This document shows positions 1 through 64,000 of a DNA stretch of 64,000 nucleotides, piece by piece. Position numbers and translations under genes: made by a program. Origin of the DNA: Streptomyces parvus (GTDB lineage: Bacteria > Actinomycetota > Actinomycetes > Streptomycetales > Streptomycetaceae). How positions within the stretch are numbered: position 1 is the stretch's first letter; every line of letters begins with the position of its first letter. The notes beneath the pieces are model-generated. The model searched no databases. It was not told the DNA's origin and saw only the letters and a list, made by a program, of their open reading frames with translations. The stretch lies in the NCBI RefSeq assembly GCF_032121415.1, contig NZ_CP135079.1, positions 6,386,001 through 6,450,000 on the forward strand, given 5' to 3'.

Positions 1-722
1 AGGCCCGGTGTCTCGTTCCACGGGCCGATGTGCACCGCTTCGGCGTGGGCGGAGGCGGAGGCCAACTGCTCGGCGGAGGTGGCGGAGTCGCTGTGGTTGC
101 CCTTGCAGGCGAGGGGAATGGTGAGGGACGGCTCGCCCGGACGCCAGATCTCTGCGAAGTAGTGTGGGCGGTAGCGATACCTCACCTTCTCGCCTTTGTC
201 CCTGCTGGTGAGGGCCCAGCCCGCGCGTAACGCCGTATCGACAGGAACGATCGTCACCGTGTGGTCAGGGAAGCGGCTGCGCAGCATGTGTTCGGCGAGA
301 GTGAGCGCGAAACCGATGCCAAGCTCGCCGGACTGCAGCGACTTGTAGTGGTCCGCGATCCGGTGGCCTTCGTCGGTGAGGCCGAGGAAGGAGTTGCGAC
401 CGCCGGCCAGGGCCTGGGTGTACTTGAGCGCACCCCAGTGCTCCGCCAGTCCCCGGCCCGCCCCGCGCCATGACAGGGCTGTGGCCCGGGCGAGGGTGTG
501 GAGCACGTCCCAGAGGGTCACTTCGAACTGCCGGGGCAGCTCCGTCTGCGGGATCGGAGCGAGGGCGAGCTTCCGGCGGAGCGGCTCGTCCTCGTTCTCC
601 TTCCGCTTCTTGTCGTCCGCGGCGATGGCGGCTTCCACCTTCCCGACGAGTACCACGTCGGAGTGGACGGAGACGTTCGACGGCTGGGTCAGGTCCTGGA
701 GCACTTCTTCGGTCGGCTTCAA
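1..722 (-). CDS. Hypothetical protein, C-terminus cut by window edge
   Basis: An open frame on the minus strand runs off the left edge. I start it at the TTG at 722-720 because AAGGAG lies 5 nt upstream. About 240 residues are visible: a charged N-terminus, a helical segment with WDVLHTLARA, then TDEGHRIADHYKSL and a region with YRPHYFAEIWRP and IPLACKGNH. The last stretch has an E followed by a hydrophobic strand and CKG, faintly like a PD-(D/E)xK nuclease core, but I cannot claim that. I do not recognise the family. Three overlapping plus-strand frames look like shadows, because their third positions are less GC-rich. Confidence 0.5.
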   Translation of the reverse strand, partial: MKPTEEVLQDLTQPSNVSVHSDVVLVGKVEAAIAADDKKRKENEDEPLRRKLALAPIPQTELPRQFEVTLWDVLHTLARATALSWRGAGRGLAEHWGALKYTQALAGGRNSFLGLTDEGHRIADHYKSLQSGELGIGFALTLAEHMLRSRFPDHTVTIVPVDTALRAGWALTSRDKGEKVRYRYRPHYFAEIWRPGEPSLTIPLACKGNHSDSATSAEQLASASAHAEAVHIGPWNETPG

Positions 723-1173
723 CAGCTCTCCTTCACAGTGTGCGAGGCCGGTTCACCATCGGCTGGACCTTACGGAAGGAAGGAACGGCGCACACAAGTG
801 CGCAGGGGCGCATGACATGGACCTCGGCTCGGTCGGGTCGGCGTCGACGCCTCAGCCCGCCTCGCCCACGAGGTCCACACTGCCGAGGAGTTTCGGACGT
901 GCGGCAGGCAGCAATCCGGTTTCCGGGCTGTCGAGCATCGATCGGCTGATGGCTAAGAGGGGGCGCGTTCCGTGAGCCGGAGCGATGGCGGGGCCCGGCA
1001 GGTCGGTGCGTGGGCGCACTTCGTCCGTGTGCTGAGGTGTCTTCCGCGTGCATGATGACTCGTCAGGTAAGTCAGCATCCGGTCAGCACAAGCCCCCGCG
1101 CGTTCCGGGGCGATTGTCCCAACAGACGTCTGAGCGAAGGGGAAGCCCAGGTAGGAAGCCATCTCGACTGATC

Positions 1174-1202
1174 GGAGCGATGTTCTTCACAAACATCGTT
1201 CC
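1174..1202. promoter_or_regulatory. Near-perfect 29-bp dyad, likely operator
   Basis: Arms GGAGCGATGTT (1174-1184) and AACATCGTTCC (1192-1202) match as an inverted repeat at 10 of 11 positions, around a 7-nt spacer. It is AT-richer than its surroundings. This looks like a repressor operator rather than a terminator, since no T-run follows. The regulator is unknown. Confidence 0.5.
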
Positions 1203-1345
1203 GGTGTACAGTCGAGACCGCCCTTGACCTGCATAAAGCAGGCAGGGAGCCGTCTTCGAGGAGTCCCAAGTGCTGCGCACTCTGTTCAAGTCCAAGATCT
1301 GACTATTTGGCGTTGCCGCAGGTCAGGGGCATCATGTGCCCCCCT

Positions 1346-1399
1346 CAGGTCAGCAAACGGTCAGCATGCGTCCCAGACGTGTCCCCGCTTGCTGACCTG
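1346..1399. repeat. 11-bp inverted repeat with GGTCAGCA motifs before int
   Basis: CAGGTCAGCAA at 1346-1356 is exactly inverted as TTGCTGACCTG at 1389-1399, with a 32-nt gap that contains a third GGTCAGCA (1359-1366). The element sits 60 bp upstream of the integrase start. Candidate roles are an integrase arm site, an excisionase site or an autoregulatory operator. Confidence 0.5.
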
Positions 1400-1458
1400 C
1401 GACCTGCAGTGCGGCGCCTGAGCATGATTCTTGGGCCGGAACGGATGGTGCACGAAAC

Positions 1459-2595
1459 ATGGCCCGACAGCTCGCCCGTGGTATGGGGTCCTTCTTCAAG
1501 GACTGCGGCTGCGCGAAGCCAACCCGCTGCCCTCACCCGTACTCGATCCGCTACCGGGACGCGCTGGGCAAGCAGCGCGAGGAGTCCGGTTACGGAACGC
1601 AGGACGACGCGATCGAACGCCTGACGCAGGTGTACGCGGAGAAGAAGACCACGGCGCCGACCGTGGCGGCGGCCCGCCGTGAACTGGGTCAGCTGACGGT
1701 CGGGGAGTACGCGAAGCAGTGGCGTCCCCGGCAGCGCAAGATGACGGATTACTCCACGGGGGAGCACGTCGACAGTTCGATCAACGTGCACATTGTCCCG
1801 CGCCTGGGGTCGCGGAAGCTGAACTCGGTCACACCGATCGTGGTCGAACGCTTCCTGGACGAGATGGAGGGCGACGGAGTCGGTCGGGGAAACCAGGTGA
1901 ACATATTTCGGGTTCTCAAGACCGTTCTGCGGGATGCGTATGCCAAGGGGGCCATGGCGGACGATCCGGTGAAGGGGGTCCAGGAGCCCGAGTATGTTCG
2001 GGGAACGGTTGCCATTCCCTCGCTCGCCTACGTGACGAAAGCACTGGCCGTCGCCGATGAGGACCTGGCGCTGGAGATCGTCATGATGGCGGGATGCGGC
2101 TTGCGCAACGGTGAGGCGCGGGCGGTGAACGTCAACAACGTGGTGGCGCAGGACGTGTACCGGGTGCGCGAGCAGATCCATTCCAACACGTTGAAGCCGG
2201 CGAAGCTGAAGCACCGCAAGACGGGGGAGTTCCGCGAGGTGCCGTTGCCCGGGTCGGTGCGGGAGGCGATCGAGCGGTACGCGACCAAGCACGGCACCAC
2301 GAAGGATGGCTACCTGCTGCGCGGTCCGGGCGGCTACTTCACCGAAGGCATGGAGCGGCGCCGGGTGAGGAAGCTCTTCACAGACCTGCCGCCGGAGGAA
2401 GGGGTGGGGATGTACGGCTTCCGGCACTACTTCGCCTCGAACGCACTCGGCAACGGGATCCCGATCACCGACGTCGCGGAATGGATGGGCCACAAGTCCA
2501 TCGAGGAGACGTACCGCACCTACCGGCACCTGATGCCCGGCAGCATTACTAAGGCCGCCCGGATCCTGGACACCGGCCTCTGGGAAGCAGCCTGA
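1459..2595 (+). CDS. int: Tyrosine recombinase / integrase
   Basis: A 378-residue site-specific recombinase. The N-terminus (about residues 15-30) has a Cys-rich CGC..CPH stretch seen in actinobacterial element integrases, followed by an AP2-like arm-binding region and a SAM-like core-binding region (about 75-170). The catalytic domain shows GLRNGEA (first Arg), FRHYFAS (second Arg; the His of the usual HxxR box is Tyr here), GHKS and the YRTYRHL region containing the nucleophilic Tyr. Length is normal for the family. Its expected role is integration and excision of the element by recombination between att sites. No tRNA or att duplication is visible beside it. The ATG is chosen because it lies just before the conserved N-terminus. 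Confidence 0.9.
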   Translation: MARQLARGMGSFFKDCGCAKPTRCPHPYSIRYRDALGKQREESGYGTQDDAIERLTQVYAEKKTTAPTVAAARRELGQLTVGEYAKQWRPRQRKMTDYSTGEHVDSSINVHIVPRLGSRKLNSVTPIVVERFLDEMEGDGVGRGNQVNIFRVLKTVLRDAYAKGAMADDPVKGVQEPEYVRGTVAIPSLAYVTKALAVADEDLALEIVMMAGCGLRNGEARAVNVNNVVAQDVYRVREQIHSNTLKPAKLKHRKTGEFREVPLPGSVREAIERYATKHGTTKDGYLLRGPGGYFTEGMERRRVRKLFTDLPPEEGVGMYGFRHYFASNALGNGIPITDVAEWMGHKSIEETYRTYRHLMPGSITKAARILDTGLWEAA

Positions 2596-3088
2596 TTTTT
2601 GGATTCGAGGGAACAGCAGGTTCTTCGAGTGCTGGTGGTACACGCCTCGCATGGCTGCTGACCAGCGGAAACGGCTACGATTCGGCCAAGCTGCAACCGG
2701 CTGGTCCGTGTATGGCCCGGATCTTGGCCGGCAGGGAGTGGACCCCTGACCGACGGACTGGAGGCGGTGAGTCGGCACACGAACGAGGGGCGGGCCGACA
2801 GATCTTCACGGAGCACGCCTCGATCCAACGCGCTACGAGAGAGGGAAACGCCAGGGCTTGGACCGCGGAGCGGGTAACCCACCGGCTGAAGAACTTCCAC
2901 GCCTTCCCGATTGGCCACGAGGCGTGCGGCTGGGTCTTCCCCCACACACGCTCTCTGACTGAGCCCGGCCAGCCGCAGGCTGCGGCCCATCTGCGCTATC
3001 AGGTGCTCCGCTTCACCGCGATCGAACGCAGCCAGTCCGATCGGCGAAGAGCTGGCGCGCGGCCGCTCTGCTCAGCCCGACACGTCTT
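2596..3088. other. Non-coding gap between integrase and IS element
   Basis: About 490 bases downstream of int carry no frame with convincing coding character on either strand. An attachment site could lie here, since it would be next to int, but I see no tRNA 3' end or obvious direct repeat. Confidence 0.4.
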
Positions 3089-3127
3089 CCTAACGAGCTC
3101 GTGCACGGTAAGCGGTGAGATGTCGAG
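3089..3127. repeat. Left terminal inverted repeat of IS5-like element
   Basis: This 39-nt arm begins CCTAACGAGCTCGTGCACGG and pairs with 4092-4130 with one mismatch. It overlaps the 3' end of the transposase gene. Confidence 0.85.
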
Positions 3128-4085
3128 GGCTTCGGTGGGACTGATGCTCACCTCTGTCGTCGGGGGCCAGGTCCGCGGTCTGCTGGTGGGACAGTAGGCC
3201 GGCGACGGCCTGGACGGTGTCGCTGATGTGCTCGTGGCGGCCGAGGTGGTGGGCCAGTCCTCCCCAGGCCTTCAGGTGGGCGATGCCGTGCTCGACCCAG
3301 TGAGGAGTGTGCCTTGCGCTATCGCTCGTGCCTTTCCTCGTACCAGTCCGGGGCGTTCTTCTTGAACTTGCGGTGCGGTGGGGTGCCCACGCGTCCGCCG
3401 GTCTGGGCGCCGAGGCCCTGGTAGCCGGCATCGACAAGGAATTGGACCACGGGTCCGTCGGCCAGGAGCTGGACCAGGCCCAACCGGAGGGAGTGGGTGA
3501 TGTCCGCGCAGCTGCCCGGCCCGGTCGGGCTGCAGAACAGCACCTGCCCATTTTGGTCTGTGAGGACCATGGTCTTGACGGCGTTCTGCCTGTTCTTGCC
3601 GGAGATGAACACGTCGCGGTCCTTACGTCCGGCCGCCGGACCCGGATCTCGGTGCCGTCGATGATGCCGGTCTGGCCACTGGCGCCGAGGTAGTCGATGA
3701 CTTCGGCCAGCGTCCGGAGTCGGACGCCGGGGCTGATCGCGCATCCCCGCTCGGCGAGCAGGGGCCGAACCTCACCGATGGCCCGGGTGATGGTGGAGCG
3801 GTCGACTCCGAACCAGCAGGCCAGCACGTCGTCAGTGGCCCCGTGACGGAGATGGACGAGGGCGGCCAGGAGTCGGTCGACGAACACAAGCCGGTGCTTC
3901 GCACCGGCGCCCACAGCACGCCTTCGCGGCCGAGAAGCCAGCTTGGCTTCGTGACACTCGTGCCACAACAGGCCCAACTCGGCGACGAGTTTGGGCATCA
4001 CATCGGTAGACAGCCCCGTGATCCGACGGTTGCTGACGATCACTGCACGAGTCACGTTCCGCACCACCCGACCATGATCAACCAC
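3090..4085 (-). pseudogene. IS5-family transposase, two compensating frameshifts
   Basis: The minus-strand frame starting at GTG 4085 encodes an N-terminal HTH region (LACWFGVDRSTITRAI) and the first catalytic Asp (IIDGTEIRV). Near 3635 the homology moves to another frame (KDRDVFISGKNRQNAVKT through VDAGYQGLG, the second Asp, to YEERHER), then returns near 3325 to the first frame, which carries WVEHGIAHLKAW with the catalytic Glu. All three DDE residues survive, but in two frames, so no intact product is made unless two shifts are programmed. Two such shifts are more than IS5 elements normally use. I call it a pseudogene. Confidence 0.8.
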
Positions 4086-4091
4086 CCAGAG

Positions 4092-4130
4092 CTCGACGTC
4101 TCACCGCTTACCGTGCACGAGCTCGTTAGG
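4092..4130. repeat. Right terminal inverted repeat of IS5-like element
   Basis: Inverted copy of 3089-3127, ending GAGCTCGTTAGG. It lies just upstream of the transposase start. Confidence 0.85.
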
Positions 4131-4269
4131 CGTTGCTGCCGCAGTGTTGACTTCGACTACCTTGGCTTGACCTTCGGGGTGCAACCGATGAGGCCCAGCG
4201 CCTCCGGGTTCGCAGTAGGTATAAACGTCCTTGGAGTCGGGTCGGCGAATCTAACAGGGGAGTGAGAGG

Positions 4270-7095
4270 TTGAGGAGAGGGGCTTCCTCGATTGGCACGG
4301 GTGGGGCTGGCACGATCTACGAGTATCGAGTCGCGGCCCTGGATCTGGCCGCTCTGCTGTGCGGCGTGAGCGTTCCGGGGCTAGACGTGGTGCCGGACTC
4401 GGTCTGCCTGCAGCAGGGCAGGGAGTTCCCTCTGGACGACGTGGTGGTTCTCAACCGTGAGGGCCCTTACGAGTTGGCCGTGGAACGGCAGGTCAAAAGA
4501 ACGTTGGAGATCGCTCGCAGCAGCGATCCCTGGCGGAAGACGATCCGGCAGTGCGTGGAGAGTCTGGAGTCGTTTGGCGGGGAAATGGATGCCGACCGGC
4601 ACAGGCTAGGTGTGACCGCATCCGGCCCCTCGCATGGCTTGGAGGTGCTGCAGAGCTTGGCTGCGTACGCTGCTGCGCAGAAAGGAGTGGAGGACCTTCT
4701 GAGAATCCTGCCGGGCTTGGGCCAGGAGCACCGTCGGGTATGGAAACACCTGGCGGACACCGTCCGTGACGTACTTGCAGAAAGTGAGGCTGCTCCCGAA
4801 CAGAGGTTGGTGGAGCTAAGCGCTTTCCGAATCGCTCGACGTCTCGTCGTACAGATTGAGCCTACCGAGCAAGTCAGTCCGCGCTATCCCTACCTGTGCG
4901 CTCTGTTGAATGACCGGGTGCTTGCGGCCGAGTCCAGACATGACGCCGCTGTGGCGTACCGGATGATCGAGGCGCTGGCACAGGAGTGGGGGCCGCGGGC
5001 TGGTGTGATTGATGCTGCCATGTTGCGGACCGCACTGCAGGCTCGTGGCATCGTGTTGCGCAATGAACCGCCGGCCGGGTTGCAGCGGGCCGGTGCCTCA
5101 CACCAGGTTCGCGTGGTCGGGGAACTGGAGCCCACTGACGCCCTGCGCTTCGAGGTGCATCCCGCCATGGAGATGGGTGGAGCCCGTGGTGCGCTAGCGG
5201 TACTCCCTCCCTACATCGCCCGTCCGGCCAGCGTTGATATGGAGCTGCGGCGTGAGATAGCTGAGGCGGTCGACGGGAGCCGACTGGTGATGGTGGTTGG
5301 TGGCTCCTCAACAGGCAAGACACGATCCTGCTGGGAAGCAGTGCGGGCTGAACTCCCAGACTGGAAGATTGTGCATCCGCTGGCTCCGGATCGGCCAGCG
5401 GCACTCCTGCATGCGTTGCAGGAGGATGTGCTGCAGCCACGAACCGTGCTGTGGCTGAATGAAGCAGACCTCTACTTGCTGGTCAAGGACTACGCCGCAC
5501 AGGTCTCAGCAAGCTTGCAGGACCTGTTGACGAACCAACAGCGCGGGCCCGTCCTGGTCCTGGGCACCATGTGGCCGAGCTTCTGGGAAAAGTTGACGGA
5601 GTGCTCCGTCGAGGACGATGACCACCTGGCCACCGGGATGGGCGCGGTGAGTCAGCTTGCCGACCTGGCGGTCACTGTTCGGATGCCTGCCGCGTTCAGT
5701 GAACCGGAGTTGGCCCGTGCTGAGGCTGTAGTCAACTCCGACCCGCGCCTGACGCTGGCCCGAACCCGTGCTGCCAGTGGACGCATCGCTCAGTTCCTTG
5801 CTGGAGCCCCACATCTATGGCGACGCTACGAGCAGTCCGAAGGGGCGGCACGTGCCATTCTCCACGCTGCCATGGACGCACGCCGATGTGGACATGGTCC
5901 CCTTCTGTCTGAAAGCTTTTTGCGGGTTGCCTGTGAGGGCTACGTGGATGACTCCACATGGCACAGCTTGGACGAGGACTGGTTCGCCTCCCACCTAGCC
6001 AAGCTCCTTCGACCGCATCGTCAGCTTCCTGGGCCGCTGATGCGCCATCGGCCTCGTCCCTACGAGCCACCTACCGACAGCCCGTTGTATCAACTTGCCG
6101 ACTTCCTCCATGAGAAGAGCCGGGCAACTAGAGAGAGGGAACACCCCGCTCCCTCTCTGTGGGCGGCAGCAGCGGCACACTCGCGTACAGACACGGACAC
6201 GCGGGAACTCGCACAGGCCGCGCGTCGCCTGGGAGTGGTGAGCTGTGAACAGCTCTATCTGAAGGCGGCGGAGTGCGGCGACGTAAGCGTGCTTCGCTGG
6301 TTCACTCGTCGCCTCATTGACCTCAGACGCTTCGAGCGGGCGGAACAGATCATTGAGGGGCACTGTCTCGACGGGTTACTCCTTGGCGAGCTCTCAGCGG
6401 CTCTCGGACTTGCCGGCCACTACAAGGAGGCTGAGCACCTGGCTCGCCGGGCGTACGAGGTGAGCGGTAACCGGAACGGTCAGCGCAGCCTGGCTCACCA
6501 CTTGCTGACGCTGGGCGTGCGCCACTCGGCCGCACGTATTTACTCATGGGCCGCCGACACCGGAGACCCAGTCGCCGCGCGGTGGCTCACTGCCTACCAC
6601 GAAGCCCGCGGCGATCGGATCGCGGCAGAGCGTCTAGCGCACACAGCCCTCACGGAGTATGGAAGCCCGTCCGCAGCCCTCGCGCTTGCTCAGTTGCGTG
6701 TTACCGCCGGAGCATCCGACGATGCGCAACGATTGTGCCGAGGCATCGCCGGTCACGGCCACACTGATGCCCTGGTGGCCTTCGCGCGCGAAAGATCAGA
6801 CCACCGTGACCACGCCACTGCCACCTGTTTCTACAGTGCGGCCGCCGCTGCGAAGCACCCGAAGGCACTCGAGTGGATGTCATGGCACTGGGAAGGACGA
6901 GGTCACCATCAGCACGCCGAGGAGCTCGCACACGCAGCAGCGGCGGCCGGAAATAGCCACGCCCTGCACGGGCTCGCCCAACTGAGATTCTTCAACGGCG
7001 ATATCCACGAATCCGAGCGTCTGAATCGCGCCGCTGCGCTTGCAGGGTCAGCATCGGCCCGGGGGTGGCTAATCCGTAGAGGAATCCACCCGTGA
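4270..7095 (+). CDS. Putative nuclease-NTPase-helical repeat protein, candidate defence gene
   Basis: A 941-residue protein read from a TTG preceded by a purine-rich stretch. Residues 10-100 (TIYEYRVAALDLAALL, then LDDVVV near 56-60 and ERQVKR at 72-77) resemble the Cap4/Mrr-like PD-(D/E)xK nuclease core, with Asp and QxK as putative metal and catalytic residues. A P-loop GGSSTGKT lies at 344-351 and a Walker B-like VLWLNEAD at 393-400. From about 660 to the end come short helical repeats rich in Ala, His and Arg (RRLGVVS, LAHHLLTLG, AAAAGNSHALHGL), like TPR/Sel1 repeats. Nuclease, NTPase and repeat sensor in this order is the plan of many STAND-type antiphage proteins (Avs-like). The domain reading is mine and the phage-defence role is inference, helped by the adjoining nuclease-like gene and IS debris. 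Confidence 0.7.
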   Translation: MRRGASSIGTGGAGTIYEYRVAALDLAALLCGVSVPGLDVVPDSVCLQQGREFPLDDVVVLNREGPYELAVERQVKRTLEIARSSDPWRKTIRQCVESLESFGGEMDADRHRLGVTASGPSHGLEVLQSLAAYAAAQKGVEDLLRILPGLGQEHRRVWKHLADTVRDVLAESEAAPEQRLVELSAFRIARRLVVQIEPTEQVSPRYPYLCALLNDRVLAAESRHDAAVAYRMIEALAQEWGPRAGVIDAAMLRTALQARGIVLRNEPPAGLQRAGASHQVRVVGELEPTDALRFEVHPAMEMGGARGALAVLPPYIARPASVDMELRREIAEAVDGSRLVMVVGGSSTGKTRSCWEAVRAELPDWKIVHPLAPDRPAALLHALQEDVLQPRTVLWLNEADLYLLVKDYAAQVSASLQDLLTNQQRGPVLVLGTMWPSFWEKLTECSVEDDDHLATGMGAVSQLADLAVTVRMPAAFSEPELARAEAVVNSDPRLTLARTRAASGRIAQFLAGAPHLWRRYEQSEGAARAILHAAMDARRCGHGPLLSESFLRVACEGYVDDSTWHSLDEDWFASHLAKLLRPHRQLPGPLMRHRPRPYEPPTDSPLYQLADFLHEKSRATREREHPAPSLWAAAAAHSRTDTDTRELAQAARRLGVVSCEQLYLKAAECGDVSVLRWFTRRLIDLRRFERAEQIIEGHCLDGLLLGELSAALGLAGHYKEAEHLARRAYEVSGNRNGQRSLAHHLLTLGVRHSAARIYSWAADTGDPVAARWLTAYHEARGDRIAAERLAHTALTEYGSPSAALALAQLRVTAGASDDAQRLCRGIAGHGHTDALVAFARERSDHRDHATATCFYSAAAAAKHPKALEWMSWHWEGRGHHQHAEELAHAAAAAGNSHALHGLAQLRFFNGDIHESERLNRAAALAGSASARGWLIRRGIHP

Positions 7096-7149
7096 GTCGA
7101 GCTCTACGCAGACTTTCTCCTCGGCGCGGGCCACAGCCGAATCGCCGTG

Positions 7150-7240
7150 GACGGTGTGCAGTGCGCGGTTGGCCTGGCGGTCTCCGCCGCGGTTGAGGCG
7201 GTGGCGGTCGGTGATCTCGTACGAGCGCTCGCGCAGGGGG
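7150..7240 (-). pseudogene. Remnant of an IS110-family transposase
   Basis: Read on the minus strand, this segment encodes RHRLNRGGDRQANRALHT, the signature near the C-terminus of IS110-type transposases. No catalytic domains remain on either side. The rest of the 330-bp gap (7096-7426) has no recognisable gene. The scrap lies between two putative defence genes and shows past IS activity. Confidence 0.7.
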
Positions 7241-7426
7241 GTCGGTACGCGAAGTTCAAGACGATTGCTGGTGTCGCGGCACCCGAGTGCCCCGGAGTTG
7301 GAGGTCTCCCGTTCGTCAACTCGTCGATGTGAAACAGGTCATGACCGTAAGGTAGTTGGCACACAGTCAGCGCAGCGCCGAGCGAACGCCCAGGGATCAA
7401 AGGCGGAGCCGCAACAGGGAGATCCA

Positions 7427-8437
7427 TTGACGTCGCCGCCACTTCCCCCCATTCCTCCACCACCGGGATCCCGCATTGGGTCCGTGAAGCACATCCACCA
7501 CGTGATCGAGAACTTGATGGCTGGGCGGCCGGAGGCATGCCACTTGGCGAAGGCTCTGGCCAAGCAGGCTCGTGCCACGCACCGCCGCATGGCGAGAGCA
7601 CGTGCCGTTGGGTTCGAGGCGTACGAGACGACCCTCACCGACCTGCTTCTGACGGAGCTTGCGCATGTGGACCCGCGTTTCTGGCGGGTCGTTAGATTTA
7701 AGCCGCACGAGGAACGAGCGAACGGCGCCGACTGGGAGTGGTGGATCCAGCGGAGCGACTCATCGTGGGTGCGTCTCTGGATTCAGGCCAAGCGCCTCTA
7801 CCACCCTGGTGAGCGCTACGAGGAGCTCAAACGCAAAGTCCGGAGAGGATCAGACGGCAGGATCTGGCAGAGTCGGTTGCTGGTCGAGGCCGCGCGACGG
7901 GAAGGCCGGAACGGTGAGGTCCCGCCGGTCCCGTTGTACGCCTTCTACAACTGCCTGCAGGGTAAAAGGGCTGAGTCATGGCCGTGTACGAGACTTGCGC
8001 CCTGTCAACAGCAGCCCCTTCTCGGCATCACGATCGCCCCCGCCCAGCAGATCGACGAGTTGGTCGTGAAGGGTAAGAACAGCTACTGCGACGTACTGGC
8101 CGAGAGTAAGCCGCTGTCGTGCCTGGTGCACTGCCCGACAGCGCGGTCGGGGCATCATCAGGAGTCATACGCCTCGACGCTGCTGATGGGCATGGGAGCG
8201 CTGCACAGCAACGACGTCCTCTCTTCGACTCCGTCCCTGCCTGGTCGCATTGAAGAAGCGCTTGAGGCGGACGACGAGGTGGTCGCCGACGAGTCGGACC
8301 CTCGGATCGCTCTCATCACGGGTCACGCGGCGCTCCCCGGTGCCCGCATGGATGAAGTGCCACAGGGGTTGGCCGACCTGCGGGAGCGGTTCGACCTACG
8401 GGCACTGGAGCGGCAGGGGTGGCGGGAAACGACGTGA
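7427..8437 (+). CDS. DUF6615-like putative nuclease
   Basis: The open frame extends upstream to 7154, but the first part is Arg-rich and overlaps the IS110 scrap. I therefore start at TTG 7427, which has GGGAG 5 nt upstream; this gives 336 residues after a Pro-rich leader. The core reads YETTLTDLLL, then about 50 residues on GADWEWWI, then WIQAKRL. An acidic residue, Asp-Trp-Glu and QxK in that order fit a PD-(D/E)xK-like fold and match what I recall of DUF6615. A later part has VPLYAFYN and several Cys. Function is unproven; a restriction-like or antiphage nuclease is the natural guess given the neighbour at 4270. The family call is from memory of the motif. Confidence 0.65.
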   Translation: MTSPPLPPIPPPPGSRIGSVKHIHHVIENLMAGRPEACHLAKALAKQARATHRRMARARAVGFEAYETTLTDLLLTELAHVDPRFWRVVRFKPHEERANGADWEWWIQRSDSSWVRLWIQAKRLYHPGERYEELKRKVRRGSDGRIWQSRLLVEAARREGRNGEVPPVPLYAFYNCLQGKRAESWPCTRLAPCQQQPLLGITIAPAQQIDELVVKGKNSYCDVLAESKPLSCLVHCPTARSGHHQESYASTLLMGMGALHSNDVLSSTPSLPGRIEEALEADDEVVADESDPRIALITGHAALPGARMDEVPQGLADLRERFDLRALERQGWRETT

Positions 8438-8527
8438 CAGCGCCCCGGGCAGAGTGCGAGTCAGATCCCTGGGCACTTTTCCGCATTGGAAAGAGGCGGA
8501 GCGCCCTATGACCCGCGCTCAACTTGA

Positions 8528-8851
8528 TTAAGCACGAGGCATGTCCCACCGGGTATTGGTTCCGTGTTGCCATAGGCCCGTATTGCGTAGCAGCACTGTC
8601 ACCACCGTTCGGGTCGCCGTGTCGATGACGCAGGCGCAATCTCGACGCTGGTGGACTCGCCGGGCACCTGGGTATTTCGGGTCGCCTCCGTAGGTCTGCT
8701 CGGGAGATATGCCGCACCGCAGCACTTCACTCTCATCGAAACCGAGCTTCTTCGCCCGGGACAGGGCGTGCCGGCTCAGCGTGACGCCTGCATGCGTGCG
8801 AAGTCGGGTCAGCGCGCGCTCTCGACGAGCATCGCGTCGGTCGTTACTCAT
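8528..8851 (-). CDS. Small DUF4258/RelE-like protein
   Basis: 107 residues starting at ATG 8851. An Arg-rich N-terminus is followed by SRHALSRAKKLGFDES, a Gly/Pro/Tyr-rich middle and a strand pair RRDCACVIDTATRTVVTVLL. The H...R helix plus C-terminal V-T-V-L strand recalls DUF4258 and small ribonuclease-toxin-like folds, often found on phages and plasmids. No cognate antitoxin is next to it. Family placement is tentative. Confidence 0.5.
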   Translation of the reverse strand: MSNDRRDARRERALTRLRTHAGVTLSRHALSRAKKLGFDESEVLRCGISPEQTYGGDPKYPGARRVHQRRDCACVIDTATRTVVTVLLRNTGLWQHGTNTRWDMPRA

Positions 8852-8865
8852 GAGGCGGCATCACC

Positions 8866-9278
8866 GGACACTAGATCCATCGGACGCCCTGGACATGGCC
8901 CTGTGGCAACGTGTCCGCGAAGAAAAGACCTACCAGCGGGGCGAGTTGATACATCATTCCGATGCCGGGTCGCAATACACGAGTTTCCGGCTCGCCGAGC
9001 ACCTGGACGCCGTCGGCATCGCGGCCTCGATCAGCTCGGTCGGCGACGCCTACGACAATGCCCTCGTGGAGAGCACGATCGGCCTGTTCAAGACCAAGCT
9101 GATCAAGCCCCGACGTCCATGGAAGACGCTTTCCCAGGTCGAACTCGCCACTGCCGAGTGGATCGACTGGTACTGCCACCGCCGACTACACGGCGAAGCC
9201 GGGCACATCCCACCCGTCGAATACGAAACCAACTACTACCTCACAACCACGAAACCGCAGGTCAAAACCACAATCTGA
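8866..9278 (+). pseudogene. IS3-family transposase OrfB, C-terminal fragment
   Basis: The frame encodes the last part of an rve integrase core: ALDMALWQRV, LIHHSDAGSQYTSFRLAEHL (second Asp), SVGDAYDNALVEST (third acidic residue) and WIDWYCHRRLHGE to a stop at 9278. The N-terminal half and first catalytic Asp are missing, so it cannot work. Homology begins abruptly near 8866, next to the start of the 8528-8851 gene. The bases after the stop (GAACCCGGAACGGTTCA) look like an IS3-type right end. Confidence 0.85.
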
Positions 9279-9323
9279 AGTTCCTACCGAACCCGGAACG
9301 GTTCAGTTCCCTGAATCCGAGGA

Positions 9324-9818
9324 TCAGAGGCGGAGGTGCCGGTTCGGCGCCTGGGCAGCGTTTGCGTACTCAGGCAGTGCAAGAACTATGACGCCAGCGT
9401 CTTCAAGGGTTTCGACGCCATCGGCGCCGGCGACGAAGGTGTCGGGCTCGTTCCAGGCGGTGACGACGCGGCGGAGGCCCACGTCGCGGATGAGCTGGGC
9501 GCAGGGGCGAGGTCGGGATGCCCGCCTGGCGCACGGCTCCAGGGAGCTGTAGATCGTGGCGGTCGCGAGCCGGGCGTCCTCGGCGGGGAGCTTGGCGAGG
9601 GCCCCTTCCTCGGCATGGTCGTGGGGGTCGCTCTCACGGGAGTAGCCGCGGGCGAGTTCGGTCCCGTCGGCCGCGACGACGACCGCCCCCACGCTGAAGG
9701 CGGTTTCCGAAGGTGGGCAGAGGGCGGCCAGCTCACAGGCGAGGATGAGCCAGTTCCGGTCTGCAGTGTTGGGCTCGCGGCCGGTGCCGGGGGCGCCGGC
9801 TGAAGAGGTGGTGCTCAT
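9324..9818 (-). CDS. Cytidine/deoxycytidylate deaminase-like protein (RibD deaminase half)
   Basis: 164 residues. The zinc-dependent deaminase motifs are HAEEGAL (His ligand and catalytic Glu) and LEPCAR...RPCAQ (two Cys ligands, RibD spacing). In riboflavin synthesis this activity deaminates diaminohydroxyphosphoribosylaminopyrimidine. The gene overlaps the upstream reductase gene by 4 nt (9815-9818), so the two form a split RibD. The pair lies in an accessory region, so it may serve a specialised flavin/deazaflavin-like or purine-derived product rather than housekeeping riboflavin. Confidence 0.8.
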   Translation of the reverse strand: MSTTSSAGAPGTGREPNTADRNWLILACELAALCPPSETAFSVGAVVVAADGTELARGYSRESDPHDHAEEGALAKLPAEDARLATATIYSSLEPCARRASRPRPCAQLIRDVGLRRVVTAWNEPDTFVAGADGVETLEDAGVIVLALPEYANAAQAPNRHLRL

Positions 9819-10513
9819 CGGGGCTCCGTCGAGGTGTCCTTGGGGGCGTACCTCAGGAGTACCACGTCACCGATCTGGCGGGTCTCCAGGAGCCGGAGGC
9901 GGGCGGCCGGGCCGCCGGGGTAGCTCGCGGGGCCGAGCATCCTTACCGCATCGAACTGGCCGACCAGGAGCGGGGCGATGACGAGTTGGAGTTCGTCGGC
10001 AAGAGCGGCTTCGAGGAGCTGTGTGTGAACGGTGCCACCACCTTCGACCATGAGCCGCTTGACGGCGTACGCGTCGCCGAGGATGTCGAGCGCGGCCGGC
10101 CATACGGCCTCGGCGGGGACGCTCTGAACGGTAGCCAGGTCACCGAGGTTGGCGCGAGCTTTCGCGGTGGCCTCGTGGCCCACGGCCAGGACGAGCTTGT
10201 CTCCGCCGTGGTGCCAGAACTTCCAGCCGGGATCAAGGTTGCCCGTTCCTGTGATGGTGACCTTCAGCGGGTACTCCGGCTCACCGGCGGCGACCCGGGA
10301 CGCCCTGCGTTCCGCCGAGTTGACGAGGAGGCGGGGGTTGTCGGCGCGGAGTGTGCCAGCGCCGACAAGGATCGCGTCGACACTGGCTCGTACGGAGTCG
10401 ACGCGCTCGAAGTCCTCCTTGTTGGAGAGCAGGAGTCGGTCCTCGCCCGGGCGGGTGTCAAGGTGGCCGTCGATCGATACAGCTGCGGACAGCAGGACGT
10501 ACGGGCGGGGCAC
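9815..10513 (-). CDS. RibD C-terminal-type reductase
   Basis: 232 residues of the RibD_C / dihydrofolate-reductase-like fold: LSAAVSIDGHLD at the start, RLLLSN, ILVGAGTLRADNPRL (substrate and NADPH site) and LMVEGGGTVHTQLL near 170. It should reduce the ribosyl group of a deaminated pyrimidine with NADPH. Its stop overlaps the start of the deaminase gene, so both are co-translated in the order reductase, deaminase, the reverse of the domain order in fused RibD. Confidence 0.85.
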   Translation of the reverse strand: MPRPYVLLSAAVSIDGHLDTRPGEDRLLLSNKEDFERVDSVRASVDAILVGAGTLRADNPRLLVNSAERRASRVAAGEPEYPLKVTITGTGNLDPGWKFWHHGGDKLVLAVGHEATAKARANLGDLATVQSVPAEAVWPAALDILGDAYAVKRLMVEGGGTVHTQLLEAALADELQLVIAPLLVGQFDAVRMLGPASYPGGPAARLRLLETRQIGDVVLLRYAPKDTSTEPR

Positions 10514-10542
10514 GGTATCTCCAGGCGGTGTGCGCGGGTGAG

Positions 10543-11970
10543 TCAGGCGGGATGCAGAACGATGCGGTCGAGTGAGGCGCGGAACTCGGCGACGCCGTCC
10601 TCGCCGGTTACGGGGGCCAGTGCCTGGTCGAGCCGGTCGAGCTGTCCGAAGATGCGGGCAGATCCGGTCTCGGCGGCGATCCCGACGGCCTGCCCACCGA
10701 TTCGGGCAGCGAGGGTCACATTGCCTGTGCCCGCATGGGCACGTGCAGCGCGAGCTAGGTAGACACCGCGGTCCCGGCGATATGCGGACGGGAGCACTGC
10801 GAGGGCGCTGTCAAAGCCTGCCGCGGCCTGCTCATACTCGCCGAGTGCGGCGAGGGAGCGAGCTCGGGCGGTGCTGATGTACGCCGCATCGAGCCAGGAA
10901 CCCCAGACACCGTCGGAGCCCGCGCGCCCGAGGAGAGCAAGCGCGGTGTCGTATGCCCTGTGGGCTTCGCTGCCTTCACCGAGTACGGCACGCGCGTGGG
11001 CCTCGTGCAGAACGGCGATGACTTCGAGGCGGCTCCCGGGTCGGGCGGTGCGTCGGGCGGCTGCGGCGAGGCCGAGAGCGTCGGCAGGATGACCGGTGTC
11101 GACAGCCAGCTGTGCCTTACGGCCGAGGATGTACGCGGTGAGATCGGTGTCGCCGGTGATGTGGGAAGCGTCCAGTGCCTTCGCGGTGTGGCCGTGGGCG
11201 GTGCGCTCGTCGCCGATGTCCTGGGCGAACCAGCCTGCCAGCTCTTCGTATCGCGTCTCCAGGGCGAGAAGCTCGATGGCGTCGGTGCCACGAGCGGCTC
11301 GGCGTCTCGTGGCAAGGGATACGAGGTGTTGTTGCAGGGCGGGCAACACGTGCCGGGGGCCGATGAGGTTGTCGGTCTGGATCATGACCCGGCGGAGTTG
11401 CGCGAAGTGCTCGAAGGGAGACCCCATGTCGGCGAGTTCGGTGGCAGCCGCCGGCGTCGCGGCCGGCATGGCTGTCGCAGCCAGGCCGGCGATCCCTGAT
11501 GCGAGAACAACGCGGCGGGGCACGGGCACGAAGAGGATCCTTCCGTGGATGCGGGCGGGGACGACGACCGTGTCCGTGTCGTCTCCAAGCGAGCCTGCCC
11601 GCACGACCGCGTTCATGGCCAGGGTCTCCGGGGCGCTGGCCCCATGGCCCCGTGTACTGGCCCCATGAGTCGCTGTCCCGGCTCTGGACACCGGGACAGA
11701 GCAATCCTGGGGGGCCTCGCGCTCCGCGCTGTCCCAGCCACGAACCAATGCACCGGCGGCATCGAGGATGTCGTCGAGAGTGATGGCCGCATGTTTCGGG
11801 ACGGGACGTTCAGCGCGCTCGAAGCGCCCGAGATGTGAACGGTCGATCAACGCCCGGCGAGCCAGAGCCTGCTGCGACAGCTGACGGGCCTCGCGGAACT
11901 GGCGTAGCTCGTAACCCCAGCGGTGCCATGGGCCGGCGTCCGGAGTCAGCTCGTTCGGCTGCTGCCCCAC
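10543..11970 (-). CDS. XRE-family regulator with TPR-like C-terminus
   Basis: 475 residues. Residues about 15-60 form an HTH (LRQFREARQLSQQALARRA, then SHLGRFERAERPVP). After a linker, a hydrophobic Ala/Val-rich stretch (about 160-190, RRVVLASGIAGLAATAMP) is followed by helical TPR-like repeats to the end. This is a common Streptomyces regulator layout. It lies 29 nt upstream of the RibD-like pair on the same strand, so it probably shares their transcript or controls it. Confidence 0.8.
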   Translation of the reverse strand: MGQQPNELTPDAGPWHRWGYELRQFREARQLSQQALARRALIDRSHLGRFERAERPVPKHAAITLDDILDAAGALVRGWDSAEREAPQDCSVPVSRAGTATHGASTRGHGASAPETLAMNAVVRAGSLGDDTDTVVVPARIHGRILFVPVPRRVVLASGIAGLAATAMPAATPAAATELADMGSPFEHFAQLRRVMIQTDNLIGPRHVLPALQQHLVSLATRRRAARGTDAIELLALETRYEELAGWFAQDIGDERTAHGHTAKALDASHITGDTDLTAYILGRKAQLAVDTGHPADALGLAAAARRTARPGSRLEVIAVLHEAHARAVLGEGSEAHRAYDTALALLGRAGSDGVWGSWLDAAYISTARARSLAALGEYEQAAAGFDSALAVLPSAYRRDRGVYLARAARAHAGTGNVTLAARIGGQAVGIAAETGSARIFGQLDRLDQALAPVTGEDGVAEFRASLDRIVLHPA

Positions 11971-12260
11971 GCTTCCTCCTCCACCGTGGACTTTCGTTCA
12001 CCCGCGGTCGATGTCAGCGACAGGGGCGGCTCTCCATGGGGCCTGCGGAGCCAGCGTGTGAGGCTCCATCTAGGGCCTGCCCACCGGGGTTCCGTACCGC
12101 TTTCATCGTCGGTACGAGCTGATCACACGGTATCCGAACGGCGCCTGGCACGGACCTGATTCACGTCAGTGGCGAACGTAGTGGTCGGTCGGACCGAACG
12201 CATTGCGCAACCGTCGGATGAGCCCTGCGCGGGCTGAGCGCGATCTAGGGGAAGGCGACC

Positions 12261-12869
12261 ATGAAGACACGTAGAAGCCTGGGCGACATGATCGCCGTCT
12301 CCAGTCCACGGATCAGCCTGATGGGATCCCGGGACCGAACGGGCACCGACACTGCTCGAACCCAGGAGTGGCACCGCAAACCCGCCCCGCTGGAGCGTCC
12401 GGCGCGCAGGGGCGAGCTCGTCCGGCTCCGTCAGCAGTTCCGTCGCGAGGCGACCGAAAGGCGCGACCGCCGCTCCGGTGATCGCCGTCTCCGGGTGTTG
12501 GCGTACAGCTTGGTGCTCAGCAGGAGTGCCAGGCCGGATGAGGACTGGAACACCCTCCAAACCGAGGCTGAGCAGCGGGGTTACGCAATGCGAGCGAGGT
12601 TTCACGACGTAGCCGTTCCCGTGACCTCGACGTGCCTCCCCGGCTCGGGTGCCGGCTGTGGCGTCTACACGCCGCCCTGGAAGCGCCCTGGCTGGGGGGA
12701 GGTCGAGCGACTGATCCGAGGCGGCTTCGCGGACGGCGTGATCGTCCTCGACCGGCACAACATCAGCTCCGATGACGACGAGTATCGCGTTGTGATCAAG
12801 GAGCTGGGTGAGCGGTACCAGGCATTCATTCACCTCGTGATCCCCGAGGAACTGTCCGGTCCGACTTGA
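12261..12869 (+). CDS. Resolvase-like hypothetical protein
   Basis: 202 residues from an ATG preceded by GGGAAGG. The first 75 residues are basic and low complexity. The rest reads LAYSLVLSR, EAEQRGYAM, EVERLIRGGFADGVIVLDRH and YRVVIKELGERY...IPEE. That order resembles the serine-recombinase N-terminal fold, but there is no clear catalytic YxRxSxxxQ and no DNA-binding C-terminus. It may be a degenerate or regulatory relative. The 290 bp before it, divergent from the XRE gene, hold the promoters for both. Confidence 0.45.
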   Translation: MKTRRSLGDMIAVSSPRISLMGSRDRTGTDTARTQEWHRKPAPLERPARRGELVRLRQQFRREATERRDRRSGDRRLRVLAYSLVLSRSARPDEDWNTLQTEAEQRGYAMRARFHDVAVPVTSTCLPGSGAGCGVYTPPWKRPGWGEVERLIRGGFADGVIVLDRHNISSDDDEYRVVIKELGERYQAFIHLVIPEELSGPT

Positions 12870-12887
12870 AGGCGACCGTTGCGGTGG

Positions 12888-12986
12888 ATGGATGCGAAGG
12901 GCTGGGGCTGGAGACAGGTCAGCGCTCAGGTTCTCCTCGTCGTCACCGTGTTCGCAGTGCTCGTCACCGTCTACCAAACTGCCTGA
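12888..12986 (+). CDS. Possible 32-residue membrane peptide
   Basis: A small frame from ATG 12888: a basic head MDAKGWGWRQ followed by a wholly hydrophobic stretch VLLVVTVFAVLVTVYQ. It could be a single-span membrane peptide. It begins 19 nt after the resolvase-like gene; the GGTGG just before the ATG is a weak ribosome site. Support is limited to codon character and the transmembrane profile. Confidence 0.35.
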   Translation: MDAKGWGWRQVSAQVLLVVTVFAVLVTVYQTA

Positions 12987-12998
12987 TCGGGGACCGTT

Positions 12999-13106
12999 TT
13001 GACGTTCGAGGGATACACCGACCAGGCAACACATTTCCTGCCGCTCCGTGAGGTGGGACTCGACCTTTGCATCGTGCCTGCAGGTGACCCGCAGGGCGCG
13101 GCATGA
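12999..13106 (+). CDS. Possible 35-residue hypothetical peptide
   Basis: A TTG-initiated frame with good third-position GC encodes TFEGYTDQATHFLPLREVG and DLCIVPAGDPQGAA. It may be a small protein or the tail of a decayed gene. No clear ribosome site is seen. Confidence 0.25.
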   Translation: MTFEGYTDQATHFLPLREVGLDLCIVPAGDPQGAA

Positions 13107-13128
13107 CCGCGATTAAAGAGACCTGCGC

Positions 13129-13329
13129 GTGCAGTGGTCGTCTCACCCGGATCCCTGCTTCGTTGTCGAGTGGGGAGAGAGACCACTCACGATCGAGGGC
13201 GACCGCACTGCCACCACCCTGGGGCGCTTCTACGGCTACAGCGAAGCAGCCATAGCGGCCTTCATGGGGCGGTGCCACAAGTCCCCCTCTTCGGCCGTGC
13301 CCGAACCGTGTTCCCCCACGGCACCGTAG
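13129..13329 (+). CDS. Small hypothetical protein
   Basis: 66 residues from GTG with AAAGAG about 8 nt upstream. It reads QWSSHPDPCFVVEWGERPL, then GRFYGYSEAAIAAFM. Codon third positions are GC-rich, so it is probably real. No family is recognised. It leads into the DUF5999 gene and may be co-transcribed. Confidence 0.45.
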   Translation: MQWSSHPDPCFVVEWGERPLTIEGDRTATTLGRFYGYSEAAIAAFMGRCHKSPSSAVPEPCSPTAP

Positions 13330-13373
13330 CTGGCCGAAGAGGGCCTAACTTCCCACCCGAGAGGACGAGCACC

Positions 13374-13577
13374 ATGTGCGCGCACAACCCGCCGTGCCCC
13401 ACGGCCATGGCTCCCGACAGGGAGGCCGCGCGACCCGTCGCGCACCGCTCTGAGCAGGGCTGGAGCCTGCTGTGCAACGGAGTGCTGGTCTTCGAGGACA
13501 CCGGAGAACTCCTCCCCGACGGCCGTATCGTCGCCCCCCACCGGCCGCTCGCGCTCACGGTTGGAAGCGCGGCATGA
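13374..13577 (+). CDS. DUF5999 family protein
   Basis: 67 residues with the family's hallmark start MCAHNPPCPTA, then EQGWSLLCNG and EDTGELLPDGRIVAPHRPL. This small Cys-containing family is widespread in Streptomyces and has no known function. The stop overlaps the ATG of the next gene (ATGA at 13574-13577), so the two are coupled. Confidence 0.85.
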   Translation: MCAHNPPCPTAMAPDREAARPVAHRSEQGWSLLCNGVLVFEDTGELLPDGRIVAPHRPLALTVGSAA

Positions 13578-14227
13578 CGATCACCGCAGCCGACTTGGTC
13601 GTTCCGTACATCACCGCCCGTGAAGGCGAAGAGGCGGACTCCCTCCTCAACCTGAACGTACGCACCGGTCCTGACCGGCGCCCGCGGCTCGGGTACAAGG
13701 AAGAGGCAGGGCCCGACCGAGATCTCCGCGGCGTGCTGTGGGCCCGGTACTCCATGTCACTCGGCTTCGCGGGACAGCCCACCGGGAACCCGAGGTGGCG
13801 GCTGGTGCACCCGCTCCGCCAGCGCATCACGATGGCGCTTCTGCGCTGCCAGGTGTGCACGGTCCCGCTGAAGCGTAGCGACGGCATCCTCTTCGTAGAG
13901 ACGGCCGACGACGGCGACGACTACACCGGGCCGGTGAAGACCGCGCAGCCGCCGGTGTGTCTGGAGCACGCCCGGATGGCGGCCCGGCGGTGCCCCCGGC
14001 TCAGGAGTAAGGGACACGTCGCCCTGCTGGCCACGCGGTTCCCGCTCTACGGCGTCATCGGCACCCCGTACCAGTACACCGCCGACGGCATCCAGCCCCT
14101 CGCCGCCTCGGACGCTCCCCTGCCCTACAACCACCCCCAGATCGGCTGGTTCCTCGCCTCTCAGCTTGTACGCGAACTGCGGGACTACGAGGTCGTCAGC
14201 CTGGACGATCTTGTGCCCGCCGCATAG
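13574..14227 (+). CDS. Hypothetical protein with paired Cys motifs
   Basis: 217 residues, coupled to the DUF5999 gene by a 4-nt overlap. The middle has LRCQVCTVPLKR and, about 45 residues later, PVCLEHARMAARRCP, a possible zinc site. The end reads GWFLASQLVRELRDYEVVSLDDL. I cannot name the family. It lies 190 bp before the lanthipeptide precursor, so it may be an accessory or regulatory gene for that cluster. Confidence 0.7.
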   Translation: MTITAADLVVPYITAREGEEADSLLNLNVRTGPDRRPRLGYKEEAGPDRDLRGVLWARYSMSLGFAGQPTGNPRWRLVHPLRQRITMALLRCQVCTVPLKRSDGILFVETADDGDDYTGPVKTAQPPVCLEHARMAARRCPRLRSKGHVALLATRFPLYGVIGTPYQYTADGIQPLAASDAPLPYNHPQIGWFLASQLVRELRDYEVVSLDDLVPAA

Positions 14228-14415
14228 ACGGCTGCTCGACGGTCCTGGGCAAAGGACCGGACCGTCGAGCGGCACCCCAGAGCTTCCCGGCCCGACCATC
14301 GGACCGGGATGGCCAGAACCTGAACCCATGGCGCAGCCCCGTCGCTACGCCACGGTCCTCAGCGCGCTGGCAAGCACCACCTGTCCTACACACCAACGAA
14401 TCACCTGGAGTTGTT

Positions 14416-14595
14416 ATGACGCGAATCGTCACCAAGAGCACCACCCAGGTCCAGGAGCCGACGGCCGGCGGCCAGTCGGACGGGTTCGACCTGAACGTCT
14501 CCCTCCTGGAGGTGTCCGATGCGGCCGGGCTGACCGTTCTGACCGACGACGGGTGCGGCAGCTCCTGCGGTGCCTGCGTCACCTTCACCGACTGA
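14416..14595 (+). CDS. FxLD-family lanthipeptide precursor
   Basis: 59 residues from ATG 14416, with GGAG upstream. The leader carries FDLNVSLLEV, the FxLD-box variant (Asn in place of Asp) that class I LanB enzymes recognise. The C-terminal core has TVLTDDGCGSSCGACVTF: three Cys and several Thr/Ser for lanthionine rings, plus a DDG that fits the Asp-Gly site favoured by PCMT-type methyltransferases. It is followed directly by LanB. The exact leader-cleavage site is unclear. Confidence 0.9.
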   Translation: MTRIVTKSTTQVQEPTAGGQSDGFDLNVSLLEVSDAAGLTVLTDDGCGSSCGACVTFTD

Positions 14596-14705
14596 CCCTG
14601 ACCGTCTGAACCCGGTTATCAGGTCATGAACCGCGGTCGGTGCTGTCGCGCTACTCGGCGCGTCGGCTCCGACCGCCCCTCCAGACGCACGAAGGGACAC
14701 GTCAC

Positions 14706-17700
14706 GTGGCTATACCCCCAGCGTTCAAGGCGGGCACGACCGCCCTGGTGCGCGCAGCCGCTCGACCGTCGATGACCCAGCTTCCCCTACCCGACTTCGA
14801 CGACCGGTCCTTCCGAGCCGAGGAGTTGGAGGAGATCACCACCGGACGCCTCGCCTGGCTTCGCAGCATCTGGCACGACCCGGGCATCGCACAGGCCCTC
14901 CGCCATGCCAGCCCGGTTCTCGCCGCCGAGGTCGAGGTCCTGGAGAGTGCTCACTCCCCTTCTACCCGCGAAGTCCGCCGCGTTGGAGTGTCGGTGGCGC
15001 GCTACCTCCTGCGCGCGCTGCACCGGCCCACACCGTTCGGACTGTTCGCCGGAGTCACCACGGCCACCTTCGACGCCGAGCCCCACTCCCGCTGGGGCCA
15101 GAACCACGTGGTCGTGGCCCGCGCCGGTGCGGAGTGGGTGGGGAGGCTGATCGAGCAGTTAGAAAGGAGCGGAGAGCTGCTGCCGCTCCTGTCGGTCGTC
15201 GTCAACAGCACCACCTTCGAGCGCGACGGCAGTCTCGTCGTCCCCTACCAGGACGACGGGCCGACCGGTCAGCGGCGAGCGGTCGAGGCGTCCGTCGAGC
15301 TGTCGGCGCCGGTCCGGCATATCCTCCGCGCGGCTGACGCGCCGATCCGGATCGGGGAACTCGCCGAGAAGCTGATGGCCGAGTTCCCGGCCGTGGCCCC
15401 GGAGCGCGTCAAGCGGCTCCTCGCGGGCCTGGTGCGGCAGCGCGTGCTGATCACCAACCTCCACGCGCCGGCGACCGAGACCGACGCGCTCGGTCACCTC
15501 GTCACCCAGCTCGACGGGGTCCGTGCCGAGGACATTCGTCTCCTGGCACCCGCCGTCCGGGAGCTGCGCGCCGTCCACGCCGGGCTGGAGCAGTGCGGCA
15601 CCACAGAGGGCCGGGACGCCGTAGCGACCCGGATGCGCGATCTGGTGCCGGGCCTCCGGCGTCACCCGCTCGCCCTGGACCTGTGCCTGGACGCCACCGT
15701 GGTGCTCCCCGATCTGGTCGCCCGCGAGGTCGAGCGCGCCGCCACGATCCTCACCCGTCTCTGCGCCCGCCCGTACGGTACCGAGCCGTGGAACGAGTAC
15801 CACCAGCGGTTCTACGAGCGGTTCGGCGTCGGCACCATGGTGCCGCTTATGGAAGTTGTCGCTGACAGCGGCGTCGGCTACCCGGACGGGTACCCGGGCA
15901 GGCCGACCGGCGAAGGCCGCCGGCGCCTGTCGCCGCGGGACGACGTGCTGCTCCGCCTCGCCCAGGCCGCGGCGCTCGACGGCCGCGACGAGGTCGTGCT
16001 GACCGACGAGACCGTGGCCGCCCTGGACCGAGGCCCGCAGGAGCCGCGGATACCGTGCCACCTGGAGGTGGGCGTGCGGCTGCACGCGGCCACCCTCGCC
16101 GAAATCCGCCGTGGGCGGTTCACCGTGGAGTTGACCAGCGTGTCACGCGGAGCCGGGGTTACCGCCGGACGCTTCCTCAGCGTCCTCCCGGCCACACAAC
16201 GCGATTGCCTGCGGGCGGAGTTGGCTGACCTACCCACGGCTGACGAGGGCACGGTGGCGGCGCAGCTTTCCTTCCCCGCGCTGCTGCCCGACACCGCCCA
16301 CGTCACCCGAACCCCGCGCGTGCTGCCGTTGGTGATCAGCCTGCAAGAGCACCGAGCCCCCGACGCCACAGTGCTCTCGCCGGCGGATCTGGCGCTGGCG
16401 TGCGACGGCCGCCGGATGTACCTGGCGGCTCCGGACCGCGGGCTGCGCGTCGAGGCCGTCGGCATGCATGCGCTGAACCTTGCCGAGCACACCCCGCCCT
16501 TGGCGCGGCTGATCACCGAGGTGTCCCGGGCGCAGAACGCCCAGGTCACCAGGTTCGACTGGGGCGCCGCCGCAGCGATGCCGTTCCTCCCCCGCCTGCG
16601 GTACGGCCGCATCGTGCTGGTCGCGGCCCGCTGGAGGCTGGAGGCCGGTGACCTCCCCAACCGCCATCGTCCGGGGGCGGACTGGGACGCGGCGCTGTCC
16701 GGCTGGCGGGAGCGCCGCCGCCTGCCGCAGCACGTGCTCCTCGTCCAGGACGACCGGCGACTGCCGCTCGACCTCGATGAGCCCGGCCACCGGAGCCTGC
16801 TGCGCCAACACCTCGACCGCGCCGGTACGGCGCTGCTGACGGAAGCCGCTCCTCCTGGGGCGGACGGCTGGAGCGGGGGCCGGGCCCACGAGATCGCGGT
16901 ACCCCTCAAAGCGGTCCGTCCTCCGGCCTGGCCTGCGCTGCCCACGCCGACCACCGCCCGCACGCTCTCCCCAGCCCAGATCCAGACCCCGGCCACCTCC
17001 TCGGTGCTCCTCGTAGCCCTGTACGGCGACCCGCGGCGTCAAGACGCCCTGCTGACTCGGCACGTGCCCGACCTGATGCGGCGCCTCGGCTCTCCTCGCT
17101 GGTGGTACGTCCGATTCCGCGACCCCCAGCAGCACCTTCGCCTGCGGATCGCACTGCCGGACCCGGAGGACTTCGCCGACACCACCCACACGGTCAGCGC
17201 CTGGGCCGACGAGCTGCGGACCGCTGGGCTGCTGGCGGACCTGCGCTACCCCACCTCCTACCGTGAGACGGGCCGGTGGGGCTCCGGACCGGCATGGGAC
17301 GCGGCCGAGGCCGTGTTCCGCGCGGACTCCCTGGCCACGGTGGCGCAGCTCGCCCAGCCCGTCCGGCCCGCGCAGCGCACGCTCGTGGCCGCGCACTTCT
17401 TCGCCATCGCCTCCGCCCTCCTCGGCAGCCCGGACGCCGGCGCGCGCTGGCTGATCGACCACATCGAGCCGACCGCGCCGAACCCGGTACCCCGCTCGCA
17501 GTTCGCCGACGCCGTGCGGCTGGCAGACCCGCGCGGTGACTGGGCGGCCCTGCGGTCAGCGCCCGGCGGCGCCGCGATCGTGGACGCCTGGGCCGAGCGC
17601 ACCGCTGCGCTCGCCGCGTACGGGCCGCACCTGTCTGGCCCGCACGCCGACGGCATCGCCGTGGACGGCGTACTGACCTCCCTGCTGCACGTCCACTTCG

Positions 17701-17801
17701 TGCGGCATGTCGCGGTGGACTTCCCCGAGGAAGAGGTCTGCCTGTACCTGGCCCGCGCCGCCGCCCTGGCCTTCACCGCCCGCGCCAGGAGGCGACCGTG
17801 A
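14706..17801 (+). CDS. lanB: Class I lanthipeptide dehydratase (LanB)
   Basis: 1031 residues from GTG 14706; the frame is open further upstream, but the conserved start and a GAAGGGA site favour this codon. The N-terminal glutamylation domain has RALHRPTPFGLFAGV (about 100-115). The C-terminal SpaB_C-like elimination domain has WWYVRFRDPQQHLRLRI (about 800). The expected reaction is tRNA-Glu-dependent glutamylation of Ser/Thr in the precursor, then elimination to dehydroamino acids. It is full length, unlike the split LanB of thiopeptide systems. Its stop overlaps the LanC start by 4 nt. Confidence 0.92.
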   Translation: MAIPPAFKAGTTALVRAAARPSMTQLPLPDFDDRSFRAEELEEITTGRLAWLRSIWHDPGIAQALRHASPVLAAEVEVLESAHSPSTREVRRVGVSVARYLLRALHRPTPFGLFAGVTTATFDAEPHSRWGQNHVVVARAGAEWVGRLIEQLERSGELLPLLSVVVNSTTFERDGSLVVPYQDDGPTGQRRAVEASVELSAPVRHILRAADAPIRIGELAEKLMAEFPAVAPERVKRLLAGLVRQRVLITNLHAPATETDALGHLVTQLDGVRAEDIRLLAPAVRELRAVHAGLEQCGTTEGRDAVATRMRDLVPGLRRHPLALDLCLDATVVLPDLVAREVERAATILTRLCARPYGTEPWNEYHQRFYERFGVGTMVPLMEVVADSGVGYPDGYPGRPTGEGRRRLSPRDDVLLRLAQAAALDGRDEVVLTDETVAALDRGPQEPRIPCHLEVGVRLHAATLAEIRRGRFTVELTSVSRGAGVTAGRFLSVLPATQRDCLRAELADLPTADEGTVAAQLSFPALLPDTAHVTRTPRVLPLVISLQEHRAPDATVLSPADLALACDGRRMYLAAPDRGLRVEAVGMHALNLAEHTPPLARLITEVSRAQNAQVTRFDWGAAAAMPFLPRLRYGRIVLVAARWRLEAGDLPNRHRPGADWDAALSGWRERRRLPQHVLLVQDDRRLPLDLDEPGHRSLLRQHLDRAGTALLTEAAPPGADGWSGGRAHEIAVPLKAVRPPAWPALPTPTTARTLSPAQIQTPATSSVLLVALYGDPRRQDALLTRHVPDLMRRLGSPRWWYVRFRDPQQHLRLRIALPDPEDFADTTHTVSAWADELRTAGLLADLRYPTSYRETGRWGSGPAWDAAEAVFRADSLATVAQLAQPVRPAQRTLVAAHFFAIASALLGSPDAGARWLIDHIEPTAPNPVPRSQFADAVRLADPRGDWAALRSAPGGAAIVDAWAERTAALAAYGPHLSGPHADGIAVDGVLTSLLHVHFVRHVAVDFPEEEVCLYLARAAALAFTARARRRP

Positions 17802-19063
17802 CCCACACCGCAGCCGCGGTGGCCGCCGCCATCGCCGACCGGCTCGCCCGCCCCGACCAGGCGCCGGCGGCGGTCACCGCCGAGGACAACCGGCAGCACC
17901 TCGCCTACGGCCCGACCGGCATCGCTCTGCTGCACATCGAGCGCGCCGCGGCCGGGCTTGCCCCCTGGCAGCGCGCCCATGACTGGCTGTCCGCCGCGGC
18001 CCGCGAGCCCGTCACCAGCGGCCCAGACAGCCACCCCTTCTACGGCGCCCCGGCGCTCGCCCATGCCGTGGCGTGCGCAGCCGACCAGCTTCCGGACTCC
18101 TACCGGCGCGGCCTCGATGTGCTGGACCGGCAGGTGACGGCAGACGCCCGGCGGCGGTTGGACGCCGCGCACCGCCGGATCGAGGCCGGGCAGCTTCCGG
18201 CGCTCGCCGAGTTCGACGCCATCCGGGGCCTGACCGGGTACGGCGCCCACCTGCTGCGCCGCGACCCGGCGGGCCCGATGACCCGGGCCGTTCTCGACTA
18301 CTGCGTGCGCCTGACCAACCCGGTCACTCACGACGGCGAACGCCTGCCGGGCTGGTGGGTACCGACCGGGCCGTCCGGCAGGCCGGACGACCGCTTCCCC
18401 GGTGGGCACGCCAACCACGGCATGGCACACGGCGTCGGCGCGGTCCTCGCGCTGCTGGCGCTTGCCGCCCGCCGCGGCACCACCGTCACCGGCCACCATC
18501 AGGCGATGCGCACCATCCTGGCCTGGCTGGAGCAGTGGAAGGCGCCCACCGGGCGCGGCACGGCCTGGCCGTACTGGACCACCCGCGAGGAACTGCGCAG
18601 CGGCCGGCCCGCGGCCTCGGCACCACGGCGGCCGAGCTGGTGCTACGGCACCGCGGGCCTTGCCCGCGCACAGCAGCTCGCCGCGCTCGCCCTCGGCGAC
18701 AGCGACCTCCAGGCCGAGGCCGAGGCCGCCCTGCTGGACGCGCTGAGCGACCGCGTGCAGCTTCGCGTCACCACGGACAGCGGCCTGTGCCACGGCTTCG
18801 CCGGTCTGGTCCACATCGCGGCGCGTGCCGCCGCCGACGCCGACCGGGCCACCGCCGGCCAGCTCCGCGCCATCATCCCCGCCCTTCTCACCATGCTGGT
18901 CCCGCCCGGCACCGCCCCGGACGAGGCCGCTGCCCTGTTGCTGAAGGACGCGGCGGGCGCCGGGCTCCTCGATGGTGCCGCCGGAACCGCGCTGGGATTG
19001 ACCACCGCAGACAGCGCGGAGCCGCCCCGCACCTCCTGGGACGCCTGCCTGCTCACCGCCTGA
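17798..19063 (+). CDS. lanC: Lanthipeptide cyclase (LanC)
   Basis: 421 residues, GTG start overlapping the LanB stop (GTGA). Zinc and active-site motifs are present: HGMAHG (about 207-212), WCYG (Cys282) and CHGFAG (Cys331-His332). It should add Cys thiols to dehydrated residues to close (methyl)lanthionine rings. The alpha/alpha-toroid length is typical. It is coupled to LanB and followed 21 nt later by the methyltransferase gene. Confidence 0.92.
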   Translation: MTHTAAAVAAAIADRLARPDQAPAAVTAEDNRQHLAYGPTGIALLHIERAAAGLAPWQRAHDWLSAAAREPVTSGPDSHPFYGAPALAHAVACAADQLPDSYRRGLDVLDRQVTADARRRLDAAHRRIEAGQLPALAEFDAIRGLTGYGAHLLRRDPAGPMTRAVLDYCVRLTNPVTHDGERLPGWWVPTGPSGRPDDRFPGGHANHGMAHGVGAVLALLALAARRGTTVTGHHQAMRTILAWLEQWKAPTGRGTAWPYWTTREELRSGRPAASAPRRPSWCYGTAGLARAQQLAALALGDSDLQAEAEAALLDALSDRVQLRVTTDSGLCHGFAGLVHIAARAAADADRATAGQLRAIIPALLTMLVPPGTAPDEAAALLLKDAAGAGLLDGAAGTALGLTTADSAEPPRTSWDACLLTA

Positions 19064-19084
19064 ATCCGACCGAAGGACTTCGCA

Positions 19085-21154
19085 ATGCGCTCCGACCGCT
19101 GGCAGCAGCACAACATCACCTTCCCCGACCGGGACACCGGACGGCGCGCCGTCACCGAACACCTCGCCCCCGTGCTGCTCGCCGCCGAGCCCGACGGGCA
19201 GCTCAGCGGCTGGTGGTTCATGAACAAGCAGCCCTGGCGCCTGCGATACGTCGCCGATCAGCCGTCACCGACCGTGCTGACTCTGCTGAACGAGTGGGTG
19301 GCTGACGGCACGGCGCAGTCCTGTACGACCGGGATCTACGAGCCGGAGACCGAGGCGTTCGGTGGGGCGGACGCCATGACGGCCGCGCACGCCCTCTTCC
19401 ACGAGGACAGCCGCCACCTCCTCACCTACCCCGTTTACAACGAGCACCTGGGGCGACGGGAGACTGCCATCCTGCTGATGAGCAGCATGATGCGCGCCGC
19501 GAACCTCGACTGGTTCGAGCAGGGCGACGTGTGGGCGAGGGTCTCCGCGCTGCGCCCCGGCACCGGCACGCCTGCGTCCACGCGCCTGACCTCCGCGATG
19601 CGGACCCTGATGACCACCGAGGCCCGCAGCCTGTGCCGCGAGCACGGGCCGCTGGACGGCCAGGCCGACTGGATCGCCGCCTTCGAGAGTGTCGGCACCA
19701 CGCTCGCCTACCTCGCCGCCCAGGGCGACTTGACCCGCGGACTGCGCGCCGTCATCGCACACCACACCATCTTTCACGCCAACCGTGCCGGTCTGCCGTC
19801 CGCCGACCAGCACACCCTGTTTCACATCGCACGAGAGGCAGTCATGGGTTCGAGTGAAAACACCGCGTCAGCACCCGGATCGGGCTCCGCGGCCCATAGC
19901 GTCAGCACGGTGAACACCGACACAATCACCGCCCCCGAGGCCAACGCCGAACAGCTCCGCAACGCCTTGGTCGACCAGATCAAGGCCGACGGCCACGCCC
20001 GCACCCCGGCGGTCGAAGCCGCCCTGCGCACCGTGCCCCGGCACCTGTTCGTCCCCGAAACCTCGCTGGCCGACGCCTACAACAACAGCCCGGTCAACGT
20101 GAAGTACGATCCCGAGGGCACCTCGATCTCCTGCGCCTCCCAGCCGGCCGTCGTCGCCCTCATGCTGGACCAGCTCGAAGCCCAGCCGGGCGAGCGCATC
20201 CTTGAGCTCGGCGCCGGCACCGGCTACAACGCCGCCTTGATCGGCCACCTCGTCGGCCCGAGCGGACACGTCACCACCATCGACGTCGATGACGACCTGG
20301 TCGAAGGCGCCCGAGCCCACTTCGCAGCCGCCGGAGCCACCAACGTCGAGGCCCTGACGCGCGACGGCGCCCTCGGTCACGCCGAAGGCGCCCCGTACGA
20401 CCGGATCATCGCCACCGTCGGCGCGCACGGCATCCCCCACGCCTGGCTCGACCAGCTCGCCGAGGGCGGCCGACTCGTCACCCCGCAGCGACTCACGGGC
20501 AGCGTCTCGCGCTCCATCATCTACGTGAAGCGCGACGGCCGGTGGAAGTCGGTCGGCTCGGAGATGAACACCTTCATGCCGCTGCGCCGGGGCATCGCCG
20601 ACGACGACCGCCGCGCCGTCCCGCTCAGCACGGACGGCGCCGTGCGCCTCCAGGCCCCGGCCGGCCTGGCGCTCGACGCCGACGCCCTTGCCGGTGTCCT
20701 TGACCAGCCGCGCGTCGATGAGTGGACTGGGATGACGGTCCGCGCGGGGGAGTCCCCGGAGTGGATGGAGCTGTTCGTCTCCTGCGTCCTGCCATCCGGG
20801 CTGATCCGGATGCTCTTCCCCCAGTCCGTTAAGGGCACGGTGCTCACCGATGACCCCTACCCCTCGGCCACGGCCGCCGTCGAGAAGGGCGCCGTCACCT
20901 ACCTCGCGCGGCGTCCCTCGGAGCAGAAGACCCCTGAGGGCGCCAAGCTCTGGGAGTTCGGCGTCATCGGCCACGGCCCCGGGAGCGATGAGCTGGCCGC
21001 CAAGGTCGCCGACGCGGTCCGTACCTGGGATCGCGAGTACCGCGGCCGGGACGCCGCCTTCGAGATCCTGCCGCTCGATGCGCCCGCGGACGAGCAGCCC
21101 GGTGTCTTCGTCCTCGACACCCCGCTGAACCGCGTCCGCGTCACCTGGCAGTAG
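19085..21154 (+). CDS. SpaB_C-like domain fused to PCMT-type methyltransferase (FxLD system)
   Basis: 689 residues. Residues 1-255 resemble the thiopeptide-type SpaB_C domain (WWFMNKQPWRLRYV near 43-56). A Ser/Thr/Ala linker (about 256-285) leads to a protein-L-isoaspartate O-methyltransferase-like domain with TVPRHLFVP and the SAM motif ILELGAGTGYNAA at 372-384. A C-terminal extension (about 500-689) follows. PCMT relatives in class I lanthipeptide pathways methylate an Asp, which cyclises to aspartimide and can open to isoAsp. The DDG in the precursor core is a plausible target. The extra SpaB_C copy, besides the one in LanB, may act in substrate binding. Confidence 0.88.
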   Translation: MRSDRWQQHNITFPDRDTGRRAVTEHLAPVLLAAEPDGQLSGWWFMNKQPWRLRYVADQPSPTVLTLLNEWVADGTAQSCTTGIYEPETEAFGGADAMTAAHALFHEDSRHLLTYPVYNEHLGRRETAILLMSSMMRAANLDWFEQGDVWARVSALRPGTGTPASTRLTSAMRTLMTTEARSLCREHGPLDGQADWIAAFESVGTTLAYLAAQGDLTRGLRAVIAHHTIFHANRAGLPSADQHTLFHIAREAVMGSSENTASAPGSGSAAHSVSTVNTDTITAPEANAEQLRNALVDQIKADGHARTPAVEAALRTVPRHLFVPETSLADAYNNSPVNVKYDPEGTSISCASQPAVVALMLDQLEAQPGERILELGAGTGYNAALIGHLVGPSGHVTTIDVDDDLVEGARAHFAAAGATNVEALTRDGALGHAEGAPYDRIIATVGAHGIPHAWLDQLAEGGRLVTPQRLTGSVSRSIIYVKRDGRWKSVGSEMNTFMPLRRGIADDDRRAVPLSTDGAVRLQAPAGLALDADALAGVLDQPRVDEWTGMTVRAGESPEWMELFVSCVLPSGLIRMLFPQSVKGTVLTDDPYPSATAAVEKGAVTYLARRPSEQKTPEGAKLWEFGVIGHGPGSDELAAKVADAVRTWDREYRGRDAAFEILPLDAPADEQPGVFVLDTPLNRVRVTWQ

Positions 21155-21243
21155 CTGATCCGCCTGCGTAGTGCCCGCCGACCGGCCGGCGGGCACCATG
21201 CGGCCCTTCCCCGCTCCTCGTCGTCTTCACCCCGGGGGACCTC

Positions 21244-22374
21244 ATGGACCTGAACGGGCCCATAGCCCAGCGCTTTCCGCTCATCTACCGATTCCGACCC
21301 GCGTGCCTGCCCCTGCCTCTGCGCGTGCACGGCTTGGCCGAACTCGCCGACGCCGCAGCCGCACAGGCTGACCAGGGCCTCGCCTCGGCCGTCTACAACC
21401 AGGCCGCCCTCATCGCCTCCGACCTCGGGCTCCCCGACCTCGCGCGGAAGATGTGCCACCAGCACGCCGCCGCCTACCTCCACGCCGTCCCCCTGCCTGG
21501 CATGAGCGCGATCCGCGCACTCGAACCCGTGGTGAACCTCGCACGCCTCCAGATCCGCGCGGGCGCCTCCGACGACGGGCGCCACCGTCTGCTGCACCTC
21601 TTCGACGCCGTCACCAACGGCACCAGCGCTCAGTTCGAGGGGGTCCACGTCCCGGCCGACCTCACCCTCACCGACACCGACCGCCACGTGGTGCGCACCT
21701 GGCTGTGGAAGGTAGTCCTGGCCGACGGCACGCGCACCCTGACCACGGCCGGCCGCTGGGCGGAGGCGTTGGCCCACATCAACGAACACCGGGGCATCGG
21801 GCAGCGCATGCTGGACGGCCGCCAGGTCGCCGTCCTGGCCGCGCTCAGCCACACCCCCACCGACGCCGCAGCGCTCGTCACCATGACCACTTCCGGAGAA
21901 CGCTGGGAGAACGCCGTCACCGGCTGCCTCGACGTGATGTGCAAAAAGGCCCTCCGCGGCCCGGCCGTACCCCTCCTCGACACGCTCGTCGAGGACTACG
22001 TCGAGCACCAACCCGACCAGGGCATGACCGTCTTCGACACGCGCCTCGGCCTGACGATCCTGGACCTGCTGGAGCCGCACCAGGAAGACGCAGCGCACCG
22101 GATGGCTGCAGAGCTCTACCGCCGGGCCGCCGCGGCGACCGACGGCTACGCCGCCCGTGAGTGCCTGGCCGACCATCGGTTCACCAGTCTCGCCGAGCCG
22201 CGCCAGGTCGAGGCGGCCCACCAGCTCGTCCGTGCATGCGCGCTGAGGAGGGGCAGCCTCCCCGAGCTCTGGGTCGCACGGATGACAGAGGCGCTGCGGG
22301 GCAGCGACGAGGTGATCCGCGCCAGCGTCGGGCGCTCCCACCCTCAGCGGGAAGGGACTGGCGCACAGGGCTGA
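21244..22374 (+). CDS. Helical-repeat hypothetical protein after the lanthipeptide genes
   Basis: 376 residues, mostly amphipathic helices (LADAAAAQADQGLASAVYN, ARKMCHQHAAAYLH) like a TPR/SARP-type helical array, without an HTH. It follows the methyltransferase gene by 90 bp on the same strand. Such proteins often accompany Streptomyces peptide clusters, but their job is unknown to me. The GGGGGACCTC before the ATG is an acceptable ribosome site. Confidence 0.65.
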   Translation: MDLNGPIAQRFPLIYRFRPACLPLPLRVHGLAELADAAAAQADQGLASAVYNQAALIASDLGLPDLARKMCHQHAAAYLHAVPLPGMSAIRALEPVVNLARLQIRAGASDDGRHRLLHLFDAVTNGTSAQFEGVHVPADLTLTDTDRHVVRTWLWKVVLADGTRTLTTAGRWAEALAHINEHRGIGQRMLDGRQVAVLAALSHTPTDAAALVTMTTSGERWENAVTGCLDVMCKKALRGPAVPLLDTLVEDYVEHQPDQGMTVFDTRLGLTILDLLEPHQEDAAHRMAAELYRRAAAATDGYAARECLADHRFTSLAEPRQVEAAHQLVRACALRRGSLPELWVARMTEALRGSDEVIRASVGRSHPQREGTGAQG

Positions 22375-22569
22375 GATGTAACGCTTGGGCAGCCAGAGCA
22401 GCCCACCCTGCACGGCGTCGAGCACCAGGGGAGCCAGGGCGCGTGGCGACGCCTATCGTCGGTAGTGGGCTCTCTGAGCACCGAACTGAACAGGTAGGTG
22501 AGAGGCCAGCCACAGCACGGCCCGGGAGTTGGCTCGCCGATCACCTCAACCTCGCTACGCTGGAGCACC

Positions 22570-23079
22570 ATGAGGAAGGTCGCCATCGTCGGCTGCGGAG
22601 GCAGAGGCAAGTCCCACGTGGCCCGCGAGCTGGGCAGGATTTTCGCCGCCCCGGTGACGCACCTGGACGCCGCGTTCTACGACGACGAGTGGAACGCGTA
22701 GCCCAGGGACAAGTTCGCCGACGTGCAGCGCGAGCTGGTCTCGCAGCCGCGGTGGGTGATTGACGGCAACTACAACTCGACGCTGCAGGTACGGCTCGAA
22801 GCCTGCGACACGGTGGTCCTGATGGACGTGTCGACCGTGGCTGCCCTGTACGGGATCTTCTCCCGGCAGCTCCGGCACGGGGCCGGGCACAAGGGCAAGG
22901 GAGTACACAACCGCATCCACTGGCGCGTGATCAAGTACGTCGCCACGTACCGGCGCAAGATGCGACCCCGCGTGATGGCGAAGATCGAGGAGTTCGGCGC
23001 CGGCGCCGACGTGGTGCTGCTGGCCAACCGGCGCCAGACGCTCCGCTGGCTGCGGAAGGTGGCCGCCGAGCAGTCCTGA
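22570..23079 (+). pseudogene. Adenylate-kinase-like P-loop protein with an in-frame stop
   Basis: The frame begins MRKVAIVGCGGRGKSHVARE (P-loop), continues to YDDEWNA, meets TAG at 22699-22701, and resumes in the same frame with DKFADVQRELVSQPRWVIDGNYNSTL through LLANRRQTLRWLRKV to a stop at 23077-23079. Read through, it is about 169 residues, the normal length of small FlaR/topology-modulation-type kinases. A single base change makes the stop. It could be a true pseudogene or a sequencing error; nothing in context suggests recoding. Confidence 0.8.
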
Positions 23080-23261
23080 CTGGCCCACGCTCCCGGTCAG
23101 GGGGCGCGGGATGAACGAGCCCAATCCGTTTGTCGCGGACGATGGCATAGCGGTGGAGCGTCCTGAGATCTGGCGCGAGCCAGCATCTTGCTCGCCCCGA
23201 CGCAGAAACATGGCTTCCGCGTCGGGACGAGCAGACGGTCTGCCGAGGGCTTGGCAATCGG

Positions 23262-24440
23262 CTACACCAGGACTGGGAGAGACGCGAGCCCGCGAACGAG
23301 ACGGGTGTGCCGCCACGCCAGTCGATCAAGCGGAACAGCAAGTCGAACCTCGGGGAACCGCGTCAGGATCATCCGAAGGGCGATCTCAGCCTCGGCCTTG
23401 GCGAGAGGAGCACCGACGCAGCGGTGGATGCCGTGGCCGAAGCTGAGATGGGCAGCGGTGTCTCGCTCCAGGTCGAGAATGTCCGGCGAGGGGAACCGTC
23501 TCGGGTCCCGGTTGGCTGCTCCGAGAGCGACCAGCACCGGTACACCGGCCGGGATGTCCGTTCCGCCGAGCCTGACCGCTTCGGTGGTGAAGCGGAATGT
23601 GGCTGTACTGACAGGGGACTCGAACCGAAGCAGCTCGTCGAGCACAGCAGGGACGTCGTCTGGATTCTCCCGAAGACGATGCAGCTGTGCCGGGTGCTGA
23701 AGCAGCGCCAGGACGGCGTTGCCGAGGAAGTTGGTGGTGGTCTCGTGCCCGGCTACGAGCAGCAGCACCGCGAGAGAAACCAGTTCTTCCTCGCTCAGGT
23801 GATCGTCTCCGTCGCGAGCCGAGATGAGCCGGTCAAGCAAAGAGGTACCGGGGGACAGGCGCTTGGCGGCGATAAGGCTGGTCATGTAACCGGCCATCGA
23901 ATGCGAGGCCGCGTCGACGACGTCAGGTCTTCCCGCCGTGAACAGTTTTGCGGACCAGCGCTGGATGTCGGACCGGTCTCCCTCGGGTACTCCGAGTAGC
24001 TCGCAGATCACCAGGACCGGTAGGGGGACCGCGAGGCCGGCCACGAAGTCGAACTGCTCGCCGACGGGCCACTGATCCAGCAGCTCCTCGGTGACCTGGG
24101 CAATGAAGGGACGGAGCTCCGTGACGGCTCCGGTCGTGAACGCCTTGGTTACCAGCTTGCGCAGCCGGGTGTGCTGCGGTGGGTCGCTGGCGAGCATGGT
24201 GTGAGCCACAGCAGGGTGTAGCCGACGCTGTGTGCCCTTACCGGCGAAGAATGCGGCTGTGTCCTTCGACAGCCGAGCGTCGCTGAGGGCTTCCCGGGCT
24301 TCCGCGTAGCCGGTGACGAGGTAACTGGTACGCCCGCCGGAGCCCGCGGGCACGGGCTGTACCGGACACGTGGACCGCATAGCCGCGTACGTGGGGTAGG
24401 GGTCCTGGGCAAAGCGGGGGTCCTGCGTCGGGTCGGTCAT
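23262..24440 (-). CDS. Cytochrome P450
   Basis: 392 residues when started at ATG 24440, which lies 4 nt after the stop of the upstream gene and has GGAG 9 nt before it; a longer frame exists, but coupling favours this start. The I-helix motif is AGHETTTN, the K-helix ExxR lies in ELLRF, and the haem loop is FGHGIHRCVGAP with the axial Cys. It is a typical soluble bacterial CYP that would need ferredoxin partners, none of which is nearby. It is last in an operon with a MAB_1171c-like membrane protein and an ImmA/IrrE peptidase. Substrate unknown. Confidence 0.9.
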   Translation of the reverse strand: MTDPTQDPRFAQDPYPTYAAMRSTCPVQPVPAGSGGRTSYLVTGYAEAREALSDARLSKDTAAFFAGKGTQRRLHPAVAHTMLASDPPQHTRLRKLVTKAFTTGAVTELRPFIAQVTEELLDQWPVGEQFDFVAGLAVPLPVLVICELLGVPEGDRSDIQRWSAKLFTAGRPDVVDAASHSMAGYMTSLIAAKRLSPGTSLLDRLISARDGDDHLSEEELVSLAVLLLVAGHETTTNFLGNAVLALLQHPAQLHRLRENPDDVPAVLDELLRFESPVSTATFRFTTEAVRLGGTDIPAGVPVLVALGAANRDPRRFPSPDILDLERDTAAHLSFGHGIHRCVGAPLAKAEAEIALRMILTRFPEVRLAVPLDRLAWRHTRLVRGLASLPVLV

Positions 24441-24444
24441 GCTC

Positions 24445-25629
24445 TCAGGCTCCAACCAGTTCTGGTCGGCCATCGTCTCTGACACGCCCGACACGGTTGA
24501 CGTAAGCGTCAGCTACCAGAAGGAGCCACTCCGTGGCTGCCCGCAGATCCTTCCGGGAGGCGGCACCCGCGGCTGGCGGGGCGACGTCGTCGGCGACGCG
24601 GCCTGTCTTCAAGCCGGCCAGCGCCGCCTTCACGACAGCCGCCTCGACTGCCGCAGCACGTTCCTCTGTCCCAGTGCCGAAAGCGTCCTGGGCCGCCTCC
24701 TGTACTGCACGGGGTCGGAACGCCCGAAGGGCGAGGCTGCCGTCGCTGATCTCTATGACCCGCCGCTGGAGCAGGAAGTCCGAGTCATTCGAAGAGTCCT
24801 GGGCATCGTCTGCGGCGGTCAGGACGATCTCGGGCATCGCAGCTGAGAGGTCCTGCCAGAGGGAGCCAAGCGCCTCGAAAGACTGCGCCTCCCATCGGCG
24901 GCGGCGGGCCTGGCTGAGCGGGTAGACCACAGCAGGCAGAGTGAGGCCGAGGCAGATCAGGAGGACGGCGAGTGCTGGCGAGGTCACGCTGAAGATGCAC
25001 GGCATGGTCACGAGTGACGAGCATTCCGGGTGGTCGGGTATGAGGTGGAGACCCAGACCCAGATCGAGGAGCCGCGTCAGCTTGTACGCCGTGTAGACGA
25101 GCGCGAATCCGCAGCCAACCGCTGCCAACCGGAGGCCGATTCGTACGCTGCTGCGGCGCGTTGACTTCGACTGGCGCACGACTTGCACCAGGAAGTCGAC
25201 GACGGCGAAGCTCAGGTAGGAGATGTACAGGAGCAGGTAGAGCGCGTACGCCTGCGGAGAGCGGTGGGCCATCTGCTCGTAGGCGAACAGGATGGTCATG
25301 CCGAAGGCCGACCCGGCGAGGAGGAAGAGGCGCAGTCGGATCCGGCGCTGTGCCTCTGCGGGCTCGAGGTTGAGCTGGAAGGAGACGGCCAGGACTGCCG
25401 TGGCGGCTGCCACCGAGGCGCAGTTGCTCAGCAACCGGGCGACGTGCGGTACTGCCGTCTCGGCAGCGTCCTCGAACAGCGGTGCGTAGGAGGCGAAGGC
25501 CAAGGCGAACGACGCGAGGAGCGCACCCATGGCCCACGTCCCGGTCGGACGTGGCGTGCCTCGCCCGAGCACCCAGTAGCCGGAAGCCGCAGCGAGCAGG
25601 CATGCCATGCCGAGGAAGACGGTGTTCAT
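24445..25629 (-). CDS. MAB_1171c-like multi-pass membrane protein
   Basis: 394 residues. About seven hydrophobic spans fill residues 1-230 (starting MNTVFLGMACLLAAASGYWVL), followed by a cytoplasmic tail with RRRRWEAQSFEALGSLWQ and an acidic stretch. The layout and pairing fit the MAB_1171c family of putative transporters, usually found beside ImmA/IrrE peptidases and XRE regulators. The start overlaps the peptidase stop by 4 nt. No biochemical role is established. Confidence 0.75.
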   Translation of the reverse strand: MNTVFLGMACLLAAASGYWVLGRGTPRPTGTWAMGALLASFALAFASYAPLFEDAAETAVPHVARLLSNCASVAAATAVLAVSFQLNLEPAEAQRRIRLRLFLLAGSAFGMTILFAYEQMAHRSPQAYALYLLLYISYLSFAVVDFLVQVVRQSKSTRRSSVRIGLRLAAVGCGFALVYTAYKLTRLLDLGLGLHLIPDHPECSSLVTMPCIFSVTSPALAVLLICLGLTLPAVVYPLSQARRRRWEAQSFEALGSLWQDLSAAMPEIVLTAADDAQDSSNDSDFLLQRRVIEISDGSLALRAFRPRAVQEAAQDAFGTGTEERAAAVEAAVVKAALAGLKTGRVADDVAPPAAGAASRKDLRAATEWLLLVADAYVNRVGRVRDDGRPELVGA

Positions 25630-26171
25630 CGTGAGCGGAACCGCCCCTTCCTGATGGGTTGGGCAAAGAGTGCGTCCCAGCTGTCCGGCCCCTTCTTCGG
25701 CCGCAGAGAGGGAGATTCACGCTCGCGGTAGATCCGCTGGCGGATGACCGTCGCCATCATCTCCGCTTCCCGTTCGTCGGCCGTCGAGTAGCTCGTGCGC
25801 CCGGACATGCGCGTCACCAGCGTGGGGTTCACACCGAGGATGCGGGCCATGTCCGTGTCGACCTCCAGATTCCCCGGGTGGTCGTAGTACACGTGGCACA
25901 GCTCGTGAGTCAGGATGTGTCTCTGGTGGTGGATAGACGTACCTTCCTCGTAGTAGAGGAGGTCGACCGTCGGGGTTTCGATCCTTATCCCACATGGCGC
26001 GTCGACTGCGCCGAGCGTATTCAGCGGCGCCATGACGATCGGCTTGCCGCGGAGATCTGCTATCGCGTCACGCAAATCACGCGTGCTGAAGCGGTGTGGC
26101 AGGGACAGTAGGTCAACCTGCTCCTCACATGATGTGCGAAGTCGGCTCTCGTCGATTTCTGGCAAAGGCAC
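25626..26171 (-). CDS. ImmA/IrrE-family metallopeptidase
   Basis: 181 residues from GTG 26171 with a strong AAGGAGG site. The zinc motif HELCH (in ILTHELCHVYYDH) and a downstream acidic REAEMM identify an M78/IrrE-type peptidase. Members cleave XRE-type repressors to relieve repression. The XRE genes at 26516 and 27404 are the natural candidate targets. It is first in the operon with the membrane protein and P450. Confidence 0.85.
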   Translation of the reverse strand: MPLPEIDESRLRTSCEEQVDLLSLPHRFSTRDLRDAIADLRGKPIVMAPLNTLGAVDAPCGIRIETPTVDLLYYEEGTSIHHQRHILTHELCHVYYDHPGNLEVDTDMARILGVNPTLVTRMSGRTSYSTADEREAEMMATVIRQRIYRERESPSLRPKKGPDSWDALFAQPIRKGRFRSR

Positions 26172-26515
26172 GCAAGTCCCCCTCCTTGGTTTCGGCGGTG
26201 CGCCAACTCGCTAGCGAGTAACAGCGATGAGGATGCCAAGCGGAAGGCGGAACTCACACTTCCGGGAACCGAGAGTTCCGGTTACGAAGGGTGATAGCGA
26301 GGAGCGCTGGAGCTGTGGATGGCGAGTTTCCCGAGCGTGGTCCGAGCGGGTTTGTGCTCGCTATCTCGGGGTGGAGGGTGCGACGTCGCGAGTAATTGAA
26401 GGATCGACTACCCGTTATGTCTGACTACGCTGAATGACTGACTCATGATCATTCGCCAGGCATATCGTGCAGGTTGTGGTGTACGTCACTCAATAGCGGC
26501 CCCTAGTCTCGCGTT
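26172..26515. promoter_or_regulatory. Divergent promoter region, ImmA operon / MmyB-like regulator
   Basis: 344 bases separate the two divergent starts and hold no gene. A dyad GGAAC-N5-GTTCC lies at 26265-26279, embedded in CCGGGAAC/GTTCCGG, and ATGATCAT lies near 26444. These are candidate operators for the XRE proteins next door. Confidence 0.4.
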
Positions 26516-27361
26516 ATGGATTCTCGGGGCGGGCAGGGTGGAGGTGGTGAACCCGTCGGCGAGTCCCTGCCTGAGCTGTTACGGGCGTGGCGTAGACGGG
26601 CGAATCCTCGACGAATCCCGGGCTTGGTGTCTACGGGGCGCCGGGGTGACGGACTCACGCAGCGCGACGTGGCCCGCCTGACTGGAGTCAGTGAGCGTTG
26701 GTATCGCGAGCTGGAGCGCGGCAATGAAGCCCAGTACTCGTCCGACTTCCTCGATCGGATCTCATCGGTGCTCGGACTGAGCCCCGCCGAGCGTCGCGCG
26801 CTGTACTTGAGAGCCGTCGGCCGCCCTCCAGCGCTTGCTGTCGTGCTGGAGGCGGACAGGGCTGCGGAAGTGGACGAGTTTCTACTCCAGCGGTTTTTGG
26901 ACGGTCAGACTCCCAATCCGGCCTTCGCGACGGACCTCGCGTGGAACGTGATCGGCTATAACGGTCCACTGGTGGATTGGTTCCCCTGGGTCACTTACCG
27001 GGCCAATCAGATGAGATGGGCACTTCTGGACCCGGAGGCCCGCGAGCAACTCGTGAACTGGGAGCAGGACTGGGCGCGCCCATTTCTTGGGCAGATTCGC
27101 TATGAGCGCGCGCATCACCCGGAGAACGAGGCGCTGCGGCAACTGGAGCGCGACATTCTCATGGAATCTCCGGCCGCACGGGAGATGTGGGAGCTTCGCG
27201 AGATGGCCGAGCATTCCCACGGTGACTTCCGCCGGCTCAGGCTTCCGTACCACCAGGGGCGGGAGGTCGCGATCCGCATCGTCGCATTGCGGCCGATGCG
27301 TAGTGATCACCTTCGGGTGGTCGTGCTGATGGAAGTCGACGAAGGCGGTGCCGGCTCCTGA
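26516..27361 (+). CDS. XRE regulator with MmyB-like ligand-binding domain
   Basis: 281 residues. The HTH (LTQRDVARLTGVSERWYRELERG, about 48-70) is preceded by LLRAWRRRANPR, and the C-terminal half has NVIGYNGPLVDWFP and LREMAEHSHGDFRRL, the PAS-like MmyB domain that in related proteins binds a small ligand. It is transcribed away from the ImmA operon and probably regulates that divergent promoter and itself. Confidence 0.85.
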   Translation: MDSRGGQGGGGEPVGESLPELLRAWRRRANPRRIPGLVSTGRRGDGLTQRDVARLTGVSERWYRELERGNEAQYSSDFLDRISSVLGLSPAERRALYLRAVGRPPALAVVLEADRAAEVDEFLLQRFLDGQTPNPAFATDLAWNVIGYNGPLVDWFPWVTYRANQMRWALLDPEAREQLVNWEQDWARPFLGQIRYERAHHPENEALRQLERDILMESPAAREMWELREMAEHSHGDFRRLRLPYHQGREVAIRIVALRPMRSDHLRVVVLMEVDEGGAGS

Positions 27362-27403
27362 GCGCCAGGAGGAGGCATGCTTCGGAATGAAACCCAGCTG
27401 TCC

Positions 27404-27850
27404 TCACTCGTCGTCGAGCAGCCCTGATTCGTCCGCCTCGTCCGGCATGCCCTCAAGTCGACGGGCTTGGTCGATCACGGTGTTCAGCATGTTCAGGCTG
27501 GACGCGCTGAGTCCGTTGGCGCGCAAGGCGACCCGGCGCACCCCCTGGTCGAGCATGGCAGCAACCACCTGGATCTCCGCGCGCTGCCGCTCGGCCTCCG
27601 CCTCGTCGAAGAAGTAGCCCGCACTCACCCCGAAGAACCCGGCCAGAGCCCGGATGGTCTGCATCTTCGGGTTCGTGTTGGTCCCGGTTCGAAGTTGCTG
27701 GATGGCGCTTGCGGAGATGGTCACGCCTGATGTGTCGCGGATGCCCTGAGACACCTCCGCGTACGTGTACGGGCTGCGCCCCTTCGGGTGCACCTCCCGG
27801 AACAAGTAGTCGAGCAGCTCCGCAAAGGTGCGCTCGTTCTTCTCGGTCAT
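27404..27850 (-). CDS. Short XRE-family regulator
   Basis: 148 residues. The HTH is SPYTYAEVSQGIRD, then ISASAIQQLRTGTNTNPKMQ, followed by IRALAGFFGVSAGYFFD. This regulator type commonly pairs with ImmA/IrrE and MAB_1171c genes, so it is the best candidate target of the peptidase at 25626. It converges on the MmyB-like gene with a 42-bp gap. AAGGG lies 6 nt before the ATG. Confidence 0.8.
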   Translation of the reverse strand: MTEKNERTFAELLDYLFREVHPKGRSPYTYAEVSQGIRDTSGVTISASAIQQLRTGTNTNPKMQTIRALAGFFGVSAGYFFDEAEAERQRAEIQVVAAMLDQGVRRVALRANGLSASSLNMLNTVIDQARRLEGMPDEADESGLLDDE

Positions 27851-28274
27851 CTCCAGCCCTTCGTCATGCCCACCATCGTATCCACTTCAGTGGTGATCAT
27901 GACCAGGGCGCTATGCGTATCGACATTGCAGTTGACGGAAATGCGCAACTGCGGTGTACGTTGACGCTTGAAGTCATCCAGTGCAGTGTTCAGTGCCTGG
28001 TCAGCGTATGTGGAGAGGCTGGACTTGTGTCAGGGCTCGCCATATGGTCCTGATCCGCGCAATGAATCACCGGTCGGGTGAGCCAGGAGGGGAGGAGTGA
28101 TGTACGCACACGGGCCATGAGCCCGCAGGGGCGAAGGAGACCGGCGCCCGGGAGCTACCAACTCCCGAGGCGTCGGGCCGACAACCCCGAGGGGCATCGA
28201 TTCACATCTCGCGGGCGGCGGGGCTTTTGCACGAGAACCGCCGCACCGCGTTCCTACGAACAACGGAGTATCAC
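27851..28274. other. Non-coding leader of the mobilisation module
   Basis: About 420 bases without a convincing gene. It contains a dyad (27928-27952, listed separately) and a hairpin CGGGAG-N7-CTCCCG (28149-28167), followed by further GC-rich stem-like sequence (CCCGAGGGGC). It probably carries the promoter and regulatory leader for the genes from 28275. Confidence 0.45.
27928..27952. promoter_or_regulatory. Operator-like dyad
   Basis: GCAGTTG (27928-27934) and CAACTGC (27946-27952) form a perfect 7-bp inverted repeat around 11 nt. It lies 80 bp upstream of the short XRE gene, which is transcribed leftward, and may be its operator. Confidence 0.45.
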
Positions 28275-28598
28275 ATGCTCGCCACGCCGAGCGTCAACCC
28301 AGCCTGCCCGGATCCCGAACGACAGTGCCGCCTCGCTGCTCAGCTCGCAGAGATGATCCCGGGCGCGGCCACGATCCGAGTCAGCCTCACCGACACGAGC
28401 CGGGCATGGCCACACCCGCGTGCCGCTATCCGGGACGAGGGCGGGAAGACCCTGGAGGTGAGCCGGACGACGGCGACGGTCGCTGCGCGCTGGATCCTGC
28501 GGGTCTGGCCGGAGGCGGACTGGACCCGGCCGCACACCTTCGACATCCAGCGGGCTGCCCTCACCGGCAGCGAGGTCGCCGCCGGTCGGAGCCGCTGA
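28275..28598 (+). CDS. Hypothetical protein, first gene of the replication module
   Basis: 107 residues from ATG 28275 with CGGAG 7 nt upstream; the open frame starts earlier but has no better site. The sequence has ATIRVSLTDTSRAWPHP and ARWILRVWPEADWTRP. Genes of this kind precede the replication gene in actinobacterial mobile elements. No enzymatic motif is seen. The next gene begins 1 nt after its stop. Confidence 0.55.
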   Translation: MLATPSVNPACPDPERQCRLAAQLAEMIPGAATIRVSLTDTSRAWPHPRAAIRDEGGKTLEVSRTTATVAARWILRVWPEADWTRPHTFDIQRAALTGSEVAAGRSR

Positions 28599-28599
28599 C

Positions 28600-29619
28600 A
28601 TGGCCCGGATACGCACCATCAAGCCGGAGGCGTTCTTCTCCGAGTCGCTCGCCGAAGTGAGCGTCGAGGCCGAGCGGACCTTCTTCGGCCTCCTCACGCA
28701 GGCCGACGACCACGGACGGCACCGCGACAACGCCGCGATCATCGCTGGGCTCCTGTGGCCCCTGCGCGCCGAGCACACCTCGGTCCACGTCGAGGACGAT
28801 CTCCACCAGCTCGCGAGCGCCGGCCTGATCTGCCGGTACACCGGCTGCGACGGCCGCCGCTACCTCCACATCGTGACCTGGTCCGAGCACCAGAAGATCG
28901 ACAAGCCGAGCCAGTCCCGCCTGCCCTCGTGCCCGCAGCACCAGGCTGCCGGCCGGTGCGGCCCCTGCAAGGGCAACTGCACAAAGCAGACCGAGGGCTC
29001 GCCCACCACTCCCGGAGGACTCGCCGAGACCTCGCCGAACTTTCCCCGACCCCTCGATCTGCCCGCCCAGGCCACCTCGACGTCTTCCGGGTGCGTGATC
29101 GTGTCCCCGGCCGACCGGCAGGCAGCCGCCGATCACCTGGTCGGCGTCCCTGGCCGCTCCGGAGCGGAAACCCCAGGTCAGGAGGCATTCCCCGAGGACT
29201 CCTCGAACCTTCCCCGAAGCCTGCCCGAAGGCTCGGCGCCTGGATCTAGGATCTTGGATCCTGGATCTTCTCTCCCTACGGGGCGCACAGCGCCCGCAAC
29301 CGGCATCTCCGCCAAGGACCTGGTCGGGGAGTACGTCGCCGGGTGCGACCAGCGCCCCCCGAGCGACGTGATCGGGCACCTCGGGCGGATCATCAAGAAG
29401 CTCCTGGACGAGGGCATCGCACCGGCGCACATCCGAGCCGGGCTGGCGAATTTCACGGCCAACCCGAAGCACCCGAGCGTGCTGACCAGCATGGTCAACG
29501 AGGCGATGAACGCTCGCCCCGGCGGTTTGGCGCGGCCGGGAATCCGGCCTAACGTGCCCGCCCACCAGGCCTGGACCAACCCGGCCAATGCGTCTGCCGC
29601 CTACGCCGAGGAGCTGTGA
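28600..29619 (+). CDS. DnaD-like replication initiation protein
   Basis: 339 residues. The N-terminal 110 residues (MARIRTIKPEAFFSESLAEV, HLHIVTWSEHQKIDKPSQS type) match the winged-helix region of phage/element replication proteins. A Cys cluster (CPQHQAAGRCGPCKGNC, about 111-127) and a long Pro/Ser linker follow, then a DnaD-like C-terminal segment (DLVGEYVAGC, IGHLGRIIKKLLDEG). It should open the element's replication origin and recruit the loader encoded next; TGATG couples the two. Confidence 0.75.
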   Translation: MARIRTIKPEAFFSESLAEVSVEAERTFFGLLTQADDHGRHRDNAAIIAGLLWPLRAEHTSVHVEDDLHQLASAGLICRYTGCDGRRYLHIVTWSEHQKIDKPSQSRLPSCPQHQAAGRCGPCKGNCTKQTEGSPTTPGGLAETSPNFPRPLDLPAQATSTSSGCVIVSPADRQAAADHLVGVPGRSGAETPGQEAFPEDSSNLPRSLPEGSAPGSRILDPGSSLPTGRTAPATGISAKDLVGEYVAGCDQRPPSDVIGHLGRIIKKLLDEGIAPAHIRAGLANFTANPKHPSVLTSMVNEAMNARPGGLARPGIRPNVPAHQAWTNPANASAAYAEEL

Positions 29620-30326
29620 TGCACACCCGTCACCGCGAACCGCAGCTCCTCGGCAACGAAGGCACCCTGGAGCGCATGGCCCGGATCCTGGCCGCCCGCA
29701 ACATCGACCCGGCCGCCGCCGCCGCGCTCCCGGACGACCCCGAGCCGTTCTCCCCGCTCGACGCCCTCCTGGCCGGGATGCCCCCGCGCTACCAGTCGGC
29801 GGTCGCCGACCACCCGATGGTCCTGGACTGGGTCCGGAAGGTCACCGAAGCGGCCGTCGCCCCCAGCCGTGGAGCCCGGCGGCAGGTCACCACCGGGCCC
29901 AGCCTCCTGATGGCCGGAGTCGTCGGCGCGGGCAAGACACACCAGGCGTACGGCGCGGTCCGAGCGCTCGTGGAGAGCGGGGTCGGCGTGCGCTGGCGTG
30001 CGACCACCGCCGCCGACCTCTACGCCGATCTTCGCCCCCGGCCCGGGGTCGACAGCGAGCGGGAGCTGGCGGCCGTCAGCCGGTGCCCGCTGCTGGTCAT
30101 CGACGACCTCGGCGCGGCCAAGGCCAGCGAGTGGGTCGAGGAAGTGACGTACCGGCTGATCAACCGGCGGTACAACTACGAACTCCCCACGCTGATCACG
30201 ACCAACCTGGCGATCAAGGACCTGCGCTCGTACCTCGGGGATCGCGTCGCCAGCAGGCTCGCGCAAATGACCGCCCGAGTCGAGTTCGAGGCCGTCGACC
30301 GCAGACGCCACAGCGCCGCCGCCTGA
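29619..30326 (+). CDS. DnaC/IstB-like ATPase, helicase loader
   Basis: 235 residues from ATG 29619, whose first bases overlap the previous stop (TGATG). Walker A is GVVGAGKT at 100-107 and Walker B LLVIDDLG near 159-165; a sensor-like TLITTNL follows and an Arg-rich end. It belongs with the DnaD-like protein as the helicase-loading partner in element replication. Confidence 0.85.
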   Translation: MHTRHREPQLLGNEGTLERMARILAARNIDPAAAAALPDDPEPFSPLDALLAGMPPRYQSAVADHPMVLDWVRKVTEAAVAPSRGARRQVTTGPSLLMAGVVGAGKTHQAYGAVRALVESGVGVRWRATTAADLYADLRPRPGVDSERELAAVSRCPLLVIDDLGAAKASEWVEEVTYRLINRRYNYELPTLITTNLAIKDLRSYLGDRVASRLAQMTARVEFEAVDRRRHSAAA

Positions 30327-30441
30327 CTCCCCACAGGCCACCCCGCCGGACCGCGCCCCGCAGCGCCGTCCGAGGGGGCCTACCGCCAGCGCACCTCTCC
30401 GCCGACGCCCCTGCGCGCGGAGAGCGATCGGAGCACCCCGC

Positions 30442-31008
30442 ATGACCAGCACGATGAACAGCCCTGCCCACCACCGTCAGCTCGGCGACCAGACCTGGCA
30501 GGCCGATGCCATCTGCCAGAGCACCGAGTACAGCCCGGTGGACCCCGAAGTCTTCTTCCCCGAACCCGACGAGACCGCCAAGATTGCCACGGCCAAGGCC
30601 CTGTGCGGCCAGTGCCCGGTTCGCCGCACCTGCCTCGACGCCGCTCTCGAAGGGGGTGACACCGACGGGATCCGTGGCGGCCTGACGGAAGAGGAACGCG
30701 GGCCGCTGCACGACAAGCTCGCCAGCCGCCTCGACTACAGCCGCGTCAACGCCACCATCGCCGGGCGCGACGTGCACCTCACCCATACGGAGCGCCGCGC
30801 GGTCGAGTACGCGGCCTACCGCCACGGGGTGAGCGAGCAGCGCCTGGCCTGGCTTCTGAAGGTCACCGAGGAGCACGCCAAGAAGCGATACCGCGAGATC
30901 CGCCGGGCCGAGCGCAACCGAACCCTGAACCAGCCCAAGACGAACACCCCACCCACCGAGACCAGCGGCGAGCGCCTGATCCGCGACGACTTCGGGACGG
31001 CGGCATGA
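30442..31008 (+). CDS. WhiB-family iron-sulfur transcription factor
   Basis: 188 residues. Four Cys at 25, 55, 58 and 64 give the C-x29-CxxC-x5-C cluster of Wbl proteins, binding a [4Fe-4S] centre. The following turn is GIRGG where most Wbl proteins have G(V/I)WGG, so the Trp is replaced by Arg. The C-terminal extension (about 100-188) contains an HTH-like QRLAWLLKVTEEHAKKRYREI and is longer than in chromosomal Wbl proteins. Its stop overlaps the next start (ATGA). It likely controls transfer or cargo genes. Confidence 0.9.
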   Translation: MTSTMNSPAHHRQLGDQTWQADAICQSTEYSPVDPEVFFPEPDETAKIATAKALCGQCPVRRTCLDAALEGGDTDGIRGGLTEEERGPLHDKLASRLDYSRVNATIAGRDVHLTHTERRAVEYAAYRHGVSEQRLAWLLKVTEEHAKKRYREIRRAERNRTLNQPKTNTPPTETSGERLIRDDFGTAA

Positions 31009-32072
31009 ACATCGCGAGCGCGCCGAAGACGGCGCACATATCCGGGTGGGACCGCGCGGCTGTCGTGGCCCTCGGGGGCGCGGGATGCGCCCTGTCGTAC
31101 GACGCCCTGCAACAGATGGCCGTCGCCATCCACATCCGAGGCTTCCTCACCTACCTGTTCCCCCTGGTGATCGACGGCTTCATCGCCTACGGCATCCGAG
31201 CCCTCCTGGTCCTGCGGGACGCACCGCTGCGCGCTCGGCTCTACGTCTGGGCCCTCTTCGGCACGGCCACCGCCGCCAGCATCTGGGCGAACGCGCTCCA
31301 CGCGGTCCGCATCAACCAGGACACGGTCGCCGGCACCGGCCTCCGGCTCGGCGACGCGGTGGTCGCGGTGCTCTCCACCATCGCCCCGCTGGCCTTGGCC
31401 GGAGCGGTCCACCTCTACATCCTCATCGCCCGGGGCCCGGTCACGGACGCTGACCGACAGAACCTCGGTGAGCCCGGTCACCTCGGTCAGACTGACCGGG
31501 GCGAGGCCATCGAGGTCACCCGGACCGACCGGGCCGGTCAGCAGCGGTCAGCGGTCGGTCAGGTCGAGCCCGGTCAGTCGGTCACCGCTCTGACCGACCG
31601 GCTGCCGCTGTCCCCGATCAACGAGGACACCACCATCCGGTCAGTGACCGGAGACTCGACCCCGGCGGCCAGCGGCCAGTCGGTCACCGACCACCCCAAC
31701 CGGAGCCACGGTGCCCCTGACCTGCCGGGACAGGTGGACAAGGGGCGGACGGGCGCTGACCGCCCCGACGGCGCTGCCCCGGTCGGTGATGGCCAGAGCA
31801 GTCCGGCGGCGGTCAGTGCCCCGCCGGTCACCTCGCCGCCGGTCACTGACCGGGCTGCTCAGCCGACTGGTGACCGGCGTCCTGACCCGGACACCGAGGA
31901 GCTGCTGAAGATCGCCCGGTCGGCGGTCAGGGCCGAGGACAAACTCACCCGCAAGGTGGTCGCCCAGGCGATCCGAGGTCAACAGATCCCGCTGTCCAGC
32001 GACACCCTGACCGCCCTGATGGCCCAGCTGCGCGAGCAGCACCGTCAGCCGGTCACCTCCTCCCGGCCCTGA
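31005..32072 (+). CDS. DUF2637 membrane protein (spread-like)
   Basis: 355 residues. Four hydrophobic segments fill residues 15-145 (AAVVALGGAGCALSYDAL, FLTYLFPLVIDGFIAY, VWALFGTATAASIWANAL, STIAPLALAGAVHLYIL), as in DUF2637 proteins of Streptomyces plasmids linked to intramycelial spread. The tail (about 150-350) is hydrophilic and dominated by Gly-Gln-Ser-Val-Thr-Asp-Arg combinations, because the underlying DNA is packed with CGGTCA/TGACCG repeats. A short helical end (LLKIARSAVRAEDKLTRKVV) follows, perhaps contacting a partner. Confidence 0.8.
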   Translation: MNIASAPKTAHISGWDRAAVVALGGAGCALSYDALQQMAVAIHIRGFLTYLFPLVIDGFIAYGIRALLVLRDAPLRARLYVWALFGTATAASIWANALHAVRINQDTVAGTGLRLGDAVVAVLSTIAPLALAGAVHLYILIARGPVTDADRQNLGEPGHLGQTDRGEAIEVTRTDRAGQQRSAVGQVEPGQSVTALTDRLPLSPINEDTTIRSVTGDSTPAASGQSVTDHPNRSHGAPDLPGQVDKGRTGADRPDGAAPVGDGQSSPAAVSAPPVTSPPVTDRAAQPTGDRRPDPDTEELLKIARSAVRAEDKLTRKVVAQAIRGQQIPLSSDTLTALMAQLREQHRQPVTSSRP

Positions 32073-32120
32073 CCGAACCTCCACGGAGTGGGTGACCGAG
32101 TCGGTCACCCCGGCCGGTCA
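31438..32120. repeat. Dense CGGTCA/TGACCG hexamer array
   Basis: In 683 bp I count 17 CGGTCA and 10 TGACCG. Chance in 70% GC DNA would give roughly 0.5 on both strands. They fall in all three codon phases (V-T, G-Q and R-S readings all occur) and continue past the DUF2637 stop into the leader of the next gene (32102-32107 and 32115-32120). This points to selection on DNA rather than protein. Likely roles are a clt/oriT-like transfer locus, a partition site or a multi-operator. Confidence 0.75.
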
Positions 32121-32174
32121 CCCGCTCCGCACGTCTTCGAGACATCCCGCCACAGCAGAAGCGGAGAGCACCCG

Positions 32175-32399
32175 ATGCGCACTCACCCGGCTACGCCCGC
32201 CGAAGTCGACTCCTGGCTGACCGTCCTGCACCAGCACGGACACCTCCACCGCGCCCAGTCCGGCCCCGACACCACCTGGATCGTGCAACGCGAGCAGCAC
32301 GACCGGCCCTGGACCCTGCACCACCCCGTCCTGGCCATGGACTGGATCGAGGAACTCGTCCGCGAAATCCAGCAGCAGGACCCGGAGACGAGCCGGTGA
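32175..32399 (+). CDS. Small hypothetical protein upstream of mobC
   Basis: 75 residues: MRTHPATPAEVDSWLTVLHQ, WIVQREQHDRPWTL and VLAMDWIEELVREIQQ. GGAG lies 9 nt before the ATG. Its stop overlaps the MobC start (GTGA), so it belongs to the mobilisation operon. It could be a relaxosome accessory factor; no family is recognised. Confidence 0.7.
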   Translation: MRTHPATPAEVDSWLTVLHQHGHLHRAQSGPDTTWIVQREQHDRPWTLHHPVLAMDWIEELVREIQQQDPETSR

Positions 32400-33061
32400 A
32401 CACCAACGACCCGGTGGCCACTTCCGCTGGACAGAAGCGTGACCCCACCACGGCTCCTGGCGGAGCAAGCTATCGCGTACGACGGTCCTACGGCCCGACG
32501 TACGCACTTGCCCCCGCCCAGGAGGGCGGAGGAAGCACGGCTGACCCCCGAGCGAGGGCGCACGGAGACCAGCCGGGCAACCGGCACCAGGGGGCGCCGG
32601 TCACCGGGGGAGAAGCCGACCGCGACGACCACCGCGAGCAGCCGAGCCCGAGCACGCCCGCCTACCCCGACCGCAAACCGCGCCGCCGCACCCGCAACCC
32701 CAGCGAGCGCACCCGCAAGACGACCACCCGCCTCTCCGACACCGAGAAGACCGAGATCGCCGAGGCCGCCACCAAGCGCGGCGTCACCGTCGCCCGCTTC
32801 CTCGCCGTCTCCGGCCTGAGCGCCGCCCGCGGACGCGCCGCCATGCACAGCAACGATCAGCTTGACACCGCCATCGACGAACTCGCCGCCTTGCGTACCG
32901 CGCTGGCCCGGATCGGAAACAACATCAACCAGATCGCCTTCGTCCTCAACAGCGGTGGCCACCCGCGCGCCGGTGATTTCGAGCACGCGCTGGGCGCGCT
33001 GACCGGACTTCTCGCTCGCGTCGATGATGCGGCGAACGACCTTGTGACCCGGCGGCTGTGA
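32396..33061 (+). CDS. mobC: MobC-like relaxosome accessory protein
   Basis: 221 residues from GTG. The first 100 are basic and disordered. The rest has KTTTRLSDTEKTEIAEAA with RFLAVSGL, a ribbon-helix-helix-like segment, and IGNNINQIAFVLNSGG, the MobC hallmark. MobC proteins bind oriT beside the nick site and help the relaxase melt the strand. It is coupled to the relaxase gene by TGATG, so oriT probably lies just upstream of this operon. Confidence 0.88.
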   Translation: MNTNDPVATSAGQKRDPTTAPGGASYRVRRSYGPTYALAPAQEGGGSTADPRARAHGDQPGNRHQGAPVTGGEADRDDHREQPSPSTPAYPDRKPRRRTRNPSERTRKTTTRLSDTEKTEIAEAATKRGVTVARFLAVSGLSAARGRAAMHSNDQLDTAIDELAALRTALARIGNNINQIAFVLNSGGHPRAGDFEHALGALTGLLARVDDAANDLVTRRL

Positions 33062-34833
33062 TGGTTCCCGACATCGGACGCGGCTCCCGCACCCATGGCC
33101 TCCTTGTCTACCTGTACGGCCCCGGGCGGCGCGAGGAGCACACCGACGCGCACGTCGTCGGCTCCTGGGACGGCTTCGCCCCCGACCCCGGCCGCGACAC
33201 CGGCCTCGACCCCGACCCGAAGGTCACCCTCGCCCGGCTCACCGCAGCCCTGGACCTGCGGGTCAAGCAGGCCGGCGACCGCGCGCCCGCCAAGCACGTC
33301 TGGCACTGCTCGGTCCGCACTGCCCCCGGGGACCGGCGGCTGGACGACGAGGAGTGGAACGCCGTCGCCCAGCGCATCGTCCACGCCACCGGCATCGCCC
33401 CGGCCGGAGACCCCGACGGCTGCCGGTGGATCGCCGTCCGTCACGCGGAGGACCACATCCACATCGTCGCCACCCTCGTACGTGGTGACCTGCGCAACCC
33501 GCGCCTGAACTACGACTTCAACAAGGCCCAGGCCGAATGCCGCCGCATCGAGCAGGAGATGGGCCTGCGGCGCCTGAACGCCGGTGACGGAACCGCAGCG
33601 AAGAATCCCAGCAGCGCCGAGAGGTTCAAGGCCGAGCGCACCGGCCGCCCGGAGACCTCGCGCGAGACGCTTCGTGAGGTCGTTCGTCGAGCCGTGGCGG
33701 GAGCGGACTCGGAGGAGGAGTTCTTCACGCGGCTCCGAGAGGCGGGGGTGCGGGTGAAGCTGCGGCACGCTCCGTCCGGTGACGCGCTCGGCTACAACGT
33801 CGCCCTGCCCGGCGACCGCAACCGCCACGGCGAACCGATCTGGTACCCCGGCTCCAAACTGGCCCCCGACCTCTCCCTTCCGAAGATCCGCCTACGCCTC
33901 ACCGACGAGGCCGCCGAACCGAGCGCGCCCGCGGTCGCCGCTGACCGGACGAACTGGTCACCGCCCGCTCGTCAACGACGCAACGCCACCGTCATCGCAG
34001 AGCGCTCGGCCACGCTCCTGGAAAGCGACGAGGACGGCGAGGCCGCCGCCCAGCTCGTCGGCGTCGGAGAACTTCTCGACGCGGTGGCCCAGACCTCACC
34101 GGCCACCACCCGCGCCGAGCTGGCCGCGGCAGCTCGCGCCTTCGAACGGGCAACCCGCAGTCATGTCCGCGCCGAACGCGCCGATACCCGGGCCCTCCGC
34201 TCAGCCGCCCGAGGCATTGTCCAGGCCGGCGGGGCGCTCGGCCGAGGCGAGGACGGCGGCACCACCGCCATGCTCGCCTCCACCCTCGTCCTCGTCACCC
34301 TCGCCGCCGCCCGCTGGCACTCCGCCCGCGGACACGCCCAGCAGGCCCACGCCTCCCGACAAGCCGCCGCGCACCTGCGCACCGCCTACCGGCAGGCCGC
34401 CGCCACCCCGTTGCGCATGCTGCACGACCAAGGCCGCGCCCTTCCTGGCGCCCAGCGCCTCATGCACGAGGCCACCCTTCGTGCCGTCCTGCCCGAGAAG
34501 GTCGTACGGGCAGGAGGCACGGAAGCGAGGACCGACGCCTTGGTCGCCACCCTCGCCCAGGCCGAGGGGGCAGGCCACGACTCCGAAGCCCTCCTGCGCC
34601 AGGCCATCGACATGCGCGAACTCGACAGCGCCGATGACGTGAACGACGTCCTGGTCTGGCGCCTGCGGCGCATTGCCCAGCTCCCGGCACACCCGGGTGA
34701 CGGTGCCCGTCGTCCGCAGGCCGCCACCCGCCAGGCCACCACGCCGAGCAGCCGCACCAGTGAACGAAACGCGACGGCAGCCGTACCGCTCGGAACTGCT
34801 CAAGACCCCAACCGCCGCTCGCCACGTCGCTGA
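33061..34833 (+). CDS. Relaxase / mobilisation nuclease
   Basis: 590 residues from ATG 33061. The nuclease half (1-200) has a Tyr-containing LLVYLYGPG near 14-22, KHVWHCSVRTAP near 79-90 and the three-His metal motif H128xxxH132xH134 in HAEDHIHIVATL, typical of MobA/VirD2-type relaxases. A second part (about 200-330) and a long Ala/Arg-rich helical region (about 330-560) with a hydrophobic segment TAMLASTLVLVTLAAARW (about 415) follow. It would nick oriT and pilot DNA to the coupling ATPase, for which the TraG-like protein at the right edge is a candidate. Confidence 0.88.
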   Translation: MVPDIGRGSRTHGLLVYLYGPGRREEHTDAHVVGSWDGFAPDPGRDTGLDPDPKVTLARLTAALDLRVKQAGDRAPAKHVWHCSVRTAPGDRRLDDEEWNAVAQRIVHATGIAPAGDPDGCRWIAVRHAEDHIHIVATLVRGDLRNPRLNYDFNKAQAECRRIEQEMGLRRLNAGDGTAAKNPSSAERFKAERTGRPETSRETLREVVRRAVAGADSEEEFFTRLREAGVRVKLRHAPSGDALGYNVALPGDRNRHGEPIWYPGSKLAPDLSLPKIRLRLTDEAAEPSAPAVAADRTNWSPPARQRRNATVIAERSATLLESDEDGEAAAQLVGVGELLDAVAQTSPATTRAELAAAARAFERATRSHVRAERADTRALRSAARGIVQAGGALGRGEDGGTTAMLASTLVLVTLAAARWHSARGHAQQAHASRQAAAHLRTAYRQAAATPLRMLHDQGRALPGAQRLMHEATLRAVLPEKVVRAGGTEARTDALVATLAQAEGAGHDSEALLRQAIDMRELDSADDVNDVLVWRLRRIAQLPAHPGDGARRPQAATRQATTPSSRTSERNATAAVPLGTAQDPNRRSPRR

Positions 34834-34936
34834 CCACGTCGAACCGGACGTAGACCCGTCCGAGCGGACGCTGCGAATTTATGGACAGCCGGTTCCACCG
34901 GCTGTTACGGATGAAGACGGGACCAACAACCGGGAG

Positions 34937-35341
34937 ATGACGCTCGTGCTCAGAACCACCACCCACACCACGGAGCCGGCACCCGCGCTGCCCGTCCTCC
35001 CCACTGGCACCCACCCCCTGCTGCAGCTCCAGGCCGAGACGCGGCCAGCCGACGGCCCTGGGGCGATTCGCTGCGTCGGCCACTCACGCGAACTCGCTCG
35101 CGGGGGCATCCCTGTGATGTGCTCCGCCTGCCGTGCCCGACGCGACTGGCTGCTCATCAACCACGGGCGCAACGTCTGGGTCCGCTGCCGGTGCGGCAAC
35201 CAGTGGCTCGAGCCCGAGATCAGCCGCGCCGATTTCGACGCCCTGGTCGGCGGCCCGCACGGGACGACCTACCCGAGTGTCGAGGTGGGCTTGGCCGCGC
35301 TTGGGTTTGACGGAGTCTTCGTCGGCATCTACCTGGAATAA
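34937..35341 (+). CDS. Zinc-ribbon-like hypothetical protein
   Basis: About 134 residues if started at ATG 34937; GTG 34946 has better spacing from GGGAG, and upstream GTG codons are possible, so the start is uncertain. The clear part is CSACRARRDWLLINHGR followed by VRCRCGNQW, four Cys forming a zinc ribbon, then GGPHGTTYPSVEVGLAALGF. It follows the relaxase on the same strand and ends the mobilisation module. Confidence 0.6.
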   Translation: MTLVLRTTTHTTEPAPALPVLPTGTHPLLQLQAETRPADGPGAIRCVGHSRELARGGIPVMCSACRARRDWLLINHGRNVWVRCRCGNQWLEPEISRADFDALVGGPHGTTYPSVEVGLAALGFDGVFVGIYLE

Positions 35342-35822
35342 CGAGTGCTGCTGCAGCGCATAGAATGAACCGCCCCGGGTGAGGTGGAGACTCGATTCCG
35401 TGTAAGGGTTCCGAGTCATGGCACGACCCTCGATAGGACCGCCGACGGCACAAGGGTCACAACGTCGTTCAATATCCGGAAGGATCTGAGCACGGTGACG
35501 ATCGGGTTTGAGGCGCACTGCGAGGCAATCGCTCTCGGACATGATCCGATGAACTCGCCCTCGGCGGGAAGCACGCGACGACGTGCCGAGCTAGTGCACG
35601 CAGCGGTGCGTGGTGGCCAGGTCGGCGCGCCCCATCTGTGCCTCGACCGCGGTCAGGCGGATGACACGCTCGAGCCAAAGACAGCCTGGGATGTGCCACA
35701 CCGGTGCTGGTCGGTGTTTGTGTGAAGTGGAGGAACGATCGGCGGCAGATGTCGTGACCGGGTGGGCTGCCACCACCACGGTACGATGATCGCCTCGAGG
35801 CACTGGTGCGACAGGATGGCCC
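35342..35822. other. Junction between mobilisation module and catabolic cluster
   Basis: 480 bases with no convincing gene. A 6-bp inverted repeat GACTCG (35389-35394) / CGAGTC (35412-35417) is present. The end of the region should hold the LysR promoter. This is a likely boundary where the catabolic cargo was inserted, but no IS end or direct repeat is visible. Confidence 0.4.
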
Positions 35823-36731
35823 ATGAATCTGCGCGACATGGAGATCTTCTTCGCGGTTGCGGACGAGCTTCACTTCGGTCGAGCGGCCGCCTCTCTGCGG
35901 TTGAACCAGGCAAGTGTCAGTGAGGCTGTGGCTCGCTTGGAGCGGGTTATGGGCGAGCGCCTCTTCTTCCGCACGACGCGCCGGGTGTCGATCACCGAGT
36001 TCGGCTATCGCGTCCTCGAGACCACGCGGCCTGCCTATTCGGCTCTCTACGAGGCGTACGGCAAGGCTGTCGCGGACGGGCATCACCGAGGAGAGATCCG
36101 GCTTGGACACACCCCCGAGCTCGGTCAGGCACTCCTGCCGGGTCTGGTTCAGCTCTCGGCCGCGCCTGGCCCGGTTGCTCCAGCGCCCTGGCGACCGATC
36201 ACGATGCACACCCGCGAGCAGATCGTGGCGCTGCAGTCGGGGGCGATTGACGTCGGTCTCTGCTGGGAGCCTTCCGTCAGCGACCAGATGAGCAAGGTCG
36301 TGCTCGTCGCCTCGCCGCTGGTGGCCATCATGCGTGAGGACGATCCGTTGGCGCAGGACTCCTCACCCATCGATCTGGCCGACATGGCCGACCGCCAGAT
36401 GCTGGTGAGTCCTCGCGCGGACAATCCGACCGCCTTCGCCCGCCTCAAGCATGGTTTTACGCGAGCAGGCTTCGACCCTGACACCGTCATCGAGGTCTCC
36501 CACTACGACATCGTCTCGGTGTACGTCGCCCAGGGGTACGGGATCGGCATCCACCCCGTCTTCGCCGCCCACCTGAACCGTGTGCCCGGCCTCGTCTTCC
36601 GTCGGATCACTGGTGAGGGCCTTGACCTCAACGTGTGCGCGATCGTCATGTCCTCGCCGAGGACACCGCAGGTCAGCACGCTGCTCGACGCACTTCGAGC
36701 CGTCTGCACCGAGGTCATCGCCGCAGCCTGA
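35823..36731 (+). CDS. LysR-family regulator
   Basis: 302 residues with the N-terminal winged HTH (MEIFFAVADELHFGRAAASL, VSEAVARLERVMGERLFFRT) and a PBP-like effector domain to the end. It is the first gene of the catabolic cluster and reads in the same direction as the enzymes, rather than divergently. It probably activates them in response to the aromatic substrate or an intermediate. Confidence 0.9.
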   Translation: MNLRDMEIFFAVADELHFGRAAASLRLNQASVSEAVARLERVMGERLFFRTTRRVSITEFGYRVLETTRPAYSALYEAYGKAVADGHHRGEIRLGHTPELGQALLPGLVQLSAAPGPVAPAPWRPITMHTREQIVALQSGAIDVGLCWEPSVSDQMSKVVLVASPLVAIMREDDPLAQDSSPIDLADMADRQMLVSPRADNPTAFARLKHGFTRAGFDPDTVIEVSHYDIVSVYVAQGYGIGIHPVFAAHLNRVPGLVFRRITGEGLDLNVCAIVMSSPRTPQVSTLLDALRAVCTEVIAAA

Positions 36732-36866
36732 CGAGCGCGGAGGCATTGTTCGGCGCCGCCGATCAATCACGGTCAAGATGCTCGTTGATGTGTCCTTGAG
36801 CACACCTGAGGATGGATGAAGGCCCGCACCCGTGGGTTGAACATCACATCACTCAGGCGGTTGATC

Positions 36867-37301
36867 ATGATCTCGAGTCAGGCGGTGACCGACCTCTCGG
36901 CGGCGTACTGGTTCGACGTGGACCACCGCGGCGCCGCGAACGCGCACCGGTTCTTCACGGCGGACGGTGTGCTGGGGTTCGATGCCGCGCGATTCCACGG
37001 ACCCGCTGAGATCGAGGCCATGTACGCCGCGCGGCGTGCTCGGGGCCCGCGAGTCAGCCGGCACGTCGCCAGCAACGTTCACGTGCTGAGCAGCACGGGC
37101 GACCACGCCGAGGTTATGTCGTCCCTGTGCCTTTTCGCCGAGGACGGTTACGCGCCGCGATCGCGAACGGAGCCGGTCTCGGTCGCCGACGTGCGCGACC
37201 ACGTGGTCGCGACCCCTGACGGCTTGCTGATCGTCAGTCGCATTCTCACCACTCAGTTCTTGAGCTCGGACGCCGAGCTCGCCGTTCCTACCCAGCCTTA
37301 G
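36867..37301 (+). CDS. SnoaL/NTF2-like protein
   Basis: 144 residues from ATG 36867 (an upstream ATG at 36816 is possible). LSAAYWFDVDHRGAANAHRFFTADGVLGF and FHGPAEIEAMYAARR match the NTF2-like cone fold of small isomerases, hydratases and dioxygenase beta subunits. No catalytic residues can be assigned. Placement between the regulator and the ring-cleavage enzyme suggests a pathway role such as isomerisation or binding of an intermediate. Confidence 0.7.
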   Translation: MISSQAVTDLSAAYWFDVDHRGAANAHRFFTADGVLGFDAARFHGPAEIEAMYAARRARGPRVSRHVASNVHVLSSTGDHAEVMSSLCLFAEDGYAPRSRTEPVSVADVRDHVVATPDGLLIVSRILTTQFLSSDAELAVPTQP

Positions 37302-37339
37302 GCTCGCGCCTCGTTGAGCGCCGACGAAAGGTAATCACC

Positions 37340-38245
37340 ATGATCACGCGCGTCTCATCCATCACGTTGGAAGTGCCCGACATCGAGAGTTCGATCGGGT
37401 TCTTCGAAGAACACATCGGTCTCACCGTGACGGAGCGCACCGGGGACAGGGCCTACCTGCGAGCGCGCTCCGTGCACCATGATCTGGTGCTCGTCGCGTC
37501 GCAGAGCGGAGCCACCTCGCTCCACACGCTGAACTTCGAGTCCGACGACGTGGCCAGCGACGTCGCGCGCGCCGTTGCGGCAGGGGCTAAGGACCACGGG
37601 CCGATCGACCACGCAGGTGTCGACACCGCCCACCTCCTTGAGGCGCCGGGCGAGATCGGTCTGTTGATCCACTCGACCCTGCAGACCGTCGACGCCGCTC
37701 CCGCCTTGCGCCTCGCGCAGCCGGCGCACTTCTCGCACTTCAACATCGGAACGCCCGATCCGGCCTCGCTGATCCGCTTCTTCGTCGACCTGGGCATGCG
37801 CAACTCCGACTGGATCGGCAGCGTCGAAGAGCCGCTGATCGGCTGGTTGCACTGTCCCGTCGACGGCGCCCTCCACCACGGGGTCGCCGTTCTACGGTCC
37901 CCGGACACCCGTCTGCACCACATCTCCTACGAGTACGACACCACCGAGCAGATCGTGGACCGGGTCGACAACTTCGTCGACGACACGCACTTCCTGGTGT
38001 GGGGGATGGGACGCCACGGCACCGGCGGCAGCATTTTCGCGTATATGAACGACGTCTCCGGCGTGATGGTCGAGCTGGGCACCGGGATGATCCGGATCGG
38101 CCAGGACCCGCGCTGGAACGGCCCACAGGTCTGGCCTCTCGACGACCCGCGAGGCGTGGACGAGTGGGGCTCCAGCGTCCCTGACGCCTGGATGGCGCAG
38201 CGTGTCGACGTGAGCTCCCCCGCGACGCTCCGTATCGAAGCGTGA
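37340..38245 (+). CDS. Extradiol ring-cleavage dioxygenase, VOC type
   Basis: 301 residues with two vicinal-oxygen-chelate domains. The C-terminal domain carries the iron triad: His133 (FSHFNI), His194 (LHHISYEY) and Glu245 (VMVELGTG). It should open a catechol next to the hydroxyls to give a semialdehyde or ketoacid. Its stop overlaps the cupin start (GTGA). The exact catechol is not readable from sequence; two hydroxylases in the cluster could supply it. Confidence 0.88.
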   Translation: MITRVSSITLEVPDIESSIGFFEEHIGLTVTERTGDRAYLRARSVHHDLVLVASQSGATSLHTLNFESDDVASDVARAVAAGAKDHGPIDHAGVDTAHLLEAPGEIGLLIHSTLQTVDAAPALRLAQPAHFSHFNIGTPDPASLIRFFVDLGMRNSDWIGSVEEPLIGWLHCPVDGALHHGVAVLRSPDTRLHHISYEYDTTEQIVDRVDNFVDDTHFLVWGMGRHGTGGSIFAYMNDVSGVMVELGTGMIRIGQDPRWNGPQVWPLDDPRGVDEWGSSVPDAWMAQRVDVSSPATLRIEA

Positions 38246-39096
38246 CTGACGTGACCACAGCGATCTCGGCACCCCAGTACGTCGAGTTCCACAGCGAGCC
38301 TCCGACGCCGACCGAGGGGGGCGGCAGGTCGTGGTCGTCGCGCGGTCAGAACTACGTGCTCGACTACGTCGAGGCGAAGGCCGCGGACCTCATGGTCTAC
38401 GACTCGGACGTCGAGCACGTGCTGATCGTGCCGGACGATGGCGGTGACCTCGCCATCACGTTCGACGGCCAGAAGGTCCGTGTCACCGAGGCAGCGGTCA
38501 TTGTTCTTCCCCAGGGGACGGCCGAGGTGGCGACCCGCCGATCGATGCGATTCATCAGGTTGGCCGACATCCGGGACGCGCGCGGTGCCGCCCGCGCCGT
38601 CAACAACGCGAGCTACCAGCGCGCGGATCCTCGCGTGGCCGGCGTCGTCGTCGCCGAGCGGGTCAAGGCAGCGAACGGTCCCGAGGTGTTCCTCCTGTCG
38701 GACCACCCGCCCGAAGAGGGCCGGTTCGGCACGATGTTCCAGTCCGAGACGTTCCTGGTGAACCTGTTGCCCCTCCAGGAGGGGCCGCGCGACCCGGAGG
38801 CCCTGTCGCCGCACCACCACGACGACTTCGAGCAGTGCTCCCTCGCGCTCGACGGCGAGTGGGTGCACCACCTCCGCACGCCCTGGGGTCCGAACCGCAA
38901 CCAGTGGCGGGAGGACGAGCACCGCAGCATCGGGAGCCCGTCGGTGACGATCATCCCGCCCCCGATGGTCCACACGAGTGAGGCCGTGGGCCAGGGCATG
39001 AACCGCCTGGTCGACATCTTTTGCCCTGTGCGACGCGACTTCATCGACAGGGGCTGGGTGCTGAACGCCGGCAACTACTCCGTCACGGTGTCATGA
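38242..39096 (+). CDS. Cupin-domain protein
   Basis: 284 residues with two cupin-like halves. The second has SPHHHDDFEQCSLALDGEW and IPPPMVHTSEAVG, giving a His/Glu/His metal site. The first half lacks these His residues. Bicupins of this type act as dioxygenases, isomerases or hydrolases on ring-cleavage products. It is translationally coupled to both neighbours (4-nt overlaps), so it is surely part of the pathway, but the reaction is unknown. Confidence 0.75.
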   Translation: MTDVTTAISAPQYVEFHSEPPTPTEGGGRSWSSRGQNYVLDYVEAKAADLMVYDSDVEHVLIVPDDGGDLAITFDGQKVRVTEAAVIVLPQGTAEVATRRSMRFIRLADIRDARGAARAVNNASYQRADPRVAGVVVAERVKAANGPEVFLLSDHPPEEGRFGTMFQSETFLVNLLPLQEGPRDPEALSPHHHDDFEQCSLALDGEWVHHLRTPWGPNRNQWREDEHRSIGSPSVTIIPPPMVHTSEAVGQGMNRLVDIFCPVRRDFIDRGWVLNAGNYSVTVS

Positions 39097-39869
39097 ACGG
39101 GTTCCCCCGCCTGCCCGGCGATCGTGCCGCCCTGGGCACGTGGGTCAAGCTCCCCGCTCTGGAGTCCGTCGAGCTCATGGCGGAGGCAGGCCTGGACCTG
39201 GTCGTGATCGACCTGGAGCATTCGCCGCTGTCGATCGAGACGGCGTCCGCGCTCGTGAGCGTCGCGCTGGGCCGCGGCCTGATCCCCTTCGTGCGGGTGC
39301 CCGATCACTCGCCGTCGTGGATCCAACGGTGCCTCGACCTCGGGGCTCTCGGCATCGTGGTCCCGCACGTCGACTCGCTGGAGGAGGCGGTCGCGGTGCA
39401 ACGCGCATCGCGATTTGAACCTCGCGGACGTCGGGGGATGGGCCCGACCACCAGGGCGGGCGCGTGGAACCTGCGCGGCCCGCAGGAGTATCTCGCCGGC
39501 GGCGACGACGCCTGCGTCGTGATCCAGATCGAGTCCGCAGCAGGGCTTGCCGCACTACCGGAGATCCTCGAGCACGAGGCGGCAGACGGTGTGCTCCTGG
39601 GTGCCGCCGACCTGTCGATGTCACTCGGTGTGGCGATGGATGACCCGCAGGTGGCGGCGTACATGCACACCGCCCTCGAGCAGTGTCTGACGCACGGCGT
39701 CCCCTGCGCCGTCGCGACCGGCGCACACGCCGCCACGGCGGCGCGACTGGCGGAACGAGGCTTCGGCCTCGTGCTCGCGAGCAATGATGCCTCCCTTCTC
39801 GGAGCATCCGCCCGCGCCCTGGTGCATGCCGTGCGCGACGAGACCGAAGGCCCGGTAGCGGGCACATGA
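39093..39869 (+). CDS. HpcH/HpaI-family class II aldolase
   Basis: 258 residues from ATG 39093 inside the cupin stop (ATGA). Motifs: VIDLEHSP near 38-45 (catalytic His), GPTTRAG, VIQIESAAGL (metal Glu) and LLGAADLSMSLG (metal Asp). The family splits 4-hydroxy-2-ketoacids into pyruvate and an aldehyde in aromatic meta-cleavage pathways, matching the extradiol enzyme upstream. Confidence 0.88.
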   Translation: MNGFPRLPGDRAALGTWVKLPALESVELMAEAGLDLVVIDLEHSPLSIETASALVSVALGRGLIPFVRVPDHSPSWIQRCLDLGALGIVVPHVDSLEEAVAVQRASRFEPRGRRGMGPTTRAGAWNLRGPQEYLAGGDDACVVIQIESAAGLAALPEILEHEAADGVLLGAADLSMSLGVAMDDPQVAAYMHTALEQCLTHGVPCAVATGAHAATAARLAERGFGLVLASNDASLLGASARALVHAVRDETEGPVAGT

Positions 39870-39928
39870 ACTCACTGCGTACCCGCGCAGAAACGATCAA
39901 CGAACCAGAGCGAGGAAGGGAGCCGAAC

Positions 39929-40888
39929 ATGGCCAGTCGTATCGATGTGCACAGCCACTACATGGGCGAGGTCAGCTTCAGGCTGCTGAAGGAGGCCGGG
40001 CTCATCCCGGAGAACTTCCCGATCAAGTTCTGGTCGGCGGAGGATGCCATCGACTTCATGGACCGCCACGACATCGAGACGCAGATGCTCTCCCTGCCGT
40101 TCAGCCTCCGTGGCAACGCCGTAGACCCACAGTTCCCGGCCCCCTTGATCCGAGAGCTCAACGAGACGCTCGCCGAAGTCGTCAGCGCGCACCCCGGTCG
40201 CTTCGGCGCCTTCGCGACGCTGCCCTTCAACAGCACGGACGCCGCGCTCGAGGAGATCGAGTACGCCCTGGACGTCCTGCACCTCGACGGCATCGCGCAG
40301 TCGTCGAACGTCGGCGGGACCTACCTGGGGCACACGTTCCTGGAGCCCGTCATCGAGGAGCTGGCTCGACGTGAGGTCCCGGTCTTCATGCACCCGAACG
40401 ACTGCATCCACGCTGCGGACCTCAACCTGGGCCGGGTCGGATCCTTCATCGAGTTCCCGATGGACACGGCGCGCAACGTCACGAACGCGATCCTCACAGG
40501 CGTCTTCCAGCGCCACCCCGGTCTCAAGCTGATCTTGGCCCACAACGGCGGAGTCCTCCCGACCCTTGCATGGCGCATCTCCGAGCATCTCGGCATGGGG
40601 CAGGGCCCCGGCGACGCCAACATCGACGCACAGCACGTCGAGGAGGTGCTGCGCGGGCTCTACTACGAGGTCGCGCTGGCTGCCAGCCCGCACTCGCTCC
40701 TGCCGACGCTCAAGGTCGCCGATGCCAACCACCTCGTGTTCGGCACTGACTACGGGGCTGCGCCGGAAGCTTTCATCGCGCGCAACATCGAGCACCTGGT
40801 GAAGTCCGACGCGCTGGACGACGTCCAGCGTGTGTCCATCGAACGCGAGACCGCGCTTCAGCTGTTTCCCCGGCTCGCCAACGGCTGA
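39929..40888 (+). CDS. Amidohydrolase, ACMSD / resorcylate-decarboxylase type
   Basis: 319 residues from ATG 39929, which has GGAAGGGAG upstream; an ATG at 39866 overlaps the aldolase stop and could add 21 residues. The metal-binding HSH (IDVHSHYM), HPND, LAHNGG and FGTDYG mark the amidohydrolase-2 family. Relatives decarboxylate 2-amino-3-carboxymuconate semialdehyde, hydroxybenzoates or meta-cleavage acids without a redox cofactor. Here it may decarboxylate the substrate before hydroxylation, or the ring-opened acid. Confidence 0.85.
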   Translation: MASRIDVHSHYMGEVSFRLLKEAGLIPENFPIKFWSAEDAIDFMDRHDIETQMLSLPFSLRGNAVDPQFPAPLIRELNETLAEVVSAHPGRFGAFATLPFNSTDAALEEIEYALDVLHLDGIAQSSNVGGTYLGHTFLEPVIEELARREVPVFMHPNDCIHAADLNLGRVGSFIEFPMDTARNVTNAILTGVFQRHPGLKLILAHNGGVLPTLAWRISEHLGMGQGPGDANIDAQHVEEVLRGLYYEVALAASPHSLLPTLKVADANHLVFGTDYGAAPEAFIARNIEHLVKSDALDDVQRVSIERETALQLFPRLANG

Positions 40889-40949
40889 CCGGTCCAACCC
40901 TTCCGCCCCGGTCGTCCTCGGGGCGCGACATCCATCCAGGAGGATCTGA

Positions 40950-42602
40950 ATGTCCCATCAACACACTCTTGCAGGCGCCGGCGCGCGCGTGCTTCCGGAG
41001 AACGTGCACTGCGACGTCGCCATCGTGGGGTACGGCCCGGTCGGGATGACCGCCGCTGCGCTGCTCGCCGCGGCGGGGCACCGCGTCGTCGTGGTCGAAC
41101 GTTTCCCCCAGCGCTACGACAAGCCGCGGGCCGGCCACTTCGACGGCGAGACCATGCGCACGTTCCAACAGCTGGGCATCGCGCGCGAAGTCGAGCTGTT
41201 GGTCCGGAGGATGAACTCGTACGAGGCCGTCTCCTCGACGAACGAGGTTCTCGCGGCACTCAAGGACGGCGACGCCGGTTCCGGGTGGCACAAGAGCTAC
41301 CTGTTCCACCAGCCTGAGGTCGAGGACGTGATCGACGCGGGCGGCCGCGACCTCGGCGTCGAGGTGATCATGAACGCCACGGCCGTCGACATCGCGCAGT
41401 CGGGTCACGGGGTTCGCCTCGTGGTCCGCGACAGCGACGACCTCGACGGAGCAGAATGCACGATCGAGGCGCAGTTCGTGCTCGGCGCCGACGGTTCCAA
41501 CAGCTTCGTCCGTCAGAACGCAGGAATCGCCAAGCAGGATCTCGGATTCCCCGCGCTCGCGGACCTCGCCATCGACTTCGAGTACGACGACCCCGACGTG
41601 GAGGTCCCGCTCGGCGAGTCGGGGCACCTGATCGAGGACGACGTCATCGTCACCTTCGGACGCTGGACCGGTGGACGTATCTCGCGAGTGGAGGTCTGCA
41701 AGCTGGGGGACGAAGGGACTCGGGCCTACCTCGAGGACGAGGGCACCGCCTGGACGTTCCTCGCCAAGTTCGGCCTGAAGCCGGACATGGGCCGCATCGT
41801 GCGCAACTCGATCTACACGTTCGAGTGCACTGTCGCCGAGCGGTGGCGCGACGGCCGTGTCCTGCTGATCGGGGACGCGGCGCACACCACTGTCCCTTTC
41901 ATGGGTCAAGGGGTGTGTGCCGGCATCCGCGACGCGGCCAACCTCTCCTGGAAGCTCGATGCCGTCCTGCGCGGCCAAGCAGACCAGACGCTGCTCGACA
42001 CCTACGAGAGCGAGCGCTCCTCGCACGCCGTCGGCATCATCCGGATGGCCATGGCCATGGGATCCATGGTCATCCCGGCAGCAGCGGCAGCGGCTGACCT
42101 CCAGCACGGCCAGCTCCAGGGCTCCGACATGCCGGACCCCGGTGCTGCGTTCCCGCGCATCGGTGCCGGGGTGGTGCGAAATGGTGACGACCCAGCGGCA
42201 ATTCCGGCCGAGGGCCGCCCGGCACTGCAAGCGCGAGTCGGTCGGGAAGGGCGGGTCGACCTGCTGGAGGAGTTCCTGCAGCCCGGGTGGAAGCTCATCA
42301 CCCGCCACCCGGTGCCCGACAGCATGCTCGATGAGGACCAGCGGTCCTTGATCGAAGAGCTCGGCCTGCAGCGCGTGCACGTCTCCCGCGCCGCCGGCCC
42401 GAACCACTACGTGGACATCGACGGTGACTACGAAACCTGGTTCCAGGCCACGGGCCGACGGGCCTTCCTCGTCCGGCCGGATCACTACGTTTTCGGCGCA
42501 GCGGCCACCATCGAGGACGTCCCGGACCTGCTCGACACGTTGAAGGACGCCCTGACCTCCCACGGGTGGGTCCTCGGCGACCGACTCGCCACGCAGCACT
42601 GA
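40950..42602 (+). CDS. FAD-dependent aromatic hydroxylase, MhpA-like
   Basis: 550 residues from ATG with AGGAGG 6 nt upstream. FAD motifs: VAIVGYGPVGMTAA (dinucleotide fold, near 24), GADGSNSFVR and LLIGDAAHTTVPFMGQG (near 310). The thioredoxin-like C-terminus (about 470-550) fits the MhpA/class A group that hydroxylates phenolic propionates, resorcinols and related phenols using NAD(P)H. It probably makes the diol that the extradiol enzyme cleaves. Confidence 0.9.
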   Translation: MSHQHTLAGAGARVLPENVHCDVAIVGYGPVGMTAAALLAAAGHRVVVVERFPQRYDKPRAGHFDGETMRTFQQLGIAREVELLVRRMNSYEAVSSTNEVLAALKDGDAGSGWHKSYLFHQPEVEDVIDAGGRDLGVEVIMNATAVDIAQSGHGVRLVVRDSDDLDGAECTIEAQFVLGADGSNSFVRQNAGIAKQDLGFPALADLAIDFEYDDPDVEVPLGESGHLIEDDVIVTFGRWTGGRISRVEVCKLGDEGTRAYLEDEGTAWTFLAKFGLKPDMGRIVRNSIYTFECTVAERWRDGRVLLIGDAAHTTVPFMGQGVCAGIRDAANLSWKLDAVLRGQADQTLLDTYESERSSHAVGIIRMAMAMGSMVIPAAAAAADLQHGQLQGSDMPDPGAAFPRIGAGVVRNGDDPAAIPAEGRPALQARVGREGRVDLLEEFLQPGWKLITRHPVPDSMLDEDQRSLIEELGLQRVHVSRAAGPNHYVDIDGDYETWFQATGRRAFLVRPDHYVFGAAATIEDVPDLLDTLKDALTSHGWVLGDRLATQH

Positions 42603-42640
42603 CCGTCACCACCACCTCCACGCGAAAGTTGAAGGACATC

Positions 42641-43873
42641 ATGTCCACCTTTGCCAACACTCTCGATTCGAACAACTGGGTCGCCACCTGGGCCGGCCCC
42701 GTGGCACGTCACCCGGCCGCCATGGAGCCCATCGCGCAGAAGACGCTCCGCCTCCGCATCGAGGCGAGCGTGGGCGGACGGGCCGTCCGGGTCGTGCTGA
42801 CGAACGAGTACGGCACCTCGCCGCTGCGGATCGGTGCCGCGTCGATCGCCACGGTCGACCAGGACGGCGACGAGGGGCAGCCCGCTCCGCTCACCTTCGG
42901 AGGGCAGAGCTCCATCGACGTGGCCGTCGGTGCGGTCGCCCTCAGCAACGACGTGGAGCTCAGTGTCGATCCCGGGCAGCACCTCTTCGTGAAGCTGTAC
43001 CTGCCGGTGGAGACCAAGCCGGAGAGCGCGGTGCTGGTCCAGGGGCCCGAGCTACCCCTCAGCCACCCACTCGCGGTGGCCCTGCTGGACTTCGAGCGGG
43101 TCGAGCTCTCGTCCGAGGGCGACTTCACCGACGTGACCGGTCTCCCCGGCGCCACCCCCGGTGTCCACCTGCCCTTCCTGTCCCGCGTCGACGTCCTGGC
43201 GCAGGCCGACGTGAGCACCGTCGCCGTGCTGGGGACCACCTACACCGACGGTCTCGACGTGTGGCCCGACCACCTGTCCCGCCTGTGGAACACCCAGCCC
43301 GGACAGGAGCGGTTCTCCATCGTGAACCTGTCCGCGCGTGGGGGCAGCATGTCTCGCGGACATGCCCCCTCCGGGCGCGAGGGCGTGGTGACGCTCTTCG
43401 ACCGGGAGGTGCTGTCACTGCCAGGCATCTCCCACGTCATCGTGTCGGAGGCACGTCAGGACATCACGACGGCGGGAGCCCGCTCGCTGAATGCCGACGG
43501 TTCGCGCTCGGAGTCCTCGGACGGCGAGGAGCTCCCGGTCACGGCCGAGTCCCTCAAGGCGGCCTACCGCCAGCTGATCGCGAAGGCACACGTCCGCGGG
43601 GTCAAGGTGCTGGCCGCGACGATGCCCCCGTTCCGCGGGGTTCCGGCGCCGGGCTACTACAGCGACGAGAAGGACGACCTGCGCGAGGAGATCAACACGT
43701 GGATCCTCGAGTCCGGTGAGTTCGACGGCGTCATCGACATCGACGCCCTCATGCGCGACCCCGAGGACACGCGCCAGTACCGCGAGCAGTACCGCAGCGC
43801 CAACTTCTACGGTCCGAACCCCCAGGGACACGCCGCCATCGCGGCGTCGATCGACCCCGCGGCCTTGCAGTAG
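42641..43873 (+). CDS. SGNH/GDSL-hydrolase-fold protein lacking the catalytic residues
   Basis: 410 residues. The N-terminal domain (WVATWAGPVARH, RLRIEASVGGRAVRVVLTNEYG) and the C-terminal helices (AYRQLIAKAHVRGVKVLAATMPPF) place it with secreted Streptomyces SGNH esterases. However, block I reads VLGTTYTDG instead of GDSITDG, block III EARQDI instead of GxNDI, and block V ANFYGPNPQGH instead of DxLHPNxxGY. Ser, Asn and Asp/His are all replaced, and no signal peptide is present. The paralogue at 48512-49354 shares the altered blocks, so this is a conserved variant. It may be a lyase, an esterase with other chemistry, or a binding protein. Confidence 0.75.
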   Translation: MSTFANTLDSNNWVATWAGPVARHPAAMEPIAQKTLRLRIEASVGGRAVRVVLTNEYGTSPLRIGAASIATVDQDGDEGQPAPLTFGGQSSIDVAVGAVALSNDVELSVDPGQHLFVKLYLPVETKPESAVLVQGPELPLSHPLAVALLDFERVELSSEGDFTDVTGLPGATPGVHLPFLSRVDVLAQADVSTVAVLGTTYTDGLDVWPDHLSRLWNTQPGQERFSIVNLSARGGSMSRGHAPSGREGVVTLFDREVLSLPGISHVIVSEARQDITTAGARSLNADGSRSESSDGEELPVTAESLKAAYRQLIAKAHVRGVKVLAATMPPFRGVPAPGYYSDEKDDLREEINTWILESGEFDGVIDIDALMRDPEDTRQYREQYRSANFYGPNPQGHAAIAASIDPAALQ

Positions 43874-43922
43874 CAGTCCGACCGGTCGGCTCCGCGTCGC
43901 CCCATCGACACCGAAGGACGTC

Positions 43923-45914
43923 ATGAGCAGCAGCACCACACCCGTCGGTCCCGGCCGTGCACGAGACCCGATCTGGTCTCCGCGGCCGGTCGACGTGGAC
44001 CAGTCACGGATCACGCAGTTCTCAGAGTTCCTGAGCAGCCGTACGGGGTCCACCTACCCCGACTACGGCGACCTCTGGCGGTACTCGGTCGACCACATAG
44101 GCGAGTTCTGGGCTGCGGTGTGGGACTTCTTCGACATCGTCTCCGAGGGGGAGCGGGGGCTGTCCCTCGGCGCCTCGGAGATGCCCGGGGCCGAGTGGTT
44201 CCCCGGGACCCGGCTCAACTACGCCGAGCACGCCCTGCGCCACGCCGGCGCCGGGCCGGCGATCGTGGCCATCTCCGAGAACGGGTCCACGGAGACGACC
44301 AGCTGGGACGAGCTGCGCCTCCAGGTGGCGAGCGTCGCTCGCTGGCTCCGGGACCATGGTGTGCAGCAGGGCGACAGGGTCGTCGGTTACCTGCCGAACG
44401 GCCAGCCTGCCGTCGTGGCGTTCCTGGCCACGGCGAGCCTCGGCGCGTTGTGGTCGACCTGCGGCCAGGACTACGGCGCGGCCGGCGCCGCCGCTCGATT
44501 CGCGCAGCTGGCCCCGGTGGTCCTTTTCGCCGCCGACGGATACACCTGGAACGGGGAGACGCACGACCGGTCGGACGAGACCGCGGCGCTTCGGGAGCTT
44601 CTTCCGACCCTCGAGGCCACGGTCCACGTGCCGGTCCTCGGCACGTCGAAAGTCCCGACCGACAGCCACCAGTGGGACACCATCCTCAGCGAGGAGGCGC
44701 CGCTGGAGTTCACTCGGGTCGCCTTCGACGCCCCCCTCTGGGTCCTCTACTCCTCGGGCACCACCGGCGTGCCGAAGGGGATCGTCCACGGGCACGGCGG
44801 TGTCGTCCTCGACCACCACAAGCTCCTGGGCCTTCACCACGACCTCGGACCCGGGGACCGGTTCTTCTGGTACACCACGACGAACTGGATGATGTGGAAC
44901 ATGGTCGTGTCGGGCCTGATGGTGGGTGCGACGATCGTGCTCTACGACGGCAGCCCAGCGCATCCCGGACCTCAACGCCTGTGGGACATCGCCGCCGATC
45001 ACGACGTGGCCGTCCTGGGGGTGAGCCCGGGCTACCTGCTCGGATGCGCCAAGGCAGGTCTGGAGCCGAGTCGCGACCGTGATCTGTCGACGCTGCGCAT
45101 GCTCGGGTCCACCGGCGCGCCACTGCCCGAGGCCTCGTACCTCTGGGTGCGCGACCACGTCCGCGCCGACGTGCAGGTGGCATCGGTCAGCGGCGGGACG
45201 GACGTGGTGAGCGGATTTGCCGGCAGTGCCCCGAACACGCCCGTCTGGGCGGGCGAGCTGTCGGCACCGCTGCTCGGAGTTGCGATGGAGGCGTGGGACG
45301 GGCGGGGGGAGTCCGTCGTCGGCGAGGTCGGCGAGTTGGTCGTCACGAAGCCCATGCCGTCGATGCCGGTCTTCTTCTGGAGCGACCCGGACGGCTCCCG
45401 GTACCACGACGCCTACTTCGACACCTTCGCCGGCGTCTGGCGTCATGGCGACTGGGTCACGGTGACCGAGCGTGGTTCGGTCACCATCTCCGGCCGCTCG
45501 GACGCCACACTGAATCGTCAGGGCGTACGTCTGGGGAGCGCCGACATCTACCAGGTCGTCGAGGACATGCCCGAGATCGACGACGCCATGGTCATCGGGG
45601 CCGAGCTGGACGACGGCGGGTACTGGATGCCGCTGTTCGTCGTCCTCGCCGCCGGTGCGGAGCTCGATGACGACCTGCGGGGTCGTATCAACGGGGCCAT
45701 CCGGACCCAAGCCTCACCGCGTCATGTACCGGACGACATCATCCAGGTCCCCGCCATTCCTCGGACGCGGACCGGCAAGAAGGTGGAGATCCCCGTCAAG
45801 CGCATCGTGCAGGGTGCCGACCTGAACCGGATCGTGGGCTCGGACACCGTGGACGACGTGGAGGCCCTGCGCTACTTCGCGCGCTTCCGAGACGGCGTGT
45901 CCGCGTACACGTGA
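43923..45914 (+). CDS. Acetoacetyl-CoA synthetase
   Basis: 663 residues from ATG with AAGGA upstream. The adenylate-forming motif YSSGTTGVPKGIVHGHGG lies near 276-293, the acyl-adenylate loop has YHDAYFDTF, and the catalytic Lys is in RTRTGKKVEIPVKR near the C-terminus. It activates acetoacetate (or a close 3-oxoacid) to the CoA thioester with ATP. Placed last in the plus-strand catabolic run, it suggests that acetoacetate or a similar acid is released from the substrate and fed to central metabolism. Confidence 0.88.
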   Translation: MSSSTTPVGPGRARDPIWSPRPVDVDQSRITQFSEFLSSRTGSTYPDYGDLWRYSVDHIGEFWAAVWDFFDIVSEGERGLSLGASEMPGAEWFPGTRLNYAEHALRHAGAGPAIVAISENGSTETTSWDELRLQVASVARWLRDHGVQQGDRVVGYLPNGQPAVVAFLATASLGALWSTCGQDYGAAGAAARFAQLAPVVLFAADGYTWNGETHDRSDETAALRELLPTLEATVHVPVLGTSKVPTDSHQWDTILSEEAPLEFTRVAFDAPLWVLYSSGTTGVPKGIVHGHGGVVLDHHKLLGLHHDLGPGDRFFWYTTTNWMMWNMVVSGLMVGATIVLYDGSPAHPGPQRLWDIAADHDVAVLGVSPGYLLGCAKAGLEPSRDRDLSTLRMLGSTGAPLPEASYLWVRDHVRADVQVASVSGGTDVVSGFAGSAPNTPVWAGELSAPLLGVAMEAWDGRGESVVGEVGELVVTKPMPSMPVFFWSDPDGSRYHDAYFDTFAGVWRHGDWVTVTERGSVTISGRSDATLNRQGVRLGSADIYQVVEDMPEIDDAMVIGAELDDGGYWMPLFVVLAAGAELDDDLRGRINGAIRTQASPRHVPDDIIQVPAIPRTRTGKKVEIPVKRIVQGADLNRIVGSDTVDDVEALRYFARFRDGVSAYT

Positions 45915-45994
45915 ACGTACCCAACTGTGTACGGGTCAACGTGCTCAGCTGGTGATGTGCTGAGGCCAGTGCCTCGCACGGCGACACCTGACCC

Positions 45995-46031
45995 ACGAGA
46001 CGGCACCGATCGGCGATCGGTGCCGTCTCGT
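45995..46031. terminator. Bidirectional terminator after the catabolic operon
   Basis: A perfect 17-bp stem (45995-46011 / 46015-46031) with a 3-nt loop lies 80 bp after the acetoacetyl-CoA synthetase stop and 5 bp beyond the stop of the converging small gene. It can serve both. Confidence 0.85.
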
Positions 46032-46036
46032 GCCGA

Positions 46037-46306
46037 CTACACCTCGTTGAAGCCACGCGACGCGTCGTAGATGTCGAGTTCGATGAAGACCACGTAGAAG
46101 CTCGTTACGACGTACTGGACCATGACGTGGTCCTCCCAGACCGAGCGGGTCACTGTATCGGTCGTATAGGTGAGATGGCTGCCAGCGCCCTCTGGCTCGG
46201 CTGCGATCCTGCCGACCAGACGCAGGAACGTTTCTCGATCTTCTGCCGGCATGTTGTCACGGAACCGCGCAACCTGCTCGGTGAACTGCACTCGTCTCTT
46301 CATCAA
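46037..46306 (-). CDS. Small toxin-like protein
   Basis: 89 residues: MMKRRVQFTEQVARFRDNM, RIAAEPEGAGSHLTYTT and a strand-rich end HVMVQYVVTSFYVVFIELD. Size and the basic-helix-then-strand layout resemble RelE/ParE-like toxins, but catalytic residues cannot be assigned. The upstream 300 bp has small frames that might be a decayed antitoxin (for example one ending at 46379). Confidence 0.5.
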   Translation of the reverse strand: MMKRRVQFTEQVARFRDNMPAEDRETFLRLVGRIAAEPEGAGSHLTYTTDTVTRSVWEDHVMVQYVVTSFYVVFIELDIYDASRGFNEV

Positions 46307-46653
46307 GGCAGGACTCTATGGGCACGGTCAACGCCCGCGCCGGGAATTGCGACTGGGCCTGCAGGCCTGCAGGCCAGCTCAGGCGGCAGCTTCCTTGAAG
46401 TCCGAGACAAGGTCAGCCGAGCCCCAGGTTGGTCGGCAGCCGATGCACGTGCACTGAACGCCGTCATGGGCGAGCTCCAACTGAGCACATTTATCTGTAC
46501 TTCGTTGAGCACATTCGCAAGTACGCCGACACGGCGCGAAGTCTGCAGCGGATCGCCGCTGATTCTCGACGTTTGCACGGTCCAACCGGGGCCGGGCAGG
46601 TGGCTCGACGTCTCGGCGGACCGAGCGTCGGGCGTCACGCGGTCGGCAAAGAC
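46307..46653. other. Gene-poor stretch with a 20-bp palindrome
   Basis: About 350 bases with only short overlapping frames on the minus strand (46303-46638 and 46379-46585); none is clearly coding. The latter ends with CTCIGCRPTWGSADLVSDF, which has good codon character and could be the tail of a small antitoxin-like gene. GGCCTGCAGGCCTGCAGGCC at 46356-46375 is a perfect 20-bp palindrome, a possible operator for the small gene at 46306. Confidence 0.4.
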
Positions 46654-46692
46654 AGACGCGCCCGCCGGACCAGAGGGCCGGCGGGCGCGTCT
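46654..46692 (-). terminator. Terminator of the monooxygenase operon
   Basis: A perfect 15-bp stem (46654-46668 / 46678-46692) with a 9-nt loop lies 15 bp past the stop of the flavin monooxygenase gene. It is very GC-rich and lacks a strong T-run, as is usual in Streptomyces. Confidence 0.8.
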
Positions 46693-46706
46693 ATGGCGGT
46701 ACAGGA

Positions 46707-47903
46707 TCAGAAGAACGGGGTCCCAACCGAGACGGGTCCTTCACTGGAGTTCTTCGTGAGCATGTAGGCGCCGACCGACTCGTAGCTGGACTCCAGCGGC
46801 AGGTTGTGGTTCGCGGCGGTGCTCATGTCGCGGAAGGCCCGCTCGATGACACGGCCCCGGTACACCGCGCTGGTACCGGCGATCTTGAAGATCTCGTCGA
46901 CGACCTCGCGGCAGGACCGGACGGCGAAGATGTTCGCCTGCCGGATCGCGACGCGTTGGTCCATGGGGAGCTCGTCGTGCGCGGCCGCCACCAAGGCGTC
47001 CTCGACCGCCCCGTACAGCAGGCTGCGGGCGGCACGCAGCAGCGCGTCCGCCTTGGCGAAGGCGATGCGGTGGCTTTCCGTGTGACCCATCACGGCCGCA
47101 CTGCGCGATCCGGGGATCGGCTTCGAGGCGACGATGCGCTGGAACTCGTCGAGCGCGCCGCGGGCGAGCCCCAGCGCGTGCGTCCCGTGGGCCAGCACGC
47201 CCAGCTCACGGACACGCTCCGTCGCGTGCTCGGCCCGGAGCGGGAACGGCTCGAGGAGGGCTTGGCCGTCCGGCACAAACAGGTCTTCGACCTCGATGTC
47301 GTGGCTGGCCGTCCCGCGCAGGCCGAGCCCGTCCCAGGTCTCGACGACCTTGCCCTGGTCCGCGGGCCACATGACCTGGATCATCATCGGGTGGAGGCCG
47401 TTGGGCGCCATCTGGGGCGTTCCGTCCTCGGTGACCACCATGGCGACGCCACCGTGCCAGGTCGCGTAGGTGGAACCGCTGGCGAACGGCCAGCGTCCGG
47501 TCACGCGGTACCCGCCCTCCACAGCCACGGCGCGGCCGCGCGGAGCGGAGGCGAATGCCGGGAGCACTCGCCCGTTTGTGAGCTCGCTGAAGCGCGTGTA
47601 GTGGTCGACGGTCAGCAGCCGGACGTGCCCCGACAGGACGATGACGGCCCAACCAACCGACGCGTCGATCCGGGCAATCGCCTCGACGGCCTTCAACCAG
47701 TCGACGGGGTCTGCTTCCTTGCCGCTGACCTTCGAGGGGATCCAGACGTCGAGGATGCCGGCCTCCTCGACAGCGCGCATGATCTCGGCGGGGAGGATGC
47801 CCCGCTCCAGGTCGTCGAGGCCGGCTCGGATGACCGGCTCGAGGGTGGGGATGGTGTCGAGCAGCGAGGTTGGCGTCTCGACCGGGGCAAGGCCGTCGGT
47901 CAT
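46707..47903 (-). CDS. Flavin-dependent monooxygenase, acyl-CoA-dehydrogenase fold (HsaA/HpaB-like)
   Basis: 398 residues of the acyl-CoA dehydrogenase fold: IDASVGWAVIVLSGH, GGYRVTGRWPFASGS, DGLGLRGTASHDIEVEDLFVP and a helical end with FKIAGTSAVY. The catalytic Glu of true acyl-CoA dehydrogenases is not evident. GRWPFASGS with LRGTASH marks two-component hydroxylases (group D) that use FMNH2/FADH2 from a separate reductase. That reductase is encoded just upstream (47952-48515). It should hydroxylate a phenolic substrate of this cluster. Confidence 0.85.
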   Translation of the reverse strand: MTDGLAPVETPTSLLDTIPTLEPVIRAGLDDLERGILPAEIMRAVEEAGILDVWIPSKVSGKEADPVDWLKAVEAIARIDASVGWAVIVLSGHVRLLTVDHYTRFSELTNGRVLPAFASAPRGRAVAVEGGYRVTGRWPFASGSTYATWHGGVAMVVTEDGTPQMAPNGLHPMMIQVMWPADQGKVVETWDGLGLRGTASHDIEVEDLFVPDGQALLEPFPLRAEHATERVRELGVLAHGTHALGLARGALDEFQRIVASKPIPGSRSAAVMGHTESHRIAFAKADALLRAARSLLYGAVEDALVAAAHDELPMDQRVAIRQANIFAVRSCREVVDEIFKIAGTSAVYRGRVIERAFRDMSTAANHNLPLESSYESVGAYMLTKNSSEGPVSVGTPFF

Positions 47904-47951
47904 AGTTTCTCCTTCGATGGTGTGAACGATGGTCGTGCGGGGTCGTCCCTG

Positions 47952-48515
47952 TCAGAGCAGCTGCGAGTGCGGACCCAGCGAGTGCCAGGTGCGGTTGTGG
48001 TAGACGAGCGGCGCCTCAGGCGTGGTCGGCACCTTGGCCTGCACCACGTGGACGGCGATCACCGTCGAGTCGCCGGCCTCCATGCGGTTGATGACCTTCC
48101 CGCGCACCCAGGCGTGCGCCGACGGGAAGAAGGGCTCGCCAGTCATCAGGCGACTCCACCGGCTGGTGTCCGCGAAGCGGTCGATGCCGCTTGTGGCGCA
48201 GAGCTGGGCGATGTCGAGCTGACCCTCGCCGAGCAGGTGCACCACGAGAGTGTCAGCCGCCAGGATGGTCGGCGCCGAGGACGAGATCGAGGAGATGGAG
48301 AAGACCAGGAGTGGGGGGGTGGCGCTGACCGAGAACACGGAGGTGGCCGTCAGACCCACCGGCCCGGCTGCTCCCTCGGCCGTGATCACCGAGACGCCGG
48401 CCGCGTGGTTGCGGAAGGCGAGCTTGAACTCCTCCGCCGACAGGCCACTGAGAGCGTCTGCCGCGGGCGTCGAATATGCATCGGGCGAGCGGCGCATGGA
48501 TGCATCGGTGGTCAT
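47952..48515 (-). CDS. Flavin reductase, HpaC/HsaB-like
   Basis: 187 residues of the FMN-binding split-barrel reductase family: FKLAFRNHAAGVSVITAEG, GLTATSVFSVSATPPLLVFSI and a strand PLVYHNRTWHSL. It supplies reduced flavin to the monooxygenase encoded 48 bp downstream. Its ATG overlaps the stop of the broken SGNH gene (ATGA at 48512-48515), indicating that the ancestral operon order was SGNH protein, reductase, monooxygenase. Confidence 0.88.
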   Translation of the reverse strand: MTTDASMRRSPDAYSTPAADALSGLSAEEFKLAFRNHAAGVSVITAEGAAGPVGLTATSVFSVSATPPLLVFSISSISSSAPTILAADTLVVHLLGEGQLDIAQLCATSGIDRFADTSRWSRLMTGEPFFPSAHAWVRGKVINRMEAGDSTVIAVHVVQAKVPTTPEAPLVYHNRTWHSLGPHSQLL

Positions 48516-49354
48516 GAGGTGGTTTCCTCCTCGAAGATCGCCGGATCGATCGCTGCGGCGATCGCCCGGTGCCCGGCCTGGTTGGGGCCGTACTTGCTGC
48601 TGTGCCGGTATTCGTCGGTGAACTGACCGGGGTCCTCGGGGGCGCGCATGGGCAGGTCGGCAGAGTCGCGGATCCAGTCGTTCAGCTCGACCCGCATGGC
48701 TTCCTTCTGCTCGCTGTAGTAGCCAGGAGCCGGCACTCCACGGAAGTCCAGGCCTCGGTGAAGGACGTGCCGTGCACTGCGACCGTCGTGACGTGTTCGT
48801 GAGCGAGCACGTCGACGCGCGACAGAAAGGGCACGTGGTGGGATCGCGTTGCGTCCGGCAGGCCGACGACGTCGGTGAAGTCGCCCTCGGACGACAGGTT
48901 GGCCCGCCACCACTCGGGGTAGTACAGCGGGTGATCCGTCGGCAGCCCGGTGGACAGCAGACGGCGCTCTTCGGCTGGCACTCTCCCGGCAGGTACGCCT
49001 TGACGAGCAGGAACTGTCCGGGGCTGACCGGCAGGTCGACCTCGTTGCTGAGCGCTGTGGCACCGATCGCGATGTTGATGCCCGCCTGACCGCCGAACAG
49101 AAGTGGCACCGGCGTGCTCTCGACCTCGTCGGCGGTCGACGTCGCCACCGACGCACTTCCGATGGAGAGCGGTCGGGTGCCGTACTCGTTGGAGATGACG
49201 ATGCGCACCGCCTCGCCATCGACGCTGGCCTCGACCCGGTGGCGCAGAGTCTGGTTGCGGATCGGCTTCAAGGTCTCGGGCGTGTGGCGAACGATGGGTC
49301 CCCCCAGGTGGCGACCCAGTTGGCCTCGGCCAGGGCATTAGCTGCGGTGGACAT
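48512..49354 (-). pseudogene. Broken paralogue of the SGNH-fold protein
   Basis: From ATG 49354 (AGAGGAAA upstream) the frame gives ALAEANWVATWG, then shifts within a run of six G near 49303. The next frame continues KPIRNQTLRHRVEASVDGEA through VDLPVSPGQFLLVKAYLPGE, shifts again near 48965 to LSSEGDFTDVVGLPDA and VHGTSFTEAW, and after an internal deletion near 48740 resumes at DFRGVPAPGYYSEQKE to the stop at 48512. About a third of the paralogue at 42641 is missing. The altered blocks (GTSFTE, KYGPNQAGH) match that paralogue. It is clearly non-functional as read. Confidence 0.85.
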
Positions 49355-49864
49355 TATTTCCTCTCGAGGGCATGACGACGTGCGGCATGGCCGCACCTCT
49401 CGCCGCGCGCGGATGTCTCAGGTGACGTGGCCCGCAGCCTCGGGTACTCGGTCACGCGGCCGGCGCTGTCGCGACAGGCGGTGGCGGTCACACCATCCTC
49501 TTGCGTTGCTGAGGGCTCATCAACGAGAAATGCAGGTGCTATTGATCGGCGGAGCCGAAGAATCGGCGGGCGTGGTGTGCGCGAGGTGGGCTGGCGTTGC
49601 AGGACGACGGCAGCTGTCGCATACGGGCGCTACGGGTCGCGGGATAGCGGTCGCGAAACACGTGTCGAAGGATCGGCGGCCGCTCGTTTCAACATCTCGG
49701 TGCCGTCCGCCGCCCCCGCCGAGCCTCGTAGGGTGCGTCAGGGTGTACTGGCGTGCTCAGCCCTCGAACCGGAGCCGGACCCGGACGCGAGTGCGTCGAG
49801 CTGGGAGGCGAGTTCCTGGCCGAGGGTCCGGGCAGGCCGGACGAAGGGCGGCGTGCGAGCTTGC
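49355..49864. other. Non-coding region upstream of the monooxygenase operon
   Basis: About 510 bases. Long plus-strand frames cross it but have low-complexity Arg/Gly translations and no ribosome site, so I reject them. The promoter for the minus-strand operon (49354 to 46707) should lie in its left part. Nothing else is recognised. Confidence 0.4.
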
Positions 49865-49900
49865 TCGGCGTTGCCCCGGGAAATCCCGGGGCAACGCCGA
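49865..49900. terminator. Strong terminator hairpin
   Basis: A perfect 16-bp stem (49865-49880 / 49885-49900) with an AAAT loop lies 18 bp beyond the stop of the membrane-protein gene (minus strand). It separates that gene from the catabolic cluster. Confidence 0.85.
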
Positions 49901-49918
49901 GGCGCTGTCGAGGCCGGT

Positions 49919-50950
49919 TCAGGCCGCGGACATCTCGGGCTGGGCGGCGGCCGGCCGCGGGCTACGGCTCCTCCCGCGACGGTCGGCGATCAGTGCGAGG
50001 GCGAGACCAAGGGCGACCCAGGCCGTGAGGGTCAGGGCGGGCACGAGGGCGCCCGTGCCTTCGAAGAAGGCGTTGGCGCGCAGCAGGCTGCCGGAGGCGC
50101 CCGGCGGGAGGATCTGGCCGAGAGCGGCCCAGCCGGCGGGCAGCCAGTGGGGGCCGGTGGCGAGGCCGGACAGGGGGTTGCCCAGGAGCATCATGACGGC
50201 GGAGCCGGCGCCGAGGCCGCCGAAGCCGAGGAGGGCTTCGAGGCCGATGAAGGTGGTGGACAGGGCGGCCATGCCCAGGGAGAGGCCGAGGGAGGTGAGC
50301 CAGTAGTTGCCGTCCAGGGAGCCGGTGCCGAACTGGAGGAAGGTGGCCACGGCGGCGCCCGCGACGAGCGAGAAGGCGAGGACGCCGACAAGGCGGGTGC
50401 GCAGTCCGGAATGGCCAGGGAAGAGCCGGGTGAGGGCGATGGCGGGGATCATGCCGCCGAAGATCATCGGCAGGGCGGCGGAGGTGAAGCCTGCCCCTCG
50501 GGGGTCGTCCTCAGGGAAGGGCACCACGTCGTGGACGGTGGCCTGGGCCTGCTGCTGTTCGGCCAGCGTGTTGCCCAGTGCGGTGAGGGCGCCGGCGGTG
50601 GAGGGGCCGGCGGCGGTTGCGGTGTAGACGTCGACGCCCTCGGCGCCGAGGGCTATGCCGCCCATGATGTCGCGGTCGTGGATCGCTTTTTCCAGGGCGC
50701 CCGGCGAGTCGTACACGGTGACGGTCCACGCGTCGCCATCGAGCTTCTTCTCGGCGGCCGCGGTGGTCTGAGCGGGGCCGCTGACACCGACGGGGTCCTG
50801 GTGGGGGCCGCCGTTGACGCTGGGGAGTGCGAAGGCGCACAGCATCAGGGTGACCAGGGCGGCGAGGCCGAGGATGACGACGATCAGTTTCCGTGCCGTG
50901 CCGCCTGGTGCGGTTGCGGCTTCTGCGCCGGAGGCGCGAGGGCTGGACAT
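49919..50950 (-). CDS. ABC-2/YhgE-like membrane protein
   Basis: 343 residues. An N-terminal span (LIVVILGLAALVTLMLCAFAL, about 22-42) precedes an extracellular domain of about 120 residues, then five more hydrophobic segments (from FTSAALPMIFGGMIPAIAL, about 155, to LTLTAWVALGLALALIA). One span, a large outer loop and five spans is the plan of ABC-2-type permeases and YhgE/Pip proteins. No ATPase gene is adjacent. The divergent TetR gene suggests a drug-efflux or export role under repressor control. Confidence 0.75.
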   Translation of the reverse strand: MSSPRASGAEAATAPGGTARKLIVVILGLAALVTLMLCAFALPSVNGGPHQDPVGVSGPAQTTAAAEKKLDGDAWTVTVYDSPGALEKAIHDRDIMGGIALGAEGVDVYTATAAGPSTAGALTALGNTLAEQQQAQATVHDVVPFPEDDPRGAGFTSAALPMIFGGMIPAIALTRLFPGHSGLRTRLVGVLAFSLVAGAAVATFLQFGTGSLDGNYWLTSLGLSLGMAALSTTFIGLEALLGFGGLGAGSAVMMLLGNPLSGLATGPHWLPAGWAALGQILPPGASGSLLRANAFFEGTGALVPALTLTAWVALGLALALIADRRGRSRSPRPAAAQPEMSAA

Positions 50951-51108
50951 GAAGTGCCTGTTTCTGGCGGAGGGGTGGGCGGGAACCGTGGGACCAGACC
51001 TGCGGGACGGTCCGGAGCCGCAGGCGGTGCGGTGGGCGCGAGGGCAGCGGCCGTGCGGAGGATCCCGTCAAGTGGACCGAGTAACGAGTACAGGGTACCT
51101 TTATCCGT
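50951..51108. promoter_or_regulatory. Divergent promoter, TetR / membrane protein
   Basis: 158 bases between divergent starts. GAGTACAGGGTACC near 51086-51099 has a GTAC/GTAC dyad that may be the TetR operator. No ribosome site precedes the TetR ATG, so its message may be leaderless, starting at or near 51109. Confidence 0.4.
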
Positions 51109-51939
51109 ATGTCAAACGGTGAAGTTCAACCCCGGCCCCATCCGGTCCCCCAGGAGATCGTGGACGCCGCACTGCGGGCGGCCGAGATCCGGGGCGCTCC
51201 CGTGGCCGACGTCCCGGTCCTCGCCATCGCCCAGGAGGCCGGTGTCTCCCGCAGCACGCTGATGCGCCGCCTGGGAGGCACCCGCCGCACGCTGGACGAG
51301 GCCGTGCGAGGGGCGGGCGTGGACCCCGGCGGCCGCAAGCCCGTACGAGAGCGTGCGGTCGAAGCCGCGGCCGCCCTCATCAGTGAACGCGGCCTGGATG
51401 CGGTGACGTTCGAGCTGGTGGCGGGCTCGGCCCGGTGTTCGGTGCACAGCCTGTACGCCGTCTTCGGCTCACGCGACGAGCTGCTGGACACCGTCTTCGA
51501 GCGCTACAGCCCGGTCCTGGCTGTGGAGGACGTCCTGGCCGGCCCGCGCGAGGACTTCGAGGCCACCGTCCGCCGCATCCACCGGCTCCTGGCCGAGGCG
51601 CTCAGCCGCGAACCCCGTGTCATGCCTGCCCTGTTCGCCCAGGCGCTGGCCCGTCCGGGTGACGACAGCGTCCAGGCGATGTTCCGGCGCAACTATCCAC
51701 GTCTGATCACCGGGATCGGGACATGGCTGTCCGAGGAGACCGCCGCCGGGCGCATCCGCGATCTGCCTCCGATCCTGCTCATCCAGCAGTTGACCAGCCC
51801 GGTCGTCTTCCATTTCCTGATGAGGCCCGCCATCGGCCCGGTCGCCGGTGCCGACATGCCGGACACCGGCGAGACCCTGGAGACCTTCACCCAGAACTTC
51901 CTTCGGGCCGTTGCCGTCACCCCGCCCTGCGGGAACTGA
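51109..51939 (+). CDS. TetR-family regulator with two tandem HTH units
   Basis: 276 residues, longer than the usual 190-220. Residues about 15-60 form one HTH (LAIAQEAGVSRSTLMRRLGGT), and residues about 80-130 form a second TetR-type N-terminal domain (AAALISERGLDAVTFELVAGSARCSVHSLYAVFGSRDELLDTVF). The C-terminal half is the normal helical effector domain. Divergent placement makes the membrane protein gene the likely target. Confidence 0.85.
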   Translation: MSNGEVQPRPHPVPQEIVDAALRAAEIRGAPVADVPVLAIAQEAGVSRSTLMRRLGGTRRTLDEAVRGAGVDPGGRKPVRERAVEAAAALISERGLDAVTFELVAGSARCSVHSLYAVFGSRDELLDTVFERYSPVLAVEDVLAGPREDFEATVRRIHRLLAEALSREPRVMPALFAQALARPGDDSVQAMFRRNYPRLITGIGTWLSEETAAGRIRDLPPILLIQQLTSPVVFHFLMRPAIGPVAGADMPDTGETLETFTQNFLRAVAVTPPCGN

Positions 51940-51949
51940 CCGCTTCCGA

Positions 51950-52925
51950 AAGAGCGAGTTCACCTGGCCACCGCTCGCAGGTCCGAGGGGTGCTCCTTCG
52001 ACGCCCGCGCCCGCTACCTGCTTCTCCGACACGTCCCAGAACAGCTTCGGCGCGCACACCCGCTGGAGCTTGTTCACCCCCGCCAGGAGACTGTCCAGGC
52101 CCAGAGCGTCGATGAAGGCCCACATGCGGGCGGTCTTTGTGGACGTTCAGGTTGTCCCAGACCCAGACGATAGGTGCGCCGAGTTGCCGCAGCGATGAGG
52201 AGGTCGCGGTACTCGGTCCAGGCGAGGATCTTGCGCCCCCGGCCTTGTGGTCCGTGTGTCGTTTGGGCCGGTAGATCAGGCGGGAGTGTTTCCCGGCTTT
52301 GTAGCAGCACAGGGCGGCGCTGGGAGCGTCCGCGGACCCGGATGACCGGCGTGGTCCCGCGTCGACTCCACGTGCGTGCGGCCGGTGCGTCATCGAGGAG
52401 CCGGCTTCGTCCTCGCAGACGATCCAGGCCCCGAGCGCCGCCGCGTTTTCCCACCCCCGGCCACACCTCCTTCGCTCAGCCGGCCACCGCCGCCTCGTCA
52501 CGCTCGACCGCACGACGGGCCGGAACCTGATGGCTCCAGCCGTGTCTGCGTAGCATCTGAGAGATTCCCGACGGAGCCATCGATTTGTGGAACCTGCGGC
52601 CTATCGGAGTCTTGATCCTGGCCAGCGTCCATCGCTGGTCGGGCCAGCCGTGCGCGATCGGGCCCTTGGCCAGCTCCTCCTCAAGCACTGCGAACAGCGC
52701 GTTGCTCAGCTTTGGCCTCGACGCCGGGCCGCGGGACCGGATCCCGCTCGGGCCACCCTTCCACGCCTGCCGCCACCGCTGGACCGACCGGACGCTGACC
52801 CGTAACTCCTTCGCAACGTGCGTGCTGCCCCGCCCGGCCGCGAACATCACCGCTGCTTCCATCCGGATCCGCTCGCGGGAGGCTTGCCTCTCCGCGGTCA
52901 GACCCCCACCCTGCGGATACCTCAT
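51950..52925 (-). pseudogene. IS630-family-like transposase, several frameshifts
   Basis: The minus-strand start at 52925 encodes a helix-turn-helix (VAKELRVSVRSVQRWRQAW) and PIAHGWPDQRWTLARI of the IS630 N-terminal region. Near 52480 the frame breaks; catalytic-core pieces follow in two other frames (AWIVCEDEAGSSMTHRPHA; ILAWTEYRDLL; IVWVWDNLNVHKD). The D-D-E core is spread over at least three frames. No terminal repeats were identified. It abuts the TetR gene. Confidence 0.8.
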
Positions 52926-52962
52926 ACATCTGGCATACCGCGACCCCTACGACAAGACGCCT

Positions 52963-53208
52963 TCAAGGTCGGTAGTTGGCCGGTGTTTCCTCCGGCCGGG
53001 CGGAGCTGTGCAGGTCGCTGCGAAACCCCCGGCCGACCGGCCTCCAGTTCTGGAACGTGGACGGCTTCCAGCGGGGACGGTCCGGCACGCTGTTGTCGTC
53101 TGGCGAGGGCAGACTGCCCCGGCTCTTGCGACTGCGGGTCGCGCCGACGCTGATACCCAGGTGGGCGGCGACCTCCGGGTATCCCCAGAGCCTCTGGTCG
53201 TCGGCCAT
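52963..53208 (-). CDS. Small HTH protein, excisionase-like
   Basis: 81 residues from ATG 53208, with GGAGG 5 nt upstream (an upstream start at 53241 is weaker). The sequence LWGYPEVAAHLGISVGATRSRKSRG and RPRWKPSTFQNW resembles the winged MerR/AlpA/excisionase fold. It lies at the distal end of the minus-strand conjugation region next to an IS remnant. A role as recombination directionality factor or repressor is possible. Confidence 0.7.
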   Translation of the reverse strand: MADDQRLWGYPEVAAHLGISVGATRSRKSRGSLPSPDDNSVPDRPRWKPSTFQNWRPVGRGFRSDLHSSARPEETPANYRP

Positions 53209-53310
53209 GGTGTCCTCCTCCGTCGGGTCGAGCGTACGCAACGAACGGGTGGACGCACGACGAGGCCGCCCCTGCCTCAGCGGCGTGGGGCGGCCTTCGG
53301 CGGTCCTCGT

Positions 53311-53640
53311 TCAGACCCCGGCGAGCCGGTTGGAGAGGTCGAGGGCGTCGGTCGCGAAGGAGAGGGCGGCGCACAGGCCGGTCACCTCGTACAGGGTCGG
53401 GCGGACCAGGCGCGGCCAGTTGTCCGGGGCGGCGGGCCAGGAACCGAGGAGCACCTCGGCAGTGGTCAGCCCCAGGTGCGTCGTGACGTCCCAGCCGCTG
53501 CGCGATGCGGGCTCCCAGCGCAGCCGAATGCGCCCGAGGGGGAGTCTAGAAGTCTCGGCGGCGAGCCAGGTGATGTCGAGCGGGCCGTCGGGGCGGGTGG
53601 AGATGCGCTGGAGAAGCGCGCTGTGCACGCCGTGCGGCAT
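53311..53640 (-). CDS. Hypothetical protein, start uncertain
   Basis: The reliable part (about 109 residues) runs from ATG 53640 (MPHGVHSALLQR) through PLDITWLAAETSRLPLGRIRLRWEP and TLYEVTGLCAALSFATDALDL to the stop. The ATG has no ribosome site, yet coding character continues upstream to about 53700, where GGAGG (53707-53711) lies 6 nt before an ATC codon (53700-53698). A non-canonical start there would add 20 residues. Family unknown. Confidence 0.55.
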   Translation of the reverse strand: MPHGVHSALLQRISTRPDGPLDITWLAAETSRLPLGRIRLRWEPASRSGWDVTTHLGLTTAEVLLGSWPAAPDNWPRLVRPTLYEVTGLCAALSFATDALDLSNRLAGV

Positions 53641-53729
53641 GGGGCGCGCCGCGACAGTGTGCAGTGCGAGGCGGGGTGCGGGGCGCGAGAGTGACGGGAT
53701 GGGAAGCCTCCGTGATGGTAGGGAAGCGC

Positions 53730-53942
53730 TCAGGCCCAGGTGAGGGCGTCGCGCGCCCCCACCGGGAGGTAGTCCTCCTGGCCGTCGTCGGCGATGTACG
53801 CCTTGCCGTCGCGGACGACGACCTTGGCCCCCACGAAGTGGGCGAAGGGGAAGTCGGGGTTGACGGCGAGACGGACCGGCAGGTTGGGGTCGAGTTCCTG
53901 GAGCTGGCGGAGCAGGTGGCCGACGGTCAGGTACTGGGGCAA
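53730..53942 (-). CDS. Small hypothetical protein of the conjugation region
   Basis: 70 residues: MPQYLTVGHLLRQLQELDPN, LPVRLAVNPDFPFAHFVG and VVRDGKAYIADDGQEDYLPVG. A compact alpha-beta protein of a type common on Streptomyces plasmids, with no known function. AGGGAG-like purines lie near the start. Confidence 0.7.
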   Translation of the reverse strand: MPQYLTVGHLLRQLQELDPNLPVRLAVNPDFPFAHFVGAKVVVRDGKAYIADDGQEDYLPVGARDALTWA

Positions 53943-54051
53943 GGGAGTCTCCGTGAACGGTGGACATTGACGGGGCTGGTCGGCCGGACGACGGGGAGTC
54001 GTCGAGCCATCGGTGTGGTCACTGAACGAATGTGCGGAGCCTGATCGGCAG

Positions 54052-54369
54052 TCACCACGAGGAGTTGGTGACCAGGGCGGCGAGGAATCCGGCTACGGCC
54101 TCGGAGGGGGTGTGGAGACCGAACTCCTGCACCCATGCGTCGCCCTCGGCGGGCTGTACCCGGACGTGCCAGACGATGTTGTGCTGCCAGGCCGACGGGT
54201 CCTCGGAGAGCCAGCCGACGTAGACACAGCCGTCGGGGCTGGTCGCGTGGACGTTGGCCTCGGGGGTGTCGGCGATCGCCCACCCGAGTGCGTCCAGGAG
54301 ATCAAGCACCGGCCCCGCACCGTGGTCGGCGGAGAGCCAGTGGAGAGCATCCGCCGTGGGGGCGGACAA
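54052..54369 (-). CDS. DUF317-domain protein
   Basis: 105 residues with the DUF317 pattern: SPDGCVYVGWLSEDPSAW, then VWHVRVQPAEGDAWVQEFGLHTPSEAVAGFLAAL. The domain is frequent on actinobacterial conjugative elements; its function is unknown. A two-domain relative is encoded at 55428. Confidence 0.8.
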   Translation of the reverse strand: MSAPTADALHWLSADHGAGPVLDLLDALGWAIADTPEANVHATSPDGCVYVGWLSEDPSAWQHNIVWHVRVQPAEGDAWVQEFGLHTPSEAVAGFLAALVTNSSW

Positions 54370-54616
54370 CGGCAGGAAGGAGAGTGGCAGAGGTACTCAC
54401 GGTTACATGGATCCCTTCGTTGACCTGCGGTTTTCCCGACACCCGTACGTTGGCATGCGGCATGCCGAAGTGCGTAGTCGTTTCCCGGCAGGGATGTCTG
54501 CCGTGGGCGAACTCGGGTCGTCGGCAGGTGACGGGAGATCCGGGAATGGACAGGCCACCGCGGTTGTCCTACATGGGTTGCGGCGACGGGCCGCAGGCGA
54601 GACAAGGGGGACAGCG

Positions 54617-54880
54617 ATGGCCGAGGCGAGCAGACACTGGGGCGGCGCCGGATTGGAGCGCAAGATCCGCGCCGCCGGACGGCCCTGGACCGTGGGCGAC
54701 ATCGCGATGGTCGCCGACGGCCAGTGGGGAGTCGGCGCACAGCCCGACCGGTGGCCGGACGAGGAGACGGTGGAGCGCCGGGTCGCTGAAGGCCGGCGCG
54801 TGGAGCTCACGGTGGAGGAGCTGGCCCGCGCGGTGGGCCCCCGGGCCGAAGAGGGCCACCGCGACAGGAATCGGAGCTAA
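54617..54880 (+). CDS. Small hypothetical protein on the opposite strand
   Basis: 87 residues from ATG 54617 with GGGGG 7 nt upstream. It reads MAEASRHWGGAGLERKIRAA, PWTVGDIAMVADGQWGVG and VELTVEELARAVGP. Good codon character and its own ribosome site support it, although its neighbours all read the other way. It ends 4 bp before the converging stop at 54885. The 250 bp before it hold no other gene. Confidence 0.55.
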   Translation: MAEASRHWGGAGLERKIRAAGRPWTVGDIAMVADGQWGVGAQPDRWPDEETVERRVAEGRRVELTVEELARAVGPRAEEGHRDRNRS

Positions 54881-54884
54881 GCGT

Positions 54885-55370
54885 TCAACGTCGGGGCCCC
54901 GTTGTGGGCGCTGACGGCCCTACGACCGCCGCCGGAGAGGACGGTTCGGGCACGGCCCCCGGGGCGTGCCGCGTCTGCCCGGAGCGGGCGACAGCGGCCT
55001 GAGCCAGCCGAACCGCCGGTGCCTCAACCTCGGGTGCGGCGGCCTCCCGAGCCTCCACCACGCGCCGGATCGCCTGGAGGTACGCACGGCTCTCCGCGTG
55101 GGCGACGCGGAGCTTGACCGCCGTTTCGGTGATCCGGTCGAGTTCGTAGAAGTCAGGCACGGACCCATGCCGGGACAGGGCGTGAAGACGGTCCTGGTGA
55201 ACGGTTACCGCGCTGTCCGTGATGGCCAGGGCCGCGCGGGTGTGCATGGCGCAGCGCAGGAGCGGGTCCTCGCTGGGGCGGCGGACCCCTAGGACCTCAA
55301 GAGCTTCGATGGGCTGGCCCCAGGCGTTCTCGATCATGGCCGTGGCCTGGTCGAGCATGGTGGTGGGCAT
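54885..55370 (-). CDS. Helical hypothetical protein
   Basis: 161 residues: a mostly helical N-terminal part (MLDQATAMIENAWGQPIEAL, LLRCAMHTRAALAITDSAV, ESRAYLQAIRRVVEAREA) and a Pro/Ala/Ser-rich tail. AGGAG lies 7 nt before the ATG. It belongs to the minus-strand conjugation operon. No family recognised. Confidence 0.65.
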   Translation of the reverse strand: MPTTMLDQATAMIENAWGQPIEALEVLGVRRPSEDPLLRCAMHTRAALAITDSAVTVHQDRLHALSRHGSVPDFYELDRITETAVKLRVAHAESRAYLQAIRRVVEAREAAAPEVEAPAVRLAQAAVARSGQTRHAPGAVPEPSSPAAVVGPSAPTTGPRR

Positions 55371-55427
55371 GGTGGAACTCCTGTTGGGCGGGGACGGTCG
55401 CGAGTGGAGTGCGGCCTGGGGTGGGAG

Positions 55428-56378
55428 TCAGCGTCCGCGCCGGGTCGTCGGCGAGCTGGCCGGCAGCCGGGCAGAGGTCGCGGGCGCGGGGTGTCCCGTC
55501 CGTTGCTGCGCCGCCCCCGTGGAGCGGCTCTGCGCGGCCATCACCCGTAGGTCGGCTGCTGTGCGTGGTGCCCGCGCGGCACGGTGTACGGCCTGGGTGA
55601 CCGCGGTGCGGCGTACGTCCAGCGGAGTCGGAGCGCGACGGACCTGAGACTCGGCGATCGGCGTCGCCGAAGCGACAGGGGTCATGGTGACCAAGTGCTG
55701 CATCCGCCGGTCGACTTGGTGGCGCTCGCGGACCACCGGGGTCGACTTCGCCATCACAGCGGCGGTTGCGGCGATCAAGTGGGACGGGGTGCGGGCCGTG
55801 AACGTCGCTTCGGCACGAGTGCCCCAGCCCGGCGGGCCAGCCCACAGCTCAACGGTCGTGCGGTCGGAGCCGTAGCCGCGCCGATCGATAAGGATGCCCG
55901 CTTGGTCGTCAGGAGCGATGATCTCGACGGTGCCGAGTTCAGCAGCTCCGTCAAGGTTCCAGCCGGCATCGGTCAGCGGCCGGACGGTGTCCCTCCAGGG
56001 GACGGTTGGCCCTGTCAAGAAGCGGCCGGGGGTGTCGGAGGCGAGGGCTTCGTCGTAGTCCTGGACCAGTGCGGCGGTGAGGCCGGCGACCATCTCGGCC
56101 GAAGTGACGTGGTTGAACGTCGCCGTCCAGCGAGGCGCCGAGAAGGCGTCCTCGGCTGCGCTGATCTTCCACAGTTCGAAGTCGTCGCCGAACCAGCCGA
56201 TCCGAATCCGTTGGTCGGGAGAGGTCACGAGGAGCTGGCAGGGGCCCTCATCGAGGTACTGATGGGGCCAGTGAGCGACGGGCGCGAAGCCAGCCTCGCC
56301 GGTCCCGTTGGAACCAGCCAGATACATGGGGCTGACCAGTACCTCTTGGTACCGGGTCGGGTCATCTGGGGCGTACAT
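55428..56378 (-). CDS. Two-domain DUF317 protein
   Basis: 316 residues. The first DUF317-like unit has RIRIGWFGDDFELWKI and APRWTATFNHVTSAEMVAGLTAAL; the second has VEIIAPDDQAGILIDRRGY and GWGTRAEATFTARTPSHLIAATAAVM. A basic, disordered tail (about 215-316) follows. Paired DUF317 units are common in Streptomyces element proteins of unknown role. GGAG lies 8 nt upstream of the ATG. Confidence 0.8.
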   Translation of the reverse strand: MYAPDDPTRYQEVLVSPMYLAGSNGTGEAGFAPVAHWPHQYLDEGPCQLLVTSPDQRIRIGWFGDDFELWKISAAEDAFSAPRWTATFNHVTSAEMVAGLTAALVQDYDEALASDTPGRFLTGPTVPWRDTVRPLTDAGWNLDGAAELGTVEIIAPDDQAGILIDRRGYGSDRTTVELWAGPPGWGTRAEATFTARTPSHLIAATAAVMAKSTPVVRERHQVDRRMQHLVTMTPVASATPIAESQVRRAPTPLDVRRTAVTQAVHRAARAPRTAADLRVMAAQSRSTGAAQQRTGHPAPATSARLPASSPTTRRGR

Positions 56379-56525
56379 GGTCGAGTCTCCGGAAGCGAAG
56401 GAGGAGAACGGATCCGCGTATGCAGTGGCGGGAGCCGCCGGAGCGCACGCGGATGCCGTAGTGGCGGCGAGTGGCCTCTAGTTCTCACGCCCGTCACCGG
56501 CCCCGGCCCGGTGCCGACTGAGCGG

Positions 56526-57344
56526 TCACGGCTGCCGGCACCCGTGGTTCCGGCTGAGGCGCGTGGCTGAACATGACGTTCGACGCGGCGGCGCTCCGTC
56601 GTAGGGCCGCCGCGGTCCGGGCGCTGTCGGCTCCCGCCCCCAGCGGAATGCCGACGTGGGTGCGCGTGGCTCCGCTGCCGGAAGCGGTGCCGCTGTTCCA
56701 CCTCGCAGCGCGAAGGGCTGGCTCCAGTGCTCGACACTCGCGTAGACGGCCCCCAACGCCTGGCCGGCATCAGTGAGCACGTACGGGTCTCCGTGCCGGG
56801 AGCCCGTCCGCGTGACCAGGCCATCGGCCTGAAGCCGGACAAGTCGCTGCCGTGCGAGGCCGTAGTCCAGACCGGCTGCCTCGGCGATGTGAACGAACCG
56901 CATCTGGCCGTCAGCCGAATCGAGAGCCTGAATCACGGCAGTTGAGTGCCGAAGATGCAAGCGGCGCAGCGCGTCCTCGACACGCTCGGCTTCGGCCATC
57001 GGTTCCTGTGGCAGGTGGGTGCGGGACCAGTCCGACACCGTGCGGAGGACGGGGGCCAGAGACGTGCCGAGCGCGCTGAGCCGGTACGGCGCGCCCCGCC
57101 GGTCGTCATCGCGGATCACCAGTCCGTCAGCGTGCATCGTGGCCAGCCGTTTGCCGCCGAACTGCTCACTGACGAAGGGGAGCTGCGCAGCAACGTCGCG
57201 GACGCGTGCGGGTCCGTTCACCTGGGCCAGAGTCATCGCGGTCCAGGCGGTCCACTTGGGCCCGACCCGGGCGAGAGCCTCCTCGACGCGCTGGGCGTCG
57301 ATGGAAGCGATGGAGAAGGTGGGAGGCAGGCCGGGGGTAGCCAT
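56526..57344 (-). CDS. Tandem HxlR-like winged-helix regulator
   Basis: 272 residues. Two winged-helix units of HxlR/MarR type: WTAWTAMTLAQVNGPARVRDVAAQL...GLVIRDD (about 30-80) and HSTAVIQALDSADGQMRFVHIAEAA...GLVTRTGSRHGDPYVLTDAG (about 130-190). A disordered tail follows. HxlR proteins normally have one domain and dimerise; a tandem would act as a pseudo-dimer. It probably controls the conjugation operon it lies in. Confidence 0.75.
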   Translation of the reverse strand: MATPGLPPTFSIASIDAQRVEEALARVGPKWTAWTAMTLAQVNGPARVRDVAAQLPFVSEQFGGKRLATMHADGLVIRDDDRRGAPYRLSALGTSLAPVLRTVSDWSRTHLPQEPMAEAERVEDALRRLHLRHSTAVIQALDSADGQMRFVHIAEAAGLDYGLARQRLVRLQADGLVTRTGSRHGDPYVLTDAGQALGAVYASVEHWSQPFALRGGTAAPLPAAEPRAPTSAFRWGREPTAPGPRRPYDGAPPRRTSCSATRLSRNHGCRQP

Positions 57345-57368
57345 GGTGGGGTCCTTATCGGGATGAGG

Positions 57369-58193
57369 TCAGCGTGAGCGGGGGGTCGCGAGGGAGGTCC
57401 TGGCGACGGGCGCGGCGGCCGAGTCGGAGAGCGCGCTTGACGTGGTCCGCGTGGTGGTGCGGCCGAGGGCGGCGGACACCCGGGAGGTCGTCGCGCGACC
57501 ATCACGCAGGGCGGCTTCCCCCTGCGCAGTGAGCGAGAGGAGCTGGCCGGGCCGGTACACGTTCTCGGTGATGTCCTGATGCAGTAGCCCGTCGGCGACC
57601 AGCCGCTGCACGGTCTGAGGGAAGACCGCCGGGTCCTGCCACTGGGCCTTCTGCCGCGAGATGTACGGGTCCTCGCCGATCGCGTTGCGGCGAAAGCGAA
57701 CACCTCCGGCCGCAACCGCTTCGAGGGCTACCAGCCCGCGCTCCCCGGCGACGGCCCAGTCGTCGTCCCGGGGCCTCGTCTTCTGGTCCGGCCCGTGGCT
57801 CTTGTTGCGCGCGTGTTGATCAGGCTCGGGCGAGGAAAGAAGCTGGCGGTAGGCAGACAGGGACTCGACGAGCTGGCTGTATGCCCGGTCCTGCTGGGCC
57901 AGGCCGTCTCCGAGGTCCGGGAGAGCTGTCCGCAGCAGCGCGTACGACACCTGGGCTCGGCCGACCTCACCGCGACCAGTGCCTTCGAGCAGCCGCTGAG
58001 CCCGCTGGACCGCGTTGAGCACGCTCTCGTGTCGCTCGTCCAACGCCGCTGCGGCTTCGATGACGCGTGTAGCGGCCTGGTGCAGCGGCTCCTCCGGACC
58101 ATGTGCGAGGGCGTGCACGCTGACATCCCCGACACCGAGCACTTCGACGACGAGATAGGGCCCAGGGTGTGTGTCTGCGTCGTACGGGTTCAC
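57369..58193 (-). CDS. Hypothetical protein with a winged-helix-like C-terminal part
   Basis: 274 residues from GTG overlapping the previous stop (GTGA). The N-terminal half is helical (RVIEAAAALDERHESVLNAV). The C-terminal half (FPQTVQRLVADGLLHQDITE, LLSLTAQGEAALRDGR) has a winged-helix look similar to the next gene. Part of the coupled conjugation operon. Confidence 0.65.
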   Translation of the reverse strand: MNPYDADTHPGPYLVVEVLGVGDVSVHALAHGPEEPLHQAATRVIEAAAALDERHESVLNAVQRAQRLLEGTGRGEVGRAQVSYALLRTALPDLGDGLAQQDRAYSQLVESLSAYRQLLSSPEPDQHARNKSHGPDQKTRPRDDDWAVAGERGLVALEAVAAGGVRFRRNAIGEDPYISRQKAQWQDPAVFPQTVQRLVADGLLHQDITENVYRPGQLLSLTAQGEAALRDGRATTSRVSAALGRTTTRTTSSALSDSAAAPVARTSLATPRSR

Positions 58194-58855
58194 TCCGTTG
58201 CCTCCATCCGGGCGAGCAGGGAGCGGACCAGAGCGGGCAGGCTCCCGGGGTCGTTGTCGAGCCGAGGGCGGTCGCTCACTTCGCTGAGGAGTTCGGCGTC
58301 ATCGAGCAGGCCGCTGGAAATCTCCATGCAGGCGTCGGTGATCCGGGCGGCGGCGAGCAGCGACTGGGAGAGAACCTCGACGTAGTCGTCCGGCGCGAGG
58401 CCGGCGGCCTCGGCTGCGTTGCGGACCGCCTCCAACTCAACTGCGTTGAAGGCGAAGTCGAATTCGTCGTCCCGCTCTGTTCCGTGGGACGTGGCGGCGA
58501 TCGGAGCGCAAGGCTCCGTAGGGATGCCCACGCGGGTGCAGATCTCGTCGACCGAGGAGGTCAGCTCGGCGAACGACTCGGTGAGCCACCCCAGCGCGGA
58601 GGCGTAGGAGGCCAGAGCGAACAGGCCCGCCGAACCAGCGGGGCGTGGCTCTATGGCCACGAAGCCCTCGAACCGGTCGTTCAGCTCGGTGATCACGCGG
58701 GGCCCAGCGGCCAGCGGACCCAAGACGGGATGCAGGTAGGAGCGGGCGGCAGCCGTCGGGTACTCGGCGGCAGGGATGCCGCCGACGTTCTGAGCGGCCT
58801 CGGTGAGGAGATGCGCCAGCTCTGAACGGGTCAGCGCAGTATGGTCGTTGGTCAT
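58190..58855 (-). CDS. Helical hypothetical protein
   Basis: 221 residues, mostly helical, with acidic stretches (ERDDEFDFAFNAVELEAV, GLAPDDYVEVLSQSLLAAARI). It overlaps both neighbours by 4 nt, so it is made together with the ParE-like protein upstream and the 57369 gene downstream. No family recognised. Confidence 0.65.
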   Translation of the reverse strand: MTNDHTALTRSELAHLLTEAAQNVGGIPAAEYPTAAARSYLHPVLGPLAAGPRVITELNDRFEGFVAIEPRPAGSAGLFALASYASALGWLTESFAELTSSVDEICTRVGIPTEPCAPIAATSHGTERDDEFDFAFNAVELEAVRNAAEAAGLAPDDYVEVLSQSLLAAARITDACMEISSGLLDDAELLSEVSDRPRLDNDPGSLPALVRSLLARMEATE

Positions 58856-59328
58856 CGCTGGGCGGCCTTTCGAGAAGCAGTGGCCGAGGGCGGCGCTGGT
58901 GACGGGGCAGCCGCGCGGCCCGTTATCGGCCGTTCGGTGGTGAGCGTCGAGCGAGACCGGGCGGCCTGCACGCGGGCCTCCGTGGCGGAGTCCGGGCCGA
59001 CCGCTTGCTGGGGCTCGGTCCGTAGGTGGGCCGCGCGGTAGACCGCGTAGTCCTTCCGGCTGCCAGCCGCCACGAGGTAGATCTCGCGCTTGTGGGTCGA
59101 GGTCGGTGGCGCTTGGCGGAACTGGATGACCAGCCGGTAAGAGACCTCTGGGTCGACGTACACCTTGTGGAAGCCGGCGAGGCGGCCCTTCAACGGCAAG
59201 CAGTCCTCGCTTCCGTGGACCAGGTTCTGCAGCTCCAGCAAGGCCAAATCGCGTATCTCAGAGGGGAGTTCCCGCAGGTCGGCGATGGCGTCAGGGTGCG
59301 CGGCGAAGGCGAAGCGGGCGCGGCTCAC
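58852..59328 (-). CDS. ParE/RelE-like domain protein with disordered tail
   Basis: 158 residues from GTG 59328 inside the previous stop. Residues 1-95 have the RelE/ParE layout: ARFAFAAHPDAIADLRELP, LALLELQNLVHGSED, LPLKGRLAGFHKVYVDPEVSYRLVIQF and EIYLVAAGSRKDYAVYRAAH. The tail (about 100-158) is Ala/Thr/Arg-rich. No antitoxin gene is adjacent. Embedded in a conjugation operon, it may be a toxin, a ribosome- or gyrase-directed regulator, or a domesticated relative. Confidence 0.7.
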   Translation of the reverse strand: MSRARFAFAAHPDAIADLRELPSEIRDLALLELQNLVHGSEDCLPLKGRLAGFHKVYVDPEVSYRLVIQFRQAPPTSTHKREIYLVAAGSRKDYAVYRAAHLRTEPQQAVGPDSATEARVQAARSRSTLTTERPITGRAAAPSPAPPSATASRKAAQR

Positions 59329-60104
59329 ATCAGCCTCCCCTGGACCGCACGCTGGACCGGTACCGCCGCTGACGCGCGGGGCGCGTCGAGCCCGGCCTGC
59401 GGTGTCGGAGAGGTTCCGGCGGACCGGGAAAGGGCGATGCGGGCTATGCGGACCCGGACGACAGCACCGTTGTGGTCGCTGTACTCCGGAGGCTCGGGCA
59501 GCGGTTCGCTGCGCTCGTCCAGCCAGGTCTGGGCGACGCCGACGTCGGGGAAGGCGCCTTCGCGCATCGTGTACGTGCCGGCACCGTGGTTCCACTCCTC
59601 GTAGAAGAGGCGAACCGGTGCCTGGGTGGCCTGGGAGTCGTTGACGAGTGTCCACGCCTCGCTGGGGTTGTCGTCAGAGGTGTAGGTGTCGAGGACCTCG
59701 TAGCGGGTGCCCGACTTCTGGATCTGCTGTTCCACCTGGAGGGTGAGGTCGTCGGCGGGCTCGATGTATTCGCCACCGTGCAGTGCGATCCGTTCGAGCG
59801 GGCAGCCGCGTTCTGCCAGCCAGTTCTGCGCGAAGGACGCCGTGGCGTGGTGACTCGTCTCGAACGTGAACGTGGACTGCCGCAGATCCCGAGCAACCGC
59901 GATCGCAACGAGCTGTGGCTCGCCGGGTATCCCCCAGGTGACCGATCGGTCGTGGGCGAGGACGAAGCTGTGCGAACCGTTGGGCGTGGTGTGGTGCTGG
60001 GACAGCACCGTCAGGTCGCCAGTCCAGAGGGCCTCCATCGCTTCCTCGGAGTCGTCGTCGACCGGCGAGGCATCGTCGAGGCCGAAGTCGAGAATGTCGT
60101 TCAC
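59325..60104 (-). CDS. Hypothetical acidic protein
   Basis: 259 residues from GTG 60104, which overlaps the previous stop (GTGA); frames upstream of it are Arg-rich and not coding-like. It starts NDILDFGLDDASPVDDDSEE and has VTWGIPGEPQLVAIAVARDL, FTFETSHHATASFAQNWLAE and TYTMREGAFPDVGVAQTWLD. Two similar halves (each with a strand pair then ...WL.E) suggest an internal duplication. Family unknown. Confidence 0.65.
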   Translation of the reverse strand: MNDILDFGLDDASPVDDDSEEAMEALWTGDLTVLSQHHTTPNGSHSFVLAHDRSVTWGIPGEPQLVAIAVARDLRQSTFTFETSHHATASFAQNWLAERGCPLERIALHGGEYIEPADDLTLQVEQQIQKSGTRYEVLDTYTSDDNPSEAWTLVNDSQATQAPVRLFYEEWNHGAGTYTMREGAFPDVGVAQTWLDERSEPLPEPPEYSDHNGAVVRVRIARIALSRSAGTSPTPQAGLDAPRASAAVPVQRAVQGRLM

Positions 60105-60715
60105 GCCGCCACCCCCGCCTGCTCGGGCGCCGGGGTGGCCAGCACCCGGTGATTGGGGCGAGTTGCGCTGGTCGTGCAGGCCGCGAACGGTCCGTCGGGC
60201 GCACGCAGGTGCGCCAGGGTCTGGTCCAGGTGGTCGCGGTGCCAGGTCGAGGGGCCGGACAGGCCGGCCTCCGTGTCGGTGAACTGCTGCCAGGCGAGCC
60301 AGAGTGCGTGGAGCCGGGCGACGGCCTCGGGGTGCTCGTGCCAGTGCGCGCACCAGGGACGGCTCGTGCTGATCTCCCGGCCGTACACCGGCAGGAAGAG
60401 GTAGTTCACCCAGTCGCTGAGGGCAGCGAGTTCGACGGCATATTCCTTGCCGCCCAGGGCGAGGATGAACACCGAGGCGGGGCCGTCGAGCTTCTTCCCG
60501 TCAGCCGCCTCGGCTTCCGGAGCGCCGTCCGGCGGCTGGATGGCGCCGGGGTCGGGCTCGGAGCCGAGGCGGTCGAGGATGACGCCGTGCTGCCTGACCT
60601 CGGCCATGGTCTTGGCGAGGGTGCTGGCGAGGTCGTCGAGGTCTGCGTCGGGGACGCGGTACGGCTCGGGGCCGGGGGAGGGCGGGCTGGTGTCGGCCAT
60701 GGGGGTGTGCTCCAT
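60101..60715 (-). CDS. DUF4913-domain protein
   Basis: 204 residues. The domain signature is WVNYLFLPVYGREI, WCAHWHEHPEAVARLHALWLAWQQF and STWHRDHLDQTLAHL (about 100-175), typical of proteins from Streptomyces conjugative elements. The N-terminus is acidic and disordered, with DLDDLASTLAKTMAEV, a possible coiled coil. It starts a coupled set of genes 79 nt after the methyltransferase stop. Confidence 0.8.
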   Translation of the reverse strand: MEHTPMADTSPPSPGPEPYRVPDADLDDLASTLAKTMAEVRQHGVILDRLGSEPDPGAIQPPDGAPEAEAADGKKLDGPASVFILALGGKEYAVELAALSDWVNYLFLPVYGREISTSRPWCAHWHEHPEAVARLHALWLAWQQFTDTEAGLSGPSTWHRDHLDQTLAHLRAPDGPFAACTTSATRPNHRVLATPAPEQAGVAA

Positions 60716-60793
60716 CTGTGAGACGGCGACATGCCCGAGAGGATCCGGAGAATCAGCGGTTTGGTCCGGCCGGAAAAACGCGGTAGTGGAGCG

Positions 60794-62078
60794 CTATCGG
60801 TCGGCGCAGCGGGGACAGCGGAGGAAGGGTGGTGCCAGCAACTGCAAGGCGCGCTCAGCCTGTTGTGGGACGACGCCGTTGCCGAGCGCGGTGAGCTGCG
60901 CCGGACGGCCGAGCCCCGGAGTCGCGGTGACCCAGCCGGCGTCGAGGCCCTGCATCCACTCCACGAAGTCCGCGCGGAGCCGACCGGCCGCGTCCGTGGG
61001 GGCCGGGGCCGGGCGGGTGAGGCTCTCCCATCGGGTGATGGCGGATCCGTACGCTCCCCATCGCCGGTCCGCGTCCCCGCCTCCGGTATCTCCTCCGCCC
61101 AGAGGGGCAGGACCACCGCCGACAAGGGAGGCCGCCATCCCTTCCCGGGGCGGCGGCCCGGGGTGCCCGTGTCGCTGGCCCTCGGCGTCGGCAGCAGAGA
61201 AGCTGCCGCGCTGGGCAGGGTCATGTCGCCATTGCCGTGCCGCTGGTTCGGCGAGCCCTTGATTCCGTCCGACGCCTTCGGGGTCGGCAGCAGCAGCCAC
61301 TCGACCTCGTCGGCCAGGTTCGGACCGTGCCCCCCGCTCTTCCGCTTCGATGGATGCTGGCTGCCGCCGTTCTTCCCGATGTTGCTGGTCGGCGTCTTCA
61401 GCAGGGTGCCCGGCGGGCCAAGCGGCGAGGAAGGTCCGCTCGCGGCGGTGCGGAGCCCCGACGTCGGAGGCGCGAAGCACGAGCCACTTCGCGTCGTACC
61501 CGAGGTCGGCCAGGGATCCGAGTACGGCACCGAGTGCCCGCAGAGCAGGCTGACCTGCGGTGTCTCCCAGACACCACGGACAGGGTTCCACGTCGCCAGG
61601 GGAACCGGCGGGGGAGGTGAGGAGGCCGCGCACATTCTCGATCACAACCAGGCAGGGTCGGAGGGCTGCGACCGCACGGGCGACGTGCAGCCAGAGCCCG
61701 GAGCGGGTCTGGGCGTTGAGTCCGGCCCGGCGGCCGGCGACCGAGACGTCTTTGACAGGGGAAGCCAGCCGTCAGGACGCACACCCGGGGGACGGTGGAC
61801 CAGTCGACGGCGGTGATATCGCCCAGGTTCGGGACGCCGGGCCAGTGGCGGGCCAGGATGCGTGAGGCGTTCGGGTCGACCTCGGCATGCCAGGCGAGCG
61901 TGCCGCCGAGCGCGGACTGCACACCCAGGTCGAGGCCGCCGTACCCCGAGCAGAGAGACCCGATCAACGGGGTGGCGAGGCTCGGGGCCGTGACGCGTAG
62001 GTCCGGCGCGGCTGCGGAGATGGGGTAGATCAAGGCGAGTTCCAGGGGCAGAAGAGGCTGGTGGGGAGGGGGCCTCAC
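60794..62078 (-). pseudogene. DNA cytosine-5 methyltransferase with a frameshift after PCQ
   Basis: From GTG 62078 the protein reads SLCSGYGGLDLGVQSALGG (motif I), AEVDPNASRILARHWP (II) and AGFPCQ (IV, catalytic Cys), then leaves frame. With one base of the T-run at 61751-61753 removed, the frame continues DVSVAGRRAGLNAQTRSGLW, VVIENVRGLL (VI), GAPHRRER (VIII) and TALGNGVVPQQAE (X) to a stop at 60794. The total would be about 427 residues, full length. A single extra base therefore inactivates it, or a sequencing slip did. The start overlaps the upstream stop (GTGA). Intact, it would protect the element from host restriction. Confidence 0.85.
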
Positions 62079-63247
62079 GGGTGGCCGCGCGAGGGTGGTC
62101 GGGCTGCTGACAGCGTGGGGAGACGGCTGGCCGGGGCTGGGGGTGACGCGCCTGGGCGGGGTGTGCTGCGGGCGCGGGCGGCCTTCACTCGGGCGGGTGG
62201 CGGCTCGGCCGCCGACGGAGCGGATGCCGTGGTCTTCGGAGCCGGACTGCTGTTCGCGGTGGCCCAGCGGGCACGTACCTCGTCGAGCGGACCGAGTTCG
62301 TGCAGGGCGTGGTTGATCAGCCGGCCGGGCCCCAGAGCCTCGTCCTGGGCCAGGGTCCGGATGGCTCGCGCGGAGGCGGCGGCGGTGCGGGTGACGGAGG
62401 AGCGCATCACCCGCTGTCCGAACCAGTCAGCGCTGCCGGGGACCATGCCTTCGCAGACGGCGGTCAGCTGCTCGCTCGACACAGTGCCGTCGGCCAGCAG
62501 ACCGCGTCGCTGGGCCTCCCAGAGCAGGGTGATCCGGTCGATGGGTTCGCCTCGGTGGTGCAGCGCGCCCAGGCACCGGTAGAGCTGCCCATGGGTCGGG
62601 TCGGCGAAGTCTCCCGGCCGCAGCCAGGCCACCACCTCGCCCATGGCCCCCGGCTGTTCGGCGAGGACGGCCAAGAGGAACCGCTCGTCCTCGGCGACCT
62701 GGCCGCTCTGCGCCGGAGGCGGGATGTGCGTGGCGGCAGAGGGCCCAGCGGTAGGTGGGACCGGTCGAGGGTCGGTTCCCCAGCGTCGCGCAAGGTCGGT
62801 GAGTACGCCGGTCAGGACGTCCGCCGTGCGCAAGGCTCCCTCGACCTCGCCCTGGACGGCGTCGGCCCGAGCCGCTTGGTGGAGACGGATCGCGTGCTGG
62901 GCGACGTTGCGGTGAATCGCCCCCTCCAGCACCATGCGTCCGTACACGGGGGCGTGCTCTGTTCGGGGACACGCCTGGATCAGGGTGTGGGCGTACGCCG
63001 CGGTCAGCCCGCGCACGTGCTGTCCGGCCTCCTCGACCGCGTCGGTCACCCACGACAGCGGCAACGGACCAGCGGCCGAGAGCGCGGGATGCCCGTCGTT
63101 GCGCAGCTTGCGGAGCGCGGCGAACAGCGCCTGGTGGACGGGCCGATAGAAGTAGTCCGCAGCGAGCCACTCCAGGTGCGTGAGCTGCTCGGGTTCGAGG
63201 AGTGCGGCACCGAGGACCGCCTGCTCGGCACTCATCAGCGGGTTCAC
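62075..63247 (-). CDS. DnaB N-terminal-domain protein without helicase domain
   Basis: 390 residues from GTG. Two DnaB-N-like helical domains are visible: LMSAEQAVLGAALLEPEQL...FYRPVHQALFAAL (about 4-40) and DERFLLAVLAEQPGAMGEVV...FADPTHGQLYRCLGAL (about 185-230). A basic, disordered tail follows. No Walker A or RecA-like ATPase domain is present, so it cannot be a helicase. It may bind the host DnaB or DnaG to recruit replication proteins during transfer. Coupled to both neighbours by 4-nt overlaps. Confidence 0.8.
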   Translation of the reverse strand: MNPLMSAEQAVLGAALLEPEQLTHLEWLAADYFYRPVHQALFAALRKLRNDGHPALSAAGPLPLSWVTDAVEEAGQHVRGLTAAYAHTLIQACPRTEHAPVYGRMVLEGAIHRNVAQHAIRLHQAARADAVQGEVEGALRTADVLTGVLTDLARRWGTDPRPVPPTAGPSAATHIPPPAQSGQVAEDERFLLAVLAEQPGAMGEVVAWLRPGDFADPTHGQLYRCLGALHHRGEPIDRITLLWEAQRRGLLADGTVSSEQLTAVCEGMVPGSADWFGQRVMRSSVTRTAAASARAIRTLAQDEALGPGRLINHALHELGPLDEVRARWATANSSPAPKTTASAPSAAEPPPARVKAARARSTPRPGASPPAPASRLPTLSAARPPSRGHP

Positions 63248-63474
63248 CGCCGGCCTCCGGGATCAACGCAGGACGCCTTGTCCTGCCGGACGAGGAGGTT
63301 GGCGACTGCCTGATCGGCAGCGGCCATCGACAGCGCGAAGTCGTCCAAGACGGCAGTGAAGGCGGGATCGGAGGCGGGAACCGAGCCTGCCTCGCCGTCA
63401 AGCCACCACCGGCCACCGCGCAGGACGACCGGAGCGTGGGCCAACTGCCCCTGCTGTGGTGTGGGCGCGCTCAT
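63244..63474 (-). CDS. Small hypothetical protein between TraG-like and DnaB-N genes
   Basis: 76 residues: VVLRGGRWWLDGEAGSVPA, PAFTAVLDDFALSMAAADQAVAN. It overlaps both neighbours by 4 nt (63471-63474 and 63244-63247). Function unknown; position suggests an accessory to the coupling protein. Confidence 0.7.
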   Translation of the reverse strand: MSAPTPQQGQLAHAPVVLRGGRWWLDGEAGSVPASDPAFTAVLDDFALSMAAADQAVANLLVRQDKASCVDPGGRR

Positions 63475-64000
63475 GCCGACAGTCCAAGATCGTCCTGGCC
63501 GATGCTCTTCGCGAGGGCACGCTCGGTGATGGCCTTCGTGGCGCGAGCGGAAGCCGGGCCGACCACCTTGGCGGAGGGCTCCTTGTACCAGGGCTTGAGG
63601 TTGAGCATGGCGACCCGGATGCCGGTGGCCAGCAGCAGTACCTTGCCCTTGGGCAGGGCGCGGATGGCGTCCGGCGGAAGGATCCGCTCCGTGCGCATGC
63701 TCACCGAGGTGGACTTGCCGCCCTCGCTGGTCGACACCGAGGTGGTCTGGACGTCGTGATCGCCGACCTGACGGCTGAGCCGGTCGGCGAAGTCCGCGTC
63801 ATCGATGCCAGATCCGATGATCTTGATGGTGGCGGCGGAGTACAGGGCGTCCATACCGGCCTCGCCCCAGCAACGCTGGCCCTGACGGTAGGACTGCAGG
63901 ATCGTCATCGGGATGACGCCTCGGCTGCCCAGGTGGCTGTAGAGATCAGGGAGATCCGAGATGCGGCAGACGTTCGCCGCCTCGTCGAGGACGCACAGGG
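63471..64000 (-). CDS. TraG/VirD4-like coupling ATPase, 5' part beyond the window
   Basis: The C-terminal 176 residues are visible. VLDEAANVC close to the right edge is a Walker B motif, followed by SDLYSHLGSRGV-type sequence and ILQSYRQGQRCWGEAGMDAL and IKIIGSGIDDADFADRLSRQVG, the TraG/TraD TraM-recognition region. These proteins sit at the membrane and hand relaxase-bound DNA to a type IV secretion channel. It heads the visible coupled operon reading leftward; more transfer genes are expected past 64 kb. Confidence 0.88.
   Translation of the reverse strand, partial: LCVLDEAANVCRISDLPDLYSHLGSRGVIPMTILQSYRQGQRCWGEAGMDALYSAATIKIIGSGIDDADFADRLSRQVGDHDVQTTSVSTSEGGKSTSVSMRTERILPPDAIRALPKGKVLLLATGIRVAMLNLKPWYKEPSAKVVGPASARATKAITERALAKSIGQDDLGLSA

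Follow-up and report, generated by a model that had tools for sequence, protein, structure and literature searches.

The window (the whole stretch of Streptomyces parvus DNA that we analysed, 64,000 nucleotides long) carries near its start a gene for a 941-aa protein, with an insertion sequence upstream and two smaller genes downstream. The features, given by position in the window and strand, are as follows.

3093..4126, minus strand: IS5-like element of 1034 bp with terminal inverted repeats and TA flanks at 3091-3092 and 4127-4128
4270..7095, plus strand: NLR/STAND-like 941-aa protein with a nuclease-like N-terminus, a P-loop core and C-terminal helical repeats
4270..5079, plus strand: N-terminal module (aa 1-270) of this protein, with a Cap4-like PD-(D/E)xK pattern, D56-D57 / Q74-V-K76
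5110..6312, plus strand: P-loop ATPase core (about aa 281-681), with Walker A at 344-351, a Walker-B-like motif at 395-398, T433-x-W435 and LAGxP at 510-514
6190..7080, plus strand: TPR/Sel1-like array of about nine two-helix repeats, a putative sensor
7442..8437, plus strand: putative PD-(D/E)xK-like nuclease of the DUF6615 family, GADWEWW ... QAKR (Pfam match)
8528..8851, minus strand: DUF4258-like 107-aa protein (Pfam match under the cut-off)

Purifying selection acts on the 941-aa gene, with a dN/dS of 0.25 in comparison with S. globisporus and 0.21 in comparison with a plasmid homologue (67% identical); the DUF6615 gene has a dN/dS of 0.24. Because these values are all in the range of 0.21-0.25, we consider both genes to be real. 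The 941-aa gene starts with TTG, and this start is supported by the homologues, which open with the same M-x-x-GAS. The complete DUF6615 ORF spans 7154-8437 on the plus strand and matches PF20320 at residues 158-305 (E 1e-14; 55.1 bits, above the cut-off of 23.8), and its true start is probably nearer 7442 than 7154. The 107-aa ORF matches DUF4258 with an E-value of 4.5e-4, which is under the Pfam cut-off. An earlier annotation of this DNA, made from its letters and open reading frames (the sequence-only reading), described the product as a small RelE-like protein; the ORF is there, and all that stands behind the label is this sub-threshold match.

The window matches S. globisporus JCM 4378 at 95%, and JCM 4378 has an intact empty site (a single TA) for the IS5-like element, whose terminal inverted repeats are near-perfect and which was inserted 143 bp upstream of the 941-aa gene. 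An IS3-type rve fragment is found at 8709-9278; the IS5 and IS3 debris that the sequence-only reading saw around the genes is thus accounted for. The 1034-bp element now separates the gene from 0.5 kb of upstream sequence common with S. globisporus, as would be expected if the locus were a decayed or silent remnant whose gene had been severed from its promoter by the insertion, but 143 bp of shared upstream sequence is left, the reading frame is unbroken and selection has kept dN/dS near 0.25, and we consider such a remnant improbable. The transposase of the element is split over two frames (a 331-aa ORF with HTH_Tnp_4 and a 141-aa ORF), either frameshifted or programmed.

Other genes of the window include a tyrosine recombinase (Phage_integrase) at 1459-2595 on the plus strand; the stretch shared with S. 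globisporus begins 20 bp past its stop codon, and an integrated element may end just past this gene. Cytidine-deaminase-like and RibD_C-like genes, then an HTH regulator with possible repeats, are found at 9324-11970 on the minus strand. Large genes on the plus strand at 14640-22374 (1053, 421, 689 and 376 aa) resemble by eye a lanthipeptide-type (LanB/LanC-like) cluster, and the genes at 26516-35341 (HTH, WhiB-like, DUF2637-like, replication-like) resemble by eye those of an actinomycete integrative element. WhiB-like and DUF2637-like genes are also found near a core gene and a DUF6615 gene in another locus (L104).

In the core of the 941-aa protein, the P-loop GGSSTGKT occupies residues 344-351 and WLNEAD residues 395-400. 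Across 30 family members, no substitution is seen at S346, G349, K350, R352, W395, L396, W435 and P514, and hardly any at N397-E398, T433 and LAG (510-512). The Walker B of the core has a single acid (N397-E398). Judged by its motifs, the 941-aa protein has the P-loop with Walker A and a putative Walker B that characterize STAND proteins, and LAGxP at 510-514, which we compared with the GxP motif in the winged-helix/helical region of STAND proteins, is nearly invariant in the sequence alignment of this putative fold. The motifs of the core and of the N-terminus are not chance occurrences, because they are conserved among the 30 core members and among seven relatives of the module, respectively. 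All 30 cores weakly resemble AAA_16 (best E 4e-8), five of them resemble nSTAND5 and one resembles nSTAND3; across 149 genomes, a search for nSTAND5 yielded a single member. For the window protein, nothing was above cut-off with the STAND, nSTAND, NACHT and NB-ARC models (its AAA_16 and nSTAND5 matches are weak), and nothing reached cut-off with the Pfam, NCBIfam and PADLOC models or the PDB sequences. Among openly licensed publications we found no paper on this core family.

The C-terminus consists of about nine two-helix units, and sequence comparison with solved structures gave a weak match to the Sel1-repeat structure 3rjv (E 0.04). The repeats at aa 780-910 are also the best-modelled part of the AlphaFold prediction for the whole protein (pLDDT averaged over blocks of 10 residues reaches about 83), whose alignment contained three sequences and whose mean pLDDT is 42. 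With this alignment, AlphaFold did not resolve the N-terminal module (pLDDT about 25-35 over the putative PD-(D/E)xK region) and most of the core.

The motif residues of the N-terminal module are D56, D57, Q74 and K76. The DD pair (56-57) is invariant in all 16 aligned rows, and QxK is found in seven of them, which are the branch of the window protein and the related giant ATPases. The N-terminus therefore shows a putative PD-(D/E)xK motif pattern, i.e. a D plus QxK on what would be neighbouring strands. Seven relatives retain DD...QxK, down to 27% identity and including one from Neorhizobium. The module is also found on proteins of 1565-1616 aa encoded by Streptomyces plasmids (39-56% identity) and on an ATP-binding protein from Neorhizobium that is 1719 aa long (27% identity), in both cases with DD...QxK retained, so that, as far as the alignments tell, the head of the window protein is mobile between ATPase types. 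Remoter carriers (716-1874 aa) have AVRR instead of QxK; since these distant relatives lost QxK, the fold of the module is not always catalytic. That DD...QxK is kept in the branch of the window protein and in the giant cousins favours a head that cuts DNA over one that only binds it. Altogether, the putative PD-(D/E)xK motifs, the P-loop at 344-351, the Walker B-like NEAD and the C-terminal repeats that the sequence-only reading described in a 941-residue protein were all found in place, with the motifs conserved.

The head resembles Cap4/DUF4297 (PF14130) in the order of its motifs (a helix with YxxR/YQ, then LDD(I/V)V, then QVK), and the alpha-beta-beta-beta-alpha-beta order of the two is apparently alike by eye. 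Searching the 941-aa protein with PF14130 gave no match above cut-off, genome searches with PF14130 had no hit in the genome that contains the window, and an hhalign profile comparison with PF14130 members aligned a short helix alone, with a probability under 5%. Three giant carriers of the module (L188, L189 and L192) match PDC-M54A, a PADLOC phage-defence candidate, with E-values of 3e-8, 1e-11 and 1e-18, and in two of the three the match spans the N-terminus plus the ATPase. The window protein itself, in which the module sits on another, shorter ATPase core, does not match PDC-M54A. A carrier of a related N-terminal module (L082:2554-6978) matches STAND_TPR (PDLC01173) with an E-value of 8e-127; STAND_TPR describes an HTH- and TPR-containing ATPase that is catalogued, for Streptomyces, as associated with a type I-E CRISPR system lacking cas1, and its ATPase is not recognisably the core of the 941-aa protein. 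No relatives of the N-terminal module were found on viral contigs.

We then examined how widely the core occurs. Full-protein matches were found in 188 of 296 genomes of the genus at an E-value of 1e-3, where the weak ones may be matches to the repeats only. Using an alignment-based search (E 1e-10), the core was found in 41 of 101 Streptomycetaceae genomes, representing 7 of 17 genera, as compared to three among 296 genomes sampled from the phylum as a whole, and two of these three belong to the window's own genus. Relatives are also found on 95 plasmid records (84 from Streptomyces). No annotated phage matched the 941-aa protein, and viral contigs contain only one core relative.

At least 30 homologues share 35-47% identity with the core and have variable N-termini. 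We scanned 60 N-termini found on the core for domains: HTH is the commonest head (at least 26 of 60), and the others include Mrr_cat nuclease (three), Trypsin_2 (two; E 3e-15), TIR_2 (one; E 4e-23) and caspase C14 (one; E 2e-11). Effector heads on a P-loop/repeat chassis are a recognised plan of STAND immune proteins. In a tree of the cores (FastTree, without support values), Mrr heads are on two separate branches, and the TIR, caspase, trypsin and Cap4-like heads are on one each; because the heads occupy separate branches, the gains of effectors look independent.

The many HTH heads raise the question of whether the family is mainly regulatory, i.e. an ATP switch with a DNA-binding head as in the AfsR/SARP-type STAND regulators, with the nuclease-headed form a minor one that binds DNA rather than cutting it. 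The chassis may well serve regulation too, the family is almost wholly confined to Streptomycetaceae, in which regulators of this type abound, and related N-terminal modules without QxK exist. TIR, caspase, trypsin and Mrr heads, however, are effectors and not regulators, and neither the branch of the window protein nor its giant-ATPase relatives have lost DD...QxK, which makes a mainly regulatory family unlikely in our view. With roughly even odds, the ATPase-repeat chassis is a widespread, unnamed class of NLR-like immune receptors of the Streptomycetaceae's own, present in ~40% of genomes, that has repeatedly exchanged its head for a TIR, caspase, trypsin, Mrr or Cap4-like one; the window's protein would then represent the nuclease-headed branch, with a head in common with the PDC-M54A-type giants.

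The genomic neighborhood of the core genes was scanned with PADLOC, with mirrored loci as controls. Around core genes we found type II REases, PDC-S07, PDC-M01A, PtuA, DrmD and DpdE, as compared to mostly GajB/UvrD-like helicases and mads_2 matches in the control loci. Specialised defence models are thus commoner near core genes than in controls, by a modest difference that we regard as weak, being based on small counts, with families rather than genes tallied. The plasmid homologue of the 941-aa gene is flanked by a NACHT gene on one side and by three-component ABC genes on the other. The antiphage island of the sequence-only reading remains a candidate, with defence as its putative role. By eye, two proteins near core-family genes (L103:11720-15664 and L105:14835-16175) have Cap4/DUF4297-like starts.

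The gene downstream (7442-8437) encodes a member of DUF6615 (PF20320), a match that concerns this gene and not the 941-aa protein. The family retains GADW and QAK, and a model built for the window protein and its relatives from viral contigs shows alpha-beta-beta-beta-alpha-beta around D97, Q115 and K117, with a core pLDDT of mostly about 75-89. Its top Foldseek match is human Rep15 (E 2e-5), and its PDB matches, all weak (E 0.1-2), include a Holliday resolvase, EcoRV and MspI. According to this model, the DUF6615 protein is probably a PD-(D/E)xK-like nuclease, in agreement with the second such protein (GADWEWW...QAKR) proposed in the sequence-only reading, now with a DUF6615 match above cut-off and a predicted nuclease core. 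No papers on DUF6615 or PDC-M54 were found among the openly licensed literature. DUF6615 genes are also found on ten viral contigs (IMG/VR, L194-L203), i.e. the family is carried by viruses or proviruses as well.

The 941-aa and DUF6615 genes are on the same strand with about 350 bp between them, and could form one two-gene system; the sequence-only reading treated them as a combination. Among 13 other Streptomyces genomes, three have a distant DUF6615 gene at most about 7 kb away from a core-family gene, where a rough estimate predicts some 0.1-0.2 such cases, and in one further genome DUF6615 is near a Cap4 gene. The three cases, however, are unlike in orientation and spacing and in what lies between the two genes, be it other genes or a transposase. 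The identity with S. globisporus breaks off 3 bp past the stop codon of the 941-aa gene, and other genes follow there, with no DUF6615; the plasmid homologue has no DUF6615 annotated nearby either. Conversely, Streptomyces genome G099 has the DUF6615 and DUF4258-like genes together (93.5% identity over 1.6 kb), and no core gene is found in the 11 kb read around them. Since each gene is found without the other beside it in its closest relatives, the two probably do not belong to a single system; on this synteny we rejected DUF6615 as the partner of the 941-aa protein, and consider a two-gene system very improbable. DUF6615 genes tend to turn up in the same islands as defence genes, and such co-residence fits their nearness to core genes better than a common system does. 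The DUF6615 and DUF4258-like genes appear to be separately acquired cargo of the same island.

The effector-NTPase-repeat layout of the 941-aa protein is common to the Avs proteins (AVAST; STAND NTPases, e.g. Avs5 and Avs3/Avs4). The protein is about half the usual length of an Avs, and the PADLOC Avs models gave no match to its ATPase core. Avs5 is tripartite, has a TPR/Sel1-like sensor and carries only one acid in its Walker B (PMC12931631), and the 941-aa protein is like Avs5 in all three. The plan is strengthened by the swapped heads and by the match of module sharers to the PADLOC candidate PDC-M54A. The Avs/STAND defence plan of the sequence-only reading is therefore supported in its layout, whereas membership of the Cap4, Avs or STAND families is not borne out by the models.

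Weighing the above, we interpret the 941-aa protein as an immune receptor of the NLR/STAND-like type, with a head that would be a Cap4-like nuclease and a mode of action like that of Avs proteins, and give this reading a probability of about 0.6. The repeat array would either bind something made by a phage or plasmid or keep the protein off until such a product appears; upon ATP binding the core would oligomerise, bringing the nuclease heads together so that DNA is cut, and the cutting would either stop the infection or kill the infected compartment. The adjoining DUF6615 and DUF4258-like genes would be separate cargo of the same island.

Immunity in Streptomyces has been mapped far less than in enterobacteria. 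If the receptor reading is true, filamentous bacteria would have a layer of immunity that is still off the map: its chassis occurs in some two fifths of the Streptomycetaceae genomes, yet none of the defence and domain libraries that we searched contains it. TIR and caspase heads are also found in cell-death pathways of animals and plants, and the family would, if the reading holds, provide a natural comparison set in which one switch drives different killing enzymes.
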